Part shown: positions 1 through 64,000 of the stretch, piece after piece
Layout of the letters: every line of letters begins with the position of its first letter
How positions within the stretch are numbered: the first letter of the stretch is position 1
Assembly: GCA_030068145.1 (NCBI GenBank)
Contig: JAPJBO010000450.1
Location: 1-64,000, forward strand
Reading direction: 5' to 3'
Length of the DNA stretch: 64,000 nt
From: Diplonema papillatum
Taxonomy: Eukaryota; Euglenozoa; Diplonemea; Diplonemida; Diplonemidae
Notes under the pieces: generated by a model
The model's input: the letters and a program-made list of their open reading frames with translations, nothing else
Told to the model about the DNA's origin: nothing
Database searches by the model: none
Position numbers and translations under genes: made by a program

Positions 1-3000
1 GCGCGTTGTGAAGGCGCGTTCGGCGGCCGCTGCCGAAACACGTCTGGGCGTGCGATCCGTTGACGTCGGTCGCACCGTGCCCGCAAAGGCGGCACTCCCC
101 CGGCGCGGCCGCAATTGGAAGCCCCAACCGAAGCCGGACTGCCACCGCCAGCTCGGCCGGAGACAACCACATTGTGGTATCCGCCTCAGGGTTGCCGTAC
201 AACCACGCCGAAGCGTGCTTGCCGGAGCCGCTTTGGATCCGCGCCCGGATCCGGTCTTGAGCCCGGGTCAGGGCCTGACCCTGCAGTTGGCCGGAGTGGC
301 CGAGCTCCTCCGTCAGCGACTCGAGAAGGTTCTTCCTCTTCTCGGTGGCCAAGGCGGACGACCATGCCTTCTGTCCTCGCCCCTCGTACTCGGCTCGTGC
401 CTGCATGACGTCCTGGATCTTCTCCAGGACGGATTCATAGGTTGCAAGGCGCGGGTCGACGAGGGACGCTTGGACGGTGTCGTCCTGCTGCCACGTGAGG
501 TGTGGCAGCAGGGCCGGGGCCACGAGGGCGGGGAGATGCGGCCCCCCGTCCAGCGCCGCGGCGATGTGGGCAATCCCGCTCACGTCCGCACAGCTGTGGA
601 GGCCGAGGCCGCCCATCCTGACGGGTAGTGACGCCTGTGTCCACGACGCGTCATCGGTTTCGATCCCGGTGATCGTCGCGAGACAGGACTGGGTGACGCG
701 GTCGATGCCCGCGTAGTCGAAGACGGGCCCTGTCGCGCGCATGAGGTGCACCACTCCAACGAAGCCGGCACAGAACTTCGTCAGCGTGAGCGCCACGTGC
801 GCGTCAGGTAGGGACGCGATCACCCTCAGCTTCCTCTCGGCGCCCTGTGCCACCCGCTCAACGAACGCGCGGATCTTCTCCGGCGATCCGCACGGCACAC
901 CCAGGTGCTCGATCTCGTCGAGGGAGCACGTCTCGATGCCGTCTAGGCCCGCCGGTACCTCGGCACCCGGGGCAATCGCCAGTCTGCACTTGCCCCTATT
1001 GAGGCTCAGACCGACTGCTGCGGCTCGCCGCTCGAACTCGCACAGCCATCGCGCGATCGAGTCGAGTTCCCCGCCCGTTACCCCGTCGTCGAGGTAGAAC
1101 GTCAGGAGCTCGAGGCTGGCCCGGCTCAGCGCTGAGTGGTTGGGCGCGGCCTCCGGCTGCTCCTGAGGTGCCGGCTCCTGTGCTACTGGCCCGGCGCCCT
1201 CCGGATCCTCGGGGGCGCCTCGCGGTATCTGGGCCACCGGCGCCGGCGGAATCGGGCCCGGGAGCGCGAGGGCCGGCTCTCCGGGCTCCGCCGGGCCCCC
1301 GTGGGCTGGGTCCTCGGGTGGCGGTTGCGCTGGCCCCGGCTCGTGCGGTGGCGGTGGCCCCTGCTCAGGAGGGCCCTCTCCGCCTTCCACGGCTCCTGCG
1401 GGGTCCGCGGGCTCCTCCGGCCGCGGAGCCTGAGCGCCCGCCCCCGGGGCCTCTTCCGGCGCCGGCTGGACTGCCGGGCCGACCTGTGGCGCTGCCGCAG
1501 CCTCGGCCGGCGGCGGCGGCGGCGCGATGACGTCCTGCAGCGCCAGGCTGAAGAGGAGAGGCCCCAAGGGGTCCCCCTGTTGCACCCCACGCTCGGAAGT
1601 GAGCGTTTGGTCTCCAACTTGCAGTATGGAGTGCTTCCCGTATGCCGCCATGGTGTACGCCAAGACCTGGGGGGCATGCCTGCTGGCGCTTTGAATGATC
1701 GCCTCCCTCTGCAGGGAGTTGAATGCGTTCGCCAGGTCGATCTGGAGGATGCCCTTGCCCGCCCCGCCTTCCCTGCGGTACATGGCCGCCACCCTACGGA
1801 CGGCGAGAATTCCCGCGTCCGCTCCGGCCTTCACCCCGACACCGACCTGCCCGCTTCGCAGGAGCACGCTTTGCCCGAGCTCCTTTACCACCCGGTCGGA
1901 CGCGAGGACCTTTCCGGCCACCCTCCGCAGAATCTCGCCGCAGGCGATGGGTCGGATGCCGCCCCCTCTTTTCACCAGTGGGACCAGCTTGGCCCCGTAG
2001 AGGTATGGCCTGGCCGCCGCCGAAACCCTCCCGGACGAGAGGGCCCATACCGCGTCTGCCACAGCCTCCTTGAAGGAGCCGGAGCTGTCCCAGAGGTCCA
2101 GCAGGTGCTGCGCAGAGAGCCCGGAGGGGCCGGCCGCCGTGCCCTTCGGCATCTTCTTCAGCAGTCTCCGAACCGCACTCGGCGAGGGCCGTGCCACGTT
2201 CAGGCCCTGCATCGCCGGGTCGCCTTGCCACTCCTCGGCAGCCGGGTGGAGGGCCCTGAGCTGCGCCATGGTGGCCTCGTCTGGCGGGGCCGTCTGCGCT
2301 GCCGAAAGCGCCGACACCGCCCGCGAGTAACACCGGTCCCGCGCCCGCTTGATGACCTGGCGCACGGTGGGGGCGTCCAGGTCATCCACTGACCTGACCG
2401 CCGTCTGGAGCTCGACCCTGTGGTCGTTGTCCTCGACCGGGTAGGCACGCCGGCGCGCGCGACCTTGAGCCTTCCCAGCCGTGATGGCCAAGGCCTCCGA
2501 CCAGAGCGTCCCGAACAGGCCGTCCCTCCAGAGTCTGACCCGGCGGCGGAGGGCCTCTGTCACCGCTCTGCGTCCTCCCCGAGTGGTGGCCGCCAAGATG
2601 AGCGGGGCGAAGGCATATACCCGCAGCCACCCCGCGTCGTCAGATGCCCCCCGGAGCACAGTCTCAAACAGGGCGGCGACCTGCGGTTTCGCCGTTGTGG
2701 GGACCCTGTTCAGGGTGGGCACATTGGCCGCGGCTACCTGGGCAAAGGTGAACGGGAGCGCCGCCCCCTGAAACCATCTCCCCGGGGCCGCCTCCCCCCC
2801 TGGGGCCGCCTGCCCCCCCGGGGCCGGGGGGGGCGGGGGCCTCCGCACTGGCTCCAGCCCAGCGGCCACTCGACCTTGGTAGGCCCGGGAGCGGGGGCAC
2901 CAACTGCAATGCCTGCCCCTCCGCTCCCCGGGTCCCGCCGCATCCCTGCAGATGCAGACCGCCGCTCCTCCTTGCGGCCCGGCCGGCTGAGCCCTAACCG

Positions 3001-6000
3001 GTGGCGGAGGTACCGGTGGCACGACAGGAATTACTACGGGCGGGGCCGCGGGCGGCTCCCCTGGCGGCCCGGGATTGGGGTGGATGTCCCCGTCGCAACA
3101 CAGGTCGTCTCCTCCGCGCCCGGAGGAAACGACCTGTGCGGCGGCGGAGTCATCCATCCCTGTGGCCGCCCAGTGAGCCTGTCGGCCCCTCCTTCGTGGG
3201 CCCGGGTGCCGGGGGACGTCCCCGTCGTCGCACGGGTCGTCGCCGCCCCTTCCCAAGGAGACGTGAATCTCCGGGTCCGGGCTTGCTATCCCGGCCGCGT
3301 GCGCCACCCTCACGCTGTCCGGGAACAGGACGGGCGTAAGTGGCCAGCTGGACTGCGGGGGACCCGGGGGTTGGCTCTCCATGGCCGCTCCCCTCCCCTG
3401 GCCGGGCTGCGCCAACCTGTCCTTCACCCGCGCGGCGATGGCTCGCACTGAGGCGACCAGGCCCGCGCCCCTCCCCAGGCCCGTGTCGGGCTTCTGCCTC
3501 ACCGGGGCCGGCGTCCCGACGGGCGATCGTGACGCGGGGCGCTTGGCTCCAGTCGCCGGAGTCCCAAGCGTGGCCCCGCACACCCTCTCCAGAAGGCGTT
3601 GGCTCGCCGCGTCTACCGGGGGTCGCTGCTGCGGTTCCGGTGATCCGACCCCCGGAGCGGGGGTGCCGGATCCGCCGCTGACGTCTCGCTGCTCAGAGGC
3701 CGAGGCTTGCTCCGAACCCTGCGCCGGCTGGCTCGGCCCGGGCGCCGGCGAACCCGGCCGAAGGAAGCCCCCATCCATCGCCTCGGCCCCCTCCGACAGG
3801 AAGCTGGGCTCCGACGGCACGTACCCCCAGGTGAGCCCGGACGGGGGGGTCTCCCACCCTTCCTCGGGGCCTCCCGGCCGTCTGCGGCGCACGGCCGCCG
3901 GCGTACCGACCGGGGACCGCGATGCGGGGCGCTTGGCCCCCTGCCCCTGGTGGGCTTCAGAGCCCCCGGCCGGCGCCTCGGCCTGGCCCGGTTGCTGGGC
4001 TCCTTCCCGGCAGCCTCCTCCCGGGGGTTCTCGCTGATCGGACCCTCCCTCCGCTGCTGGCGCTTCGGCCGACGGCTGGCTCGGCGGCGCTGCGCCCGCC
4101 CCCGCGCCCCCGTCTCCGGGGTCGGGGCCTCCCTTGTCCCCCCCGTCGGCCCGCGGAGCACCCGCCCCCTCTTGAGCCAGTTCGTCGTCCGACTCGGAGC
4201 CCGAATCCGACCCGTCCTCGCCCGGTCCAGAGCCAGTCCCGGACTCGGAATCCGGAAAGGGGTTCGCCTCCGAGCTCCCTCGCAGGGCGCTCAGGTCCAC
4301 CCCGTGCCTGAACTTCCGGCTATGCCGCCTGTCCCGTGCCGAGCTGGCTTGGGCGGCGCCTGCGAGGGCGGCCGGGCCGGCCTCGCCGCCAGCCGCGACG
4401 TGGTCGGCCCGGACTCCCTCGCCTCCGGCGGCCGCGGGTTCGGCCTGGGCGGCCGCTGCTCGGTCGGCCTGGTCGACCTCGCCACTAGCGGCGACGGGGT
4501 CGGCCCGGACGGCCTCGCACCCGGCGGCGGCCGCGGCGGCAGGTTCAGCCCGATCGACCTCGCCCCCAGCGGCGGCGGGGTCAGCCTGGCTGGCCTCGCA
4601 CCTGGCGACTGCGGGGTCGGCCAGGTCGACCTCGCCACAAGCGGCGACGAGGTCGGCCTGGACGGCCTCGCACCCGGCGGCTGCGGGGTCGGCCAGGCCG
4701 ACCTCGCCACAAGCGGCGACGAGGTCGGCCTGGACGGCCTCGCCCCTGGCGTCTGCGGGGTCAGCCAGGTCGACCTCGCCACAAGCGGCGACGAGGTCGG
4801 CCTGAACGGCCTCGCACCCGGCGGCGGCGGGTTCTGCCTGGACGGCAACGGGGTCAGCCTGGGCCTGGTCGCCCTCCCTGCTTGCCGGCAACGACTGCGC
4901 CCTGGGACGCCCCGCCGGGACTAGCTCGACGTCCCGAGGAGTCGCCGGCGAGGACGCCGCCGACGACCTCGGGAAGTCCACCTCCTCGTCAAAGAGGCGG
5001 CGCCCCACCGGCAGATCGCCGGCCTGGGGGGCCTCGGATGCCTCACGCATCCCAGCGTCCCTTCCGGCCGGCTCCTTTGGCCCAGGGGCTACCGGCGGCG
5101 GGAGGAACGCAAACCCCTGGTGGGGCACCCTCGCCGCCCGCGGTGCGCTCGGCACCAGTGCCCTCTCGGCCTCCTCTTGTGGGGCGAGCCCCCGCAAGAT
5201 CTCCTGCATCTCGCCGAGAGATGCGTCCATCTCGGCGACGTGGGCTACGACGAGCTCGTCGTAGCCCCGACTCGCGGTCTCCCTGCGGTGCTGGGAGGCG
5301 TGCTGAGCGGCCTCGCCGGCGGAGGCGCTCAACCGCCCGCAAAGGCCACAGAGGGCCACCACCGGCGTGGCGGCCCAGCTGCGAAACCACTGGAGGTGCT
5401 CTTCCTCCAGCGCCTCCGCCTCCGCCTGCGCCCGGCGGACTCTCGCCCAAGCGTCCAGAACCGCGGGAAGCTGCGGTCCCTCCGGGAGCTCGTCGACGGC
5501 GTGTAGCGCCGTGGCCTGCACACCCTTGCTGGAGCGTGCAGGCCTCGGCCCGGTTGTCTGTGCTGTGTGTGTTTGTTTGGTTCGCAAAGGGGGGGGGTGG
5601 TACGAGCGGTTCGCAAACGGCGCTGTGGGTTTGTTGTTTGAAAAAAAGGGGCGTACCTCCCCCGCGCGCTGGTGCCGGTCCGGGCACCGGGTGTTCCGGC
5701 ATCTACCCTGCTTGAAGGCAGGGCAAATGGGGAGCAACCGGTGCTCGTACCGGCACTGGCTACGACGACAGCCTGCGCGCCGGAAGTTGAAGTTCCGACA
5801 GACTTCCTCCTTCCGGCCTGCGGGCTGCGCCGTGTTCACACGGGTGTCGGCGGCTGCGGCTGCGGCGACTGCGGCTGCGGCGGGAGCGCGTCTTCCCTGC
5901 CTCAGCGCCTCGGCGAACGTCGGGACGGCGGCATCGACGGCGGCATCGACAGCGGCGGCGGCGGAAGCGTCCTCTCCCCGCGCGACCGCCTCAGCGAACG

Positions 6001-6235
6001 TCCGGGGGGCGGCCCGGAGAGACGCGGCGAACGCAGCGGCGTCCGTCGGTGTCCGTGTCGCGGCGGCGGGGCACGCGAACCCCGGCCACCCGGCCGTCGA
6101 CAGGGCCGCTGCCCCTGCCGAGAAGGCAGCGGCCAGCTCCCGGCTGCCCGTCCCTGCTCCGAGGGCGGCAGCAGCCGTCCCGGCCCCGCCCGCCGGAGCG
6201 GGGGGCCCGCCACCCCCCGGGTCGGGGGCGGCCAT
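1..6235 (-). CDS. Non-LTR retrotransposon single ORF: CCCH zinc fingers + reverse transcriptase (3' end beyond window)
   Basis: Reading from an ATG at 6233-6235 the frame stays open to the window edge (about 2,078 codons, no stop met). Two CCCH-type zinc fingers lie near residues 146-188 (CRNFNFRRAGC..., CPAFKQGRC...). Then comes a long Ala/Pro/Glu/Asp-rich part with 24-residue repeats near 470-635. The reverse transcriptase follows: LLKKMPKGTAAGPSGLS (about 1355), RPIACGEILRRVAGK, IDLANAFNS (about 1497), GVQQGDPLGPLLFSLAL (about 1550) and the catalytic FYLDDG (about 1713). About 145 residues of Pro/Ala-rich sequence separate the last two motifs, where about 35-40 are usual. The visible end has C-x2-C-x10-H-x3-C (CRLCGHG...GSHAQTC) followed by RTRLHN, a pattern that precedes the restriction-like endonuclease in R2/NeSL-type elements. 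That endonuclease would lie off the window, so the clade is inferred. Copies of the enzyme make cDNA from the element's own RNA at a nicked target. The start is the first ATG after a poly(A) junction. Confidence 0.88.
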   Translation of the reverse strand, partial: MAAPDPGGGGPPAPAGGAGTAAAALGAGTGSRELAAAFSAGAAALSTAGWPGFACPAAATRTPTDAAAFAASLRAAPRTFAEAVARGEDASAAAAVDAAVDAAVPTFAEALRQGRRAPAAAAVAAAAAADTRVNTAQPAGRKEEVCRNFNFRRAGCRRSQCRYEHRLLPICPAFKQGRCRNTRCPDRHQRAGEVRPFFSNNKPTAPFANRSYHPPPLRTKQTHTAQTTGPRPARSSKGVQATALHAVDELPEGPQLPAVLDAWARVRRAQAEAEALEEEHLQWFRSWAATPVVALCGLCGRLSASAGEAAQHASQHRRETASRGYDELVVAHVAEMDASLGEMQEILRGLAPQEEAERALVPSAPRAARVPHQGFAFLPPPVAPGPKEPAGRDAGMREASEAPQAGDLPVGRRLFDEEVDFPRSSAASSPATPRDVELVPAGRPRAQSLPASREGDQAQADPVAVQAEPAAAGCEAVQADLVAACGEVDLADPADARGEAVQADLVAACGEVGLADPAAAGCEAVQADLVAACGEVDLADPAVARCEASQADPAAAGGEVDRAEPAAAAAAGCEAVRADPVAASGEVDQADRAAAAQAEPAAAGGEGVRADHVAAGGEAGPAALAGAAQASSARDRRHSRKFRHGVDLSALRGSSEANPFPDSESGTGSGPGEDGSDSGSESDDELAQEGAGAPRADGGDKGGPDPGDGGAGAGAAPPSQPSAEAPAAEGGSDQREPPGGGCREGAQQPGQAEAPAGGSEAHQGQGAKRPASRSPVGTPAAVRRRRPGGPEEGWETPPSGLTWGYVPSEPSFLSEGAEAMDGGFLRPGSPAPGPSQPAQGSEQASASEQRDVSGGSGTPAPGVGSPEPQQRPPVDAASQRLLERVCGATLGTPATGAKRPASRSPVGTPAPVRQKPDTGLGRGAGLVASVRAIAARVKDRLAQPGQGRGAAMESQPPGPPQSSWPLTPVLFPDSVRVAHAAGIASPDPEIHVSLGRGGDDPCDDGDVPRHPGPRRRGRQAHWAATGMDDSAAAQVVSSGRGGDDLCCDGDIHPNPGPPGEPPAAPPVVIPVVPPVPPPPVRAQPAGPQGGAAVCICRDAAGPGERRGRHCSWCPRSRAYQGRVAAGLEPVRRPPPPPAPGGQAAPGGEAAPGRWFQGAALPFTFAQVAAANVPTLNRVPTTAKPQVAALFETVLRGASDDAGWLRVYAFAPLILAATTRGGRRAVTEALRRRVRLWRDGLFGTLWSEALAITAGKAQGRARRRAYPVEDNDHRVELQTAVRSVDDLDAPTVRQVIKRARDRCYSRAVSALSAAQTAPPDEATMAQLRALHPAAEEWQGDPAMQGLNVARPSPSAVRRLLKKMPKGTAAGPSGLSAQHLLDLWDSSGSFKEAVADAVWALSSGRVSAAARPYLYGAKLVPLVKRGGGIRPIACGEILRRVAGKVLASDRVVKELGQSVLLRSGQVGVGVKAGADAGILAVRRVAAMYRREGGAGKGILQIDLANAFNSLQREAIIQSASRHAPQVLAYTMAAYGKHSILQVGDQTLTSERGVQQGDPLGPLLFSLALQDVIAPPPPPAEAAAAPQVGPAVQPAPEEAPGAGAQAPRPEEPADPAGAVEGGEGPPEQGPPPPHEPGPAQPPPEDPAHGGPAEPGEPALALPGPIPPAPVAQIPRGAPEDPEGAGPVAQEPAPQEQPEAAPNHSALSRASLELLTFYLDDGVTGGELDSIARWLCEFERRAAAVGLSLNRGKCRLAIAPGAEVPAGLDGIETCSLDEIEHLGVPCGSPEKIRAFVERVAQGAERKLRVIASLPDAHVALTLTKFCAGFVGVVHLMRATGPVFDYAGIDRVTQSCLATITGIETDDASWTQASLPVRMGGLGLHSCADVSGIAHIAAALDGGPHLPALVAPALLPHLTWQQDDTVQASLVDPRLATYESVLEKIQDVMQARAEYEGRGQKAWSSALATEKRKNLLESLTEELGHSGQLQGQALTRAQDRIRARIQSGSGKHASAWLYGNPEADTTMWLSPAELAVAVRLRLGLPIAAAPGECRLCGHGATDVNGSHAQTCFGSGRRTRLHNA
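4330..4850 (-). repeat. Coding minisatellite inside the retrotransposon ORF (72-base / 24-residue units)
   Basis: Six to seven imperfect units of 72 bases encode variants of AVQADLVAACGEVDLADPA plus five residues. They keep the reading frame of the reverse transcriptase and lack stops. The last three units are nearly identical, so part of the expansion is recent. The product is Ala/Asp/Glu-rich and probably a flexible linker between the zinc fingers and the reverse transcriptase. Confidence 0.8.
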
Positions 6236-6550
6236 GCGTGTGTTGGTGTGTGTGTGCTTTTTCTCAACGATTTTTTTTTTTTTTGGAGCACTTTTTTTCG
6301 GGTTTGCGGGTTTTTTTTTTTTTTTGGAGCACGGGACACTGTACAAGCCATGTTGGTACAGCGGGGCTGCCGGTATCCGGTTGCTTCCGGAGCGGGAGCC
6401 CAAAAAAATGCTTCTTCAGCACACAGTGAACGCCAGTCTCAAATGGTAAACATACTGTAAAACACGGCATACCTTGGCTGGAAAAGAGAAATATATAAAT
6501 AAATAGTTGGATTTTTTTTTTTTTCGAGACTGGAGGTCCTATGAACATAC

Positions 6551-6722
6551 GGGATACGAGAAGAACCCTCTTCCTCCGCGTCCACCCGCGGGGAAGATCT
6601 TACACCCGAAGAGAAGTTCCTTCACCAAGCGGCCATGTCATTTTGCGAATCGGCGCTTGGAGTGAAGGAAAGTCTCTTGGGAGCAAGTCTCCTGGGAATA
6701 AAAATTGCACCGCCATACTGTT
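6551..6722. repeat. Direct repeat, copy 1 (partner 7275-7424)
   Basis: About 150 bases are nearly identical to 7275-7424, starting GGGATACGAGAAGAACCC and ending ATTGCACCGCCATACTG. Copy 1 carries 24 extra bases (about 6649-6672) absent from copy 2. It lies inside the poly(A)-tailed cluster and is probably part of a retro-copied RNA. Confidence 0.85.
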
Positions 6723-7015
6723 GGATTCTTCGGACATGTATTAGCAAGGGGCAGGATCTTTTACGCCCGGGAAGGGTAGGTGCGCAGCTCGGACGCCAGA
6801 TACGAAGTAAGGGGCTTTCACCCACAGCAAAGGTACTGCTTGCCTGCCGCGTTTCGAAAAACACGTTTCCAGGGGACACCGCGAGGAGGTGGAAAGTCAG
6901 CTTTTGTCCCACCATTCAAATTGACCAACATCGAGAGACTCTGGGTGGATTCATCATCTAAAGGTCTAAACTTGTGTAAAGTGTAGATGCCGATGCCCGA
7001 ACCCAAACCCCAATT

Positions 7016-7130
7016 TGGGTTCGAGCGCTAGGTGTGGATTCGCTAGGTGTAGATTGCGCTTGGTGTAGATTCGCCCCTGTATGCTTGGGTTCGGGGCGCT
7101 GGGTGTAGATTGCGCTAAGTGTAGAACTGA
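7016..7130. repeat. Short imperfect repeat, GCTAGGTGTAGATT type
   Basis: Variants of GCTAGGTGTAGATTCG / GCTTGGTGTAGATTGCG recur about six times in 115 bases, interrupted by a GGGTTCGGGGC segment. There is no coding content. Confidence 0.6.
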
Positions 7131-7274
7131 TGTGAATTTGGAAGTTGCCGTTCGCCGAAGCTAGTCGTGGCCCGATAAATCCGATGTTTTTTTTTTTTTT
7201 TCAACTGGGAGCATCGTACGGGAAACAAATGGGGCTAGGGGTGTGTTGGGCTGGTTCCTGTTCAATTTTCTCGT

Positions 7275-7424
7275 GGGATACGAGAAGAACCCTCTTCCTC
7301 CGCGTCCACCCGCGGGGAAGATCTTACACCCAAAGAGAAGTTCCTTCACCAAGCGGCCATGTCATTTGGTCAAGTCTCTTGGGAGCAAGTCTCCTGGGAA
7401 TAAAAATTGCACCGCCATACTGTT
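7275..7424. repeat. Direct repeat, copy 2 (partner 6551-6722)
   Basis: Second copy of the repeat at 6551, lacking 24 internal bases. Same orientation, about 720 bases away, with the two copies in different poly(A)-bounded segments. Confidence 0.85.
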
Positions 7425-7439
7425 TCCAGACGTTTACCT

Positions 7440-7770
7440 GGTGCCTGGTCGGTGTTCTCCGTGTTTTTTTCGGTTCGTACACACACAAACAGCAAAAGGC
7501 ACAACCACACCACTGGCAGGCGCAGTTTTTGACCGCACCGGTTCACACTGAACCGGCGCCTGCCACACGGCACTGGGGAACCCCTTCTTTTTCTTTCTGG
7601 GGGTTCAGCTGGGAGCCTGGAAAGGCCGCCGCTTCGCCACAAGCAACCCTTTCTCGCACAGACACAGGAAATTCCACAACTTTGGCCCCGCAAGAAAAGC
7701 CAAGCACCAAAGCAACCTCGCCTTCGCAGCAAGAAAGACCCACTGGGGAGTCCAGCCTTCCGGAAATGTG
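7440..7770 (-). repeat. Spacer-like repeat with nested hairpin, copy A (partner 8345-8600)
   Basis: Lies directly after the 28S end on the minus strand, so it may be the native intergenic spacer. It shares order and many blocks with 8345-8600 (CACGGCACTGGGGA, GCCTGGAAAGGCCGC, CACAAGC). A nested structure is visible: outer stem 7515-7523 / 7556-7564 and inner stem 7539-7545 / 7549-7555 with loop CAC. Confidence 0.6.
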
Positions 7771-7790
7771 CCCTGAGTAACTCACGCATT

Positions 7791-7964
7791 CCTCTAGACT
7801 GGGTTCTGGCTTAGAGGCGTTCAGCCATAATCCATCCAGTGGTAGCATCACGGCACTGTCCGATCGAACAACCGTAGATACCAGGGACTAGAAACGGGAG
7901 TTCCTCTCGCACTACCCCGTGGAATGCGCTGGCCCGATGGGCTCTCTCTCCATCATTCGGGTAA

Positions 7965-8003
<39 letters not shown>

Positions 8004-8051
8004 GTTAGTGGGTGAACAATCCAACCCTTAGACAATTCTGCTTGTCTAGGT

Positions 8052-8083
<32 letters not shown>

Positions 8084-8118
8084 AACGTCGCTATGAACGC
8101 TTGGCTGCCACAAGCCAG
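7791..8118 (-). rRNA. 28S (LSU) rRNA 3'-terminal fragment
   Basis: The minus strand carries the conserved end of the large-subunit rRNA in order: CTGGCTTGTGGCAGCCAAGC, GTTCATAGCGACGTTGC, CGATGTCGGCTCTTCCTA, GGATTGTTCACCCACTAA, GTGAGCTGGGTTTAGACCG, the sarcin-ricin loop as GTGCGAGAGGAAC (A of the usual GTACGAGAGGAAC changed), GGTTGTTCGATCGGACAG, and GGATTATGGCTGAACGCC. The 5' edge is abrupt: normal 28S has GGGATAA before CTGGC, here an 18-base A run stands there. The fragment therefore begins at an insertion junction and is not a complete functional gene. Its 3' end merges into a spacer-like segment. Confidence 0.92.
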
Positions 8119-8344
8119 TTTTTTTTTTTTTTTTTTACGGGGCCTTCGAGGCAAACTGGGAAACACAAGCAAGACAATCAAGTTCCAAAGGGGAAGTTCA
8201 AATACTTCGTTTGTGGGCCGACACTCGGGTATTCTCCGGTGTCTTTTCGATTGGTGTGACTCAGTCCCTCCTGCTGCAAAATTTTGTGAAATGCAGGAGT
8301 GGACTTGTCACAGCCAACCGCACAGACAGCCTTGATTTTTTTTT

Positions 8345-8600
8345 AAACACCAGGCCGTACAGTTTGCCAGACAAGAAACCTGGTGCCTGACCTGGTGGGT
8401 TCTCCGGGTTCACTTCTTCACAACGAAAAACGGCACAACCACGAACACAGACAGGCGCGGTTTGAACCCGCACCAGTTGCACACTGCAACCGGCGCCTGC
8501 CCCACGGCACTGGGGACTCAGAAAAACGAAAGGAGAGTCGGCTAAGGGCCTGGAAAGGCCGCGGCTCAGCCACAAGCCGCCACCTGTCACTCAGACTGGG
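8345..8600 (-). repeat. Spacer-like repeat with nested hairpin, copy B, poly(A)-ended
   Basis: A diverged copy of 7440-7770 whose minus-strand end is an A run (8336-8344). The outer stem 8452-8458 / 8493-8499 and inner stem 8476-8481 / 8485-8490 (loop CAC) are kept although the inner stem sequence differs from copy A. A GGTTTGAACCC box resembles a pol III B box. Confidence 0.55.
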
Positions 8601-8788
8601 GCCAACTAATTCAAAAAACCGGGGGCACATTTTTCTTCGAGGGTCCCTCGCAAAGTCGTTGGGGGCTCTCAGGGTAGTGTCAGCACTGCCCACCCCCCGG
8701 CCCCCCCCCCCCCCTTTGCACTTCATCAGCCAAAAAAAACTCTTAGTCAAACCCGGGTGCTTCTGGGCCCAGGATCCCCCCAAAAACA

Positions 8789-8794
8789 ACTTCT
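8789..8794. repeat. Target site duplication ACTTCT (left) of fold-back element 1
   Basis: ACTTCT directly precedes the terminal repeat CATAGATGGCCG; the same six bases follow the right end at 10935-10940. Confidence 0.8.
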
Positions 8795-8810
8795 CATAGA
8801 TGGCCGGTTG

Positions 8811-8882
8811 ATAACGTTATATAACGTTATATAACGTTATAACGGTGATAACGTTATATAACGTTATATAACGTTATATAAC
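8811..8882. repeat. ATAACGTTAT palindrome array, left arm
   Basis: Seven or so head-to-tail copies of the self-complementary ATAACGTTAT, the subterminal part of fold-back element 1, mirrored by 10658-10922. Confidence 0.85.
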
Positions 8883-8934
8883 GGTCGAAAACGCAAAATA
8901 ACGGAAAAAATAACGCAAATAACGGTTTTTAGAA

Positions 8935-9330
8935 TTTTTCCGATTTTGGCCATGTTTCCAGATTTTTGTCATTTTTTCCTCATTTTGGTCCATTTCGGCC
9001 ATTTTTTCCGATTTTGGCCATTTTTGCCAGATTTTGGTCAATCTTAGCCAATTTTTCCAGACTTTTGCCGATTTTTTCAGGTTTTGGCCATTTTGCCGAT
9101 TTTTTCCAGATTTCGGCAATCTTTGCCGATTTTTCCAGATTTCGGCCATTTTTGCCGATTTTTCAAGATTTTGGACAATTTTGAGATTTTGGCCACTCTG
9201 GCCGATTTATCCAGATCAGTCAATTTCGGCCATTTTTTCCGATTTTTCCAGATTTCCCGATTTTCCAGATTTTGGTCAATTTCGGCCATTTTTGCCAATT
9301 TTTCCAGACTTTTGCCGATTTTTGGATCCC
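8935..9330. repeat. AT-rich ~30-base tandem array, left arm
   Basis: Repeated TTTTGGCCATTTTTGCCGAT / TTTTTCCAGA motifs. The array is open in several frames and gives Phe- or Asn/Lys-rich translations, which are by-products. It is the inverted counterpart of 10320-10630. Confidence 0.85.
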
Positions 9331-9758
9331 GGTCACAAAAACTGTTCGGAAACAAACCCTGGTCCGAAAAGAATTCGTAGTAACCGGTCCTCAGGGGTCC
9401 GTATAGCCCCTCCCCAGAGCTTTTTCTCTTTTACTTATTTTCTTGCGGACTTCCACCCAAGCGCGACAAACGCGATCCTTCCGGATTCACATGACTCTTT
9501 CACTGTGCGATGTTGTTCTTGGGATGTGGATGTCTGCAGTTTTGGGTTTCCGGCGCGTGTCCCTCAGTCGGTGGCCCGTAACGGTCGTTTGCAGTGTCCT
9601 TCGTGAGGCAGCAGATGTCACCAGCATGATCCGGCCACTGGAGTCCAACTTGTCCAAGCTTGTCCACTCGGCAGACCGTTGCGTACTATGCCAGTCAGAC
9701 AAGGTCCCAGTACCAAATATGGGTGCATGATGAGCACGAGACATGCAAAGTCGAGCAG

Positions 9759-10109
9759 TCACAGCTGGCGCTTCCCGTAGAACCCAGCCAGCCCGGGGTC
9801 GGTTTTCTTGATCCGGTCGATGAATCGTTGTTCCGGGCTCTTACTTGGTGGTTTCGTGACAGGGAGAACGCTGGGGCCAGTCAATGCCAGGTCGCGGGAC
9901 AAGGCCTCGACGCGCAGCGTTTCCGCCACCTTCTTCCTTCCGCGTCGCGCCTTTGCAACCGAGGCGCTGCTGCTGCTGCTGTTGCTATCCGTACTTTCGG
10001 CGCGAGGCCGTTTGCGCTGTGTACCTGGGGTCTTCGGCTGAGCTTTCGGCTGAGCTTTAGGTTGAGCCTTCGGCTTCGGCTGGACCTTCGGGGAGCTTTT
10101 CGCAGGCAT
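9759..10109 (-). CDS. Small basic Lys/Pro/Ser-rich protein carried by fold-back element 1
   Basis: A 116-residue ORF starts at the ATG at 10107-10109. I chose this start because the longer frame upstream only runs into the Phe-rich repeat array. The N-terminus is a repeat of PKAQ/PKPK units, followed by a basic stretch (QRKRPRAES), a Ser tract, another basic patch (KARRGRKK) likely to be a nuclear localisation signal, and a tail ending IKKTDPGLAGFYGKRQL. The composition resembles histone H1 tails, but there is no globular H1 domain and no transposase motif. Its place at the centre of the element between mirrored arrays suggests a DNA-binding accessory protein or a captured host gene. Function unknown. 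Confidence 0.5.
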   Translation of the reverse strand: MPAKSSPKVQPKPKAQPKAQPKAQPKTPGTQRKRPRAESTDSNSSSSSASVAKARRGRKKVAETLRVEALSRDLALTGPSVLPVTKPPSKSPEQRFIDRIKKTDPGLAGFYGKRQL

Positions 10110-10319
10110 AGTCGATATTCCCTTTGGAAAGACTAGTGTGGCTGAAATCGAAGCGGGTGGGGCGGTACACGTGTTTTTGTGTTTCCGACGATCCCGAATG
10201 GGCGTACAGATTGGTGTCTTTCGACCTTTTTTTTTTTCCGCGCACGGACTGCCTGTTCGAGCTTGTGCGGGTTTAAGAAACTCAGACAAGAATAGCTCTG
10301 GTGAGGGGCAGGGCATAAA

Positions 10320-10630
10320 TGACCAAAACCCTGGAAAAATCGGCAAAAACGGCCAAAATGGGCAAAGTCTGGAAAACATGGCAAAACTGGCCAAAAATGA
10401 CCAAAACCTGGAAAAATCGGCAAAAATAGCCAAATTTTTGAAAAACATGGCAAAAATGGCCAATCCTGGCCAAATCGGTAAAAACGGCCAAAATGGGCCA
10501 AAATCTGGAAAACACGGCAAAACTGGTCAACATTGACCAAAATCTGGAAAAATTGGCAAAAATAACCAAAATTGGCCAAAATCTGGAAAATGTGGCAAAA
10601 ATGGCCAAAAATGACCAAAATCTGGAGGAC
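10320..10630. repeat. AT-rich ~30-base tandem array, right arm
   Basis: Units such as CTGGAAAAATCGGCAAAAA and GGCCAAAAATGACCAAAA are the reverse complement of the left-arm array, so the two arms of the element could pair with each other. Confidence 0.85.
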
Positions 10631-10657
10631 AGTGTGACCTCCCATGGACTGGTAAAA

Positions 10658-10922
10658 AACCGTTATATAACGTTATATAACGTTATATAACGTTATTATA
10701 ACGTTATATAACGTTATTATAACGTTATATAACGTTATTATACCGTTATTATAACGTTATATAACGTTATATAACGTTATAACGGTCAAATAACGTTATT
10801 TTTCGACCAAAAATGGCAAATAACGGTTTTATAACGGTCAATAACGGTTTTTCTGGATTTAGGGGGGGGGTAACAAATAACTCCGGGAATAACGTTATAT
10901 AACGTTATATAACGTTATATAA
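10658..10922. repeat. ATAACGTTAT palindrome array, right arm
   Basis: A longer and more broken series of ATAACGTTAT units than on the left, interrupted by a short unique stretch with a GGGGGGGG run (10862-10870). Confidence 0.85.
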
Positions 10923-10934
10923 CGGCCATCTATG

Positions 10935-10940
10935 ACTTCT
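10935..10940. repeat. Target site duplication ACTTCT (right) of fold-back element 1
   Basis: Identical to 8789-8794 and directly adjacent to the right terminal repeat. Confidence 0.8.
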
Positions 10941-12960
10941 GAGTGTTATTTCTCACCAGATGGGCCCCGTGCCATGCATAGGAGCCCACAAATCCACCCC
11001 CCTTGCGGCATGATACTATACTATAGGCCCGGAAACGTAGTAGCGGATTTTTGTGGTTCGTCGGCATTTCATTGCCGCAGGGTACATTACACGCCGGGAT
11101 CGCCGAGAAAATGTACGAATGATGATCCCAACGTGAAGAAGTTGTCAATTCCTGGTGAAAACACTAAGGGCGCGCCAACCGCGCCCAACGCGCCATACAG
11201 GGTTTTCTGGCGCGGCCTGGTGCGGCTGGCGCAGGAGCCACACTGCCCTGCACGCGTTACTACGGGGGGAAGGGAGTGGACCGTTCTAATACCCGACATC
11301 TCCACGGCGTCAGATGTTGAGGAGTGTCGTTCATCGGGTTGCCGCCGGAAGTTACTACGAGCCTGTGCAGTACTGCCCGCCCGATGAGGAGGTAGCAAGT
11401 GTGACGAGAAATCTGGCACTTGGACCGTCTGTTTTGGAAGGGATGCGCGGGAAGATGAAGAAGGTCCTCCAAATCGCTACTCATCCAAACGTGCGGGACG
11501 AGCTCATCGGACAAAGGTCTGCTGCAAAGAAGGAGAGTTGCCTTCGGTTCCACCGTTGCCGAATCTGATTGTCAGTGCGTCTAGGTCGAGAAAGACTGTT
11601 GTGGAACAAGTCCAAGCAGGAGGAAGCTGACCTGGTGGCTGGCAGAAAGAGGAAACGAGAAGGCCTGCTCGCATCGATTCGCTCCGATTCGACTGCACGA
11701 AGGAGTGGTCGAAAGTCCTGTTGCTGCAGCAGTGTCGTGCCAGGGGACAAAATCAACAATGGGGCGCCTTCAGAAGAAGATACGATCCCGCCCCCGAAGC
11801 TGCGAAGAAAGGGGAAGACGAAGAAGTAGCTGCCGATCAAGTGCCTCAGCTCCTTGACAAACCCGAGTTGTATTTCATTAATAGACTGACATCGCCCCAC
11901 TCTGTTTCACATTTCACGTCAGTTTTGTGTTCAGTCATGCATTTCTTGTTTTGCTACTGAACGTCCATTTAATTCTCCTTCGGTCGGAGCCGTAGCGCCG
12001 CTCCGGTGTGCGAATTAAACTCATGTTGAATGCGCTGTTTTACGAAACGCACTTTGGCTACGTTGCTTGGCCGGACTGCTGACGCTACGAACGGTCTCTC
12101 CTCCCGTTTACGCTGGCCACACGCGCGGAAGCGCAGCTGGTGAAACAACGTCCTCCTTCAACCAGCTTGCGAGCTCCTTTTCCACCACACCTTGCTCAAG
12201 GACACGCCTCCGCGAACCGCCGCGAATCCCAGCGTCGTTTAGACGCTGGGATTCGCGGCGGTTTGGACGCTGTGGGAGCTTTTCCTGAAGCTGCTGGAAG
12301 ATACACTGGGAGTGCCACCGCTTGCTGCTTCGTCGGGTACCTTTTTAAACCTTCCTTTGTTCCATTATGCAGCAAGAATTGCGGAATACATCACACTCGC
12401 CACGGTCATCTTTTCTGGCAACTCGGTGTCCATAGGGCTGAAGCAAGCCGGCTGATCGCGCTACGAACTTGGCCGACATCCAGCTTGTCGGATGATCCAA
12501 CGCCCAACTTCACAAAGATACACGAAAAGCGGGTACATGACGGTCTGGAAGGTTGCCCCGAGGAGGCGTGAACTTCCCAAGCCACTGCAACTCTGAAGGA
12601 GGTTGTCGAGAACTTCGTCAAGATGGTGACGAAGACTGGTGGATAGGATGAGTGCAAGACAGATGGTAAGTTCAGCGAAATGTGCGCCTGTTTTGCGAGG
12701 AGCGCTTTTTTCAGAGCCTTTTGCGCGGCAGACGCTACCACGAGGGGAAAAAAACGAGAGTATATGTTGCCCCTCCTCCCTTCCAAACTCAGAAACCCCG
12801 AAACCTGGAGAAAACATTGCCGAACAAAAATGAAAAAAAATCTGGGTGGAGGTCAAATTTTGCTAAGTACACCCAGCGTTTAAAATCACGTACACCCCTG
12901 CTCTGCGCTGCCAGTAACTGCCAGTAACAGCCAGTAACCGCCAGGTAGACTGCCGCTAAA
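10941..12960. other. Region without a recognisable gene
   Basis: Only short frames are present. A plus-strand path of broken frames at 11140-11880 (for example PYRVFWRGLVRLAQEPH, then EEVAADQVPQLLDKPELYF) reads like the remains of a protein gene with frameshifts, but I do not recognise it. A long perfect hairpin at 12215-12263 and a GCCAGTAACT tandem repeat at 12908-12943 are the only other structures. Confidence 0.4.
12215..12263. other. Perfect 22-base-pair hairpin, 5-base loop
   Basis: The arm at 12215-12236 (AACCGCCGCGAATCCCAGCG plus TC) is exactly complementary to 12242-12263, with loop GTTTA. No U run follows on either strand, so it does not look like a terminator. It could be a small-RNA precursor or a palindromic repair junction. 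Confidence 0.75.
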
Positions 12961-12964
12961 ATCA

Positions 12965-13010
12965 AACGCACCAGCTATTGGTGCTGGAATTACCGCGGGT
13001 GCTCGCCACT
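12965..13010 (-). rRNA. Short 18S (SSU) rRNA-like segment around the 530-loop
   Basis: The minus strand reads GAGCACCCGCGGTAATTCC then AGCACCAATAGC, closely matching the universal SSU segment GCCGCGGTAATTCCAGCTCC followed by AATAGC. The C in ACCCGCGG replaces the usual G, a variant I recall from kinetoplastid SSU genes. Flanking sequence does not follow a standard SSU, so this is a short fragment or a strongly divergent rRNA piece. It lies about 80 bases past the stop codon of the TTL-like gene. Confidence 0.5.
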
Positions 13011-13090
13011 ATGGGGTCTGCCGCACGCTAACTTACGTAAACCCGAGACCGTGTCGTATGCCAGTTGCCCGACTTCTGCGGTTGCTATCC

Positions 13091-14797
13091 TTATCGCAAA
13101 GACTCGTTGAGCAACTCGTCAAAGGCACCGATGCAGCGCAGGCCTCGTAGCGACTCACCATTCATCTTGCGCCGCAACACTTCGTGCGCAATGCTGACCG
13201 TGTCATTGATGAGCTCTGGAATGAACCACTTGCTGACGTCGTCATCTTGAGACAGAGCCGGGCCAGACTGCAGCTCGAGTAGGTACGTCTGGTACTGCGT
13301 GTCGATAATGAAGTCGCATGCGAGGAGGGCAAACCGGCCGTTTCCGGCATCGGCGCGCAGTTCGGACTTCCGCGCCAGGAGGATGCTGCGGACCGCAGTT
13401 TTCATTGAGGATACGATGTTTTGGTAAGCGGCTGCGGGCACATGCTTGGAGAGGTCTGAAGACAGCATTTTGAGGCTGTTTTGGAGGAAGGGGTAGTTGC
13501 GGTGCGTGCGCTGCTGCGCGATGTTAGAGATGTGGACGTGTGGGTTGTTGAAGTCGGCGTCCCGGTACTGCTCGATGTTCATGCGAATTGTCCCGAGCCT
13601 GAAATAGGCCACCAAAGGATCCACGGACGCGATCACGAAGTAGCACCTCAGATCGAACTTCCGACCGACGGTGTCGCCGGGCAGCTTCAACAACAAAGGA
13701 TCCCTTATGTAGCGCTGGATGATGAACGTGTGCGCTCGATCCCGCATGCACGCGAGCAGCTCGGCCTGCCCCCTGCGCGCCCACCACTCCGGGAAGTCCT
13801 CCACTATCTGCATCCCGAATCCCGACGCCAGATTCGCGCGTTTGAGGATATACTTGATCCCCTCTGCACCCTTGACCATCCTAGGCGCCACGCGCGTCGC
13901 AAAATGCAAGAAGTCCCCCGCGTTCGACAGCACATGCGTGTCCGGCACGCGCACCAGCGATCCCAGTTTGTCCGCCAGAGAGCCGAGAGCTCCTTTGTCA
14001 ACCAATAGGATTTCAAGGTGGGACGACAGCCTGTTCAGTAGCTGCCTTCTCGGGTCGAACTTCTCTGTCCTGAACGCCTCGAGCCCGTCTCTTTCCCACA
14101 CAATAGAAGCCTCCACCGGGTCGCCCACTACCTGCCAAACGCTGTTGTCCAACGCCAAATGAAACCCATTCCCCTCCCCAAACACCGTTCCAGGGACCTC
14201 GGCGTATCCCTCCCATACTCCCCGCCTCCAACCTATTCTCGGCAAGTCTGGGCAGAGCTTCGCATGCCGTCGCTTCCATGCGTTGCGGAACAAGACGGTG
14301 TGATCAGGTCCGTTTGTTGTATCTCGCCCTTCCAGTCCCCCGAGCCGCAATAGCAACGCCTTCGGGCAGTGCTGCGACAAATCGTTTCCCAACTCGACTT
14401 TCTCGGCTACCAAGCGGTACACATCATCCTCTTCGGTTCTGCCGTCAACCTCTGTTGACAGACGTCGAGGGAGAGCTGCTTTGGGTGTGCCACTGAGGAT
14501 GGTCTTCGACGGAGCTGAACTGGCCTTTCGGCGAGCGAGGACCAGACGCTCTGAGGACTCCTGCACGGCTTCGATCTCACGGTTGTGTCGGGTTTGCAGG
14601 TCGGAATGCAGAGTGACTAACTCGGTCAATGCGCTCCGCTGGGCGTCCATCTCAGCTTGCAGGTTCTCTATGGAGGCTTTCTTCTCCTCAATCTTCCGCC
14701 GTTGCTCGGCGACCTCGCTCCGCAGGCGGTCCTTTTCCTGCCGGTGCCTCTCCACTTCTCGTTCTATCGCGGTCACATCGGGCCCTGGAACCGACAT
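13091..14797 (-). CDS. Tubulin-tyrosine-ligase-like (TTL) domain protein with N-terminal coiled coil
   Basis: 568 residues. The start is the ATG at 14795-14797 in the context AAACCAACAATG; the frame continues upstream but only into a TIR element. Residues 8-95 are a heptad-rich Glu/Arg/Lys coiled coil. The ATP-grasp/TTL fold covers about 210-560: KYILKRANLASGFGM (nucleotide-binding Lys region), FIIQRYIRDPLLL, GRKFDLRCYFVI, FRLGTIRMN and, near the end, CDFIIDTQYQTYLLELQSGP. In most TTL enzymes that last motif is D...LLEVN.SP, with Asn binding Mg2+; here Gln stands in the Asn position, so activity may be altered. The family ligates Tyr, Glu or Gly to tubulin tails in cilia and the cytoskeleton. 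No partner gene is adjacent. Confidence 0.82.
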   Translation of the reverse strand: MSVPGPDVTAIEREVERHRQEKDRLRSEVAEQRRKIEEKKASIENLQAEMDAQRSALTELVTLHSDLQTRHNREIEAVQESSERLVLARRKASSAPSKTILSGTPKAALPRRLSTEVDGRTEEDDVYRLVAEKVELGNDLSQHCPKALLLRLGGLEGRDTTNGPDHTVLFRNAWKRRHAKLCPDLPRIGWRRGVWEGYAEVPGTVFGEGNGFHLALDNSVWQVVGDPVEASIVWERDGLEAFRTEKFDPRRQLLNRLSSHLEILLVDKGALGSLADKLGSLVRVPDTHVLSNAGDFLHFATRVAPRMVKGAEGIKYILKRANLASGFGMQIVEDFPEWWARRGQAELLACMRDRAHTFIIQRYIRDPLLLKLPGDTVGRKFDLRCYFVIASVDPLVAYFRLGTIRMNIEQYRDADFNNPHVHISNIAQQRTHRNYPFLQNSLKMLSSDLSKHVPAAAYQNIVSSMKTAVRSILLARKSELRADAGNGRFALLACDFIIDTQYQTYLLELQSGPALSQDDDVSKWFIPELINDTVSIAHEVLRRKMNGESLRGLRCIGAFDELLNESLR

Positions 14798-14850
14798 TGT
14801 TGGTTTCCTCAACGATTTATCGGGGGTTCCTAGGGATTTAGCGAGTCCTA

Positions 14851-15476
14851 CTGGGGGGGGGTCAAATACAATAGGTATAATATTGTATTTGCTGGGGGAG
14901 GCTAAAGAAAACCGGGTTTTCAAAAGTCTGGGTGCTGAAAGTCTGGTGTACAGGCACTTGGGGGTCAACAATGGAGGAAATTTGGCAAAAACTTTGCGGG
15001 ACGGAAAGAGCTATCCCTGGCATGTATCGGCACCTTTTCTACACTCGATATAGCCTAAAATCTGGCCCCCAGATGGCACTTCAGACTTTGGAAAAACCAC
15101 TCCGCCAGGAATCGAACCAGCACCCTCAGCACCACATGTGGGTGTGGGAACCGCTGGACCACGTGCTAAAAAAAAGCGGGGCATTTCATTTTGGGTTCGG
15201 GTGGTTCTCAGAAATTGTTGAACCCGAATCCGAGGAAAATGCCATCGACAGCGAAATCAAGCAGTAATATTGGACTCCCGGCTTCAGGTGTGTTCCACAT
15301 TGAACTTCTCTCGAAAAAGAAGCTGCTCTCGAGTGGGGAAGCCCCTGCAAACCCCGACCGAGGACAAATAATATTGTATTCCAAAACTATGCTCACCGAA
15401 ACCCCCTTTTCAGCGTACCTATTGTATTTGCCAATAATATTGTATTTGACTACCTACAGTATTTGACCCCCCCCAG
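14851..15476. mobile_element. TA-flanked TIR element (MITE, 626 bases) with tRNA-like core
   Basis: The left end CTGGGGGGGGGTCAAATAC and the right end GTATTTGACCCCCCCCAG are inverted repeats, each flanked by TA (14849-14850 and 15477-15478), as in Tc1/mariner-type elements. Subterminal CAAATACAATA / AATATTGTATTTG motifs are mirrored too. There is no transposase, so it is non-autonomous. It ends 53 bases before the TTL-like start codon and so lies in that gene's promoter or 5' leader. Confidence 0.8.
15104..15172 (-). tRNA. tRNA-like (degenerate) sequence inside the MITE
   Basis: The minus strand has an A-box-like TGGTCCAGCGG, a B box GGTTCGATTCC and a TTTTT pol III stop just after. A D-arm (GTGG/CCAC) and a short anticodon arm with loop CACATGT can be drawn. 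Position 33 is not U and the acceptor ends do not pair, so this is a tRNA relic or pol III promoter rather than a working tRNA. Confidence 0.4.
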
Positions 15477-15881
15477 TAGCCTTGGTAGTGTAGCTGCCTT
15501 CTGCCTTGCATCGATCGAGAAGCACGGTGGAAAAACGGTACAGACAAGTGGGTGTGCGGGTCACTGCGCCAGTCAAACGGAACAAGACGCGGTTGCAGGG
15601 CGCACCTTTCCTCTTGCTAGGATTCGCCAGATTCTTTGAGCTCCAAGAACGGTTGCGCCGACTTGCGGGGACACGGTCGGTTGTTTCGAAGCTACGCCCT
15701 CAGACTCAGCGGACGCCTTCGACGATGTTGACAATCGCCGCGGCTGAAACAGGTTACTGTCCAACGCGAGCGGCATCGCAAGCCGTTGGTGGGAAGATGT
15801 CGCTTCAGCCTGAACCCCTGGCATTGCGGACGTTAGGAGTGTGATTAGTTGGAGTGCAAGGTATTCACCAGGGTTGGGGAC

Positions 15882-16551
15882 CGTTCACTTATTCTATTCG
15901 GTTGGAAGGGAGGACAGAGTTGTTGATTGAGTTTGAACAGGTGGTGATGCAAGTCATCGCATGCTGCAGGCGCGCGGTCATCGGACAACCGCACAGCCGC
16001 TGGGTCACAAGGTCGGTGCAGCTTAAGAACAAGTGCTCCAGCGGACTTCGGGAGCGGCGACCACAGACTGGGCAAGGACACGGAGTTTCATTACCTGCCG
16101 CCCGTAAGCCATGATCGCCATAACTCCCGGGAGAGCCGCGATTTATAGCGTGTTGATGCACCCTGGTGAAACTAAACGACGGACCCGTCATGGCCTTTAG
16201 CGGCGACAATGACCGTAGAACTGGATGGTAAGAGGTATCCACGGGAGTTCAGTACGTTGAGCGCAAGCCAGATTTCAATCATCAATGGCTGTTTCTGGGC
16301 ATGCGGCCGTTGCAAAGGTCTCGGAGAAGCGACTGAGAATCACTCGGGATGAGGATTTCGGGAGGCACATCAGTCGGCGGCAGCACAGCCAACAGTACTC
16401 CGAGGGTCTCAACCATCGCGGTCGTCTCTGCTCTTGTGCTCGACGGGAACTTGCCAGCCGGGCAGGTGCTGGAGATAGTCGGGCAGCCGTGTTCGAAACG
16501 GACATCAAAGCCATGTGCATCGGTCAGCCGCACCGAAGGACCGAACCCCAA
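15882..16551 (-). pseudogene. Degraded LINE-type RNase H domain and zinc-knuckle remnant
   Basis: At 16282-16551 the minus strand encodes GKFPSSTRAETTAMVETLG and EILIPSDSQSLLRDLCNG, the RAE and DSQS motifs of RNase H domains found after the reverse transcriptase in LINEs. The first catalytic Asp block is unclear. In another frame, 15889-16071 gives CPVCGRRSRSPLEHLFLSC, a CCHC-like tail common in such elements. The frame change between the two and the missing reverse transcriptase show a dead 3' fragment. It is not the same family as the element at 1-6235. Confidence 0.6.
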
Positions 16552-17487
16552 CCCCGAAAACCAACAAATTCCAAAAACCGTTTCGGTCGGAAAAGTGTCC
16601 TCGGCCGGGAACCCGGACCTCCAAGAATCTCCGGTCGACCCAGGCCAGCCAGCCGGCCCTTAGAAAGCCGCTCTTGCTTGTTGCTAGGTCCCTGCTGAAG
16701 TCGAGCAGGTCCTTCGACGACAACGTCTTGAGCAGAAGCTTTCTCGGCTCAGGGCCATGCGACCAGCTGATCTGTCTGACGTGTTTCAGCAGTTTATGGC
16801 CGGGAAAGCCGCAGATTCTGCGCGTTCAGGATACCGATTCTACTTTGCCGGTTCCGGCCGTGGGAATTACCTCAGGCAGGTTCTCTGCAAGCAATTTGCA
16901 AACGACTTTCTTCGCGTAACCCGGTAAAACGGAAAACAACAGTTTGGTAAGAAAGAACGTAGAACGTAGCGCCGGATGGACGAACAAATGAAGGCAACTA
17001 GGACGAAGAAAACAAGAAACAAGAAGAACAAACCCGGTTGTCCGTCTCCAGCATACTGTAGGAGAGAAGGAGAAAGGCAGGCGGCCCTCGAGTTGATACC
17101 TTCCCGGGCTATTGGCAGTTGGTGTGTGAATTGCAATACGAGCGCTGTAACCCACAAGCGTCCCCAGACGTGCACGTTGTGATGCAGCCCAGTAGAACCA
17201 TGCCAATATATAGGTGTTGGTTTTCGTCGGCAGATCGACTGGGCGTTTGCATGAGGTAAGCTAAGCGCAGGTCGCGGGGTGTCGTCGGTCTTGCGATGGG
17301 CTGCGACATGTTGAGTGGACCGGCGAGTGTCAAACCCACTGAAAGGTAGAGGCCAATCCTTGAGGACGCAGCAGAGCAAGGAAGGCGATGAAAGCCAACG
17401 AGGGTTCATGTCGGGCTGCGTATCGGAAAGGACCAGGCTTTCTCTTCCGACCGGGCCGGGTTTGGCGGGTTTGCGAGTGAGGTAGTA
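16552..17487. other. Region without a recognisable gene
   Basis: Short overlapping frames on both strands and no conserved motif that I can see. It probably holds the end of the LINE remnant and the 3' flank of the MLO-like gene. Confidence 0.4.
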
Positions 17488-19497
17488 TCATCGTCTTGCC
17501 ATGGAACCCCGCAGTGAGGAAGAAGTAGCTTGTCGCGGTACGATGGGATGTGCCAACTCCTCGTCTTCACCCGGCAGCTGCGCGTGCCGCAGTAGCGGGT
17601 GCTGCTTGCGGTGGGATGCTTTTAGAGCGCTCTCGAGCTTCTTGTACCCCCGGGCAGGCACTTCGACTGGGCCTATCGAATCAGACGACGTCGAGGACCT
17701 TTTCTGCTCCGCTCCGCCAAGCTGCACTTTACGCGTCGCGGGAGGCGGTTCAAGGGGAGGTGGCGGCTTGCCAGGCTTAGGCGGTTTAAACGAGGTGCTT
17801 CCCGGCGACACGGGCACGGTTGAGGCGCTGGTCTTCGTCGACATGCGAAGGCCCGGCGACCGGAGCGACGCACTGAGGGTTGGGAGAAGCGACATGTTGA
17901 GGGAGCCGGAGAATGAAGGCAAGAGAGCCATCGAGGCCTCGTCCTCTTCCTCGAACAGCTTTCTCGCGTGGTTTTTTAAAGGCCGCAGGCGGTGGTAGTT
18001 CGTGTCGCATTCGTCGCATAGTAATCCACATCGGTTGCACTTCACCTTGGCAGGGCGAAGCTCGCACTCCGTGCAGTTTGCAAACAGGTCTTCTCTATGT
18101 AGGGTAACAGGTGCATCCTCCTCCCAGGGCGGCACCACAGGAGGCAACCCGATGGCTAACTCAACGGACGCATCTTGCTGGCACAACAGCAGTTCCGAGC
18201 GCACGATCCGCGTATTTTCGGCTAGCAGCGACGTTTTCGAGTCACGGTGGAACATCCGCCTCCACTTGCCGCTCTCTTTGTCCTGCTGGAGCATCATCAG
18301 GAGGATGTTCTGGTCCATGAATTCGCCAAGGGACGCGAGGATGGTGAACGTGGGGAGCATCATCGGCAGGACCACGAAGAACACAGCCGCCGAGGGTACG
18401 AAGCATGCCATGATCAGAGCGAAGCCTTTCCGGCGGTCGTTGTTCGCAGCGCCGTACATCCACAGCCGGTACACAAAGTTGACCACGGTCGTGGCGAGGT
18501 AAAACACTTGGTACAACAACATGCACTGGATCATCTGCACGCTAAAGGCGGGTGATCCCTGCCAGAAGTAGGCGGACTGCGGCTTCGTCGGGCACATGGC
18601 GCCCGATTGCCGCATTTCCTGTACATGAATTGCGAAGTCGTTGAACTCGTGCTTCATCTTGTAGGCTAGAATCACCAAGACGAGCAGTGGTCCCAACCCA
18701 ACTAAGGCCACCCACAGACCGATGGTAGCGAGTGGGTTCTCGGAGATGGTGATGGTGATCTTGTCGGTGATGGCCGCCAGGAGGCAGAGCACGCCGAGGA
18801 AAAACCACGATTTGATGTGCAAGTTGAGGAACTGGAGCATGAAAATGCGCTGCATCTTCTTCATGTACCGGCAGAAGGACACGTGGACGAACCGCTCGGG
18901 AAGGTTCTGCCGGAAATAGCACAAGCACGACAGCATCCGAGGGCCGTCGCTGACCGAGCGGACGTAGTTCATCAAGAACGCGCCCCTTTCCTCATCAGAG
19001 ATGGACGGGTCCGATTCAATTTCGAGCACTTTATTCTCAAACCTGTCCCAGTTCTTCCAAGCAGGGCCGACTGTGTTGAACAGGGAGGTCACAAGCGTGA
19101 TGAACATGATCGCCATGACAAAGATGACGAAGTGTACGTAGTGGAATAGCGGCGTGTCGATCAACGCGGCGCCGCCGAGGTTCTCGAAAACGACCAAAAC
19201 AGCGGAAATTCCACCCAGGATCATCACTTCTTCGGTGATATGGTGCACGACCCTCGTCCCACTTCTCGTGTGCACCTTGTGGTGCAGAGTGTCCACTGTG
19301 TACTCCAGGACCAGGGTGATCCCGAAGACGGCGAGATACATGATTAGCACGTCCCACGGGGCTTCATCCACTTGCTTGCCGAGTGCGAAGATACTCACGC
19401 CCCCCGCGGCTTCGCATTCCGGCAGCAACGCGACGCCCGCCAGCAGCAGCAGCCACCCGCCTTGGACCCCCCCTGCCGCGCCAGACGCTGCCCGCAT
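17488..19497 (-). CDS. MLO-like multi-pass membrane protein with C-terminal B-box zinc finger
   Basis: 669 residues from the ATG at 19495-19497; the frame's earlier apparent start is GTG. A hydrophobic N-terminus (GGWLLLLAGVALL, cleaved near ECEA) is followed by about seven membrane segments (about 50-410). MLO-type landmarks are visible: LEYTVDTLHHKV...EEVMILGGISAVL, then FHYVHFVIFVMAIMF, later FWQGSPAFSVQMIQCMLLYQ, and MLPTFTILASLGEFMDQNI. MLO proteins of plants are seven-pass, calcium/calmodulin-linked membrane proteins. After the last helix, a B-box-like finger CTECELRPAKVKCNRCG-LLCDECD-H-KNH lies near 485-525, followed by a long Ser/Pro-rich cytosolic tail. The MLO/B-box combination is unusual to me. 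The MLO assignment rests on pattern recognition; a general multi-pass protein is the alternative. Confidence 0.68.
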   Translation of the reverse strand: MRAASGAAGGVQGGWLLLLAGVALLPECEAAGGVSIFALGKQVDEAPWDVLIMYLAVFGITLVLEYTVDTLHHKVHTRSGTRVVHHITEEVMILGGISAVLVVFENLGGAALIDTPLFHYVHFVIFVMAIMFITLVTSLFNTVGPAWKNWDRFENKVLEIESDPSISDEERGAFLMNYVRSVSDGPRMLSCLCYFRQNLPERFVHVSFCRYMKKMQRIFMLQFLNLHIKSWFFLGVLCLLAAITDKITITISENPLATIGLWVALVGLGPLLVLVILAYKMKHEFNDFAIHVQEMRQSGAMCPTKPQSAYFWQGSPAFSVQMIQCMLLYQVFYLATTVVNFVYRLWMYGAANNDRRKGFALIMACFVPSAAVFFVVLPMMLPTFTILASLGEFMDQNILLMMLQQDKESGKWRRMFHRDSKTSLLAENTRIVRSELLLCQQDASVELAIGLPPVVPPWEEDAPVTLHREDLFANCTECELRPAKVKCNRCGLLCDECDTNYHRLRPLKNHARKLFEEEDEASMALLPSFSGSLNMSLLPTLSASLRSPGLRMSTKTSASTVPVSPGSTSFKPPKPGKPPPPLEPPPATRKVQLGGAEQKRSSTSSDSIGPVEVPARGYKKLESALKASHRKQHPLLRHAQLPGEDEELAHPIVPRQATSSSLRGSMARR

Positions 19498-21160
19498 CGG
19501 AAAAGAGAGCACCAGCGCCCCCCCGGGGCGCCGTTGATCCTCAGCCCCCAGCCGTTTTGGTATGTATTTTATTTTCCTCCTTGCGGCGTCTTTCGCCCTG
19601 TCCTCTGTTTGTGTTTCGTGTGTCCAGCGGAAATTTGCTCAGTCGGCCGCGGTTTTTGTAAGGCTGTTTTTCGTTTTCTTTTTTGTGTTCTTTTTGAAAA
19701 ACTCCCCTGTCGCTTGTGTGCCGGATGCTAGAAAACACTTCGTGCCGTTGATGAGCACGCGCTAAAACACGTTGCAGGCTGTAACTTGCAGCTGTATGTG
19801 GGAGTTGTTGAAGGTCTCAGCAAAACTTGTCCTACCGCATAGCGGCGATGATTCTGACCAGCGTTGAGAGCGGAACTCGTGGGGTTGGTGGACTTCTCAC
19901 AACAACGACTGCGCAACACCACAAAAATATATCGAAACAGGCGAACCGCTCAGTTTCCGTATTCCGTTTGCCCTGCTTGTCTTCTTTTCGAAACAAGGGG
20001 AGAGTGAACAATGTAGGATGCCACATGGAACTAAGTGAAGACAGTTTGCGTACTGGAAAGCACAGGAATGTCTGCTATGTTCGGCCGTGGACACGACTGA
20101 GACCATCCCGCCCCAATCTACACCCGACAACAGCTGGGCGTATTTGAATAGAACGCAGAACGTACACAGAATCTATGGGTCACGTCCGCCTGCCGACAAA
20201 CAGCTCGGATAATAAGCACACCAAGTTGTGACTATGACGTTTTCATCCTGATTTGTTGTACCCGCCGCATTTCGCCGGTAGCTTGTGGTTGGGTGCGTTT
20301 CCCGGCCAATCCAGCGATGGCGAGCAGCAAGATATTTCCTCCATGCTACACTTGAGAGTTCAGGTCCCGGAGTGCCCCCGCCTTCAGCTAAACTTGTCGC
20401 AAAACGAAGAAATTCACGAGCCAAGTCCGTTTGCCGCGAATGGGCCAAGCTACGGCCTAATCGCCCCCCCTGGCCCTGCAAGGGAGCAGCTGCTGGACCG
20501 AAACGCGAAGGGCTCGTCACAAATGTAGCAGGCGAAGGCCTCCTGCCCCGATGTCAGCCACTGTTCACCAATCAGAGCACAGCGGGAATCAGCCCCCGAC
20601 CCGTTGGGCCGGTCTTGGTCCCGCCCCGTGCGGTTCCCAACGTATGTCAGATTGTGGTAATAAGTTTCGTGAGTTGACGACCGCAGCCCCGTGGTGGCCA
20701 CCGACGTGCTTAGAAGTGGATGTGTGCTCAACACCGCACTCGGGTCCCGTCTACGCCGGGTTTCGGTCCTATAAGTCACGGACACATACGGCAAACAATC
20801 ATCAGCACGGAACCTGAGTGTCTTGGGTCTGGTGGTGGTCATCGGAGGGGAGGTGTTTGAAACCCCTTGGGAACCAGCAAGTGGACACTGCTGCTAGGGC
20901 CAGCCTTGACCGTAAGTCTGAGAAGATCTGCCGGTACAGCAACATCCACAACCACCGGTCGACTGTGGAAGCAAGAAGGAACCCGATCACTCCGGCTGAT
21001 CAGTTGGTACTCCCACGCGGTATGCATGCTGGCCTCCTTCCGCGAGTTCACGCCCTACGGCCCAAGCTTTGAAGCGTTTTACTTTGGCGCGGCTCGTTTT
21101 ACTCGCACCCGAACGTCACGGGCAACCACTCGGACATCACGTATCCTCTGGAAGGATGCC
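19498..21160. other. Region without a recognisable gene
   Basis: No supported gene. A plus-strand frame at 20867-21160 (with ASFREFTPYGPSFEAFYFG) has a protein-like stretch reminiscent of small-molecule transporters, but has no support beyond that. A short segment at 20705-20790 recurs at 36505-36570. Confidence 0.35.
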
Positions 21161-22306
21161 TCAGCTCCGCTCCACTGTGACAGGGGCTTTGCTGACATTT
21201 GCAACCTGTCCCTGAAGGATCACAACACGATTCGCAAGCTCGGCAACTCTGAGCCGCGCCGCGTGCGCTTCGGACAGAGCGTCAAGCAGCTGCTTCGAGA
21301 CGTTGACGACCTCCTCGTCAAGGGCGCACACGGTGCGTTTCTGGTTAGCGGACAGTGTCACCAGCTCTGAGTTTTCAACTGTCAGCTTCTCGTTGTTGTG
21401 TGTCAGAACGCGCCGCTGGTGTTCCCACTCGACGCACAACCCACGATACGCCTCCAGCTGCTCCGAAGCGACGGCCGCATCGTCCTCTGCTCGTTTGCGT
21501 GCAGTCATGATGTCCATCGACAGGACTCTGTTGGCCACCTGCAGCTTCTGCACCCGCGCCTCGTACAATGCCAGCAGCTTTGCGAGCTCGCCGCGGCTGA
21601 AGATCTGCAGCCGCTTGAACTCCGCCTTGTGCCTGAGCTCGGCCCTCTCGGCTTCTCTGTCCTGCCCGTCCAATACAGCATCCAACCCTGCAGCAGCGCA
21701 GCCTCCTGCAAACCCCACCACATCCCGCACGGTATTCACCTCCTCCGACATCTCTGGGCACCCGAACGCGACGGCGGTCAGCACCTTCTCGGCAGCAGCC
21801 ACCAAGAACGCTGCCACTGCCTTCATGATCTTCCGCTTGTCAGCGCTCGATGCGCTTGCAAACGCGAGGTTGTCCTTCGTCATAGCCCAGAGTCCCGCCG
21901 TCGTTCTGCCGTACTCGGCTACCGCTCGCAGCACTTCGCGCATGACGCGGATGTCGCCGGGTTGCGCGCTTTTCTCGATCAAAACCCCGTCGAAGCCTTC
22001 GCAAGCGTCGGTTTGCGAAGCCACCGCAAACCTGGTCTCTATGTCATCGTCGAGCACAGTCCGCGCCGTCTCGAACCGCGGCTGCGGCGGCCTTCGGCTG
22101 CCGCTGCAGCCTTCTGTGGGCACAGACCGACGGGGCGGGGCCGAGGCGGGCCGTGTGGCGGGGATCCGCAGGTTCTTTATCGTCTGCTGCTTGAAGGGGT
22201 CCGCGAACGGGGATCGCGCGCCGTCGAAACGTCTTCCCGGGGCGCTGCGTGGGTTGCCTGCGGGCGGGCCGGCCGGTGATCGGACGCAGAACTCGAGCGA
22301 GGGCAT
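21161..22306 (-). CDS. Coiled-coil protein of unknown function
   Basis: 381 residues from the ATG at 22304-22306 (MPSLEFCVRSPAGPP); the longer frame upstream has low-quality sequence. The first 100 residues are Pro/Arg/Ser-rich and likely disordered. The middle (about 125-250) is Ala-rich and helical. Residues about 240-375 form a long coiled coil (ERAELRHKAEFKRLQIF to the end, rich in Glu, Arg and Leu heptads). No catalytic motif is visible. Such an arrangement is typical of cytoskeletal or flagellar structural proteins, but that is only a guess. Confidence 0.6.
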   Translation of the reverse strand: MPSLEFCVRSPAGPPAGNPRSAPGRRFDGARSPFADPFKQQTIKNLRIPATRPASAPPRRSVPTEGCSGSRRPPQPRFETARTVLDDDIETRFAVASQTDACEGFDGVLIEKSAQPGDIRVMREVLRAVAEYGRTTAGLWAMTKDNLAFASASSADKRKIMKAVAAFLVAAAEKVLTAVAFGCPEMSEEVNTVRDVVGFAGGCAAAGLDAVLDGQDREAERAELRHKAEFKRLQIFSRGELAKLLALYEARVQKLQVANRVLSMDIMTARKRAEDDAAVASEQLEAYRGLCVEWEHQRRVLTHNNEKLTVENSELVTLSANQKRTVCALDEEVVNVSKQLLDALSEAHAARLRVAELANRVVILQGQVANVSKAPVTVERS

Positions 22307-23080
22307 GCTTTCGCCCCCAACCCCCAAACCCGGACCTGGGCGAGCGCAGCTTTTTGGATAGCAATGAAAATGCGACAGAGGGAAAGAGAGACAGGCACGA
22401 GTAGTGGGCACGTGCTGAAACGCTACGTCGTCGCCGAGTACAGCCGTCCGAGCGGGCATAGACGGCTCTTGTGCCTTCATGGTCGCTGCAGGTCTGCCCT
22501 GCAACCCTGTTCTCTTGTGCTGAAGCGATCCGTGCCAACCCGTGTGCGCACTCGGAACAACCATCAAAAAGCGACTGATGGGGAAGGGTGGATGACCGCT
22601 ACTCGCGTTTGCTTGCTATGAGCTACGTGACTCGGGTGCACCCGACTTCTCGGGCCACGACTGGCTATTCCGGCGAACGGCAACCACCTACTACTACCAG
22701 TTCGCCTTCGGACTCCCCACGCATAGCTGAGCCAGAACCAATGCGCTGGCGGAGCGGTTTGGAACCAGGAACGGGTACAGAAAGAAACCGGCTGCGCTCG
22801 TACGGCACGATCGGAAAACAGCTAGAAGATGTTGTGCAGGGGGCAAGAAGAAGAGAGGGGCGAAATACATCTGACGCAAGGGCTGCCGAGGCACAATGTT
22901 TTCGCAGTGAGAACAGGGGACGCGTGCTCACCGACACCTATCCTTTATGAAGTATCTGTCTTGCGGGGCTGCCCTTCAAGTGTATTCTGCACGCTAAAAA
23001 GACGTAGGCAGCGTGTTTTCGAGGTTGATCAGAACTCCTGAACACGGGGTACATAAGTGAGAAAACGATCAACCAGAACG

Positions 23081-23345
23081 GGCCGCAACCACAAGTAGTA
23101 GTAGTAGTATGTGTCGTCTGCCGAAGCAGCCGGAGACAGCAGGCGCAGGGGGCAGGTCTTGCTTTACAATTTTCTTCTTCATGGAGACCCGCCCCCGGCA
23201 ATCCCGACTGTCCAATCACTGTCGAGAAAGGTTTGTGCCCTATAGTGATGAGGTGGTCGACCAGGCCCCCACGAAGCCTTCTACACAACACGGCTACAAC
23301 ACGAGGATGCAGCCCTGCTTAGGTGTGCACTCAGCCATCACAGGG
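23081..23345. repeat. Dispersed repeat, copy 1 (partner 36956-37215)
   Basis: About 260 bases starting AGTAGTAGTATGTGTCGTC are roughly 90% identical to 36956-37215 in the same orientation. No ORF is shared. The flanks differ, so it is a dispersed element of unknown class. A run of 19 A lies further on at 23511-23529. Confidence 0.8.
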
Positions 23346-23654
23346 CCTCAGATCTCGCTACTTGACCTGACACAGCTGCCACCCAGAAGGCCGTAGCAGT
23401 AACCTTCGCAATGAAGGCACGCGCGGCTGAGTGTATGTAGGCGATCCATACAACAGCTGCATCAGACGCAGCTTGGTCCGAGAGCTCGCTATCCGCGAGT
23501 CGCTAACCACAAAAAAAAAAAAAAAAAACAGGCATCCCCGCCAAGCAACACCCGAGCAATCTTCCTTTGGAAGCTATTGGCCCCCTGTTGCTGTCCTCCG
23601 TTTCGGCCGCAAACTGGCGTGAAGGCGTTGCAGGCTCCTCCTGCCTGAAGGTTG

Positions 23655-23939
23655 TTACACAGAGCCATCTCGAACACGTTGTATTTCTTTGATGTTCTTT
23701 GCTCTTAGGGCCGACGGCGCATACAGTGCGCGGATAAGGGCTGCGAGTTCGTCGGATGTCAGCGCCTCGAGTTTATCGTCGTTGAACAGACCCATGATAT
23801 CCACCATCTTGTCCGCAGCGAGCACGTTGAGGACGGCCTCGAGTCGGTGCCGGCTCGGCAGGTAAATGTTCGCCGCTTTGCGGCTTTCGTCTTCTGCCGT
23901 CGTTGTCAGGTCGATGTCAGACGCGTCAATGAACCAGCT
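23655..23939 (-). CDS. ZW10: ZW10 homologue, exon 3 (C-terminus)
   Basis: Starts after the acceptor ...CATCACAG and encodes 94 residues from SWFIDASDIDLTTT to RVRDGSV then TAA. The end YLPSRHRLEAVLNVL ... TSDELAALIRALYAP ... LRAKNIKEI matches the ZW10 C-terminus, which in animals has a ...LIRALF block followed by Arg/Lys. It joins exon 2 in phase 0. Confidence 0.8.
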   Translation of the reverse strand, partial: SWFIDASDIDLTTTAEDESRKAANIYLPSRHRLEAVLNVLAADKMVDIMGLFNDDKLEALTSDELAALIRALYAPSALRAKNIKEIQRVRDGSV

Positions 23940-24479
23940 CTGTGATGAGTGATGAAACGGGTGCGGGCAAGAAAGATAAAAGGTGGCAGCGTTTATAGCA
24001 GCATGTTTGGAATGTCACGGAGAGATTCCGACGCTTCCCACTCTACTTGTCGACAGCCTCCAGACCGCGGGCGGTCTGGTCTGGGGGTTGGGTGGGCTTC
24101 ATCAACCGCAGCTTTTGTGGTTGGTACGTACAGCTTCCGCTCTTCCAAAACCCGTACACATCGTCTGCTTGCTCCGGAAGTGCCAGTACCTCCCAATTCA
24201 ATTTTCCGGAAACGGGGCTGGCGAAAAAGAGCGAATGCATCTTTAAAGGAATTTTACGCGGTGACAGGAAGGAGTATCGAGGCTGAAGGCCGAGCGAGGG
24301 CGATCGAGTGTAGCCAGACCCGGCGAGGACTAGAGACCCTACTTCGGCCTGGACAGTGCTTTCCTCGCTGGTTACGGTGGGGTTTGCACCAGTCCAGTGG
24401 CTCAGGCGGTGGCGATAAAGGCTGGCTGGTACCTGCAGAGGCGGTGCTCGCACATCGTTGAAACAAGAAAAGAACGCAC
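23940..24479 (-). other. Intron 2 of the ZW10 homologue
   Basis: Donor GTGCGT, acceptor CATCACAG, 540 bases. No inserted gene seen. Confidence 0.65.
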
Positions 24480-25106
24480 CTCGAACAGCTGGAAGTAGGA
24501 CAGGTTCATGATGAGGCGTTCCGTCTCGTCCTGCGTGATGTCGTCCAGCGCGGTGACGACGTCGCAGCACCAGTGCTGCACCATGGACGCCAGGTCGCCC
24601 AGGGCGTGCTTGAAGGTCGGCATGGGCAGGGCCGCCCGCATGTGCTTGTTGACGGTCTTCATCAGGAGCATCACCTTCGAACAGGCGGCCTCGACCGCCG
24701 AAAACCGGCCCCCCGCCGCCTTCTTCTCGAAGACGAACGCCACCGCCGCGAACTCGCTCTGCAGCTCCCCGGAGGCCGTCGCCAGGAAGCCCCGCAGCGC
24801 AGCCTCGCACGCCAGGAGCAGCTCGTCTCTCGTCGCGCGGAGGGCCGCCGCAGCCTTTCCGAAGAGCTTGGATTCGCTCTCGCCGGCACGAGGTGCGGCT
24901 TCGAGGAGCGTCGCTGTCGTGTCGCAGTGCACCGCACAGAAGAGGCAATCCGTGTGCTGCAATAGAGCTACCAGCGGGGTGCTCGCAGCCTTTTCGTGCA
25001 GCGGGAGGAGGGCGGGGACCAGGTGATACCCACAGGTGATGGTTGTAACCAGGTGCTCCGTCTCCAGCGAGATGCAGTCCTGCGTTGCGTGTGTGTTTGC
25101 GTTGAG
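24480..25106 (-). CDS. ZW10: ZW10 homologue, exon 2
   Basis: 209 codons between the acceptor TTTCCCCACAG (before CTCAACG) and the donor GAG|GTGCGT. It encodes THATQDCISLETEHLVTTI ..., matching the conserved ZW10 helix with NNC...HLLTLGH, and ALDDITQDETERLIMN, matching ALEDIS..D..RL. Both splice sites are phase 0. The intron to exon 3 is 540 bases. Confidence 0.82.
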
Positions 25107-25842
25107 CTGTGGGGAAACGTGAAGCTGCGGCTGAGCAACCACAGTTTCACTGGTGGGAGTTGATGCACCACGAAAGCTGGCAAGAGTTTTGGGTTAGAAT
25201 GCAAACATCTGTAGCGATAATCTGCATCGCCGGCGGCGCGGTTATCTCTTCGCACGTGATGTGTCATGCTTTCGCCTCTTTAGCTCGTCTTCATCGTCGC
25301 GCTCAGGCGCGCGTTTGATGCCTCGCTTCTCCTTCGACTGCTCGTCCAGGCTCATCGGTTCACGGCGCTTGGGCGATGGCCGCGCTTCGCTGGCGAGAGA
25401 ACTTCGCACAGCCTTCGGAGTGTGGCGATAAGAAGAAAAAGTACTGTTTTGGTGGATGGAAGGTGACCTCGCCCAAGCTCGCTTCCCCGAGTTAAGGCAG
25501 TCACTCAACATTCCCTTGCGTTAGTGATACCAGTTACACAGACGTGCTTTAACTTCTCCGTGCCGAGAGTTCTCTTCTTCACCGCCGGTCGTTCGCCGGT
25601 TGCTGGCGTCGTTGGCGGTCTCTTGGCTGTTGTCGTCGTCCTCTTTGTTGCGGCGGGCGACGATGCACGCTTGCCGCAGGCGTCTCTCGCTGTTCTCAAA
25701 CAGACAGCACTCTGTCAAGGTGCAGATCCGTGGGTGAGAGGGTTGTGTGCTTTTTAGGCTCACGTCCGGTCACGACATCTCACCGGCTCCTCTCGTGGGC
25801 AAGCATGCACAGGAACGGTGCCAGAGGGTAAGGAGGCACTAC
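25107..25842 (-). other. Intron 1 of the ZW10 homologue
   Basis: Donor GTAGTG, acceptor TTTCCCCACAG. I see no gene inside it. Confidence 0.65.
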
Positions 25843-26637
25843 CTTCGCGCTGTCGGGGTTGCTGGCGGCTTCCGGCGACTCAGGTGCGGTGTCGGGGCTG
25901 GCACTTTGTTCGGGGGGCCCGCCTGCGGCGAAAACCTTATCGAGTAGCTTGTACAGGAGGTGCACCGTGTAGTGCGCGGCCTGTGTGACGCGCATAGTGG
26001 GCAGCACGTGAGGGGAGTGCAGCAGTTCCGTCTTCGAGTCGAAGCTTTGGTGCGCCGTGGCGTAGGCCAGCTCGGCGGTGGAAACGGCGGCCTGCCAGCG
26101 GGTCTTGGAGGACAGCCGGGCGCGCAGGTCGTGCAGGATGGAGGCCGACTGCTTTTCGTAGAATTTGGACCGGAAGGCGACCGTCGACCGGAATGAGTCG
26201 TCGAGCGACGGCGTGTCGAAGGTGGTCCACGCGTCGCCGTCGGCGCGCAGTTGCTGCAGGATTTTGGCCTCCAGCGTCGCGAAGTGCTCCGCCATCAGCA
26301 CGCGAAAGGATTCCGGCAGGTCCGCAGCGAGTTCGTGCCCCTGCCGGAGGATTTCGAGGACCTGGCTGGGCTGCGCTTGCTCGTCGGACAGCCGCGTCGC
26401 GGTGCTCAGCACCCGGTGCACCTTCGTCAGCGTCTTCAGCGCGGCGACCTTGGCTTCGGCCGCCTCGATCTGGCGCCTTCTTGCGCGGACCTCTTCCACC
26501 GTGACGAAGTACTTCACGCCCGTGCTCTTCCTGTACCGCCCGACGCCCTTCGCCATGTCAAGGGGCACCACTCCTTCCGGCACGATCAGCGGGCACTCGT
26601 CCAGGATGGCCGCGACTTGGCGGCAGACATCCTCCAT
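25843..26637 (-). CDS. ZW10: ZW10 homologue (Dsl1/NRZ tether, RZZ complex), exon 1
   Basis: The gene spans 23655-26637 on the minus strand as three exons totalling 568 residues; this exon gives 265 (ATG at 26635-26637, MEDVCRQVAAILDE). I end it at AAG|GTAGTG (25842), the nearby donor that keeps phase 0 with exon 2; a GTGAGA donor at 25783 would break the frame. The exon is mostly helical, ending in AELAYATAHQSF ... TQAAHYTVHLLYKLLDKVF, like the middle of ZW10. ZW10 acts in ER-Golgi vesicle tethering and, in animals, at kinetochores. At 568 residues it is shorter than the roughly 740-780 of animals and plants, so an N-terminal exon may be missing; an acceptor-like ...TGTACAG lies just upstream. 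Intron 1 is 736 bases. Confidence 0.78.
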
Positions 26638-27499
26638 TTTCGCCTCGGACTCCCCCCCCCGCGCCGCCTGGGTCGCCTGTGTACAGGCGAAGATAACACG
26701 AATCGGGTAGCGAGCGGCGGGGACTGAGGGGAAATAACGCTGGGAAATGCAAAAAAAAAGCAAACGAACGAAAGACTGACGCGGAGCCTGGTGGTGTTCG
26801 AAAAGGCCCGCGGCAAGAGGTCATTCGTGTTCGCGCCGGATGCACGCCCCCCCCCCCGGCACGCTAGCTGCGTGGCCTTTCCGTGTCGATGTCTATTCGG
26901 CTTCGTTGTGTTTGTTGCCAGATTGCCTCGGCGTGCACCCGGACTCCAGGGGTGACTACTCCTCTCCCAGTGCATGACCAGCGAGGGCTCGCCACTTGAC
27001 GCGTCCTCCGTTTCTTTCCTACTGACGGCTGAGATTAGACTTCCGGCGCACGGTGATGTAAGCTCGCACTTGAACGTTGACGCGGGAGCTAAGATCTGGC
27101 TCGAGCCCTTGCGGGCTCTCGACGGCACCTCAATATGCGTTGTTGGTGGAGAGATTTCTGGTGGTCCCCCAAGGTCTTGGTCTGCGGGTTGCATGCAAGA
27201 AAATGAAAGAACTCGACTCGATGGTTTTGGAGGGAAACGTGTGCGCGCTAACCACTTCTTGGAAAAGAAGGGCTGGTCGGCGGCACCGGCAACCCGACTT
27301 TGCTCCCTGGCCCGTTTGCAGACACTGCGCGAGGAGGTTTCCCCGGGAGGCACCGCGCCGAGGAGCTGGAAAAGCACGCTCGTCAAAGCAAACAACTTTC
27401 TAATCTACTTCGTTGAGTTCTGCGATATGAGGGAGCGGGAAACATCCGCCAGACGGCACACCCTGCCGGACAGTGCGAGGGCAACAACCAGGAAAGTGA

Positions 27500-27795
27500 G
27501 CCAAGGGCGAAGGACGTATCTGCGGCTGCTGCGGCAGTTGCCCGGTAACCCCACGCGCAGAACGCGGGGAAGGGGAACGTGTTTTCCCAACTACATTGAG
27601 GTGCAAACATGGAGGGTGCTACGGTAGCTGTGCACGGGTCTTGGGCGCGTGCCTCGTGCAGGGCGGGTGCTTTGTGATCCGCCGTCCGGAGAGACCGGCA
27701 CCGAGTTTCGGCTCACCGCCGGTTCCCTCGGGCGGAACCTTAAGGGAGAGAGAGCGCAGACACAATCCATCTTAAAAAGGACCACACACCCTGCC
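27500..27795. repeat. Dispersed repeat, copy 1 (partner 41057-41400)
   Basis: AGTGAGCCAAGGGCGAAGGA to ATCTTAAAAAGGACCACACA recurs at 41057-41400 in the same orientation with small insertions and deletions. Copy 1 is followed by CACACCCTGCCGGACAG, a block also present just before it at 27460. Class unknown. Confidence 0.8.
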
Positions 27796-27830
27796 GGACA
27801 GCGCGCACAGAATACAGTGCAGACTCGACT

Positions 27831-28890
27831 CACCACAGAAGAGCCTTCCTGTCTTCCTCGTCGAATGAAGTGGTAGACTCACCACAGAAGAGCCTTCCTG
27901 TCTTCCTCGTCGAATGAAGTGGTAGACTCACCACAGAAGAGCCTTCCTGTCTTCCTCGTCGAATGAAGTGGTAGACTCACCACAGAAGAGCCTTCCTGTT
28001 TTCCTCATCGAATGAAGTGGTAGACTCACCACAGAAGAGCCTTCCTGTCTTCCTCGTCGAATGAAGTGGTAGACACCACAGAAGAGCCTTCCTGTTTTCC
28101 TCATCGAATGAAGTGGTAGACTCACCACAGAAGAGCCTTCCTGTCTTCCTCGTCGAATGAAGTGGTAGACTCACCACAGAAGAGCCTTCCTGTCTTCCTC
28201 ATCGAATGAAGTGGTAGACTCACCACAGAAGAGCCTTCCTGTCTTCCTCGTCGAATGAAGTGGTAGACACCACAGAAGAGCCTTCCTGTTTTCCTCATCG
28301 AATGAAGTGGTAGACTCACCACAGAAGAGCCTTCCTGTCTTCCTCGTCGAATGAAGTGGTAGACTCACCACAGAAGAGCCTTCCTGTCTTCCTCATCGAA
28401 TGAAGTGGTAGACTCACCACAGAAGAGCCTTCCTGTCTTCCTCGTCGAATGAAGTGGTAGACACCACAGAAGAGCCTTCCTGTTTTCCTCATCGAATGAA
28501 GTGGTAGACTCACCACAGAAGAGCCTTCCTGTCTTCCTCGTCGAATGAAGTGGTAGACACCACAGAAGAGCCTTCCTGTCTTCCTCATCGAATGAAGTGG
28601 TAGACTCACCACAGAAGAGCCTTCCTGTCTTCCTCGTCGAATGAAGTGGTAGACTCACCACAGAAGAGCCTTCCTGTCTTCCTCGTCGAATGAAGTGGTA
28701 GACTCACCACGAAGAGCCTTCCTGTCTTCCTCGTCGAATGAAGTGATAGACTCACCACAGAAGAGCCTTCCTGTTTTCCTCATCGAATGAAGTGGTAGAC
28801 TCACCACAGAAGAGCCTTCCTGTCTTCTTCGTCGAATGAAGTGATAGACTCACCACAGCAGAGCCTTCCTGTCCTCCTCGTCGAAGAGGT
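27831..28890. repeat. Tandem array of ~22 copies of an exon-intron junction (49/47-base units)
   Basis: Read on the minus strand each unit is the last 32 bases of the ankyrin exon (TTCGACGAGGAAGACAGGAA ... CTGTG) plus the first 17 of its intron (GTGAGTCTACCACTTCA). About 18 units keep the donor GTGAGT. In four, a 2-base deletion turns it into GTGTCT (47-base units). A higher-order period of about 194 bases (four units) is visible, so the array grew by unequal exchange of four-unit blocks. One unit (about 28709) has lost AG. Confidence 0.92.
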
Positions 28891-29884
28891 CTGCAATGTC
28901 CATGTGTCCACAGGCGACAGCGAGCAGCAGGGCTGTGTAGCCTTCGGAGTCGGTGATCGACTTGTCGGCCTGCGGACACTGCAAAAGGAGCTTCGCGCAA
29001 GCAGGGTGCCCGTTGAGCGCCGCAATGCTCACCGCTGACCGACCGTCGCACGTGACGACGTTGACGGAAGCCCCGGAGAAGAGCAGTCGCGACACGACGT
29101 CGGCGTGCCCGTAGCACGCCGCCAGCAGGAGCGCGGTGTACCCCTTCATGCACTTCGTCTCCAGCTCCGCGTGGCCGAAAAGCAGCTCCTCCACCACCGC
29201 CGAGTGCCCCGCGATGGCGGCCAGCATCAGCGGCGTGAGCCCCAAGTGGTCCTGCCGGCTGTACACCGCGGGCTGCACGTGCATCAGAAGCCCTAGCACG
29301 GCTCTGTCGTGCCCTGCGTCTGCCGCGTAGTGTATCATATTCCGCCCGGTTTCCTCGTCTGCCACAGCGAAGTCGACACGAGGGGTGCTGTCTTCTTCGG
29401 CATCAGAAGTCCGGACGGTGAACAATGCCTTCACCAACGGGCCGAAGTCCCGGTTCTTAACCTGATCCAGCATCACGAATGACGGAGAAAGCTTCTGCTC
29501 GATACGTTTCGCGCCCGCGAGCGCAAATATGTCTTCTTCTTCCGAACTCGCGTCGTCGATGGCGTCAGACACCTTCTCGGTGGGTGCTTCTTGTGGGTTG
29601 AAAAAGACTTTGGTTTTCGGACTTGCCAATTCGCTCGCTTTCAGTGTGCTGAAGCAGTCGCGGCATACTTCAAATGTAGGCACGCACACTCGGCAGTGGT
29701 GTGCTTCCCCGTACATCAGCTTCTTGCAGTTTCTGCAGTAGAATGCTCCAGTGCCGTCGAAGGTGTATGCGACACTCCCGTTCTTGTCGAGCATCACGAG
29801 GAAGTTCAGCCTCGAAAACGGCAAGTCGTGCTGGTGCAGCCCGATGCGCTGCGACTCAAGCGCTATCTGCATCGCGGACATCAT
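28854..29884 (-). CDS. Ankyrin-repeat protein with N-terminal zinc-binding motif (first exon; 3' exons not found)
   Basis: 343 residues plus two bases from the ATG at 29882-29884. A Cys/His cluster CRNCKKLMYGEAHHCRVC...CRDC (about 49-79) looks like a ZZ/MYND-size zinc finger. An acidic linker follows, then four to five ankyrin repeats (about 185-335): NMIHYAADAGHDRAVLGLL, LTPLMLAAIAGHSAVVEEL, YTALLLAACYGHADVVSRL, RSAVSIAALNGHPACAKLL, YTALLLAVACGHMDIADL. The exon ends at CTGTG|GTGAGT; without splicing the frame stops at once (TGG TGA). That donor is the first of the amplified array at 27831-28890. Downstream exons should lie below 27831 but I could not identify them. Ankyrin repeats mediate protein binding; the partner is unknown. 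Confidence 0.7.
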
Positions 29885-30479
29885 GCTATTTCCTGACGGG
29901 AAGCCCTCTAGAACTTGTGGTGCTACTTGTCAACTGTTTTGCTCAGAACAGAAACCCCTCTTTGAGGTACTTGAATACTATCTTTTGACGATGTTCTGTT
30001 CAAAATGTAACTCTGTACGGCATGGTCTGGCATGCCTTGCCCATCTCCTGAGCCAAGTTTAAGTGTTGCAATTTCCCTGTTCTGGTCGAGCATCAGGAGA
30101 TGATTGAACAGCTAGTTTTTCTGGCGCGTGTGCCTATGCTGCGGTGCCCAAGAAGGCAACAGCGGCGGCGTGCCCTGCTGCGGTGCATGATAGGGGATGT
30201 CGCTGTTGAAGACGTCAGGAACGAGGCGCAGGCAAAAGAGAGGCAGTTTCGATCGCTCACCTGAGAGGCCACGCGTGGGTGACAGAAGAAGGCTTCGAGC
30301 CTGATAAATGGATGCGCAACCATGCTCTCGAGACGAGTCGTGCAGCACGGGTTAGCTAAGCTACGTCATGCAGGCAGAGCTCGTTGCTCTGTTTCAAAAT
30401 GCGATTATCAGTCTAGTGATGGGCTGTCTCACCTTTGTGGCCAGATGTGTGCCATGGTGTTAATGAACGGCTTGTCCCT
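29885..30479. other. Region without a recognisable gene
   Basis: Between the ankyrin gene start and the broken C-terminal copies. No ORF or repeat of note. Confidence 0.4.
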
Positions 30480-30990
30480 CTCTCCAGCAGCAGCCGGAGG
30501 CTCGGGAACAGCGATACGCAACAGACTCGGAAGTCTTGGCTACCGCGTCCAAGATTTCAAACAACATAGAATGCAGCTTCGATATTCTTGGACCGCGCTT
30601 GAGCAGCAGCCGGAGGTTCGGGAACAGCGACAAGACTGACTCGGCGGCCTTGCCGCCGTCGAAGATTTCGAACAGGACAACAGCTTCGACGTGCGCGAAC
30701 CCGCGTTTTGCGAGCCCCCACACAGCTCCTTCGAGCAGCCGGGGTGCGCCGCGGTGCCGATGTGCAAGGTCATCGACCGGCCGGCGACGGATCGTGGGAG
30801 AGGTTCTTGCGGTTCTGCTTCCGCAAGCTCGACGTCGTCGAAGACGCCGAAGACGTCCGGGTGCGAAAATGGGCGCGAAGGAGTCAAAGAGCCCCACCAC
30901 TGCCGCGACACGGGGGGTACAGCCAGGATGCCGCCAGCTCGCGGAGTTCTGTTTCAAAGTGGTCAGAAAGGACTGGGACTCTCCGCCGAT
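30480..30990 (-). pseudogene. Two broken copies of the 3' end of the gene at 31005-32570
   Basis: Segments at about 30590-30990 and 30485-30590 repeat the gene's C-terminal coding sequence (GRSM..HIGTAAHPGCSK, EIFDGGKAAES, FPNLRLLL) with frameshifts. The same blocks run at 31020-31330 in the intact gene. They lie directly downstream in the same orientation, so they arose by tandem duplication of the gene's end. Confidence 0.8.
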
Positions 30991-31004
30991 GCCGTGGAAC
31001 AGAG

Positions 31005-32570
31005 CTACGATCTCTTTGCGCCACTCAGCAGCAGCCGAAGGTTCGGGAACAGCGACAAGAGCGACTCGGCGGCCTTGCCGCCGTCGAAGATTTCGAACGG
31101 GACGACAGCTTCGACGTGCGAGAACCCGCGTTTTGCGAGCTCCTCGCACAGCGCCTTCGAGCAGCCGGGGTGCGCCGCGGTGCCGATGTGCTTGAAGGTC
31201 ATCGACCGGCCGGCGACGGACGCGGCGGCCTCGCGGGCGAGGCTCTTGCGGTTCTGCTCCCACAGGTTGTTGCAGACCTCGTCGAAGACGGGGTGCACGG
31301 AGTAGTGCTGGTGGAGGCCGAAGACGTCCGGGTGCGGTGGGTCGCCGTGAAAGATGGGCACGAAGTAGTCGAAGAGCCCGAGCACCGGCACCGCCGGCCA
31401 CGACACGGGGAAGAACAACTGCAGGCTGAACTCCGCCTTCGGCGTCTTCGCGTGGTAGAGCTCGATCCCGACCGCGTCGCAGCCCCGCAGCAGCGCGCCG
31501 ACCTCCCAGTACACCCGGTCCGGCCCCAGCCGGGGCAGCGGCGCGACGGTCACCGTCGCGCCCTTGTCGTTTCGCAGCCGCACGGCCCTCGCCACGATCT
31601 TCCCGTCGACGACTTCGATCAACGGCTGCCCGATTCCCTTCGGCGCGGTGCGCTCCGCCGGAGTGCACGGGCAGTACAAGTTCCGGAGGTACTCAGCCAA
31701 GTCCGCCTCGGTGCAAGGCGCGCCGGACATCAACCGCTTCATGACCAAATGAACGGCACACCGCGTAGCGAGCACCAGATCCGCGTGTCCCTGCAGGACG
31801 ACAGTCAGCAGCGCGAGCGCAAGGAGCAGGAGCACCCCCGCTTTGATCTGGTCCAAGCTGTTCCGATGCCTCGAGAGGCCGACCAGCGTTTCGATGAACA
31901 CGGCCTGCGGGACCGTGTCGAACGGGTTGACCTTGTCGGTGAGCGCCCCGGCGACTTCGGGCGTCGGGCCGGCCGCGAAGGAGGCGGATCCCGGCGCCTT
32001 CGCCTCCAGATCCCCGCCCGTCAGCTGCCGGGGGCGCTCCTTCGTTTTCGCGCTGTGCCCCATGGTGCCGGCTTGGTCGGCGAGGGCGCGCATGTCGTCG
32101 CACCACGACTTGATGCGGGCGTGGTGCTCTTTCGAGGCGTTGCTGTACAGCAAGCCTTGGCGGACCAAAACCGCGTCCCGCAACACGGGCACCCAGCCCA
32201 CGGCTCGGAGGAAGATGTTGTCGCGCCGCTTGTCGAGGGGTCGGTACCTCCGTACGACTGACTCTATATCAGTGAGGGGGATGGTTGCGCGGAGACGGGA
32301 CACCGACTGTTTCTGCACTTTGACGGGCGCCTTCATGGTGAGGGCAAGGCGCACCGCGCCGGCGATACGTGCGAAGGCTTCGCTCTTCCGCTGCTCGGTG
32401 TACCCGGTGGCGTGGACCGCGGTCAGGAACTTGCGGCAGTCCCGGGCCCACACCACCCGCTCCCCGAACAGGACCGGCACGGGGTTCAGCGTCGTCCACC
32501 AGTCGTCGTTGTGCGTCGCGCGGCGGCGCAGCACCGTCCGCGCCCGTGCCGCTGCCTGGTACTTGTCCAT
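31005..32570 (-). CDS. Unrecognised protein with one hydrophobic segment
   Basis: 521 residues from the ATG at 32568-32570 (MDKYQAAARARTVLRRR); the extra frame upstream is not convincing. The N-terminal half is basic and helical. A strongly hydrophobic stretch (AGVLLLLALALLTVVLQ, about 255-275) could be a membrane helix. The C-terminal half contains VTVAPLPRLGPDRVYWEV, FFPVSWPAVPVLGLFDYFVPIFHGDPPHPDVFG (Pro/Phe-rich) and IGTAAHPGCSKALCEELAKRG. I recognise no family. The last about 100 codons exist in two more, broken copies just downstream, so the true stop may have been moved by the duplication: the final residues LLLSGAKRS differ from the copies (LLLKRGP). Confidence 0.62.
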   Translation of the reverse strand: MDKYQAAARARTVLRRRATHNDDWWTTLNPVPVLFGERVVWARDCRKFLTAVHATGYTEQRKSEAFARIAGAVRLALTMKAPVKVQKQSVSRLRATIPLTDIESVVRRYRPLDKRRDNIFLRAVGWVPVLRDAVLVRQGLLYSNASKEHHARIKSWCDDMRALADQAGTMGHSAKTKERPRQLTGGDLEAKAPGSASFAAGPTPEVAGALTDKVNPFDTVPQAVFIETLVGLSRHRNSLDQIKAGVLLLLALALLTVVLQGHADLVLATRCAVHLVMKRLMSGAPCTEADLAEYLRNLYCPCTPAERTAPKGIGQPLIEVVDGKIVARAVRLRNDKGATVTVAPLPRLGPDRVYWEVGALLRGCDAVGIELYHAKTPKAEFSLQLFFPVSWPAVPVLGLFDYFVPIFHGDPPHPDVFGLHQHYSVHPVFDEVCNNLWEQNRKSLAREAAASVAGRSMTFKHIGTAAHPGCSKALCEELAKRGFSHVEAVVPFEIFDGGKAAESLLSLFPNLRLLLSGAKRS

Positions 32571-34285
32571 CGCATTTAACCCGGCCCCTTTTTTCTTTTT
32601 CCCCTGCCGGCTTTTCCGCTGCGTGTGGGGTGTGTAGGTATCGTGCGAAGTATAGTTGGTTGTCAAGTTTGTCAACCTGTCGGGTTGGACTTTTCGCACA
32701 TGCTGTTTGTTGTGTTGGTGGGTCCTGTGACTCCTCTCCGGTGGGGCGGCGAAATCCTTCGAGGGTCTTAGTTGTCGACGATTGGCAAGGCGAGGGTATG
32801 CCGCCCTGCCTGTGGGTGAGTGTCGGTCATCCGCTGCTCGGTGTACCCACCATTCGCAGATTTTAGACCGGCTTTATCCGCTGCCACTGTGCGGGGTGGA
32901 TGGCTGTCGTGTGTTGACCTGAAGTCTGCAACATCTGACTTGTCAACCTTGCGGATGGGTGGCACAGCGAAAGTCGAACTGGCCAGGCTTCACATTGCTC
33001 TGACGTCCCTGACACTGACAGTGACAGCAGTGCGGAAGTAGGTAGGCTCGCGAGATGCGTTCTTTCTCACTGCGCGAAGAAACAGCAGGCAAGGAGCACG
33101 AACTGGGAAAGCAGAAGGTGCGTGGATGCGTTGTATTGGAGGGATCCGATCCCAAGTTGAAAAGAGAGAGGAAGAATACGGGGATGTGGTGTGTAGTAAG
33201 GGGAGCGGGCGCACGTTTCCTTGGAGCCGCTCACGCCACAGACAGTGTGTTGAAGGGCATTGTACCGTAGCGGGCAGTGCCTCTGGCTTTGTGATACAGT
33301 TCGCGGCCGACTATGGATCGCTTGAGCATCATCCATTTTCGGGACCGGTGCATTCGGCAGGTGAGTTGTTACGCACTCATCATCGGATGCCGACTTCCAT
33401 GGCCACCGTCCTGCTGTCAAGATGAACCGACACCCTTTGTGGGATCTGATGAGGGATCACTCGGACACCTTAAGTCAGCTCTCGGTTCACCCCGCGTCGC
33501 CAGTCCTGCTTACCAGAAGTGGCCCACTTAGAACAGGTCAGGGTTCAATGAAGTAACCCCGAGCTCACGCCCATTTAAAGTTTGAGATTAGCTTTCTCCG
33601 CAAAGCGGACGGAAGGTCAGCTCTCTTCAGGATACCGAAACTTGCGGGAGCTCCGAACGTTCCGCTTCTCGGTTTGAGTAAACCAAGAATACGGAAACCC
33701 CAACTCGTGCAAGCTGAGTCGGCAGCCTTTGTAGCGATATATCACCTCACCCGCAAGCGGGAACGCAGACGACCCGCCGGCTGCGAGCCTAGAAAGTTCC
33801 AAGACCCGCCTAAGGAGCTTGGACAAAGCACACAGAGCCATCGGCAAGCGAACAATAGAGCAAAGAAAGTGCCCACAAATGCTCATCATTGGAACGGCTA
33901 CCAGCAGCACGTAGCGGGCGCGACCTAGGCCGTCCAGCACAGGGACTGCCCAAGCCATGCTGCTCGGTGTCCATTGGTCTCGGGAATTCGGGCAGCAGCA
34001 TTTGCAAGGTTCATCATCCTAAAGCCCAACTAGCTCAGGAGGGTATTGCAAGAAGAGTTGAGTTTCAGTGGCCTAAAGTTGTGCAGAGAGTCTCAGCTAG
34101 ACTATCTCAGGATCGCCCTTTCTAGTCAGGCGGGTATCTGCTGGCCGTAGCAGCACGTACTCGGCGCGACATCCTCAAGCCTTCCTCGCAGGGGAAAGTA
34201 GTGTTCGTGGAACCGAAGAGGGTCTACTTTTCCGCGATCGAAGACCGCAGACGCCCTTCACCCACAGGTCATCTCAGGATTTTCG
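32571..34285. other. Region without a recognisable gene
   Basis: Only short frames. Nothing conserved or repeated was noticed apart from a shared CCGCTGCTCGGTGTACCC at 32388 and 32829. Confidence 0.4.
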
Positions 34286-34922
34286 TCATTCTCGCGTCGG
34301 GTGCCCGTGGGACTTAAAGTACTCACACATGTAGCGCAGCTCGTCGCGAAACCGAATTTCCCTGCCGATGGCAGCCAGCACGCCTCCAGGAGTCGAACCA
34401 GACAACGGGTGCGGCAGCGCGAGCTCACGGACACAGCACTGGTTGCCCATGACACAAACGACTCCACTGCTCTCGAGGAATTCGCACTTGGCTGATTCAT
34501 TGGCCAGCTGCACGCGGCAGGCGAACATGTGGGTCGGCATCTGCTCTGCAAAGCGGACATCGCCTGTCTTCAGCGACGTGGACAGCAACAGCAGCGCCAG
34601 TACCGTCTCGAGCTGAAGGACGTCGGAAACCAGCAACGGGACGGATACCTCGACGCAAGGGTACCCGGGCCTGCGCTGCAGCCGCCGGCCGGCGTGCGGC
34701 GGCTTGAGCTGGATGGCTATGCCTTCGGCGGCGCACTGCAGCTTTATGCACTGCGTGCCGAGTGCCATCACTTGGTCCGCGAACTGGATGTAGCAGTGCT
34801 GCTCACGCACTCGCCGCTCGAACCCAACGATCTGGCTGCCGATGGCTTCTTCGAGCGCCCGAACGAGCTGGCCGTCGCGCCAGTATGTCGGCACGTTCTC
34901 CAGAATGGCGAGTTGGGTGTAC
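34286..34922 (-). CDS. Unrecognised protein, probably the last exon of a spliced gene
   Basis: About 212 residues ending RRENDE-less at TGA (…HGHPTRE). The open frame has no ATG at its beginning: the apparent start is GTG inside LAILENVPTYWRDGQLV. An acceptor-like CACACGCCCAG stands at 34923-34933, so I place the exon start at 34922. The sequence is protein-like (RALEEAIGSQIVGFERRVREQ; VSVPLLVSDVLQLETVLALLLLS; GREIRFRDELRYMCEYFKSHG) and contains several Cys, but I know no family. The upstream exon is not identified. The first internal ATG gives MALGTQCIKL, a less likely start. Confidence 0.45.
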
Positions 34923-35150
34923 CTGGGCGTGTGGGGGTCGTTGTTATTGGTGCTGGTTTTGAGGGATAAGGACTACTAGCTACCGACCCCTGCTACCGCC
35001 ATTCTTTTACACTCGTTCTCTTCTCTACTCGCTACTGTACGTACTCTTTCACCCTGGGCTGTCTTTTCAAGAGGCAACGGCTCCTTCTCCCACGAGCCAC
35101 GCGGAAGGTCTTGCTCAGACAGGGCCAAAGAAGTGCAGGACGATCATGAG

Positions 35151-35831
35151 TTACAGTAAGATGCTGCCACGACTGTCTGCATACCGTTCGAAGCATCCTT
35201 CGCACGTCAACTTCCAGCAGCTCGAACACCTGTAAAGCTGACGCGGAGTGATGGTATACCGATCTGGGTGGTCAGGGTCTAAGGTCACCTGCCCGCAGAT
35301 AGGCCGGTTGGGCCGCAGATTGTGAAGCGGGTGCATCGCCGCCTCGCACTTGACGCAGAGCGCGGTGCGGCACTTTTTGCTGGAGCAGAACGCGGTGTGG
35401 ACGACGTCGCACCGGCCGCAGTAGTTGCGGAGCCACCACTTGTCGTTGAGGAAGCAGTTGGGGCCGTCGGCGGGCGCCGCCACCGGCTGCACGGACCCTG
35501 CGCCGCAGCAGGAGGGCTCGGGCTGCTTCGGGGGGGGCGTGATGAACGAGCAAAACACGTCGCACCACGACACGCCGTCGGCGGGGCGCAGCGACTCCGG
35601 CGCCGGCCGCGCCAGCGAGCGCGGGTACCCCAGCAGCCCGCTGACGCTGCCTTTGCAGACTTCGAGCCGCAGCCACGGCTCGCCGCGCAGCTCGAACACG
35701 TCCCATAGCTCGCTGCAGCGCGGGTACTGGCTGTCGTACACCGCCAACGCCATCGCCACGCGCGCGTTACCCCACGCGTCGTCAGCCTCCGTCGGTGGCT
35801 GCTGCTGTCGGCGACCAGGCGGCGCGGGCAT
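35151..35831 (-). CDS. Cys-rich putative zinc-binding protein
   Basis: 226 residues from the ATG at 35829-35831 (MPAPPGRRQQQPPTEADDAW). The N-terminal half has no clear motif. From residue about 115 the sequence is rich in Cys/His in pairs: CGRCDVVHTAFC, CRTALCVKCEAAMHPLH, then YRCSSCWKLTCEGCFERY. This spacing suits two or three zinc sites of the B-box/RING type, but it matches no family exactly. The first about 100 codons and 150 bases of leader are copied twice more upstream (35990-36950), so the promoter lies inside a tandem duplication. Confidence 0.62.
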   Translation of the reverse strand: MPAPPGRRQQQPPTEADDAWGNARVAMALAVYDSQYPRCSELWDVFELRGEPWLRLEVCKGSVSGLLGYPRSLARPAPESLRPADGVSWCDVFCSFITPPPKQPEPSCCGAGSVQPVAAPADGPNCFLNDKWWLRNYCGRCDVVHTAFCSSKKCRTALCVKCEAAMHPLHNLRPNRPICGQVTLDPDHPDRYTITPRQLYRCSSCWKLTCEGCFERYADSRGSILL

Positions 35832-35989
35832 TTATTTTGCGTTTGTCGTTGTTTTTCTTCGTCTTTTTGGGTTACCTGCATTGGGGAAAACAATGCGTTC
35901 TAGAGTTTGTGCTGCTCACGGTTGGGGGGAGTGCCCTGAAACAGGAGAGCGAGAACCAAAACTTCATTGCTTGGAACTTGGATGATGAA

Positions 35990-36950
35990 GCTCGGGCTGC
36001 TTCGGGGGGGGCGTGATGAACGAGCAAAACACGTCGCACCACGACACGCCGTCGGCGGGGCGCAGCGACTCCGGCGCCGGCCGCGCCAGCGAGCGCGGGT
36101 ACCCCAGCAGCCCGCTGACGCTGCCTTTGCAGACTTCGAGCCGCAGCCACGGCTCGCCGCGCAGCTCGAACACGTCCCATAGCTCGCTGCAGCGCGGGTA
36201 CTGGCTGTCGTACACCGCCAACGCCATCGCCACACGCGCGTTACCCCACGCGTCGTCGGCCTCCGTCGGCGGCTGCTGCTGTCGGCGACCAGGCGGCGCG
36301 GGCATTTATTTTGCGTTTGTCGTTGTTTTTTTCGTCTTTTTGGGTTACCTGCATTGGGGGAAACAATGCGTTCTAGAGTTTGTGCTGCTCACGGTTGGGG
36401 GGAGTGCCCTGAAACAGGACAGCGAGAACAAAAACTTCATTGCTTGGAACTTGGATGATGAAGCTCGGGGCGCTTCGGGGGGATTGCAAGAACGTGCTTG
36501 GAATGGGTATGTGCTCAACACCGCACTGGTCCCGTCTGCGCCGTGTTTCGGTCCTTTAAGCCACGGGGCGCTTCGGGGGAAAAACTTAGTTTAATGTTTA
36601 GGCAGAGCACTGCCTCTCATGCATGGTTGATGATAGCATCAAGTCTTCTTCGGGGGGGGGGGGGCGTGATGAACGAGCAAAACACGTCGCACCACGACAC
36701 GCCGTCGGCGGGGCGCAGCGCCTCCGGCGCCGGCCGCGCCAACGAGCGCGGGTACCCCAGCAGCCCGCTGACGCTGCCTTTGCAGACTTCGAGCCTTGAA
36801 CACGTCCCACAGCTCGCTGCAGCGCGGGTACTGGCTGTCGTACACCGCCACCGCCATCGCCACGCGCGCATTACCCCACGCGTCGTCGGCCTCCGTCGGC
36901 GGCTGCTGCTGTCGGCGACCGGGCATTTATTTTGCGTTTGTCGTTTTGGT
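35990..36950 (-). pseudogene. Two tandem partial copies of the 5' end of the gene at 35151-35831
   Basis: Copy 1 (about 36000-36460) keeps the ATG (36303-36305) and runs in frame to FITPPPKQPEL, then reads into foreign sequence. Copy 2 (about 36660-36950) has lost 36 bases in the middle. The breakpoints of the first duplication fall in GCTCGGGCTGCTTCGGGGGG, present both in the gene (35517) and in the leader (35991), so recombination at this 20-base match explains the tandem copy. Confidence 0.85.
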
Positions 36951-36955
36951 TTCTC

Positions 36956-37215
36956 TTCCGAGTAGTAGTAGTATGTGTCGTCTGCCGAAGCAGTCGGAGA
37001 CAGCAGACGCAGGGGGCAGGTCGTGCTTTACTTTTCTCTTCTTCGTGGAGACCCGCCCCCGGCATCCCGACTGGCCATCACTGTCGAGAAAGGTTTGCGC
37101 CTATTGCGATGAGGTGGTTGACCAGGCCCCCACGAAGCCTTATACACAACACGGCTACACAACACGAGGATGCAGCACTGCTTCAGGTGTGCACTCAGCC
37201 ATTCAGGCCATTGGC
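36956..37215. repeat. Dispersed repeat, copy 2 (partner 23081-23345)
   Basis: Begins AGTAGTAGTAGTATGTGTCG right after the broken gene copies; about 90% identical to 23081-23345. Confidence 0.8.
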
Positions 37216-37263
37216 TACTAAGCACCCCCCGACCGGTCGATTTGCCACTTTTGTGGCCCTCTA

Positions 37264-37298
37264 TTCGCCGGGCGGTGCTGTCAGCACCGCCCGGCGAA
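37264..37298. other. Perfect 16-base-pair GC-rich hairpin, 3-base loop
   Basis: TTCGCCGGGCGGTGCT at 37264-37279 pairs exactly with 37283-37298; loop GTC. It lies about 50 bases after the dispersed repeat. Confidence 0.8.
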
Positions 37299-38577
37299 AA
37301 CACACTTGTTCCGCGTCGCATCAAGTACATGATGCTGGCGGTTGGGGGGTGCGTGTAACAGCGGCCTGACTGGGCAGCTGACGAAGCGGCTAACATGCCC
37401 ACAGCTAGTGCCTATTCGCTGTTCTGGCGACGCAGCCAAGGGAGAAAGAGACATGTGAAGGAGTAATCGTGGAAAAACAGGAGGGACGAGATAAATGGGA
37501 AGATCGTCAGGAACACGAGAGGGCCGTCAAAGGAAAAAAGGGCGGAAGCAAAACAACCCTGACAAGAGAGAACAAGTCAGTCATGTTTTGCCTCCAACCT
37601 AGCTCTGACTACTGCTCCTGAGAGTACGCAATGGTGCTTTGGTCGTTCTTTGTGTGTCCACAAAGAAGACTGGCACGTTTTAAAACGTTGGTTGGGGCAG
37701 GGAGGAATCAGACTGAGGAGACACTCAGTGACTGGCAGGATGAGTCACACGCAACTTTAGCTTTGCGTTGATACCTACATTTTATCGGTATTCGTACAAA
37801 TGACACATTTTCATCGTCCTAAGCCTGAGCTTTGATCGCCGATATCTTCTCCAGTTTTCTACCTCTGCAACCCTGTGACTGATCTTGGGCATGGCAAAAC
37901 ACCGAATGCTGGTAATCGGCCAGCGAGATGGTGAATGCTTCCTGAGATTCTCAGGGTATGCTCTCTGAGACAGGCATGGGTGACAAAAAGAAGAAGGAGA
38001 AACAGACGAAGCTCGCTACATAACGATCGACCGCAGCATGCAACCTTGCGTCCGAGTCAGCACTACAAGTGTCATAACCCCGTCCGCTCTGTCCTGCAGC
38101 TGGCCGTGTACGTCCTTGTTTTGGCAAGCCCCAAGGTACGCCGCGACTTGATGCTTTGGTTGGGAGCGATGGCCCATTGACCCGTAGGCCAGTAGCGCTG
38201 CAGTCCCGAGAAACACGTGAAGTTTGGCTTCCATATAGGAGGCCTATGTTCGCAAAAAAAGGGGGGGTTGCTCAGCCGCCAGATCCGTCCTGAAGTGGAC
38301 TCCGGCCGGATCCAGCTGCTGACCTTGCTTTTCGCACGAGAAAGAGTGAAAGAGAAAACTAGTTTTGAAGTAGCAGTAAGCAAGCGAAGATGCAGCCCTG
38401 CCATGGCCTGCCGCATTCAGCTCAGCCATCGAAGCACCGCAGAGAGACGTGGTGGAAAGTGGAAGTAGTTTTTCGCGGCGGTTAACCGTTCGACCGTTGC
38501 CGGTCAGCCTTTTCTTCGGCAAGACCTCGCTTGAAACTTCTTGCTGTCTTGGCGTTTCCGTTCAATACCATACCCGA
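37299..38577. other. Region without a recognisable gene
   Basis: No supported ORF, RNA or repeat seen. It is the 3' flank of the haem peroxidase gene. Confidence 0.4.
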
Positions 38578-40290
38578 CTACTGCTTTCTCAGGAAAGCAC
38601 TGTTCTCGAACATGTCCGATCCGGTAGGGAACTCGCTGACAATGTTTGGGTAGTTGTTCTCGAAGAGGCGCTTGAATGTACTGCTGAGGGCGTAGCTGAG
38701 ACCCCACTCAGTGTAGGTCTCTGCGTTGCGAGACGTCGTGAGGAAGCGGTCCATACGCGTGCGCCGGTTGGTCTGTCTCAGGAAGAGCGTGTAGGTTGTC
38801 TCCGCGATGGCAAACCCGCTAGGACGGGTTTCCTCAGCCATCAGCCCGACCTGAAGGTCAACATCGTCAACACACTTGTAGACCCTGCGGAGCCTGCGCA
38901 GCACGCGGGCATCAGTTGTGATGTCTTCGAACTTCTCGATTGCGGTCAGCCCCAGTTTCTGGCGGAACTCGTTGTATCTCGGCATGCCACGCTCACGGTC
39001 ACGGAAGATGTCGATGGCACCCATGTCAAGGACATCGTCCCCAATCACAAGGTTCGACAGTGACTTCGGGTAGTTGTTCGTCGTGAGCTTGCACGTCGGC
39101 GCCTTCGCAAACCCAGTGATCAGGCTTTCGATTCCGTACCCCTCAACCAACGACCTTCCGGACGCGAACGAGTGCTTGAGGAGGGACTTGGTCTCGCCGT
39201 CCACGGTGATGTCGTCCGGCAGCAACGCGTGCATCTTGTACACAGCCACGAAGTCCTCCGTGTGCGAGAACCTGGCGCCCGCAACCGCCGGATCTGTGTC
39301 AGGCTCCAGCCTCTCCAGCGTGTTCCGGTACATCGTCCACATCGCGAGTGCGTCGGTGGTGTTGCCTCTGCCGACGCCCGTCAGAGTACTGTGCTGTAGC
39401 AAGATTCGGGTCCACTCCCGCGTGTGGATTTGCGAGTTCTGCAACGTGTTGATGAGGCGGGCAGTCTGGAAGAGGGCCTCGTCGTCGAAGTCCGGGTTGC
39501 GCGTCTTCAGCTGGTCGCAGATGTAGTTGTGTTCCTTCACGTACAACGTGTGCATCAGTTCAAGACCACTCCACAGGTTTTCTGTGAATCCACCGTCCAG
39601 TTGCCCCGTGCTGTTCGACTTCGGCAGAAACTCTCCGTCCATCGCCATCTTCCCATCTACGAGCGACCGCAACCGGAGCTGCGTCTGCAAATCCGAGCCG
39701 TAAACCTGCGACAGGTCCCACCAGTGGGTCGTCTGCGATCGCATGTATCCGTCCGAATCTCTCTTCGTCGGGTACAACGGAAACTTCCTCCCACGCTGGG
39801 TTCTCAAGTAGTACGGCGTCGCGTCGGTGTCCTTAGAGTGGGCGAACCAGTCGTGCGTCTGGAACTGGATCCACGCCGAGAAAAACAGGTTCAGTGACGG
39901 AATCTCTACCCGCCGCCCCCAGCGCGATGCCAGGAACGCTGACGACGCTACTTCGGGCCGTGGTTCCCACAGGTAGCTCGACGGCGGTGTCTCCGCCTCC
40001 CACGTGGACCGGACGTTCCTTCCGAACCGCATTCCGGCCGCCCCCAACTTCGGCAGATCTTTGTTGTTGCACGTCCCGTCTGCCGTCCGGTACCTGTAGT
40101 CGGCCTCCGTGCAGTTCACGCTCTGCAGCTCCTCATCCGTCGAGAAGTCGAACTCGAGAGACATCTGAGAGAAAAAGAAGTAGAACATCGAGAAGTAGAG
40201 GATTGCCGTCGGCCCATCCGCCAGGTACGCTTGCCGGGACGGCAGGACGTTCGCGAGGAGGTTCGCGATCTTTTGATCGATCGAAATCAT
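38578..40290 (-). CDS. Animal-type haem peroxidase / alpha-dioxygenase-like fatty acid oxygenase
   Basis: 570 residues from the ATG at 40288-40290. The distal haem region reads WIQFQTHDWFAHSKDT, with the Gln and His pattern (Q..HDW..H) of alpha-dioxygenases and linoleate diol synthases. LELMHTLYVKEHNYICDQL follows, then LINTLQNSQIHTREWT, whose His is the expected proximal haem ligand. YKMHALLPDDI and RERGMPRYNEFRQKLGL complete the family's signature; the last is near-invariant in cyclooxygenase-like enzymes. Family members add O2 to fatty acids to make oxylipins. There is no cytochrome P450 fusion as in fungal diol synthases. A hydrophobic stretch near residues 28-42 may associate with membrane. 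Length fits the dioxygenase domain alone (about 600). Confidence 0.85.
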   Translation of the reverse strand: MISIDQKIANLLANVLPSRQAYLADGPTAILYFSMFYFFFSQMSLEFDFSTDEELQSVNCTEADYRYRTADGTCNNKDLPKLGAAGMRFGRNVRSTWEAETPPSSYLWEPRPEVASSAFLASRWGRRVEIPSLNLFFSAWIQFQTHDWFAHSKDTDATPYYLRTQRGRKFPLYPTKRDSDGYMRSQTTHWWDLSQVYGSDLQTQLRLRSLVDGKMAMDGEFLPKSNSTGQLDGGFTENLWSGLELMHTLYVKEHNYICDQLKTRNPDFDDEALFQTARLINTLQNSQIHTREWTRILLQHSTLTGVGRGNTTDALAMWTMYRNTLERLEPDTDPAVAGARFSHTEDFVAVYKMHALLPDDITVDGETKSLLKHSFASGRSLVEGYGIESLITGFAKAPTCKLTTNNYPKSLSNLVIGDDVLDMGAIDIFRDRERGMPRYNEFRQKLGLTAIEKFEDITTDARVLRRLRRVYKCVDDVDLQVGLMAEETRPSGFAIAETTYTLFLRQTNRRTRMDRFLTTSRNAETYTEWGLSYALSSTFKRLFENNYPNIVSEFPTGSDMFENSAFLRKQ

Positions 40291-40382
40291 TTTAGTGGCC
40301 CTCCCTTGCTGTTTCTAAGTAAACCTGCATGGTAACGAGTGCACACGATTCATGAAAGAGGGTGGTAAAGTCCAGGCGAAGC

Positions 40383-40550
40383 TACACCCCGGACTTCAGC
40401 AACCATATACTAAGTCAATGCGGGAGTGAAAAAATGCGGGAGTGGCCACTTCCGCATTGCAGGAGTGCCACTCGCGCATTGAGGGAGTGAGGCCGACCGC
40501 ACAAACGACCGCAAAACAACCACTCCCGCAATCCGGAGTAGGTGCCCGGG
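40383..40550. repeat. Dispersed GGGAGTG repeat, short inverted copy (partner 44041-44375)
   Basis: The reverse complement of 40383-40550 matches 44041-44375, including GTTTTGCGGTCGTTTGTGCG and CTTAGTATATGG. It has only three of the 22-base ATGCGGGAGTGGC units that fill the partner. Confidence 0.85.
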
Positions 40551-41056
40551 GGGGCCGGCGCCGCCCCCTCCCGGACCCCCCCGAACTCCGTCTGACCCAC
40601 CGAACATTCTTGAGTTAGTGCTGATCACGGTTAGGGGGAGTGCCCTAAAGCAGGACCAGGAAAAAGCGAGAACAAAAACTGCTTTGCTTGGAACTTGGAT
40701 GGTGAAGCTCGGGCTGAAGCCCGTATGCGAGGAAACATGGATGGGCTCGGGTAGAACTAAAATTAGATATAATTTTTTGACGCTCATTCCTCGGAATATT
40801 ACGCTGTTGCAGTGCCCCTTCTGTCGGACTTGATGGCCCCTTGCAGCAACCCACTCCGCTGACGCGGCCCTTTGCGGCGTGCGGTGCTTGGCACATCCTT
40901 GCTGTGAGGCCATCGCCCTTCTGTGGTTCTCAGAGCTACGCTACCGACTTGCCCCGGCGCCCACGTGTGCCGCATTTCACCTCTTTTAGAGTGCAAGTTC
41001 ACTCAGGGCTTTTGGTGGTGGTGGCACACGGGCACACTGGCTGCCTATATACCTCC

Positions 41057-41400
41057 CGAAAGTGAGCCAAGGGCGAAGGACGTATCTGCGGCTGCTGCGG
41101 CAGTTGCCCGGTGGTAACCCCACGCAGAACGCGGGGAACGTGTTTTCCCAACTACCAACCTTCCCGACCGTAGCATCCGAGGAAGGTGCAAACATGAAAT
41201 GTGCTACGGTAGCCGTGCACGGGTCTTGGGCGCGTGCCTCGTACAGGGCGGCTGCTTTGTGATCCGCCGCGAAGTTCTCTCCTGGTGCAGTCCGGAGAGA
41301 CCGGCGCCGAGTTTCGGCTCACAGCCGGTTCCTTCGGGCGGCAACCTTAAGGGAGACAGAGCGCAGACACAATCCATCTTAAAAAGGACCACACACTCGC
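41057..41400. repeat. Dispersed repeat, copy 2 (partner 27500-27795)
   Basis: Same orientation as 27500-27795, with extra blocks (for example ACCAACCTTCCCGACCGTAG) lacking in copy 1. Confidence 0.8.
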
Positions 41401-42849
41401 TGGCCCTATAATTATTATGTTTGGTACGTACCCTCCTGGGTTCCCTCCTTCCCTGACGTTCTTCCTGCACTTCCTGTTCTGGCGCTCGCCGCTTGTCGCT
41501 GACGTCCTCGTGATGAGTACGTTTTGATGTATCGCGATAGAGACAGCGGCAGGAAATGCTATGCAGTTCAAAGGGGCGAAGCGGCTCAAGAGGGGGAAAC
41601 ATGGCGACCCGGAGGAAGAAACGGAAGAACACACGCGGATACGGAAGCTTGCGAGGGGGCCAATCATGAGGGAAGCACAAAACAAGAAAATAAAAATCGG
41701 GCCCGGAAGGAAGGCGCGCCCCTCCCATCGGCTGTTCAGGTCGTCAGAGGCCTGAATACAGGGGAACTTTGCGCTCACCTGAGCGGTCTCCAGAAAAGGG
41801 CAAAGACTCTTTGGAAAAAAATGGACTGGAGTGGCACGGCCATGCTGCAAGGAACATTTCGGGATAACGGCTTGCACACGAGCAAACTTGACGAGCCCAA
41901 CTCGAAATGGTGCTAAGCCTTCACGCATTAATGGATGTCGAAAAGGGCAGGACCGAGCTGGTGTTCGGCGAAGACACGCCAAAAAGGGATCAACGTTCGC
42001 TAATGTGGTTAGATGCATTACAAGGAGCCTCAGGTTCCTCATATTTTTTGGAGTCATAAAACTCTTAAGTTTGACCCGGTGTTCCCTGGCACGGAAGGCT
42101 TTCTGGGCCTTAGACAACCCCTCACTCTCTGGCTACTGCAGGAAACTCCTCCAGAGAGAAAGAGAGAGGGGGGAGAGGGAGAGGGGTGGATTCCCGTAGA
42201 AACAGCGCAGCACCCATCAGCATATCCCGCATTCACCCCAACCTTATCATTTGATGGCGATCGGTTTTGCTGTTTACGTTTATCAGTGCAAGACCCCACG
42301 CCTGGGAAAGGGGAAATTCTTGATCCTCCGGGGGATTGTGCCTCCGGTGGAATTTGCTTGAGTCCGGCCCGCCCTGATACTCATGGCAAGGAGAGACGTG
42401 GAGATAGCCAAGCGAAATTGCAAGGGGTTTGCGGCCGAGCCCCACAGAACTGAAGGGCGGCTGAACCTATCTAGACTGTTTCTTGCAGTAAGCGGCCGGT
42501 TTTTTGTTTGACTTGTGAGGCGGGGGGGAAAACTTAGTTTAATGTTTAGGCAGACCACTTCATTCCATTTCATACTTTGAGTCACTTTTACGTTACTGTT
42601 TACCGTTACATGTGTTTGCACATCCGTGTATCTTCGTATTTAGCTCATGTGACCGACGCCAGGTCTACGCTTTTCTATGAGAATACGTTCCTGGTTGTGC
42701 ATCATCGATATGTTTCCCCGCTTCCGAGTTGTGTGCAAGGGAAAGACATGCACGATTCTGTTTCTGGCTGGCTGTGGACTTGGACCCAACTGCATCACAC
42801 GAGGTTTTGAGCAAAAAAAAGACGTACGTTGGTGGGTGACATTGGCCTA

Positions 42850-42885
42850 AACGGGCCGAATTGATGTGAGCGTGCCGACATCAAT
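42850..42885. other. Hairpin with 13-base-pair stem
   Basis: GCCGAATTGATGT pairs with ACATCAATTCGGC across a 10-base loop. No gene is close, so its role is unknown. Confidence 0.65.
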
Positions 42886-44040
42886 TCGGCACGCGCAGGC
42901 ACCGGGGGGGAGGGGGGCGTCATCTCGGTGTTGCTTGCTGGTTCATCAACGCAAGATGAATGGAACGCTTCCCTTGCAGGAAACTGCTTCGTTGATCAGA
43001 ATTCCAACCCTGAGACGTGCACCGTGGCGGCCATGACAGGCACGTATTCCAAACAATGAAACAGACGAGAATCACGAGCTGGGCACAGCGCTAGGCTGAT
43101 GATCCGTGAAGGTTTCGAACGCATCATTTCCAAGAGTTGGGCGCTCAATTGTCGGTCTTGTCGCTAGCTGAGTTGCTGGGTGTACGTGGGCGAAACAAGG
43201 TGTCTACTCACTTGAGAAGATCAACAAGGCCAGCCATGCTGCATCTCAAACATGGCTTATACGCCAATATGAGAAGTAAAGATACCCCTTACTTTTCAAA
43301 ATTAAAATACTCGAAGACTGCCTTGTGCTTATTTCGACGGAGGCTAGAGGGGGAGAAGACAACTACAAAGTGGAATTTGTTGAACGCTTACGCCCGCCAC
43401 TAACCCAGGTACATCTGTGTTTCGTGTGGGCTACAGCACATTTACCTCCTTTGAGATTGGAATATTGTTGCGATAGTGGGGAGTCATCGGCATGCCGATG
43501 AGTACTACGAGATGTCGGGATGAGCAGTCTCCTCAAGTATTTTCCTACAAAGCGGGTGCTGCAAGAAGCACTGGCACGTCGGGATCGGGTTAGTGGCCGA
43601 TGGGGTGATGGTGAGTTGTGGTGAGTGGATGTGGATATGCCACCACGTGGGTTGCTGCTAGGGTGTGTCCCTTGCCGCAAAACGAATGAACAATATGAGA
43701 TCGGTCTTCCAACAAGCAACCGCACCCTTGCGCCCTAATCCCTATTGCAACTCAACCTACAGGAGGTGCTGATGTGAATTCAAGGCCGTGGCTTTTTCGA
43801 CCCGTTCTTTGCGCACCGGCTGCAAAATTGGACACCCTTACATTCCAGGCGCCTTTGTTAAGAGGGGCTGGGCTTTGTTAAGAGGCAACTGGACCCAGAT
43901 ACGCCCTGGCACTCGCAAAAACAAGGAGAAAAAAAAAGAGAGATGGGGGGAGAAAAACTTAGTTCGTAGTAGTTAGTGCGTAGTGTTCAAGCCAAAGTAC
44001 CACTGGGGTGGGGCGACGAGATATAAGCGTACACCTCGGA

Positions 44041-44375
44041 CTCCCACTCCAGATTGCGGGAGTGGTTTTGCGGTCGTTTGTGCGGCCGGCCTCACTCCCT
44101 CAATGCGGGAGTAGCACTCCCTCAATGCGGGAGTGGCACTCCCTCAATGCGGGAGTGGCACTCCCTCAGTGCGTGAGTGGCACTCCCTCAATGCGGTAGT
44201 GGCCCTCCCTCGATGCGAGAGTGGCACTCCCTCAATGCGGGAGTGGGACCCCTCGATGCGGGAGTGGCACTCCCTCAATGCGGGAGTGGCACTCCCGCAA
44301 TGCGGAGTGGCCAGTGCGGCATTTTTGACTCCCGCGTTGACTTAGTATATGGCTGCTGAAGTCTGGGGTGTGGGG
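44041..44375. repeat. Dispersed repeat with ~11 hairpin-forming 22/23-base units
   Basis: CACTCCCTCAATGCGGGAGTG is itself an inverted repeat (CACTCCC / GGGAGTG) and recurs head to tail from 44091 to 44315. The outer parts match the inverted copy at 40383-40550. There are no spacers of unique sequence and no cas genes, so it is not CRISPR. Confidence 0.88.
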
Positions 44376-44948
44376 ACCATCTCCGGGGAAACAAACATTT
44401 TGGCACATGAACAAAAAATGGAAGAACTTAGTGTAGAACTCCCCGAGTAGTAGGGTATGAACCTTGAGGGTGGCCCCCTGTATTATTTTGTCTTCAGGAA
44501 TGGGCGCATCGGTGCTCAGTGTGTAATGTGCTCGGTGTGTAATCACCTGTTTGGAGCAACTGACAACACTTTTGGATGACGACAAACACGTTTGTTACTT
44601 TTGGTGGCTCGTTCAGGACCTTGACAAAAACTCGAACTGGGAGAAGCGCATTCGTACGACGCGGCCACACGCAGAGTTCCCGTCCAGTGTGTGGTTGGCA
44701 CAAGCGAACCTTAGGACTTGGCATTGGCAGTAGTAGTAGATGTTTGAACTTGATATGCAGCAACTATCTGTGACGATAGACTGCACAAGCCGCAACAGAC
44801 CACCTCTTTGCACGCGTCGTGTCATGCTTCAGTCGCTTCTTGCCCCGCGCACTGTTTGTCTCCGGTGCGCGCTTCACGTCCGATGTGCAGTTTGACGACG
44901 AGCTCGAGGAATCACCAGCTGATTCGACACACTTCTTTTTCCATATCA

Positions 44949-45719
44949 GTCATTCTCCTGGCGACCGTTCAAATATGGAAGAAACCATCTGGATGGTCAA
45001 CCCCTCGTCATTTTCTTTGGTCCGAGGGCGTTTTTGAACTGTTTTGAATCCGATCTTTTCATTCCGACCCTCAGTGGGCTCCGAAGCTCGATATTGACGG
45101 GCTTAAGCCCAAAAATAGGTTTTGCGAAAAACGCATTCTCGTGTTTTGCCATCGAGGGGGTCGCCAGTTTTTCTGTAGCACCCCGGGAACAGAGTTCCCA
45201 GGCATGCTCCGGATTAAAACCATCTTTGATTGACCAAATTAGAGGCGGGGATGGTGGGTGTATGGGCTGCAACAGCTTTCCCCTGTGATACCACAAGGGG
45301 CACCATGAGGGCCTAGCACCCTGTGGGCTCAGTACCCGCCATCCCAGTTCTGAAGTGCGTTCATAGGGTGATGGTAATTTGCCTGGTGAAGTGGGGTGCA
45401 ACAGGAGGGCCATGGGGGTCAACCTTTTGTGTGATCCGAGGTGGTATTTTGACGATTTCGCGACCGATCTTTCCATTCCGTGTCTTCTCGGGAGCAACAG
45501 GCACGTATCACACGCGCCCCCGGTATAATCTAAGTATAGTTATATCGGGCCGAACTTGTCCAAGGGGGGTCGTCATTTTTTTCTAAAACCCCGGGAACAG
45601 AGAGACCAGGGACACCTGCGCTCATAGCATCAAAGGTTGGTCGATTTAGTGACACCTTTGGTGACGGTATGCTCTGCAATAGGATGGTCATTTTTGAACG
45701 GTCGCCAGGAGAATGACTG
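44949..45719. mobile_element. TA-flanked TIR element (MITE, ~770 bases)
   Basis: The left end TCAGTCATTCTCCTGGCGAC...CGTTCAAA and the right end ...GGAGAATGACTGA are inverted repeats of about 28 bases, each flanked by TA. Internally the block GAGGGGGTCGCCAG ... CCCCGGGAACAGAG (about 45160) recurs in changed form at about 45565. No ORF. The right end touches the TATATATATA where the next transposon begins. Confidence 0.78.
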
Positions 45720-45764
45720 ATATATATATAGTGGACGATGCCCCCCACCCCCCCCCCCCAGGCA

Positions 45765-45898
45765 TCTTGTTAAGAACCATCCATCCATCCATCAGCCGGC
45801 TGACCCCCCCCCCCCCCCCTCAGGCTATTTTCACTGTGGAGGGGGGTCTGGTTTATCCGGCCATCCGGCCAAAGTGGCTGATCCTTAACAAGAGCGCT
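45765..45898. mobile_element. Small nested insertion in the left TIR
   Basis: Present on the left but absent from the mirrored right end. Its ends ATCTTGTTAAGAACC and GATCCTTAACAAGAGC are inverted, and CATCAGCC/GGCTGATC continue the symmetry. It also holds a CCATCCATCCATCCAT microsatellite and long C runs. Confidence 0.5.
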
Positions 45899-46325
45899 GC
45901 CCCCCCCCCCCTTTGCACTAATAAAACCTTTTTTGATGTCACCCCATACTGGCCCCGAACCCCCACCTGTGTGGCCCAAAACGGTTCCCAAACGGTTTTT
46001 GGCGGGCTGAGTCGAGGTAAAGGGGTCTCTGAAGGCCCACGAATAGGCCCAGGTGGGCCCAGGTAGGCCCAGGTAGGCCCCTGGAGCGCGAGGGGGAGAG
46101 TCCCCAAAATGGGGTCATTTTCGGGCCTCGCCACTACTCAAGCTAGTCAAACACTTTCTGGCCTCCAGCGGGAAACCCAGACTTCAAAACGACAAGATCG
46201 GCTGTGTCAGCGGGTCCTCTTGAAGCCGAAGAATGCTCTCGGGGGTCACAGTTAGCCCCATGTGCGCAGCGCCAGCAGTGGGCAGGCACACGCTTAGAAT
46301 GTGCGGTGGCAAGTGCGCCCTGCCT
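45899..46325. repeat. Left terminal inverted repeat of the transposon
   Basis: Inverted match of 48368-48838. Contains GGCCCAGGTGGGCCCAGG microrepeats. Confidence 0.88.
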
Positions 46326-46427
46326 AGAATCCGGCTTCACCCGCTTTTGAGAACACAGTGCTTACCAGGAAAACGCAGAATATAAGGTGGAAAAATGCAA
46401 AAGAACCAAGAGGTGGAGATGGCGACT

Positions 46428-48305
46428 TCACTTTTTCTGACGCTTGCTTGGAGGGGCTGCATCTGAACTCCGTTCACTGGACTTGGATGTCTTTGGACGC
46501 GGTTTGGCCTGGGCTTTTGCTGATGGCTTCTCCTTGGGTGGATGTTTTCCCCGGGCCCTGTTTTTTATTTCCTGGTCTGCCATCTTGGCAAACATCTCTT
46601 TCTTCTTTGTCCTCTTTTTCTGCATCTTCTCGGCCACGGTCTCCTGTTCATCACTGGAAGCACTTGAGCCAATGTCGTCTGAACACCTTGAGCAGTCAGT
46701 ATCTGACTCGCCCAGTGGCAGTTTGTCCGAAACCTTGGCAACAAACTTGAACTTTATGACGTGGACTCGCTTTTTGAGCAGAAAGCCATTGTCGCCAGAG
46801 TGCTCGTGTACCGATAAGGCACCTGTCAGGGGGTCTCGCTCGAAAGAAGAAATCATCATGAGGTTCGGTATGTCGAGCACCTCAAATTCAGCAACCTGGC
46901 TGCGAAGGCAAAGCTTGGGCGCCGTTGTGTTTCGGATCTGTTCGATGGCTTTTTTAACTTGCCCGAGGTTCAGAATGTCTGTGGACTTGGACACCATCTC
47001 CAGTTTCCTGCTGATGGCTCCGAAGTGCTGGTCCCGGTCATTCTTTCCGTGCCCTCCAACAAAAAAGTTGATGGACTGTGTGTCAGGATCTAGCAGGAGA
47101 CGACTAACAGAAAGCACCGATCGGAAGTGCCGACCAGAGTCCATCCAAAAGATGACCTTGCGGTCCTGCGGGAGGCGGTTCTTGACCAATTCGTAAGCAC
47201 GCACGAATACCATGGAGTCCTGATTATGCGTGCGAAGAAGCACATCCACATGGTGCCGCCTGACAACTACATCTTCGGTCCAGTGTAGGCCGAAACCGAG
47301 CAGTGAGAAGGCACCCTGGCTGTAAAAGAGCTTTCCGGGCTCCTGCTTCAACATGGGCAGCCTTCCCTTCTGCTTGAAGTCGACAGTGACTACCACAGTC
47401 CCGGCGGGTGGTGATGTGTAGTGCGCTCTGTAGGCGCTCCGTTGTCGTTCTGCACTGGTCGTGTGGTGTTGGACCTCCATGAGCTGGTGCAAGAAGCCGC
47501 TCATGCACTTTCTTACCCGTTCCGGGATCATCTTCTCATACAGGCAAGCGGTGAGGAACATCGGGTTGTTGGCGTTGTACCAATGCGCTGAGGTCAGGTG
47601 CTGGCGGTTCGCGTCAATGTATCGCCGCATCTGAGATTTGACGGTCTCCCCCGCATCGCAGATGTCACACACGTCAGTTCGTCGGGACAGATGCTGAAAC
47701 TTCGGATTCCGCATGCGCCGGTACGTAGTGTACGACACCTCATCCTGCAGGTCGCTCTCGTCGTACACAAGACGGTACGGTACCAAGAGGTTGTGTGCCG
47801 TGACAGGCTCTTCTTCTTCTTCTTTTGAAAGCCTCTTCAGTACCCTTGATGTTGGCGTGGAGAATTGGTCATGCTCCTGAGATACCTTTTCACGCATCTC
47901 TGGTGTGACAACTGTGGGCCTCCCGCCAACGCCAATCTCGGCAGCCTTTCCCCGGTTCTTCCAGAGATTGTCACCCACGACCATTCCAACAGCCCTGTAC
48001 CGGGCACGTGCCCAGTCCAAACCGCTCACGATGCGTCGCCGGCTCGCCTCGTCGTCAAGGCTGTTGAAGGCTTCTGAAAGCCTACCAGAAAGGCGCTTCC
48101 AGATGTCAACCTTCTCCTCCTCTGTCATTAGGGCGAGAAAGAAACCGATCAGGTCGTCACCAGAGACCTTTTCACAAAAGGTCCTGCTGGCTACGAGTCG
48201 TCTCTGCATGGACTGACCACGTCTTGTTTCCTCATGAAACGGCGATAACTTCTGCATTGCTCGCACCGATGACTCCACGAACTCCAGACCCGTGATCTTT
48301 GGCAT
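46428..48305 (-). CDS. DDD/E-type transposase of the TIR transposon
   Basis: 625 residues, ATG at 48303-48305, stop just inside the left TIR. A helical N-terminus is followed by GVGGRPTVVTPEMREKV (helix-turn-helix-like), a Cys pair CDICD near 215, then a probable catalytic core: VVVTVDFKQKGRLP (first Asp), KVIFWMDSGRHFRSV (second Asp) and FFVGGHGKNDRDQHFG (third acidic residue region). The D...SDxG.hF... spacing and the HGK block are typical of eukaryotic DDE/D transposases; I recall HGK-D-G motifs from Dada/KDZ-like families but cannot assign one. The C-terminus is Lys-rich (KKRTKKKE, PKEKPSAKAQAKPRPK) and probably nuclear-targeting and DNA-binding. The uninterrupted frame and well-kept TIRs suggest recent activity. 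Confidence 0.78.
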   Translation of the reverse strand: MPKITGLEFVESSVRAMQKLSPFHEETRRGQSMQRRLVASRTFCEKVSGDDLIGFFLALMTEEEKVDIWKRLSGRLSEAFNSLDDEASRRRIVSGLDWARARYRAVGMVVGDNLWKNRGKAAEIGVGGRPTVVTPEMREKVSQEHDQFSTPTSRVLKRLSKEEEEEPVTAHNLLVPYRLVYDESDLQDEVSYTTYRRMRNPKFQHLSRRTDVCDICDAGETVKSQMRRYIDANRQHLTSAHWYNANNPMFLTACLYEKMIPERVRKCMSGFLHQLMEVQHHTTSAERQRSAYRAHYTSPPAGTVVVTVDFKQKGRLPMLKQEPGKLFYSQGAFSLLGFGLHWTEDVVVRRHHVDVLLRTHNQDSMVFVRAYELVKNRLPQDRKVIFWMDSGRHFRSVLSVSRLLLDPDTQSINFFVGGHGKNDRDQHFGAISRKLEMVSKSTDILNLGQVKKAIEQIRNTTAPKLCLRSQVAEFEVLDIPNLMMISSFERDPLTGALSVHEHSGDNGFLLKKRVHVIKFKFVAKVSDKLPLGESDTDCSRCSDDIGSSASSDEQETVAEKMQKKRTKKKEMFAKMADQEIKNRARGKHPPKEKPSAKAQAKPRPKTSKSSERSSDAAPPSKRQKK

Positions 48306-48367
48306 TTTCCCCTCTCTTAGTTTCCGTTTTCCTGGGTCAACCTGTATTCTTAATTAGTACTGCTGGT

Positions 48368-48838
48368 AAAGGCAGGGTGCACCTGCTGCACCCACTCTAT
48401 TTACAATGTGTGCCTGCCCACTGCAGGCGCTGCAGGCGGGGTGGCCAAGTAGGGCTATCTGTGACCCCTGAGAACACTCTTCGGCTTCAAGAGGACCCGC
48501 TGGTGGCTATCTACAGCGGAACACAGCCGATCTTGTCGTTGTGTAGTCTGGGTTTCCCGCTGGAGGCCAGAAGGTGTTTGACTAGCTTGAGTAGTGGCGA
48601 GGCTTTGAAAATGACCCCATTTTGGGGGCACACCCCCTCGCACTGAGAGCCCGCTCCGGGGCCCACCTGGGCCCACCTGGGCCCATTCGTGGGCCTTCAG
48701 AGACCCCTTTACCTCGACTCAGCCCGTCAAAAACCGTTTGGGACCCGTTTTGGGCCACACAGATGGGGGTTCGGGGCCAGTATGGAGTGACGTCAAAAAA
48801 TATTTTATTAGTGCAAAGGGGGGGGGGGGGTTTTGGCA
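48368..48838. repeat. Right terminal inverted repeat of the transposon
   Basis: Inverted match of 45899-46325, starting (outside-in) from the poly-C/TTTGCAC block. Confidence 0.88.
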
Positions 48839-48855
48839 TCGTCTCATATATATAT

Positions 48856-49408
48856 TCCCCCTCGCGGGTTGCCCCCGCGGCCGAGTTCGACTCCCCTATG
48901 TTCCTTGCATTCACCTGCTCGTCTTCGCGGCTCCGTGCAGTAGATGTCGTCGCAGATACGGGAGCAAAACGGAGCAGTGATTGCATCCAAACGATTCGAG
49001 CGCGGCGGCAGCAGAAATTTGCGAGCCGCGACAACAGTCGGACGAGGTGCTTCATTGGCATCTCAGTGTGGGATACAGCGGGCACGGGCCGTCAGCGGAA
49101 TATGACAACTGACACGGGGTTTTCTCCGCGGCCCTGAGCAGACCAACTCATCGGTGCAGCAGAAGGGCCAGAATGCGTCGGTGTCCCTCGTTGTCGCCGC
49201 CTTTTATCTACTTCCTGAGCCTTAGCCACGGGTGCCGCTTGAAACGTTGGCCTCGGCAAAAAAGAAAAGCAAAAAGGAACTCGGCTCGAGTATGCGCTAC
49301 GACGACAACTGGATGGTATCTCACGTTGGGGGACTTGTTCGATTCTCCACACACACTCTTCCAGTTTCTGGGTACGGGTGTTGCTGCTTTGCGCAAGCGG
49401 TTTCGTGC
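48856..49408. other. Region without a recognisable gene
   Basis: No supported feature between the transposon and the phosphatase stop codon. Confidence 0.4.
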
Positions 49409-50794
49409 CTAATAGTTGTTGCCGACGACGACGTTGTCGATGACCCGGTGGTCTATGGACGAGATGAGCTGGAGGTTGACCGATGTCATGTTGAAGTGCA
49501 GCACGCACGTCGAAAGCTCTGGGGTGGCGAACGTGTTGGACCCGGGCTGGGGGGCCGGCCCGCTGGTGACGAACGACGTTTCGTCGCTGCCCGAGCCGCC
49601 GCAGAAGACGTACGTCGTCGCGTTGCTGGCGCTGTGGCCGGAGTTGGTGCAGGCGGGGGCGGCGCAGCCCTTCGTCGAGCGCGCGTACGTGTGCTCGTGG
49701 CCGGCGACGTACATGTCGACCTCGTACTTGTCGAAGAGGGCCTGCACCTGCGGGATTTCGACGCAGCACGGCCGGTGGCCCCCGGCGATGATCCACTTCC
49801 GCGCGCCCGGCGCCTTCGACACCCGCGCGGCATGCGCCGCGGCCAAGTCGGCCTCCAGCCAGTGCAGGTACGTCCCATTAGGCGCGAACCCCCCCGCCGG
49901 GAACGCGCCGCTGTCGCCCCTGTGCTCCTCCCCCGCGCCCGGGAAGTCGGTCTCCGAGTTGATGCTGACGAAGTGCACGGAGCCGTAGTTGAACGAGTAC
50001 CACATGCTCTCGACGCCCCCGCTGCTGGCGGAGGGCATGTGCCAGCGCGTGTTGTACGCCGAGAAGTTGGACAGCGGCAGCCCTAGGAAGATCGGGTCTC
50101 CGATGCACTCCGGGTCGTGGCACTCCGACTCGTGGTTGCCGGGCGAGACAGCGTAAGGCATCGTCGCCGACAGGTTCTGCATCCAGTTCACGAAGCCGTT
50201 GTAGCACCGCTCGTACCTGCCGCCGATCAGATCCGTGTCGAACGAGTCGTCCGCGTACCCGATGTCTCCAACGTGCCACACGAAGTCGATTTTACCTTCG
50301 TTCTTCAGCTTTTCAAGCGACACCCTGGAAGGAACCGCGCTCCAGTTCAGCTTCAATCCACCCCCCGGGATGAGCTCTGGTCTTTCGGCTGAACCGAGGT
50401 ATCCCATGTCGCCGAACCAGGAGATGCTGAAGTCCGTGAGGCTTGAGTCTGGGGCTGTCATGAAACTGAACACGGCGCTGTCGTCGCCCTCCTTCTCTCC
50501 GACGACCTTGTAGTGGTACCTCGTGGCCGGCATGAGGTTAGGCAGGTCAGCGTTGTGGTGCCAGCCCTCGTGGTAGTACTTCTTGCTGCTTCCCGTCGCG
50601 GTCATGTTCAAGGCGGTCTCGCTCAAGCCGTACACAACCTTTGACGTTGCTGTATTGTCGAGGGTGTACCACCCTACGTTCATCCCACTCGGATTCCCGC
50701 GTGCGTTCTGGCCTTGGAACATGATGTGCACCTGCTCGACCGTTGTGTTTGCGGCCAAGGCTCCCATCGCTGAGAGTAAGATCGGCGCCAGCAT
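49409..50794 (-). CDS. Purple acid phosphatase (secreted metallophosphoesterase)
   Basis: 461 residues from the ATG at 50792-50794, with a signal peptide (MLAPILLSAMGALAA). A fibronectin-like N-terminal domain ends with the typical YHYKVVGEKEG...FSFMTAP. The five metal-binding blocks are in order: FGDMGY, HVGDIGYADD, SPGNHESEC, GGHRPCC and AGHEHTYARS, giving the Asp, Asp/Tyr, Asn, His and His-x-His ligands of the Fe-metal centre. These enzymes release phosphate from organic esters at acid pH, outside the cell or in vacuoles. Length matches plant/protist PAPs of the small-to-medium class. Several N-glycosylation sites fit secretion. A broken copy of its 5' end lies upstream at 51175-51395. Confidence 0.93.
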   Translation of the reverse strand: MLAPILLSAMGALAANTTVEQVHIMFQGQNARGNPSGMNVGWYTLDNTATSKVVYGLSETALNMTATGSSKKYYHEGWHHNADLPNLMPATRYHYKVVGEKEGDDSAVFSFMTAPDSSLTDFSISWFGDMGYLGSAERPELIPGGGLKLNWSAVPSRVSLEKLKNEGKIDFVWHVGDIGYADDSFDTDLIGGRYERCYNGFVNWMQNLSATMPYAVSPGNHESECHDPECIGDPIFLGLPLSNFSAYNTRWHMPSASSGGVESMWYSFNYGSVHFVSINSETDFPGAGEEHRGDSGAFPAGGFAPNGTYLHWLEADLAAAHAARVSKAPGARKWIIAGGHRPCCVEIPQVQALFDKYEVDMYVAGHEHTYARSTKGCAAPACTNSGHSASNATTYVFCGGSGSDETSFVTSGPAPQPGSNTFATPELSTCVLHFNMTSVNLQLISSIDHRVIDNVVVGNNY

Positions 50795-50899
50795 TCTCTG
50801 TCGTTTGTCTTCGGTTGACCTTTTTGGAGGTGGTCTTTTTTTTTCTTCCTGCTTTGTTTATTGGGTTCAAGGATGCAGTAGAGTCCACGATGGTACGCT

Positions 50900-51115
50900 C
50901 TGATTGGCAGTTCTCATGTCGCCGAACCAGCATGCGACGGTAGTGCTTTTTACAAATGATACCAACGTCGTGTCTGCTTTTGTCCACTTTCGTCAGGACG
51001 AAGTGTGTTTTCAGGGTTTTGAGTGCATCAAGCACTTTCTTCGGGAGGGTGTCATGTGGGTGTTTGGCAAACCTCGCTTTCATTTCTGCAACGATGACTT
51101 CTGTTGTTATTTCTC
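50900..51115 (-). pseudogene. Reverse-transcriptase-family fragment (N-terminal flank)
   Basis: The minus strand encodes EVIVAEMKARFAKHPHDTL and FVLTKVDKSRHDVGIICKK-HY, resembling the block FV...DK..N..-I-CK..Y that precedes the palm in some retroelement reverse transcriptases. No palm motifs follow. It sits between the phosphatase gene and the broken copy of its 5' end. Confidence 0.4.
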
Positions 51116-51174
51116 TTGTTCTGGAGGGGAAACGGCTTTGACCTTGCCGTACTTCGCAGTCGGGTTCCTTCGAC

Positions 51175-51395
51175 GTGGTGCCAGCCCTGGTGGTGCCATA
51201 TTCTTGCTGATTCCCGTCGCGGGCATATGCCTGCACGAGGTTTTGGGCACCAAATGCTCATTTCCAGGAAAGGAATGCACGGGGTGAGTCCCTTGGGAAA
51301 CCTGGCGTTGCGCTGAAGGTATGGCCACGCCAATACCACTCAGATTCCGGCGTGCTGGCCTTGAAACATGATGTGCACCTGCCATCGATGGCAAG
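51175..51395 (-). pseudogene. Broken copy of the 5' end of the purple acid phosphatase gene
   Basis: Aligns with 50555-50745 of the intact gene: GTGGTGCCAGCCCT, TTGCTGATTCCCGTCGCG, GGCCTTGAAACATGATGTGC on the plus strand, with insertions and frameshifts between. Same orientation as the gene. Confidence 0.8.
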
Positions 51396-51865
51396 AGATT
51401 GGCGCGGGTATTCAGGTTTATTTTCCGTCATGTCTGGCGCTGGTCGATAGGGTTAACCGACTCTCCCGCTGCTTCTCGCCAGTGCTCGACTCTCGTTGTC
51501 ATCTACTCCTGCGTTGCGCGAGCAGATTGACGATACCGCCCCTTGCCATGCGCCTGTGATAGTAAAACAACGGCAGGCAATGCAGGGAGGGAACTGGTTC
51601 GGTTGGGCCATCGCGCCACCCGGACGACCCCCTCGCAATTCCAGGGATAAGCACCCTGCCACGTCTCGCCATACACAGACGTGGTGATTCCGACAATGCA
51701 GCAACCCTCATCGCCACCCTTGACCAGGCAAGGAGTCTACGCCATCAACACCGCACTGTGGGCAAGAGAGAGAGAGAGCAAAAATGACTTTGTACTTATC
51801 AACAGGATACACAACATCATGGAGAGGCAGGAAGATACACGGGGATGCTGGATTGCTCAGGAACA
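51396..51865. other. Region without a recognisable gene
   Basis: Nothing supported between the broken phosphatase copy and fold-back element 2. Confidence 0.4.
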
Positions 51866-51874
51866 CCTACGGAA
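51866..51874. repeat. Target site duplication CCTACGGAA (left) of fold-back element 2
   Basis: Matches 52966-52974 exactly. Confidence 0.8.
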
Positions 51875-52129
51875 GGTAAATTTCCCTTATATCCCACCCC
51901 AAACAAATTTGTGCCCTTATATCCCACTTCAAACAAATTTTGTGCCCTTATATCCCACTTCAAACAAATTTTGTGCCCTTATATCCCAGATTGGGATATA
52001 AGGGCACAAAATTTGGTTGAAGTGGGATATAAGGGCACAAAATTTGTTTGGTCGTGTAAAAAGTCTTTTGAGGGAACCGAACCGGCCACCTATGGTGCCG
52101 GTGGCGTGCGTGCTTTGACTCGGCCACAA

Positions 52130-52440
52130 CGTCCAAAAATTCCAGGCCAAAATTTTCGACCAAAATTTGCCCCAACATTTTGCCCACAAATTTTTGCCCA
52201 ACGAGATTTACCCAAAATTTCGACCAAAAAATTGGACCAAAAATTTGGACCCAAATTTTCGACCAAAAAAATTGGACCCAAAATTTCGACCAAAAATTTC
52301 GATGCCAAAAAATTGGACCCCAAAGTTTTCGACCAAAAATTTGGACCCAAAATTTCGACCCCAAAAAATTGGACCCAAAATTTCGACCAAAGATTTGGAC
52401 CCCAAAAAATTCGACCAAAAATTTCGACCAAAATTTTTGA
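52130..52440. repeat. AAAATTTCGACC tandem array in fold-back element 2
   Basis: Units such as CCAAAAATTTCGACCAAAA and AAATTGGACCCAAAATTT repeat about 12 times. All three frames are open, giving meaningless Lys/Phe/Gly-rich translations. Confidence 0.85.
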
Positions 52441-52698
52441 CCCAGCCCCTTCCATTCGTTTTTGGTGTTTCCTTCGCTGCGAGTACGCACGAGACTGACA
52501 CGTGGTCAAAGTTTTCGCTTGTCCAGCTAAGCTGCGAGTCAGCACGACTGACAACGCGGGATGAAGTCCATCAACCGAGAGCTGACTCAAGGTCAAGGTT
52601 TGAAGAAGGCCGCCTGGCAGGGGTGCACAGGCCCGTTACAGGGAGTCCAGCGTCGGGACCCGGCTGGACGAAAAAGTTTTTTTTTTCGCCGTAGGTAT

Positions 52699-52776
52699 CC
52701 GGATGGTCGAGCCAACCACCCTTGGGTTTCAAGGTGAGTGGTCGGGGGTTCAATCCCCTCCTTGGCAAGTTTTCCA
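52699..52776 (+). tRNA. tRNA-like (degenerate) sequence inside fold-back element 2
   Basis: An A-box-like TGGTCGAGCC, a small D arm (GGT/ACC), a stem CCTTG/CAAGG and a well-paired T arm GGGGGTTCAATCCCCTC can be drawn. The anticodon loop lacks U33 and the acceptor does not pair, so it is a tRNA relic or pol III promoter. Confidence 0.4.
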
Positions 52777-52965
52777 GCATTTTCCTCGATCCAAATTTGT
52801 CAAAACAAATTTGTGCCCTTATATCCCAGTTTGGGATATAAGGGCACAAAATTTGACAAATTTGTGCCCTTATATCCCAGTTTGGGATATAAGGGCACAA
52901 AATTTGTTTGAAGTGGGATATAAGGGCACAAATTTGTTTTGAGTGGGATATAAGGGCATTACACC

Positions 52966-52974
52966 CCTACGGAA
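52966..52974. repeat. Target site duplication CCTACGGAA (right) of fold-back element 2
   Basis: Identical to 51866-51874, directly after the right terminal repeat. Confidence 0.8.
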
Positions 52975-53060
52975 AGTTACGCCGGAACCTCTTTGCGATG
53001 CCTGCACGTTTACGCGCAGGCCTATGAGGGGTTAACTACTATGACGAGGTCCTTATATAG

Positions 53061-53144
53061 AGTGGTTTTCCGTCAAACTTGGGCCATTACATTGATGTAA
53101 CAGTGGTTTTCCGTGAAATTTGGGCCATTACATTGATGTAACAG
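53061..53144. repeat. Two tandem 41-base units
   Basis: AGTGGTTTTCCGTCAAACTT...ATTACATTGATGTAAC occurs twice with few differences. Each unit holds the palindrome TTACATTGATGTAA. Confidence 0.8.
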
Positions 53145-53419
53145 TAGAGGACGTGGGCCAGCAGAGGGAAAGAAGAATGGTCCTGCTGGCGGGGTTGCCC
53201 TCTTGACGGCTTAGTGTATTGAAGAGCTGTGAAAACGGGAGCCAATGGTTTCAAGTCTCCGGCGGCGAGCTTCGACTTTTGAAACAACTCTTCGAACCCG
53301 GTGCCCGTGCTCGGCAGGGTATGTCCGGAGTCAGACATTCTCGATCTGGGAAGAAGGGAGAGGGAGGAGGGAACCTTTCGACAGGTTCCTTCGCAACGCA
53401 CAAGAGAAGCTGCGCGCGA

Positions 53420-54000
53420 TGTACGTCTACCGACCCGGCAGCCACGTGGGCAATACACTCTGAGGGTACAGAGCCAAACAGTGTGACAGCTCTTGATGGT
53501 GAGCGAAGCGCTGTGGGTCAACCACGAGGTCGCCGACCACAGCAGCTAGTAGTACACCATCATCAGTGCTGCAGTTTAAGGTCATCTCACGAGTCCTCGA
53601 GAACCGCGCGACGACAGCCCGAGCCGCGTAGGCGACATGAAGCGCTCCTGAATGCCGACGGCCGGGGAACGACGGCGAGCGCCACGACGCGGGCGGCGGC
53701 GGCGGGAGAAGTCGACACGAGCGGCGGGCCGCGGCCCTGCTGCTGCCACACCGGAGTCAGCAGCGACCTGCCTGTCACGCGCAGCGCCGAAAGCGTCACG
53801 TGCCCCGGCAGCTTTTCGCCGTCGTGGTACGCCGCGAACCCGGACGCGCCGTCCGGCGAGAGCGACGACACGACCAGCGAGCGGGTGATCACCTCGTCGA
53901 CCGCCTCCCCGGGCACCATGCGCAGGGAAATCCTCGTCGGCTCGACCTCAGGCCCATGACACGGCAACGGCAAGTTCAAGCGCCTCGCTCTACAGTACAC
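53420..54000 (-). pseudogene. Broken copy of the 3' end of the ubiquitin-like gene
   Basis: Minus-strand frames here give VEPTRISLRMVPGEAVDEVITRSL... SGFAAYHDGEKLPGH, nearly identical to the last 140 codons of the gene at 54173-55849. Three bases (one residue) are missing in GEAV(I)DEV. The homology includes the 3' flank (CCGACCCGGCAGCCA-GTGGGCAAT at 53431 and 54113), so gene end plus flank were duplicated together. Confidence 0.85.
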
Positions 54001-54172
54001 ACACGACGTGCAAGAAAACAGGGTCGGTCAACAGTCTTACGAAGAACTGCGAAAGCCATCCTAACGTCCTGTAGCTGCACCTTTTCGCTCTACGTAACCT
54101 GGGAATACTTTCCGACCCGGCAGCCATGTGGGCAATATACTCGGAAACAGAGCCAACAGTGCGGCGGTCGGT

Positions 54173-55849
54173 TTACGGCAAAGGAAGCGGAGGCCATCTC
54201 ACGAGACCTCGAGAACCGCGCGACGACAGCCCGAGCCGCGGAGGCGACATGAAGCGCTCCTGAACGCCGACGGCCGGGAACATGGCAGCATCCGTGTAGT
54301 ACGCGTCGGGGAACGACGAGGAGCGGCACGACTCGGCGGCGGGGGGGGAAGTCGACGCAAGCGGCGGGCCGCGGCCCTGCTGCTGCCACACCAGCGTCAG
54401 CAGCGACCTGCCCGTCACGCGCAGCGCCGAAAGCGTCGCGTGCCTCGGCAGCTTCTCGCCGTCGTGGTACGCCGCGAACCCGGACGCGCCGTCCGGCGAG
54501 AGCGACGACGCGACCAGCGAGCGGGTGATCACCTCGTCTATGACCGCCTCCCCGGGCACCTTGCGCAGGGAAATCCTCGTCGGCTCGACCCCAGGCCCGG
54601 CCGACACGTCTACAGTCAGGTCCGTCGTCGACCGCAGCACGACGAGCACCGCGGCGCCCTCGCACAGCCCCAGCCCCGCAATGCTGCCGCCCCGGTCGAT
54701 TTCCCGCCCGCAGTAGTACAGCGCGCAGCACTCCGGATCCGCGCCGAACTCGAAGGCCGCCGCCGCCAGCAGGTCGGCCACGCTCGTCGTCGCTCCCCCG
54801 ACAAACTGCGGCCGCCACTCCGCCTCTCCCGTCAGGCGGCCCTCCTCGACTTCCGACCGGGCCTCGAGGATGACGCAGTGCAGGCACCACCGCTCGCCCT
54901 CCCGCGGCGTGCCGCTGCGGCCCCATGCGACGCCTTTCCCGGCGAGCCCCGCGGCCAACGCGGACAGCCGCAAGACGCCGCCGGGTCGCAAGCCGGCGGC
55001 TTCGACGCTCTCGGCCCACCCCCGCGCGCCCAGCGCGCCGCCGGCGGAGGCGGTTGATAGCGCTTGCGCCTCCGGCGGCAGCCCGGTGAGCTCGAAGAGG
55101 AGCCGGCGGAGCTCGGCGATGGGCGCGGCACGGTTGACGGGCGGCAGCTCGAGGCGGAAGGCCGCCGGGAACAGGTCCGCCGGCGTCGGGAACCCGCGGC
55201 ACTCGACCGCGAGCCGCACGCAGTTGGCCGGCACGCGCGGGCGGAGCGCCGCGCCGCGCGTCCGGGTGCCGGGCGGCGACGGCGGGCGGCGCGGCGCGTG
55301 CTTGACGGCGGACGCGGACGAGCCGCCGGCGAGCAGCGGCGCCTTCGCCAGCGCGACCGCCAGCACGCACGCCCCGACTTCGACGCCGGCCGCGTTCAGC
55401 AGCCGGCCGTCGCCGGCGGGGTCGAGGACGCCGCCTCCGCCGACTTGCAGGACGAGGTTCGACGCGGGCTGGTGGGGGAGCAGCCGGGCGGCCGCCGCCT
55501 TCCGCAGCGCGCCGCACGTCGTCGCGCGCGGGTCCATGCCGTGGTACCGCAGCTCGACCTCCTCGCCCGTCGTCCCCGCCCACGCCGGCGAGATCACCGA
55601 CACGAAGTCCCGCGGCGCCGCGTCCAGCACATCCCCCGGCGCCACCCCATTCGCCTCGAGCGTGCGGAACGGATCCAGCTGCCGGTCCGACCCCGGCTTC
55701 TGAAAGCCCACCCGCTTCGTGTCCAGCCCCGACGCGACCCCGAGGATCCTGCACAAGTCGTGCCCCGTCCGCTCGTGCAAATCGAGGTTCCGCATGTTGT
55801 ACACCTTCGCCCCGAACCGGACCAACACAGTAGCAGCGGTCGTGCCCAT
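54173..55849 (-). CDS. Multi-domain ubiquitin-like protein
   Basis: 558 residues, ATG at 55847-55849. Several blocks look like successive beta-grasp (ubiquitin-like) modules: 5-80 (VLVRFGAKVYNMRNLDLHE...GFQKPGSDRQLDPFRTLEANGVAPGDVL), about 85-170 (VELRYHGMDP...LNAAGVEVGACVLAV), 210-300 and 360-420 (FEFGADPECCALYYCGREIDRGGSIAGLGLCEGAAVLVVL). Each ends in the typical 'L...GV..G..L.v' turn. There is no terminal Gly-Gly, so it is unlikely to be conjugated; it is more likely a scaffold. Assignment is by pattern only. The C-terminal third (420-558) is copied downstream in broken form. GC is very high (third positions nearly all G/C). Confidence 0.62.
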   Translation of the reverse strand: MGTTAATVLVRFGAKVYNMRNLDLHERTGHDLCRILGVASGLDTKRVGFQKPGSDRQLDPFRTLEANGVAPGDVLDAAPRDFVSVISPAWAGTTGEEVELRYHGMDPRATTCGALRKAAAARLLPHQPASNLVLQVGGGGVLDPAGDGRLLNAAGVEVGACVLAVALAKAPLLAGGSSASAVKHAPRRPPSPPGTRTRGAALRPRVPANCVRLAVECRGFPTPADLFPAAFRLELPPVNRAAPIAELRRLLFELTGLPPEAQALSTASAGGALGARGWAESVEAAGLRPGGVLRLSALAAGLAGKGVAWGRSGTPREGERWCLHCVILEARSEVEEGRLTGEAEWRPQFVGGATTSVADLLAAAAFEFGADPECCALYYCGREIDRGGSIAGLGLCEGAAVLVVLRSTTDLTVDVSAGPGVEPTRISLRKVPGEAVIDEVITRSLVASSLSPDGASGFAAYHDGEKLPRHATLSALRVTGRSLLTLVWQQQGRGPPLASTSPPAAESCRSSSFPDAYYTDAAMFPAVGVQERFMSPPRLGLSSRGSRGLVRWPPLPLP

Positions 55850-56724
55850 CGTGTGGGGAAAATAGTGCTGAGTGCCTCAACGGAGCCCGCGAGTGGTCTC
55901 TGGCGTCTAGCAGAACAGGCTTGATGAAAGCCCGTTATGGCATTTTTCGTTTTTTTTGTCCCCCCGGTTTTGTGTGCCTCCTGCCCGGTCTCCCACGGCC
56001 TGAGCTGTGAAGTACTGCTGGTGGTGAAGAACCAAAAGAAAACAACAACAAACAGCACCGATATAGAAGAGAAGCCTTTCAGAAAGTAGGGATACGTGCT
56101 GTCGTAGCGTCGTGTCCGCACGGGGGAGCGAGCATTCGACTTTGCGAATGCTGGAAGGAGTGGTGTGAAAGGCAGGGGAAGTGCGCCTTTTACCTGGGGG
56201 CCAGTCAGTCTCTGGGGGACAGGTTTTCCGACTCCCGTGAGCACCACATACTCAATAGGTTCAGTGGGCAGGTACTGGTGCAACATCCCCGTTTCGACAG
56301 GCTGGACAGGCTTGGACAAGTGTCCACTCTGCGCTGGGTGTTCAACGTTGCGAATGATCGGAGGAAGGACATGAGCGTGAAGCAGCAAGAAAGAGATGTC
56401 CCTCGGGAATTCGATTGAGCGAGAGCTCCATTCGAGCTGTTGAGTTGGTTGATCGTCCGGTGTAAAGCTTCAGCTGGGCTGGACGATCGACTCCCGAGGC
56501 CAGGTCTTTGCCTCCGTGTCCGCGATACATCCCGGCGATTTTCCACAACTGGCTTGGTACGTTGTCAAATATTGCACTCGAATCCGGGGAAAGACCCTTG
56601 CACAGAGGCACGCCGCATGCGCGTAAGCTACCTTCATCCGCATGTTCGCAGAGTTCCTGGATTCGCTGCCAGCATGGCGCCAGCTTGCCGCCAAATCCCG
56701 CAAGTCAACAAGACCCGTCGTTCG
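55850..56724. other. Region without a recognisable gene
   Basis: Spacer between the ubiquitin-like gene start and the alliinase-like stop. No supported feature. Confidence 0.4.
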
Positions 56725-58020
56725 CTACAGCTGGCCGAGCCGCTGGGAGAGGAGATTCCAGACAGAATCCGCCACGACAAGCTCCAGGCGCACGAAGGCT
56801 GGGGTCCCGCCAAAGATCACACCCGGCTGCGGCGAGATGCCCGCGCCCACGAAGACCGAGGTGCAGTTCGTTGCCTCCTGCGGCTTGAGGCATTCCACCC
56901 ACGCATAGAACCCGTTGATCCGTGCGTGCTGCTTGAAGCGAGCTCCGCCGGCCGGGAAAACGTCCAGCATCCGCTGCCAACGTGCCGTCAGCTTGCCCCG
57001 CACCCACGAAAAAAACCGCAGGTCGTCAGGCCCGGCCAAGTACTGCACCATCGACAGCGCGCGGTACTGGCTGTCGATGGACACGTGCTTGTGCAGGGAC
57101 TTGATGTACTGCACCATGTAGTCCGTGATTCCCAGCGCGGGGTCCACGAAAGCCCAGCCGAACCGCGTCCCAGCGTGGCCGGTTACCTTCGAGAGGGAGA
57201 ACAAGGAGATCGGATTGTTGGTAGGCGCGTGCCCCTCCGTCAAATTGGTCAAGCTCGGCCAAAAGTAGACTTGGTCGTGCACGACACACGCGGACCTGCT
57301 ACCGTAGGTAGGCTCGTTGTAGTGCATGTCTGGATTGTTTGGATACGCGACGAACTCGACGACGCTACTGGGGTCTAACGACGGCGAAGAGGAGAACGTG
57401 AGATTCTCGATTCCCAGCCCTACGAAGCTCGCCGGGTACCCATTGTAGTAAGGCGGCTGCGCGTACATGTGCATGGGCCGCTTCGGGCCGAACTTCATCT
57501 TGCACGCGTACGTGACAGCGCCGAGCAGCTCTGTACCGCCGGTGGCGATCACCAGATCTTTTCCGGCCGGGTCGGCAATGTTGCCGGCCTTCATATGCAG
57601 GAGACTGAGCGTCTGCCGCAGCGCAGGGAGGATGCTCCCTTGCGGCGCAGGTTCGTGCGCCTTATCCGCCGTGGTGTAATCATATGGCGTGCGGTACCAA
57701 GACGGCTCGACCATGTCGAGCGACACTTCCCTCCAGTACTCCTCGAACAACGTAGGGTTGCCTTCCTTGTCGTAGAGGAGGCAGTTTTCGACCTCTGTTT
57801 CGCAGTTTGCGCCTGAAAAACAGGTGAAGCAGGTGCACTCACCGACGTCTGGGTAAGAGAAGCCGTTGCCGGAGCAAACCGGCTCGGCGGCCCTTTCCCT
57901 TGGCGCCACCTGCCGCCTCAGCGCCGCTACTTCGAGTTCCAGGGCGCGCGCACGGGCCTCCCAGTCTACCACCGACCCCGCCGCAAGAATGGCGCAGGCC
58001 ACCAAGGCCGTGGCTGGCAT
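56725..58020 (-). CDS. Alliinase-like PLP-dependent C-S lyase / aminotransferase with EGF-like domain
   Basis: 431 residues. The start is the ATG at 58018-58020 (MPATALVACAILAAG, a signal peptide) in the context AAACCAACAATG, the same as the TTL-like gene. An EGF-like alliinase domain lies at about 50-80 (CSGNGFSYPDVGECTCFTCFSGANC...C). The aminotransferase fold follows: IATGGTELLGAVTYAC (cofactor phosphate region), FVAYPNNPDMHYNEPTY (Asn-Pro block), DQVYFWPS (Asp/Tyr pair) and LFSLSKVTGHAGTRFGWAF with the Schiff-base Lys. Plant alliinases cleave S-alkyl-cysteine sulfoxides; the same fold includes tryptophan aminotransferases (TAA1). The EGF domain plus signal peptide suggest a secreted or vacuolar lyase. 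The substrate cannot be read from sequence. Confidence 0.88.
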   Translation of the reverse strand: MPATALVACAILAAGSVVDWEARARALELEVAALRRQVAPRERAAEPVCSGNGFSYPDVGECTCFTCFSGANCETEVENCLLYDKEGNPTLFEEYWREVSLDMVEPSWYRTPYDYTTADKAHEPAPQGSILPALRQTLSLLHMKAGNIADPAGKDLVIATGGTELLGAVTYACKMKFGPKRPMHMYAQPPYYNGYPASFVGLGIENLTFSSSPSLDPSSVVEFVAYPNNPDMHYNEPTYGSRSACVVHDQVYFWPSLTNLTEGHAPTNNPISLFSLSKVTGHAGTRFGWAFVDPALGITDYMVQYIKSLHKHVSIDSQYRALSMVQYLAGPDDLRFFSWVRGKLTARWQRMLDVFPAGGARFKQHARINGFYAWVECLKPQEATNCTSVFVGAGISPQPGVIFGGTPAFVRLELVVADSVWNLLSQRLGQL

Positions 58021-58832
58021 TGTTGGTTTGCTTCTGTAATTCCTGGGGGTTTTGTCTAATTGACTTCGACCCGCAACAGACTGCAGTGGCCTTCTAAAAG
58101 AGCCCGCTTGCCGGATGGGCGCCGAGAGGTGCACCCATGCGGCGCAGGTGCCCGATGTGGTGGAATGGGGCAGTCCGGTACGAAGACTCTATCATGTCAA
58201 TCTACTTTTCCCCCTCTTGACATCCTCGTCTTCGAGTTGGCAGAAGGGCAGTTTTGCGCCTCAGCACCGCGCTTCCTCCGGCACGGACAGGCCTCGCTGT
58301 CTCGCCACTATCCCCGCCGCAAGTATTGCGCAGGCCGCCACAGGCTTTCTGGGCTTCGCCCCCATTGTATTGATTTCGTGTCTCCTCTTCTGTTCATCAG
58401 GATAGACGAAGCACGTCTTTCAACCCGCACATCAGATTTTTCCAACTTTTTGTGTCTAAGCTGAAAACTAGAGGTTGGGAGAGAAGTAGCGGTACCATCA
58501 GGCTAGCGGCAGGCACACTGCAGGATAAACACGCATACGCAGCTCTTCTGAGCATAACCTGACGCAGGACGTTTTTTTGCGAGCAGTGGTGAACTGAGAG
58601 CGTCGGATTGGTTCGGTACAACAATTCTAAGAATAAGGACAAATGGCTGAAAGCACTGAGGTGTCGTCGGGGGCTGGCACTCCGACACCTTACGTCAAAC
58701 GATCTGCTAGCCGAGCATCAGGTTGGCCACGCAGGCCACTCGCCAATACAGAGAAAGGTGCACCGAGAGGGCGCGGACGTGCACGAAGACGCGCTGAGAA
58801 ACGGCCAGGAAAAAGGCCGCGGCGAAACCCTG
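58021..58832. other. Region without a recognisable gene
   Basis: No supported feature; leads into the tandem repeat downstream of PIG-V. Confidence 0.4.
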
Positions 58833-59336
58833 CGGCGGCCGGCAGATACGGTACACGGGCTGCGCGTTCTGCTGAAGAAATGCATGCCACAAAGCATACA
58901 CGAGTGGAACCTATGCATTGTACCTCAGCAGGCCAACACTCCTCCGGGCGGTATGCGGGATGGATGGGGCTGTCCGGCGAAACCCTGCCCGGCGGCCGGC
59001 AGATACGGTACACGGGCTGCGCGTTCTGCTGAAGAAATGCATGCCACAAAGCATACACGAGTAGAACCTATGCATTGTACCTCAGCAGGCTAACACTCCT
59101 CGGGCGGTATGCGTCCTCCGGGCGGTATGCGGGATGGATGGGGCTGTCCGGCGAAACCCTGCCCGGCGGCCGGCAGATACGGTACACGGGCTGCGCGTTC
59201 TGCTGAAGAAATGCATGCCACAAAGCATACACGAGTGGAACCTATGCATTGTACCTCAGCAGGCCAACACTCCTCCGGGCGGTATGCGTCCTCCGGGCGG
59301 TATGCGGGATGGATGGGGCTGTCCGGCGAAACCCCC
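58833..59336. repeat. Three tandem ~158-174-base units
   Basis: Units start at 58833, 58991 and 59165 with GGCGGCCGGCAGATACGGTA. They contain TGCATGCCACAAAGCATACA and ATGCGGGATGGATGGGGC. Units 2 and 3 also have an inner duplication of TCCGGGCGGTATGCG. The frames run through but rotate, so it is not coding. Lies about 100 bases beyond the PIG-V stop. Confidence 0.9.
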
Positions 59337-59437
59337 CGCGGCAGCAACATTTTAATGACAGAAAAAAAAGCCGCCCACAAGAGAAACGCCCGCGGCTTCT
59401 GCGAAAGACTGGTCGCAAACACCCGGCACCGTCTCTT

Positions 59438-60655
59438 TCACGTCCACGGGTAGAAGTTGGTGAACATCACGCAACCTACCAGCTGCCAAGCAATCAGATA
59501 CGTGGCCACGTGCCGTCGATACGGACTGCCCTCGGCGAGGAGCTTGCCGGCTTGCCAGTACAGAGGAGGGCACGCAACGAGCAGCCGCGGGAGGATTTGG
59601 ATGTGTGCGAATAGGAGGCCGACGACGAGGAGAAACGCCATGTGGCAGTGGAAGACACCCACGCGATCATCGGGCAGGCAGAGACGAAGCAGGCTCCGCG
59701 TGTTGCCGGGCTGCGCGAAGTGGGCGCGCAGAGCAGACGCCGCCAACACGAAACAAGGCGAGGCGAGCAGAAAGTTCGGCAGCTGCTTCACGGTGTAGTA
59801 CCTTAGCAGGCCGACGCCCCAGTACTCCTCCTGAATCCGGCTGTAAAAGGTCAGGAAGCCTAGCGCGTCAGAGCACGACGGAAGAGGTTCGTTGCCCTCT
59901 CGACAGAACTGCAGCCAGGCGTACCTCTGAAACAGGACCCCAGGGGCCAACGAGCAAAGCGAGAGCAAGAGCAGCCAGCAAGACCTGCGGGACAGAGCCC
60001 CCCACAACAGGAACCCCGCCGTGACAGCGCCGTTCGACCGCGTCAGCGACGACAGCGCAGCGAAAACGCAGCAAAGCGCCCACTGTTCCCTGGCCCAACA
60101 CAACATCGCAGCAAACACCAGCGCCGCGAACAGTGATTCCGTGTAGAAGCCCGAGAGGAACACTCCTGCAGGGGCCAATGCCAGCGCAACGCTGGCTTCG
60201 TATGCTGATGGGACCTTCAGTTCCACGCTCATCCGGTAGAACAGAAACACGGACAACACGGCGCAGACATTCGACAAGAGAACGCCGCTGGCAAGCAAGT
60301 GGCACTCTTGTTCACCGAGGCCTGGAGGGTTGGGTGCTACAGCAAGAGAAACGACCGGCGCCGTCACAGTCGCGAGGCCGCGGGCGAGGAAGGGGAACAA
60401 AGGCTGAAAGGCGCAGACGTGCTCGAAACGATACCGCAGGTTGGCGGCGATATCGCGGAAGTAAACCCCGTCCCAGTGTGCGAAGCTGCCCCCCCAGCAG
60501 GCCCCGGCCGCTGCGTCCGACTCGTCGTAGTCGCGCACCAACCGGTCGGCGGCCCAGCCGAATGCCAAGCACGCGAATCGTGCAACGGCCGCAATAACCC
60601 ACGGCGCGGGCCGGCCGCCCCCGCGCCCGGGTGCAGCAGTTCCGTCGCAAAGCAT
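59438..60655 (-). CDS. PIGV: GPI mannosyltransferase 2 (PIG-V/Gpi18 family)
   Basis: 405 residues, ATG at 60653-60655. Multi-pass membrane protein (about eight or more hydrophobic segments). Conserved luminal motifs are in order: FAHWDGVYFRDIA (HWD catalytic loop), FQPLFPFLARGL (the F.PLFP motif), PAGVFLSGFYTESLFAALVFAAM (YTES), SSLTRSNGAVTAG (RSNG) and a C-terminal MFTNFYPWT. PIG-V adds the second mannose to glycosylphosphatidylinositol precursors in the ER lumen, using dolichol-phosphate mannose. Length is slightly below the human protein (493). No other GPI gene is nearby. Confidence 0.92.
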   Translation of the reverse strand: MLCDGTAAPGRGGGRPAPWVIAAVARFACLAFGWAADRLVRDYDESDAAAGACWGGSFAHWDGVYFRDIAANLRYRFEHVCAFQPLFPFLARGLATVTAPVVSLAVAPNPPGLGEQECHLLASGVLLSNVCAVLSVFLFYRMSVELKVPSAYEASVALALAPAGVFLSGFYTESLFAALVFAAMLCWAREQWALCCVFAALSSLTRSNGAVTAGFLLWGALSRRSCWLLLLSLCSLAPGVLFQRYAWLQFCREGNEPLPSCSDALGFLTFYSRIQEEYWGVGLLRYYTVKQLPNFLLASPCFVLAASALRAHFAQPGNTRSLLRLCLPDDRVGVFHCHMAFLLVVGLLFAHIQILPRLLVACPPLYWQAGKLLAEGSPYRRHVATYLIAWQLVGCVMFTNFYPWT

Positions 60656-63296
60656 GGGAATAGATGTCCGATTCGGTGGCTCACATACGAGCCTGGTTGG
60701 AGTTCCTCTCTGTTGTCTCTGTTTGTGACTGCAGATGGGTTGGAAACGTGCGCGGCCACGTGAGGCGACTGCTTCCTACGATATCAGATTTCAATGAGAA
60801 TCAGGGGCAAGGAGCAGACCTCAGACAGTGCCCGAAGCTGCCTCTATGCATTCGATTCGTTCATGTGCGTGAGCCAGAATTCCAAGAATAAGCGGCGAAC
60901 ACTCGTTTGGGGCAAATACGACGCATTTCATCAGAGCCTATAGAACTTCTCCTCGGGCACACCACGGTATGCTTGCGATACTCTGTCGATCCTAGGCAAC
61001 CCTAACCCCCCCAGTCCAAAGTTGCCTTATAGACAAGGCAACTCGGAGTAGCCCTTTCTGTCGTAGAAGAGGTGGTACACGAGGCGTACAACACACATAC
61101 GAAGGTCCGCGTTGATTTGAGATGATGCTAGCCAGAAGTGTGCATCCATCAATACACCTGCGCAAAATAGTCCGACGGGTACAGTGCGTCTGTGTTTAGC
61201 TGGACTCGCCCTTGGTTAAGTTGGATGACACCAGAATGGCCACCTGATGACCTGCCTGTTATATTCTTCGTCATTTGAATTGCGAACTGGGCTACGCTAG
61301 ACTTTTGGACGAGTGGGGTGAGGTTGGCAACGGGCAGACAGACTTGTAAGAATTGGCTCTTGCCCTGGCCCCCTTAGCCACCCGTTTCGTACAAGCGCCC
61401 CGATGAGGATACTCGACCCAAAGTTCGATGGAGCCGTAGAGAGCACGGATGTGTACGCTAAGGGTTGGTACCGGTATGCCTTCGCTTTGTCCAGGACTGA
61501 CAGGCGCATGTATCTCCTCCCGGACATCTCGGAGACTTCATGCCGAATCCGAATACCGAGGAAAATGGCGTCCCCCACCTCGGCGTTTGTCTGTTTGTGA
61601 CGTCTGCAAAAAGCCTGAGGCTCTGAAACCCAAACGAGGGGAGAGGCGCAACGAAGAAAAGCGAAACCGAAATGCGAAACGAACAGGATCTCATACATCA
61701 ACACGGCCCCGCATCGGTGTCGTGCAACGAAAGATTGCAGCTGGCAGCGGGGTTATTGGCGGTCCCGCCGGGAGGAGAAACTCGATGTTTTGACGAGGCG
61801 ATGGAACTTACGATCTGCAGCCTGAAAACCGGAAAATCGTGGCAAGCACGTAATGCAAACGCCGGCCAAAACTGCCCCGAGCCCTGCCGTAGATGGACTC
61901 GTCGGTAACCGGTTGGGTATCATGTATACGAAAGCAAAGGGCCGGAGGGCAAGCAAGGACGTTAACAATTTTGTGAGAAGTTCTGTACATAAGTATGTTC
62001 GTAGTCGGCTAATATTGGTCTGCTTGAGACTAGCCGTCGTGTGCCATCTATGCGACAAACAGAAAATCGGTGAAGAGTGGCACACTTTGCCCACACGGGG
62101 AGCTGGTGTGCATATACGAAGCAGTGAGTTTCACTGTTTGCGGTACTGCGCCAATGGAGCACAGGAACCGCAGCTTTTGAATCAACGTTTGGCCGGTCCC
62201 CCACTCCTGTTTCCTGCACAGGATGAATCGTTGGCTAGTCGTGCTTCGGAATGAACACTCTTGAGATGAAGAGCGGGCAACGTGGCCACGTAGAGGGTAG
62301 TAGAGAGTGTACAGCCGAGGCACAGTATCGACGCGTTCCAAGAGAAAGCAAGAAGGTTGCATATACAGAGAAAAAAGGGCGGGCACTTAGTTTTGTACGT
62401 GCGTGCCGGTCGATCGACTTCCTTTTCTTGTATCTTACCCGTTCTTACGTTGGTTAGGCAACGGGATGGTCGACCGCCAAGGCTACGTTCACGTCCTTTT
62501 TAGCCATTCGCAATGCCGAGCCTGGTTTGCACACTGACGTTGCCACATGAGGAAAAGAGATCTCTTTCGCATATCAGATGCAGCAGGCGTGGGCAGGGGG
62601 GGCAAGTGTTGTGATATGTGGCGTTCACTTTTGTTGCAGACTCTTTGCCTTCAGCGGCCCGTGAGAGTGTCGACGGTTGTCCATCGAGCGAAATGACGCG
62701 TTGCTCGGATCTGCCCGTCACCTCGATAGTGTGAGAACGACCTGCCGACGCTCTTAATAATCTTGGAGCTGGGTACGTGTTGCACACGTGAGGAGTGCTG
62801 ACCATGACCTTTGTTCACGCTGGGAGCTCACGCTTCCTCGGTTAGCAGTCACCAGGTTTCAGCCGTTCAGCGGTCGGCATCTTTCCCCGCAACACATGAC
62901 ATGGGCCATCGCGGCTGGCCTCTCTTCATTGAAGCTGCTGTCGAATCGAGGGGCAGCTAGTTTGTCCTTCTTTCCGATGTTGGGGAAAACTAATTTCGAA
63001 CTCCGTGACCATGTTTGATTTTCGATCAGTCCAGTCGGGTCCCAACCTCTCTGTGTTCACACGGAGAAAAGAGTGGCACGGTTGTGCCGTTTGGAAGGTG
63101 TTCTCTTTTTCGCTTTCACGTTTCTTACGAAGCGTTGCGGTCGTGTATACTTTGCACTCAATACAACAGAGAGCCGAGACAGCACCTCTCCAAGCGTGCC
63201 TTGTTTGAAGCAGAAGCCCAGCTAAGGGCCTGTGAGCGCCTTCGGCGCGTCAAAGATTGGAACCTTGCATTTCAAGGAACAGAACGGGATGTCAAC
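60656..63296. other. Region without a recognisable gene
   Basis: About 2.6 kb with only short frames on both strands. I saw no repeat, RNA gene or conserved protein motif. Confidence 0.4.
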
Positions 63297-63414
63297 CTAC
63301 GTGCCTAGACTAGGGCGACCCTCTGTTTTCCGAAGTGGGTCCGCGAGATGCCCGGTATACCCAGGGGTTGCGGCTGGACTTCGCAGCTCCCGTCGAAGAA
63401 ACCCCGAAGCTGTC

Positions 63415-63800
63415 CTCACTTCTTCTTCTTCGCCGACTTTTTCGACGACGAGCGGATGTCCAGCGGGACCACGTAGTGCTGGACGTGATGGACTGGTCGG
63501 CCCACTGCGTGATGGACTGGTCGGCCCACTGCACGGCGTGCCGTCGGCGGTGAACGCTTTGACGATCGCTTGGTACCACACGCCCCGGAAGACCGCCTGT
63601 ACCGCGGAGCCCGGGGCGTAGTACGTGGTGACTTCGGACGGATACAACCCAGACGTCATGGTGCCATCCCCCCAGTCTACTGTGTACAGCGTGCCGGCCT
63701 CGTCGGACTGCTCGACGCTGAAGAGGCGGGCCGGGTACCACGTCGTTGAAGCTCGCGCCGACTTGGGTGCCGGGGGTGTGCGTCTGCGGGGGCGCGTCTC
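63415..63800 (-). pseudogene. Tudor-like domain protein, frameshifted 3' part
   Basis: The minus strand reads WYPARLFSVEQSDEAG-TLYTVDWGDGTMTSGLYPSEV and then YYAPGSAVQAVFRGVWYQAIVKAFTADGT, two consecutive Tudor/Agenet-type modules. A third frame gives VQWADQSIT twice (a 24-base tandem duplication) and then VQHYVVPLDIRSSSKKSAKKKK and a stop. The modules are in different frames: one shift at about 63742 (GTQVGASFNDV / WYPARLF) and one at about 63535. Either this is a pseudogene or there are errors. Tudor domains bind methylated Lys/Arg. Confidence 0.55.
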
Positions 63801-63892
63801 GGGGGGCGGGGCGTGATGACGACGACGGCGAGGAGGACGAATACCGGCCGTCCAAAAAGGGGGAACCGCGAGCTGCCGGGTTTACTTGTTTA

Positions 63893-64000
63893 CTTCCCCG
63901 GGTTGCGGCTGGACTTCGCAGCTCCCGTCGAAGAAACCCCACAGCTGTCCTCACTTCTTCTTCGCCGACTTTTTCGACGACGAGCGGACGTCCAGCGGGA
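63893..64000 (-). repeat. Second copy of the 3' end of the Tudor-like gene (partner 63358-63470)
   Basis: GGTTGCGGCTGGACTTCGCA through CGACGAGCGGACGTCCAGCG repeats 63366-63465 with few changes. This places another copy of the Lys-rich C-terminus upstream of the broken gene, in the same orientation, running off the window. Confidence 0.85.

Follow-up and report, generated by a model that had tools for sequence, protein, structure and literature searches.

Transposons of the hAT superfamily usually carry target-site duplications (TSDs) of 8 bp (PMC3942097), and a hAT6 group is defined by TSDs of 6 bp, after Kapitonov and Jurka 2007 (cited in PMC12730594). Maize Ac, as described in PMC3260210, encodes an 807-residue transposase and bears subterminal AAACGG repeats that are bound by Ac; its internal deletions are called Ds-del. 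The ends of two further hAT elements are described in PMC10368747: in Hermes, BED fingers bind cooperatively to a quasi-palindrome behind the terminal inverted repeat (TIR), and a one-base shift impairs cleavage, and in Tol2 a perfect palindrome follows the TIR. According to PMC8097297, CGG-binding proteins derived from hATs usually favour CGG or CGC, AT-rich motifs are bound by some of them, and for four hAT proteins motif matches were present in their own subterminal regions. Outside the hAT superfamily, the long arms of Galileo are described as holding several transposase-binding sites (PMC3688188). Here we describe an element from Diplonema papillatum with foldback-like arms, which is one copy of a large family and which very probably arose by internal deletion of a longer, hAT6-like transposon.

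A complete transposon with mirrored arms

The window, the whole stretch of 64,000 nucleotides analysed here, comes from contig C450 of a 271-Mb assembly in 2910 contigs. The element spans exactly 8789-10940, both copies of ACTTCT included (Table 1). It begins with ACTTCT and CATAGATGGCCG, continues through a palindrome array, an inner array and an interior with a minus-strand open reading frame (ORF), and closes with the mirrored inner and palindrome arrays, CGGCCATCTATG and the second ACTTCT. The original prediction of 12-base TIRs, a 6-base target duplication and two nested, mirrored arrays is borne out: the TIRs are exact, both ACTTCT copies are in place, the element has 20 copies of the palindrome ATAACGTTAT, 6 on the left and 14 on the right, whereas the window outside it has none, and an AT-rich inner array is present on both sides. 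When the left arm is compared with the reverse complement of the right arm, the best gapped local alignment covers 451 x 458 bases and has 345 identities in 433 aligned positions (80%); its score is 188, while none of 100 dinucleotide shuffles scored above 30. The arms are thus long, inverted and internally repetitive, as in foldback elements, at 80% identity over ~450 bases; the pairing over some 850 bases that had been suggested was not found.

Table 1. Features of the element and of its surroundings in the window.
Feature	Position	Strand	Remark
Reverse transcriptase frame	2-6415	-	
Left 6-bp TSD copy ACTTCT	8789..8794	.	single copy in paralogous empty sites L058, L059, L060, L061
Left TIR CATAGATGGCCG, 12 bases	8795..8806	+	
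Left outer array: 6 ATAACGTTAT palindromes in 10-bp phase (8811-8840, 8848-8877), then TAACGG motifs	8811..8930	+	
Left inner array: TTTT tracts, 9.9-bp period	8931..9330	+	
Interior from the 3' side of the parent (up to parent base 934)	9331..9775	.	
116-residue ORF and stop: transposase residues 1-111 and junction-made GKRQL	9759..10109	-	
Internal-deletion junction, 4-bp overlap of both parent segments	9776..9779	.	~3.1 kb missing (L032-element bases 935-4049)
5' untranslated/promoter side of the transposase gene, from the parent	10110..10317	.	putative role
Right inner array: AAAA tracts, 9.7-bp period, mirrors left inner array	10318..10630	-	
Right outer array: 14 ATAACGTTAT palindromes with TAACGG motifs	10660..10922	-	
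Right TIR, reverse complement of CATAGATGGCCG	10923..10934	-	
Right ACTTCT copy	10935..10940	.	
Tubulin-tyrosine ligase family frame	13094-15010	-	
Mlo family frame	17491-19638	-	
Animal haem peroxidase family frame	38581-40314	-	

A recently multiplied family

The feature in the window is a real, recently multiplied transposon and one copy of a large family. CATAGATGGCCG has 617 sites in the assembly (303 forward, 314 reverse), against 9 (4 + 5) for a control with the pattern reversed. Pairs of TIRs were scored at 47 places with distinct flanks, drawn from the first ~100 of the 617 TIR places and from loci found through the ORF, all with exact 12-base TIRs; loci lacking an exact, ordered TIR partner (L006, L007, L008, L033, L034, L037, L055, L056) were left out of this set, as was the C57 pair, which is split over L013/L014. 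An exact 6-bp TSD was found in 36 of the 47 pairs (38 with one mismatch allowed), and when left and right flanks were taken from different copies 1 of 2162 combinations agreed exactly and 30 of 2162 with at most one mismatch. The 11 pairs without an exact TSD include some in which it is shifted by one or two bases. Element lengths range from 99 to 9140 bases.

The state of the site before insertion is also represented in the genome. A query made of the two flanks joined by one ACTTCT gave at least 40 matches, 40 of 141 candidates being scored, and each of them spans the join. Three empty loci align without gaps across the site, with 152/154 (L058), 151/154 (L060) and 151/155 (L061) identical bases, and a fourth, L059, in reverse orientation, has 147/149. 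The predicted empty site with a single ACTTCT therefore exists, and the element has inserted into one copy of a short interspersed repeat. This repeat is ~155 bases long (window 8702-8794 and 10941-11001), and its at least 40 matches come from the same scored share of the candidates.

A parent element with a hAT transposase

The original prediction had looked to the small protein for further copies, and a genome search with its 116 residues gave at least 150 matches (150 of 240 candidates scored), among them 42 ungapped matches with identity at every one of the 116 residues. Four of the 13 matches that align only as far as residue 114 (C203, C277, C493, C2040) sit in frames of 832 codons. Counted from the first Met, the frame encodes 793 residues, and it is nucleotide-identical at four loci (L031-L034), so that uninterrupted copies of the gene number at least four. 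Both ends were found for the elements at L031 (7176 bp) and L032 (5203 bp), with TIRs, 6-bp TSDs and arrays like those of the window copy. The mirrored, ‘onion’-like arms thus belong to the parent element, which has them too.

The 793-residue protein of L031 matches the Pfam family Dimer_Tnp_hAT (PF05699) at an E-value of 7.4e-10 and 38.9 bits, against a cut-off of 21.4; this is the sole Pfam domain above cut-off in the parent ORF, and PF05699 scores 43.5 bits in six loci. Neither a P-type transposase nor a THAP domain, by which the P superfamily is recognized, was found: the parent ORF passes for the hAT dimerisation domain only. Compared with the Hermes transposase, whose structure has been solved, the parent protein alone gives a weak match (E 0.083), and a profile that combines it with five further hAT proteins from this genome reaches 1e-16. 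The Pfam model for the BED finger has no match in the parent protein; by eye, a candidate zinc finger of the form C-x2-C...H-x3-H can be placed at about residues 146-171 of 793, and candidate catalytic Asp residues in HDGST (278-282) and SDCGAAN (342-348). A C-x2-H motif (C406, H409 of 832) is invariant in an alignment of six hAT proteins from this genome.

An 8-bp match of the flanks, as in the usual hAT form, occurs in 1 of the 47 pairs, and an exact 6-bp match in 36. These counts point to a hAT6-like family, in which 6-bp TSDs go together with a hAT transposase. Judged by its TSDs and protein sequence, the family is a member of the hAT superfamily of this 6-bp type rather than a classic 8-bp hAT.

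Origin of the window copy by internal deletion

The window copy is collinear with its parent at both ends and lacks a single block in between, as Ds-del elements do. Its bases 1-985 correspond to bases 1-934 of the L032 element (85%, with gaps in the arrays), and its bases 982-2140 to bases 4050-5203 (94%). The region encoding the hAT dimerisation domain falls within the deletion and is absent from the window copy. Of the 47 elements, 26 map with the same junction, and 27 contain the 24-base sequence spanning it without a change; this sequence is absent from the two parents. Other internal-deletion junctions in the same parent are found at L016, L035, L036 and L040, and some short elements (for example L024, L025 and L043) keep the ends around a middle that has no match to L032.

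Copies that share the window junction are nearly identical, differing by 0.27% on average with gaps left out. This value is for 18 copies, namely those of 2.0-2.3 kb among 21 named, from which L017, L021 and L039 were dropped for their length; copies of a class with a 336-nt ORF were left out. The common junction and the close similarity of the copies argue that one deletion copy was amplified. With a high degree of confidence, the window element is a non-autonomous, hAT6-like cut-and-paste transposon, derived by one internal deletion from a longer element of which copies with an uninterrupted transposase gene survive. It is probably unable to move by itself. The deletion fused the first 111 transposase codons with sequence from the opposite side of the element, a step that can be read directly from the junction. 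Since the TIRs and both subterminal array zones were kept, the copy may be mobilised in trans by the full-length transposase, by analogy with the mobilisation of Ds by Ac.

The 116-residue ORF

The ORF runs on the minus strand from an ATG at 10109 down to 9762. Its product matches no Pfam family. The deletion cuts the transposase frame after 111 residues, and the junction adds GKRQL. A candidate independent gene for a small protein was rejected, as the ORF sequence continues in the open frame of 832 codons at four loci. The original description, a fold-back transposon with its own small-protein gene, therefore stands for the transposon, its TIRs, its TSD and its arrays, and falls for the self-contained foldback element with a gene of its own, because the ORF is the 5' end of a transposase gene. 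Nothing supports the proposal that the protein binds or packs the arms, since the ORF stops short of the putative DNA-binding zinc finger; it also lacks the putative catalytic region and the dimerisation region.

A conserved ORF had been named as one sign of a family; selection on the ORF was not detected. Among the 18 copies, 1 segregating site falls in the 348-base ORF, 0 in 431 bases downstream and 6 in 209 bases upstream. Between the window copy and the parent, the common coding part has 5 synonymous and 3 non-synonymous nucleotide differences. Neither comparison gives a signal of selection, and the slight surplus of synonymous changes may go back to a period in which the sequence belonged to a working transposase. 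The ORF is most likely a passenger remnant.

A different account would have the truncated ORF kept by selection as a regulator of transposition, a repressor or decoy, through which the 2.1-kb class succeeded. The intactness of the ORF is what speaks for it: none of the 150 matches scored, out of 240 candidates, has an internal stop, and 136 of these 150 reach residue 116, the last of the junction-made tail (13 stop at 114 and one at 105), which can be set beside the 42 identical copies and the synonymous excess just described. The 150 that were scored, however, favour intact candidates, and the downstream non-coding bases of the 18 copies are no more variable than the ORF, so the copies are simply young. 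A protein devoid of the putative finger, of the putative catalytic region and of the dimerisation region also fits such a role poorly, and we consider a selected regulator improbable.

Far less credible is a strict foldback element, that is, an independent class outside the known superfamilies, in which the repetitive inverted arms and a small protein of their own drive movement. The mirrored, repetitive arms and a 116-residue protein without a Pfam family would suit it, but the same TIRs and arms flank a hAT transposase at other loci (it was recognized in L031, and the ORF is identical in L032-L034), and the ORF is the truncated start of that transposase. Nor can the transposase copies easily be taken for chance insertions between arms, which the collinear match of the window element with L032 argues against.

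IS3EU, Dada and Polinton elements also make 6-bp duplications. That one of these superfamilies made the copies, with the hAT protein hitch-hiking, would account for a TSD shorter than the usual 8 bp of hAT elements (PMC3942097), but it is extremely improbable. Families of hAT elements with 6-bp TSDs have been described (PMC12730594), and four loci here have the hAT ORF without interruption, one of them collinear with the deletion copies. The L032 element also contains 18 other ORFs of 90 residues or more; the scan covered the nine longest of these (at least 131 residues), and none of the nine matches a Pfam family at E 0.01. The preferred reading thus remains a deletion derivative of a hAT6-like transposon with a passenger fragment of its transposase gene.

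Architecture and possible function of the ends

The palindromes of the family are tandem, in a 10-bp phase and present at both ends, and number 0 to 24 per element, most often 16 to 24. Their position relative to the end is nearly fixed. In the 47 elements the first one starts at position 17 (17-26) in 45 left ends and 41 right ends, the next at position 27 in 41 left and 41 right ends, and a third at position 37 in 38 left and 37 right ends. With one palindrome per 10 bp, they all lie on one face of the helix.

The inner arrays have a similar rhythm. In the window, their T/A tracts recur with a period of 9.9 bp on the left (power 21.8) and 9.7 bp on the right (power 37.2), and both exceed the maxima of 200 mononucleotide shuffles (11.8 left, 11.9 right). 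Elsewhere, 305 windows of 400 bases gave a power of at most 6.9 for periods of 9.3-10.5. Eight elements, chosen by hand for having both arrays and including the window copy and the parent L032, all show a period of 9.4-9.9 bp on both sides with a power of 19.1-36.9, the shuffle control being that of the window arrays only.

The outer palindromes are most likely paired binding sites for the putative BED-type finger of the transposase, as the Hermes, Tol2 and Ac ends suggest by analogy, and the TAACGG motifs could by the same reasoning be transposase binding sites as well. Intrinsic bending of DNA is classically produced by phased A tracts. The phased A/T tracts of the inner arrays most likely act as bent DNA or as a further recognition sequence, and would help to bring the two ends together. 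The element at L011 has TIRs and a 6-bp TSD and no complete palindrome, which indicates that the arrays may not be strictly needed. A bolder idea, offered tentatively and rather unlikely as a whole, is a two-layer recognition of the ends that would be new to hAT elements: phased palindromes would collect many BED fingers, several hundred bases of A/T tracts would bend the arms together, and the deletion copies, with ~20 palindromes each, would act as a sponge for transposase that limits the activity of the family.

Unusual copies and other elements

Some members of the family are irregular. At L023 (C61:15447-15770), bases 101-227 hold a mini-copy of 99 bp in which two left ends stand head to head, with a further left end behind it. 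The flanks of the mini-copy, GCTTAT and ATAAGC, are mutual reverse complements; it looks like a hairpin or template-switch product of an aborted transposition. L011 (C5:688051-695537) holds at 101-7388 an element of 7288 bp with a decayed, partly inverted relative of the transposase inside. Two further elements hold retroelement-like genes: one at L012 (C56) contains a reverse-transcriptase RNase H domain and a tyrosine recombinase and appears DIRS-like, and one at L014 (C57; the L013/L014 element) contains an endonuclease and a reverse transcriptase, with a sub-threshold OTU match.

L026 (C2:197293-206310) has another hAT transposase frame (Dimer_Tnp_hAT, DUF659) at 6661-8733, inside an element with the TIRs of the family and a 6-bp TSD. 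It is probably a nested insertion; pairwise BLASTP of its protein with the parent protein gave nothing significant. With 150 of 851 candidates scored, the host assembly as a whole has at least 150 Dimer_Tnp_hAT matches at E ≤0.001, which include many copies of frames of 904 and 942 codons, and it holds several hAT families.

Comparison with known systems

The origin of the window copy is ordinary, and so is the element as a gene discovery, the small basic protein being a transposase remnant. What is unusual is the combination of foldback-like arms in a hAT element, palindromes in 10-bp phase at fixed positions and helically phased A/T tracts. This combination was not found in the literature on hAT subterminal repeats, foldback hATs, palindromic ends, truncated transposases and A-tract curvature that our search covered, most subscription journals lying outside it. 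The part that repeated subterminal sites play in the recognition of hAT ends can be tested directly in this family, which offers uninterrupted copies of the transposase gene, ends by the hundred and deletion derivatives that are nearly identical.

The family resembles the hAT6 group in its hAT transposase and its 6-bp TSDs, a placement based on TSD and protein. Arms built of palindromes and phased tracts are, to our knowledge, not known as a hAT6 trait. With maize Ac/Ds and its Ds-del derivatives it shares a transposase of ~800 residues, short TIRs, internal-deletion derivatives that keep both ends, and repeated CGG-containing subterminal motifs, which are AAACGG in Ac, as described in PMC3260210, and TAACGG here. 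Unlike Ac/Ds, it has a TSD of 6 rather than 8 bp, palindromic ATAACGTTAT arrays and long, mirrored inner arrays, and one deletion derivative dominates the sample (26/47). Palindromic subterminal sites right behind the TIR are also described at the ends of Hermes and Tol2 (PMC10368747), but here the palindromes are tandem, in 10-bp phase and present at both ends.

In overall architecture, the nearest counterparts are two Drosophila elements, Galileo, a foldback-like member of the P superfamily (PMC3688188), and Tetris, a foldback element of Drosophila virilis (PMC4079207), both described as having long inverted arms that hold tandem repeats and enclose either a transposase gene or a non-autonomous core. 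The repeat units differ from those of both, and the transposase of Galileo belongs to another superfamily, whereas the foldback-like architecture is found here in a hAT. Internally repetitive arms of this kind, known with P-type transposases such as that of Galileo, thus occur in a hAT lineage too.
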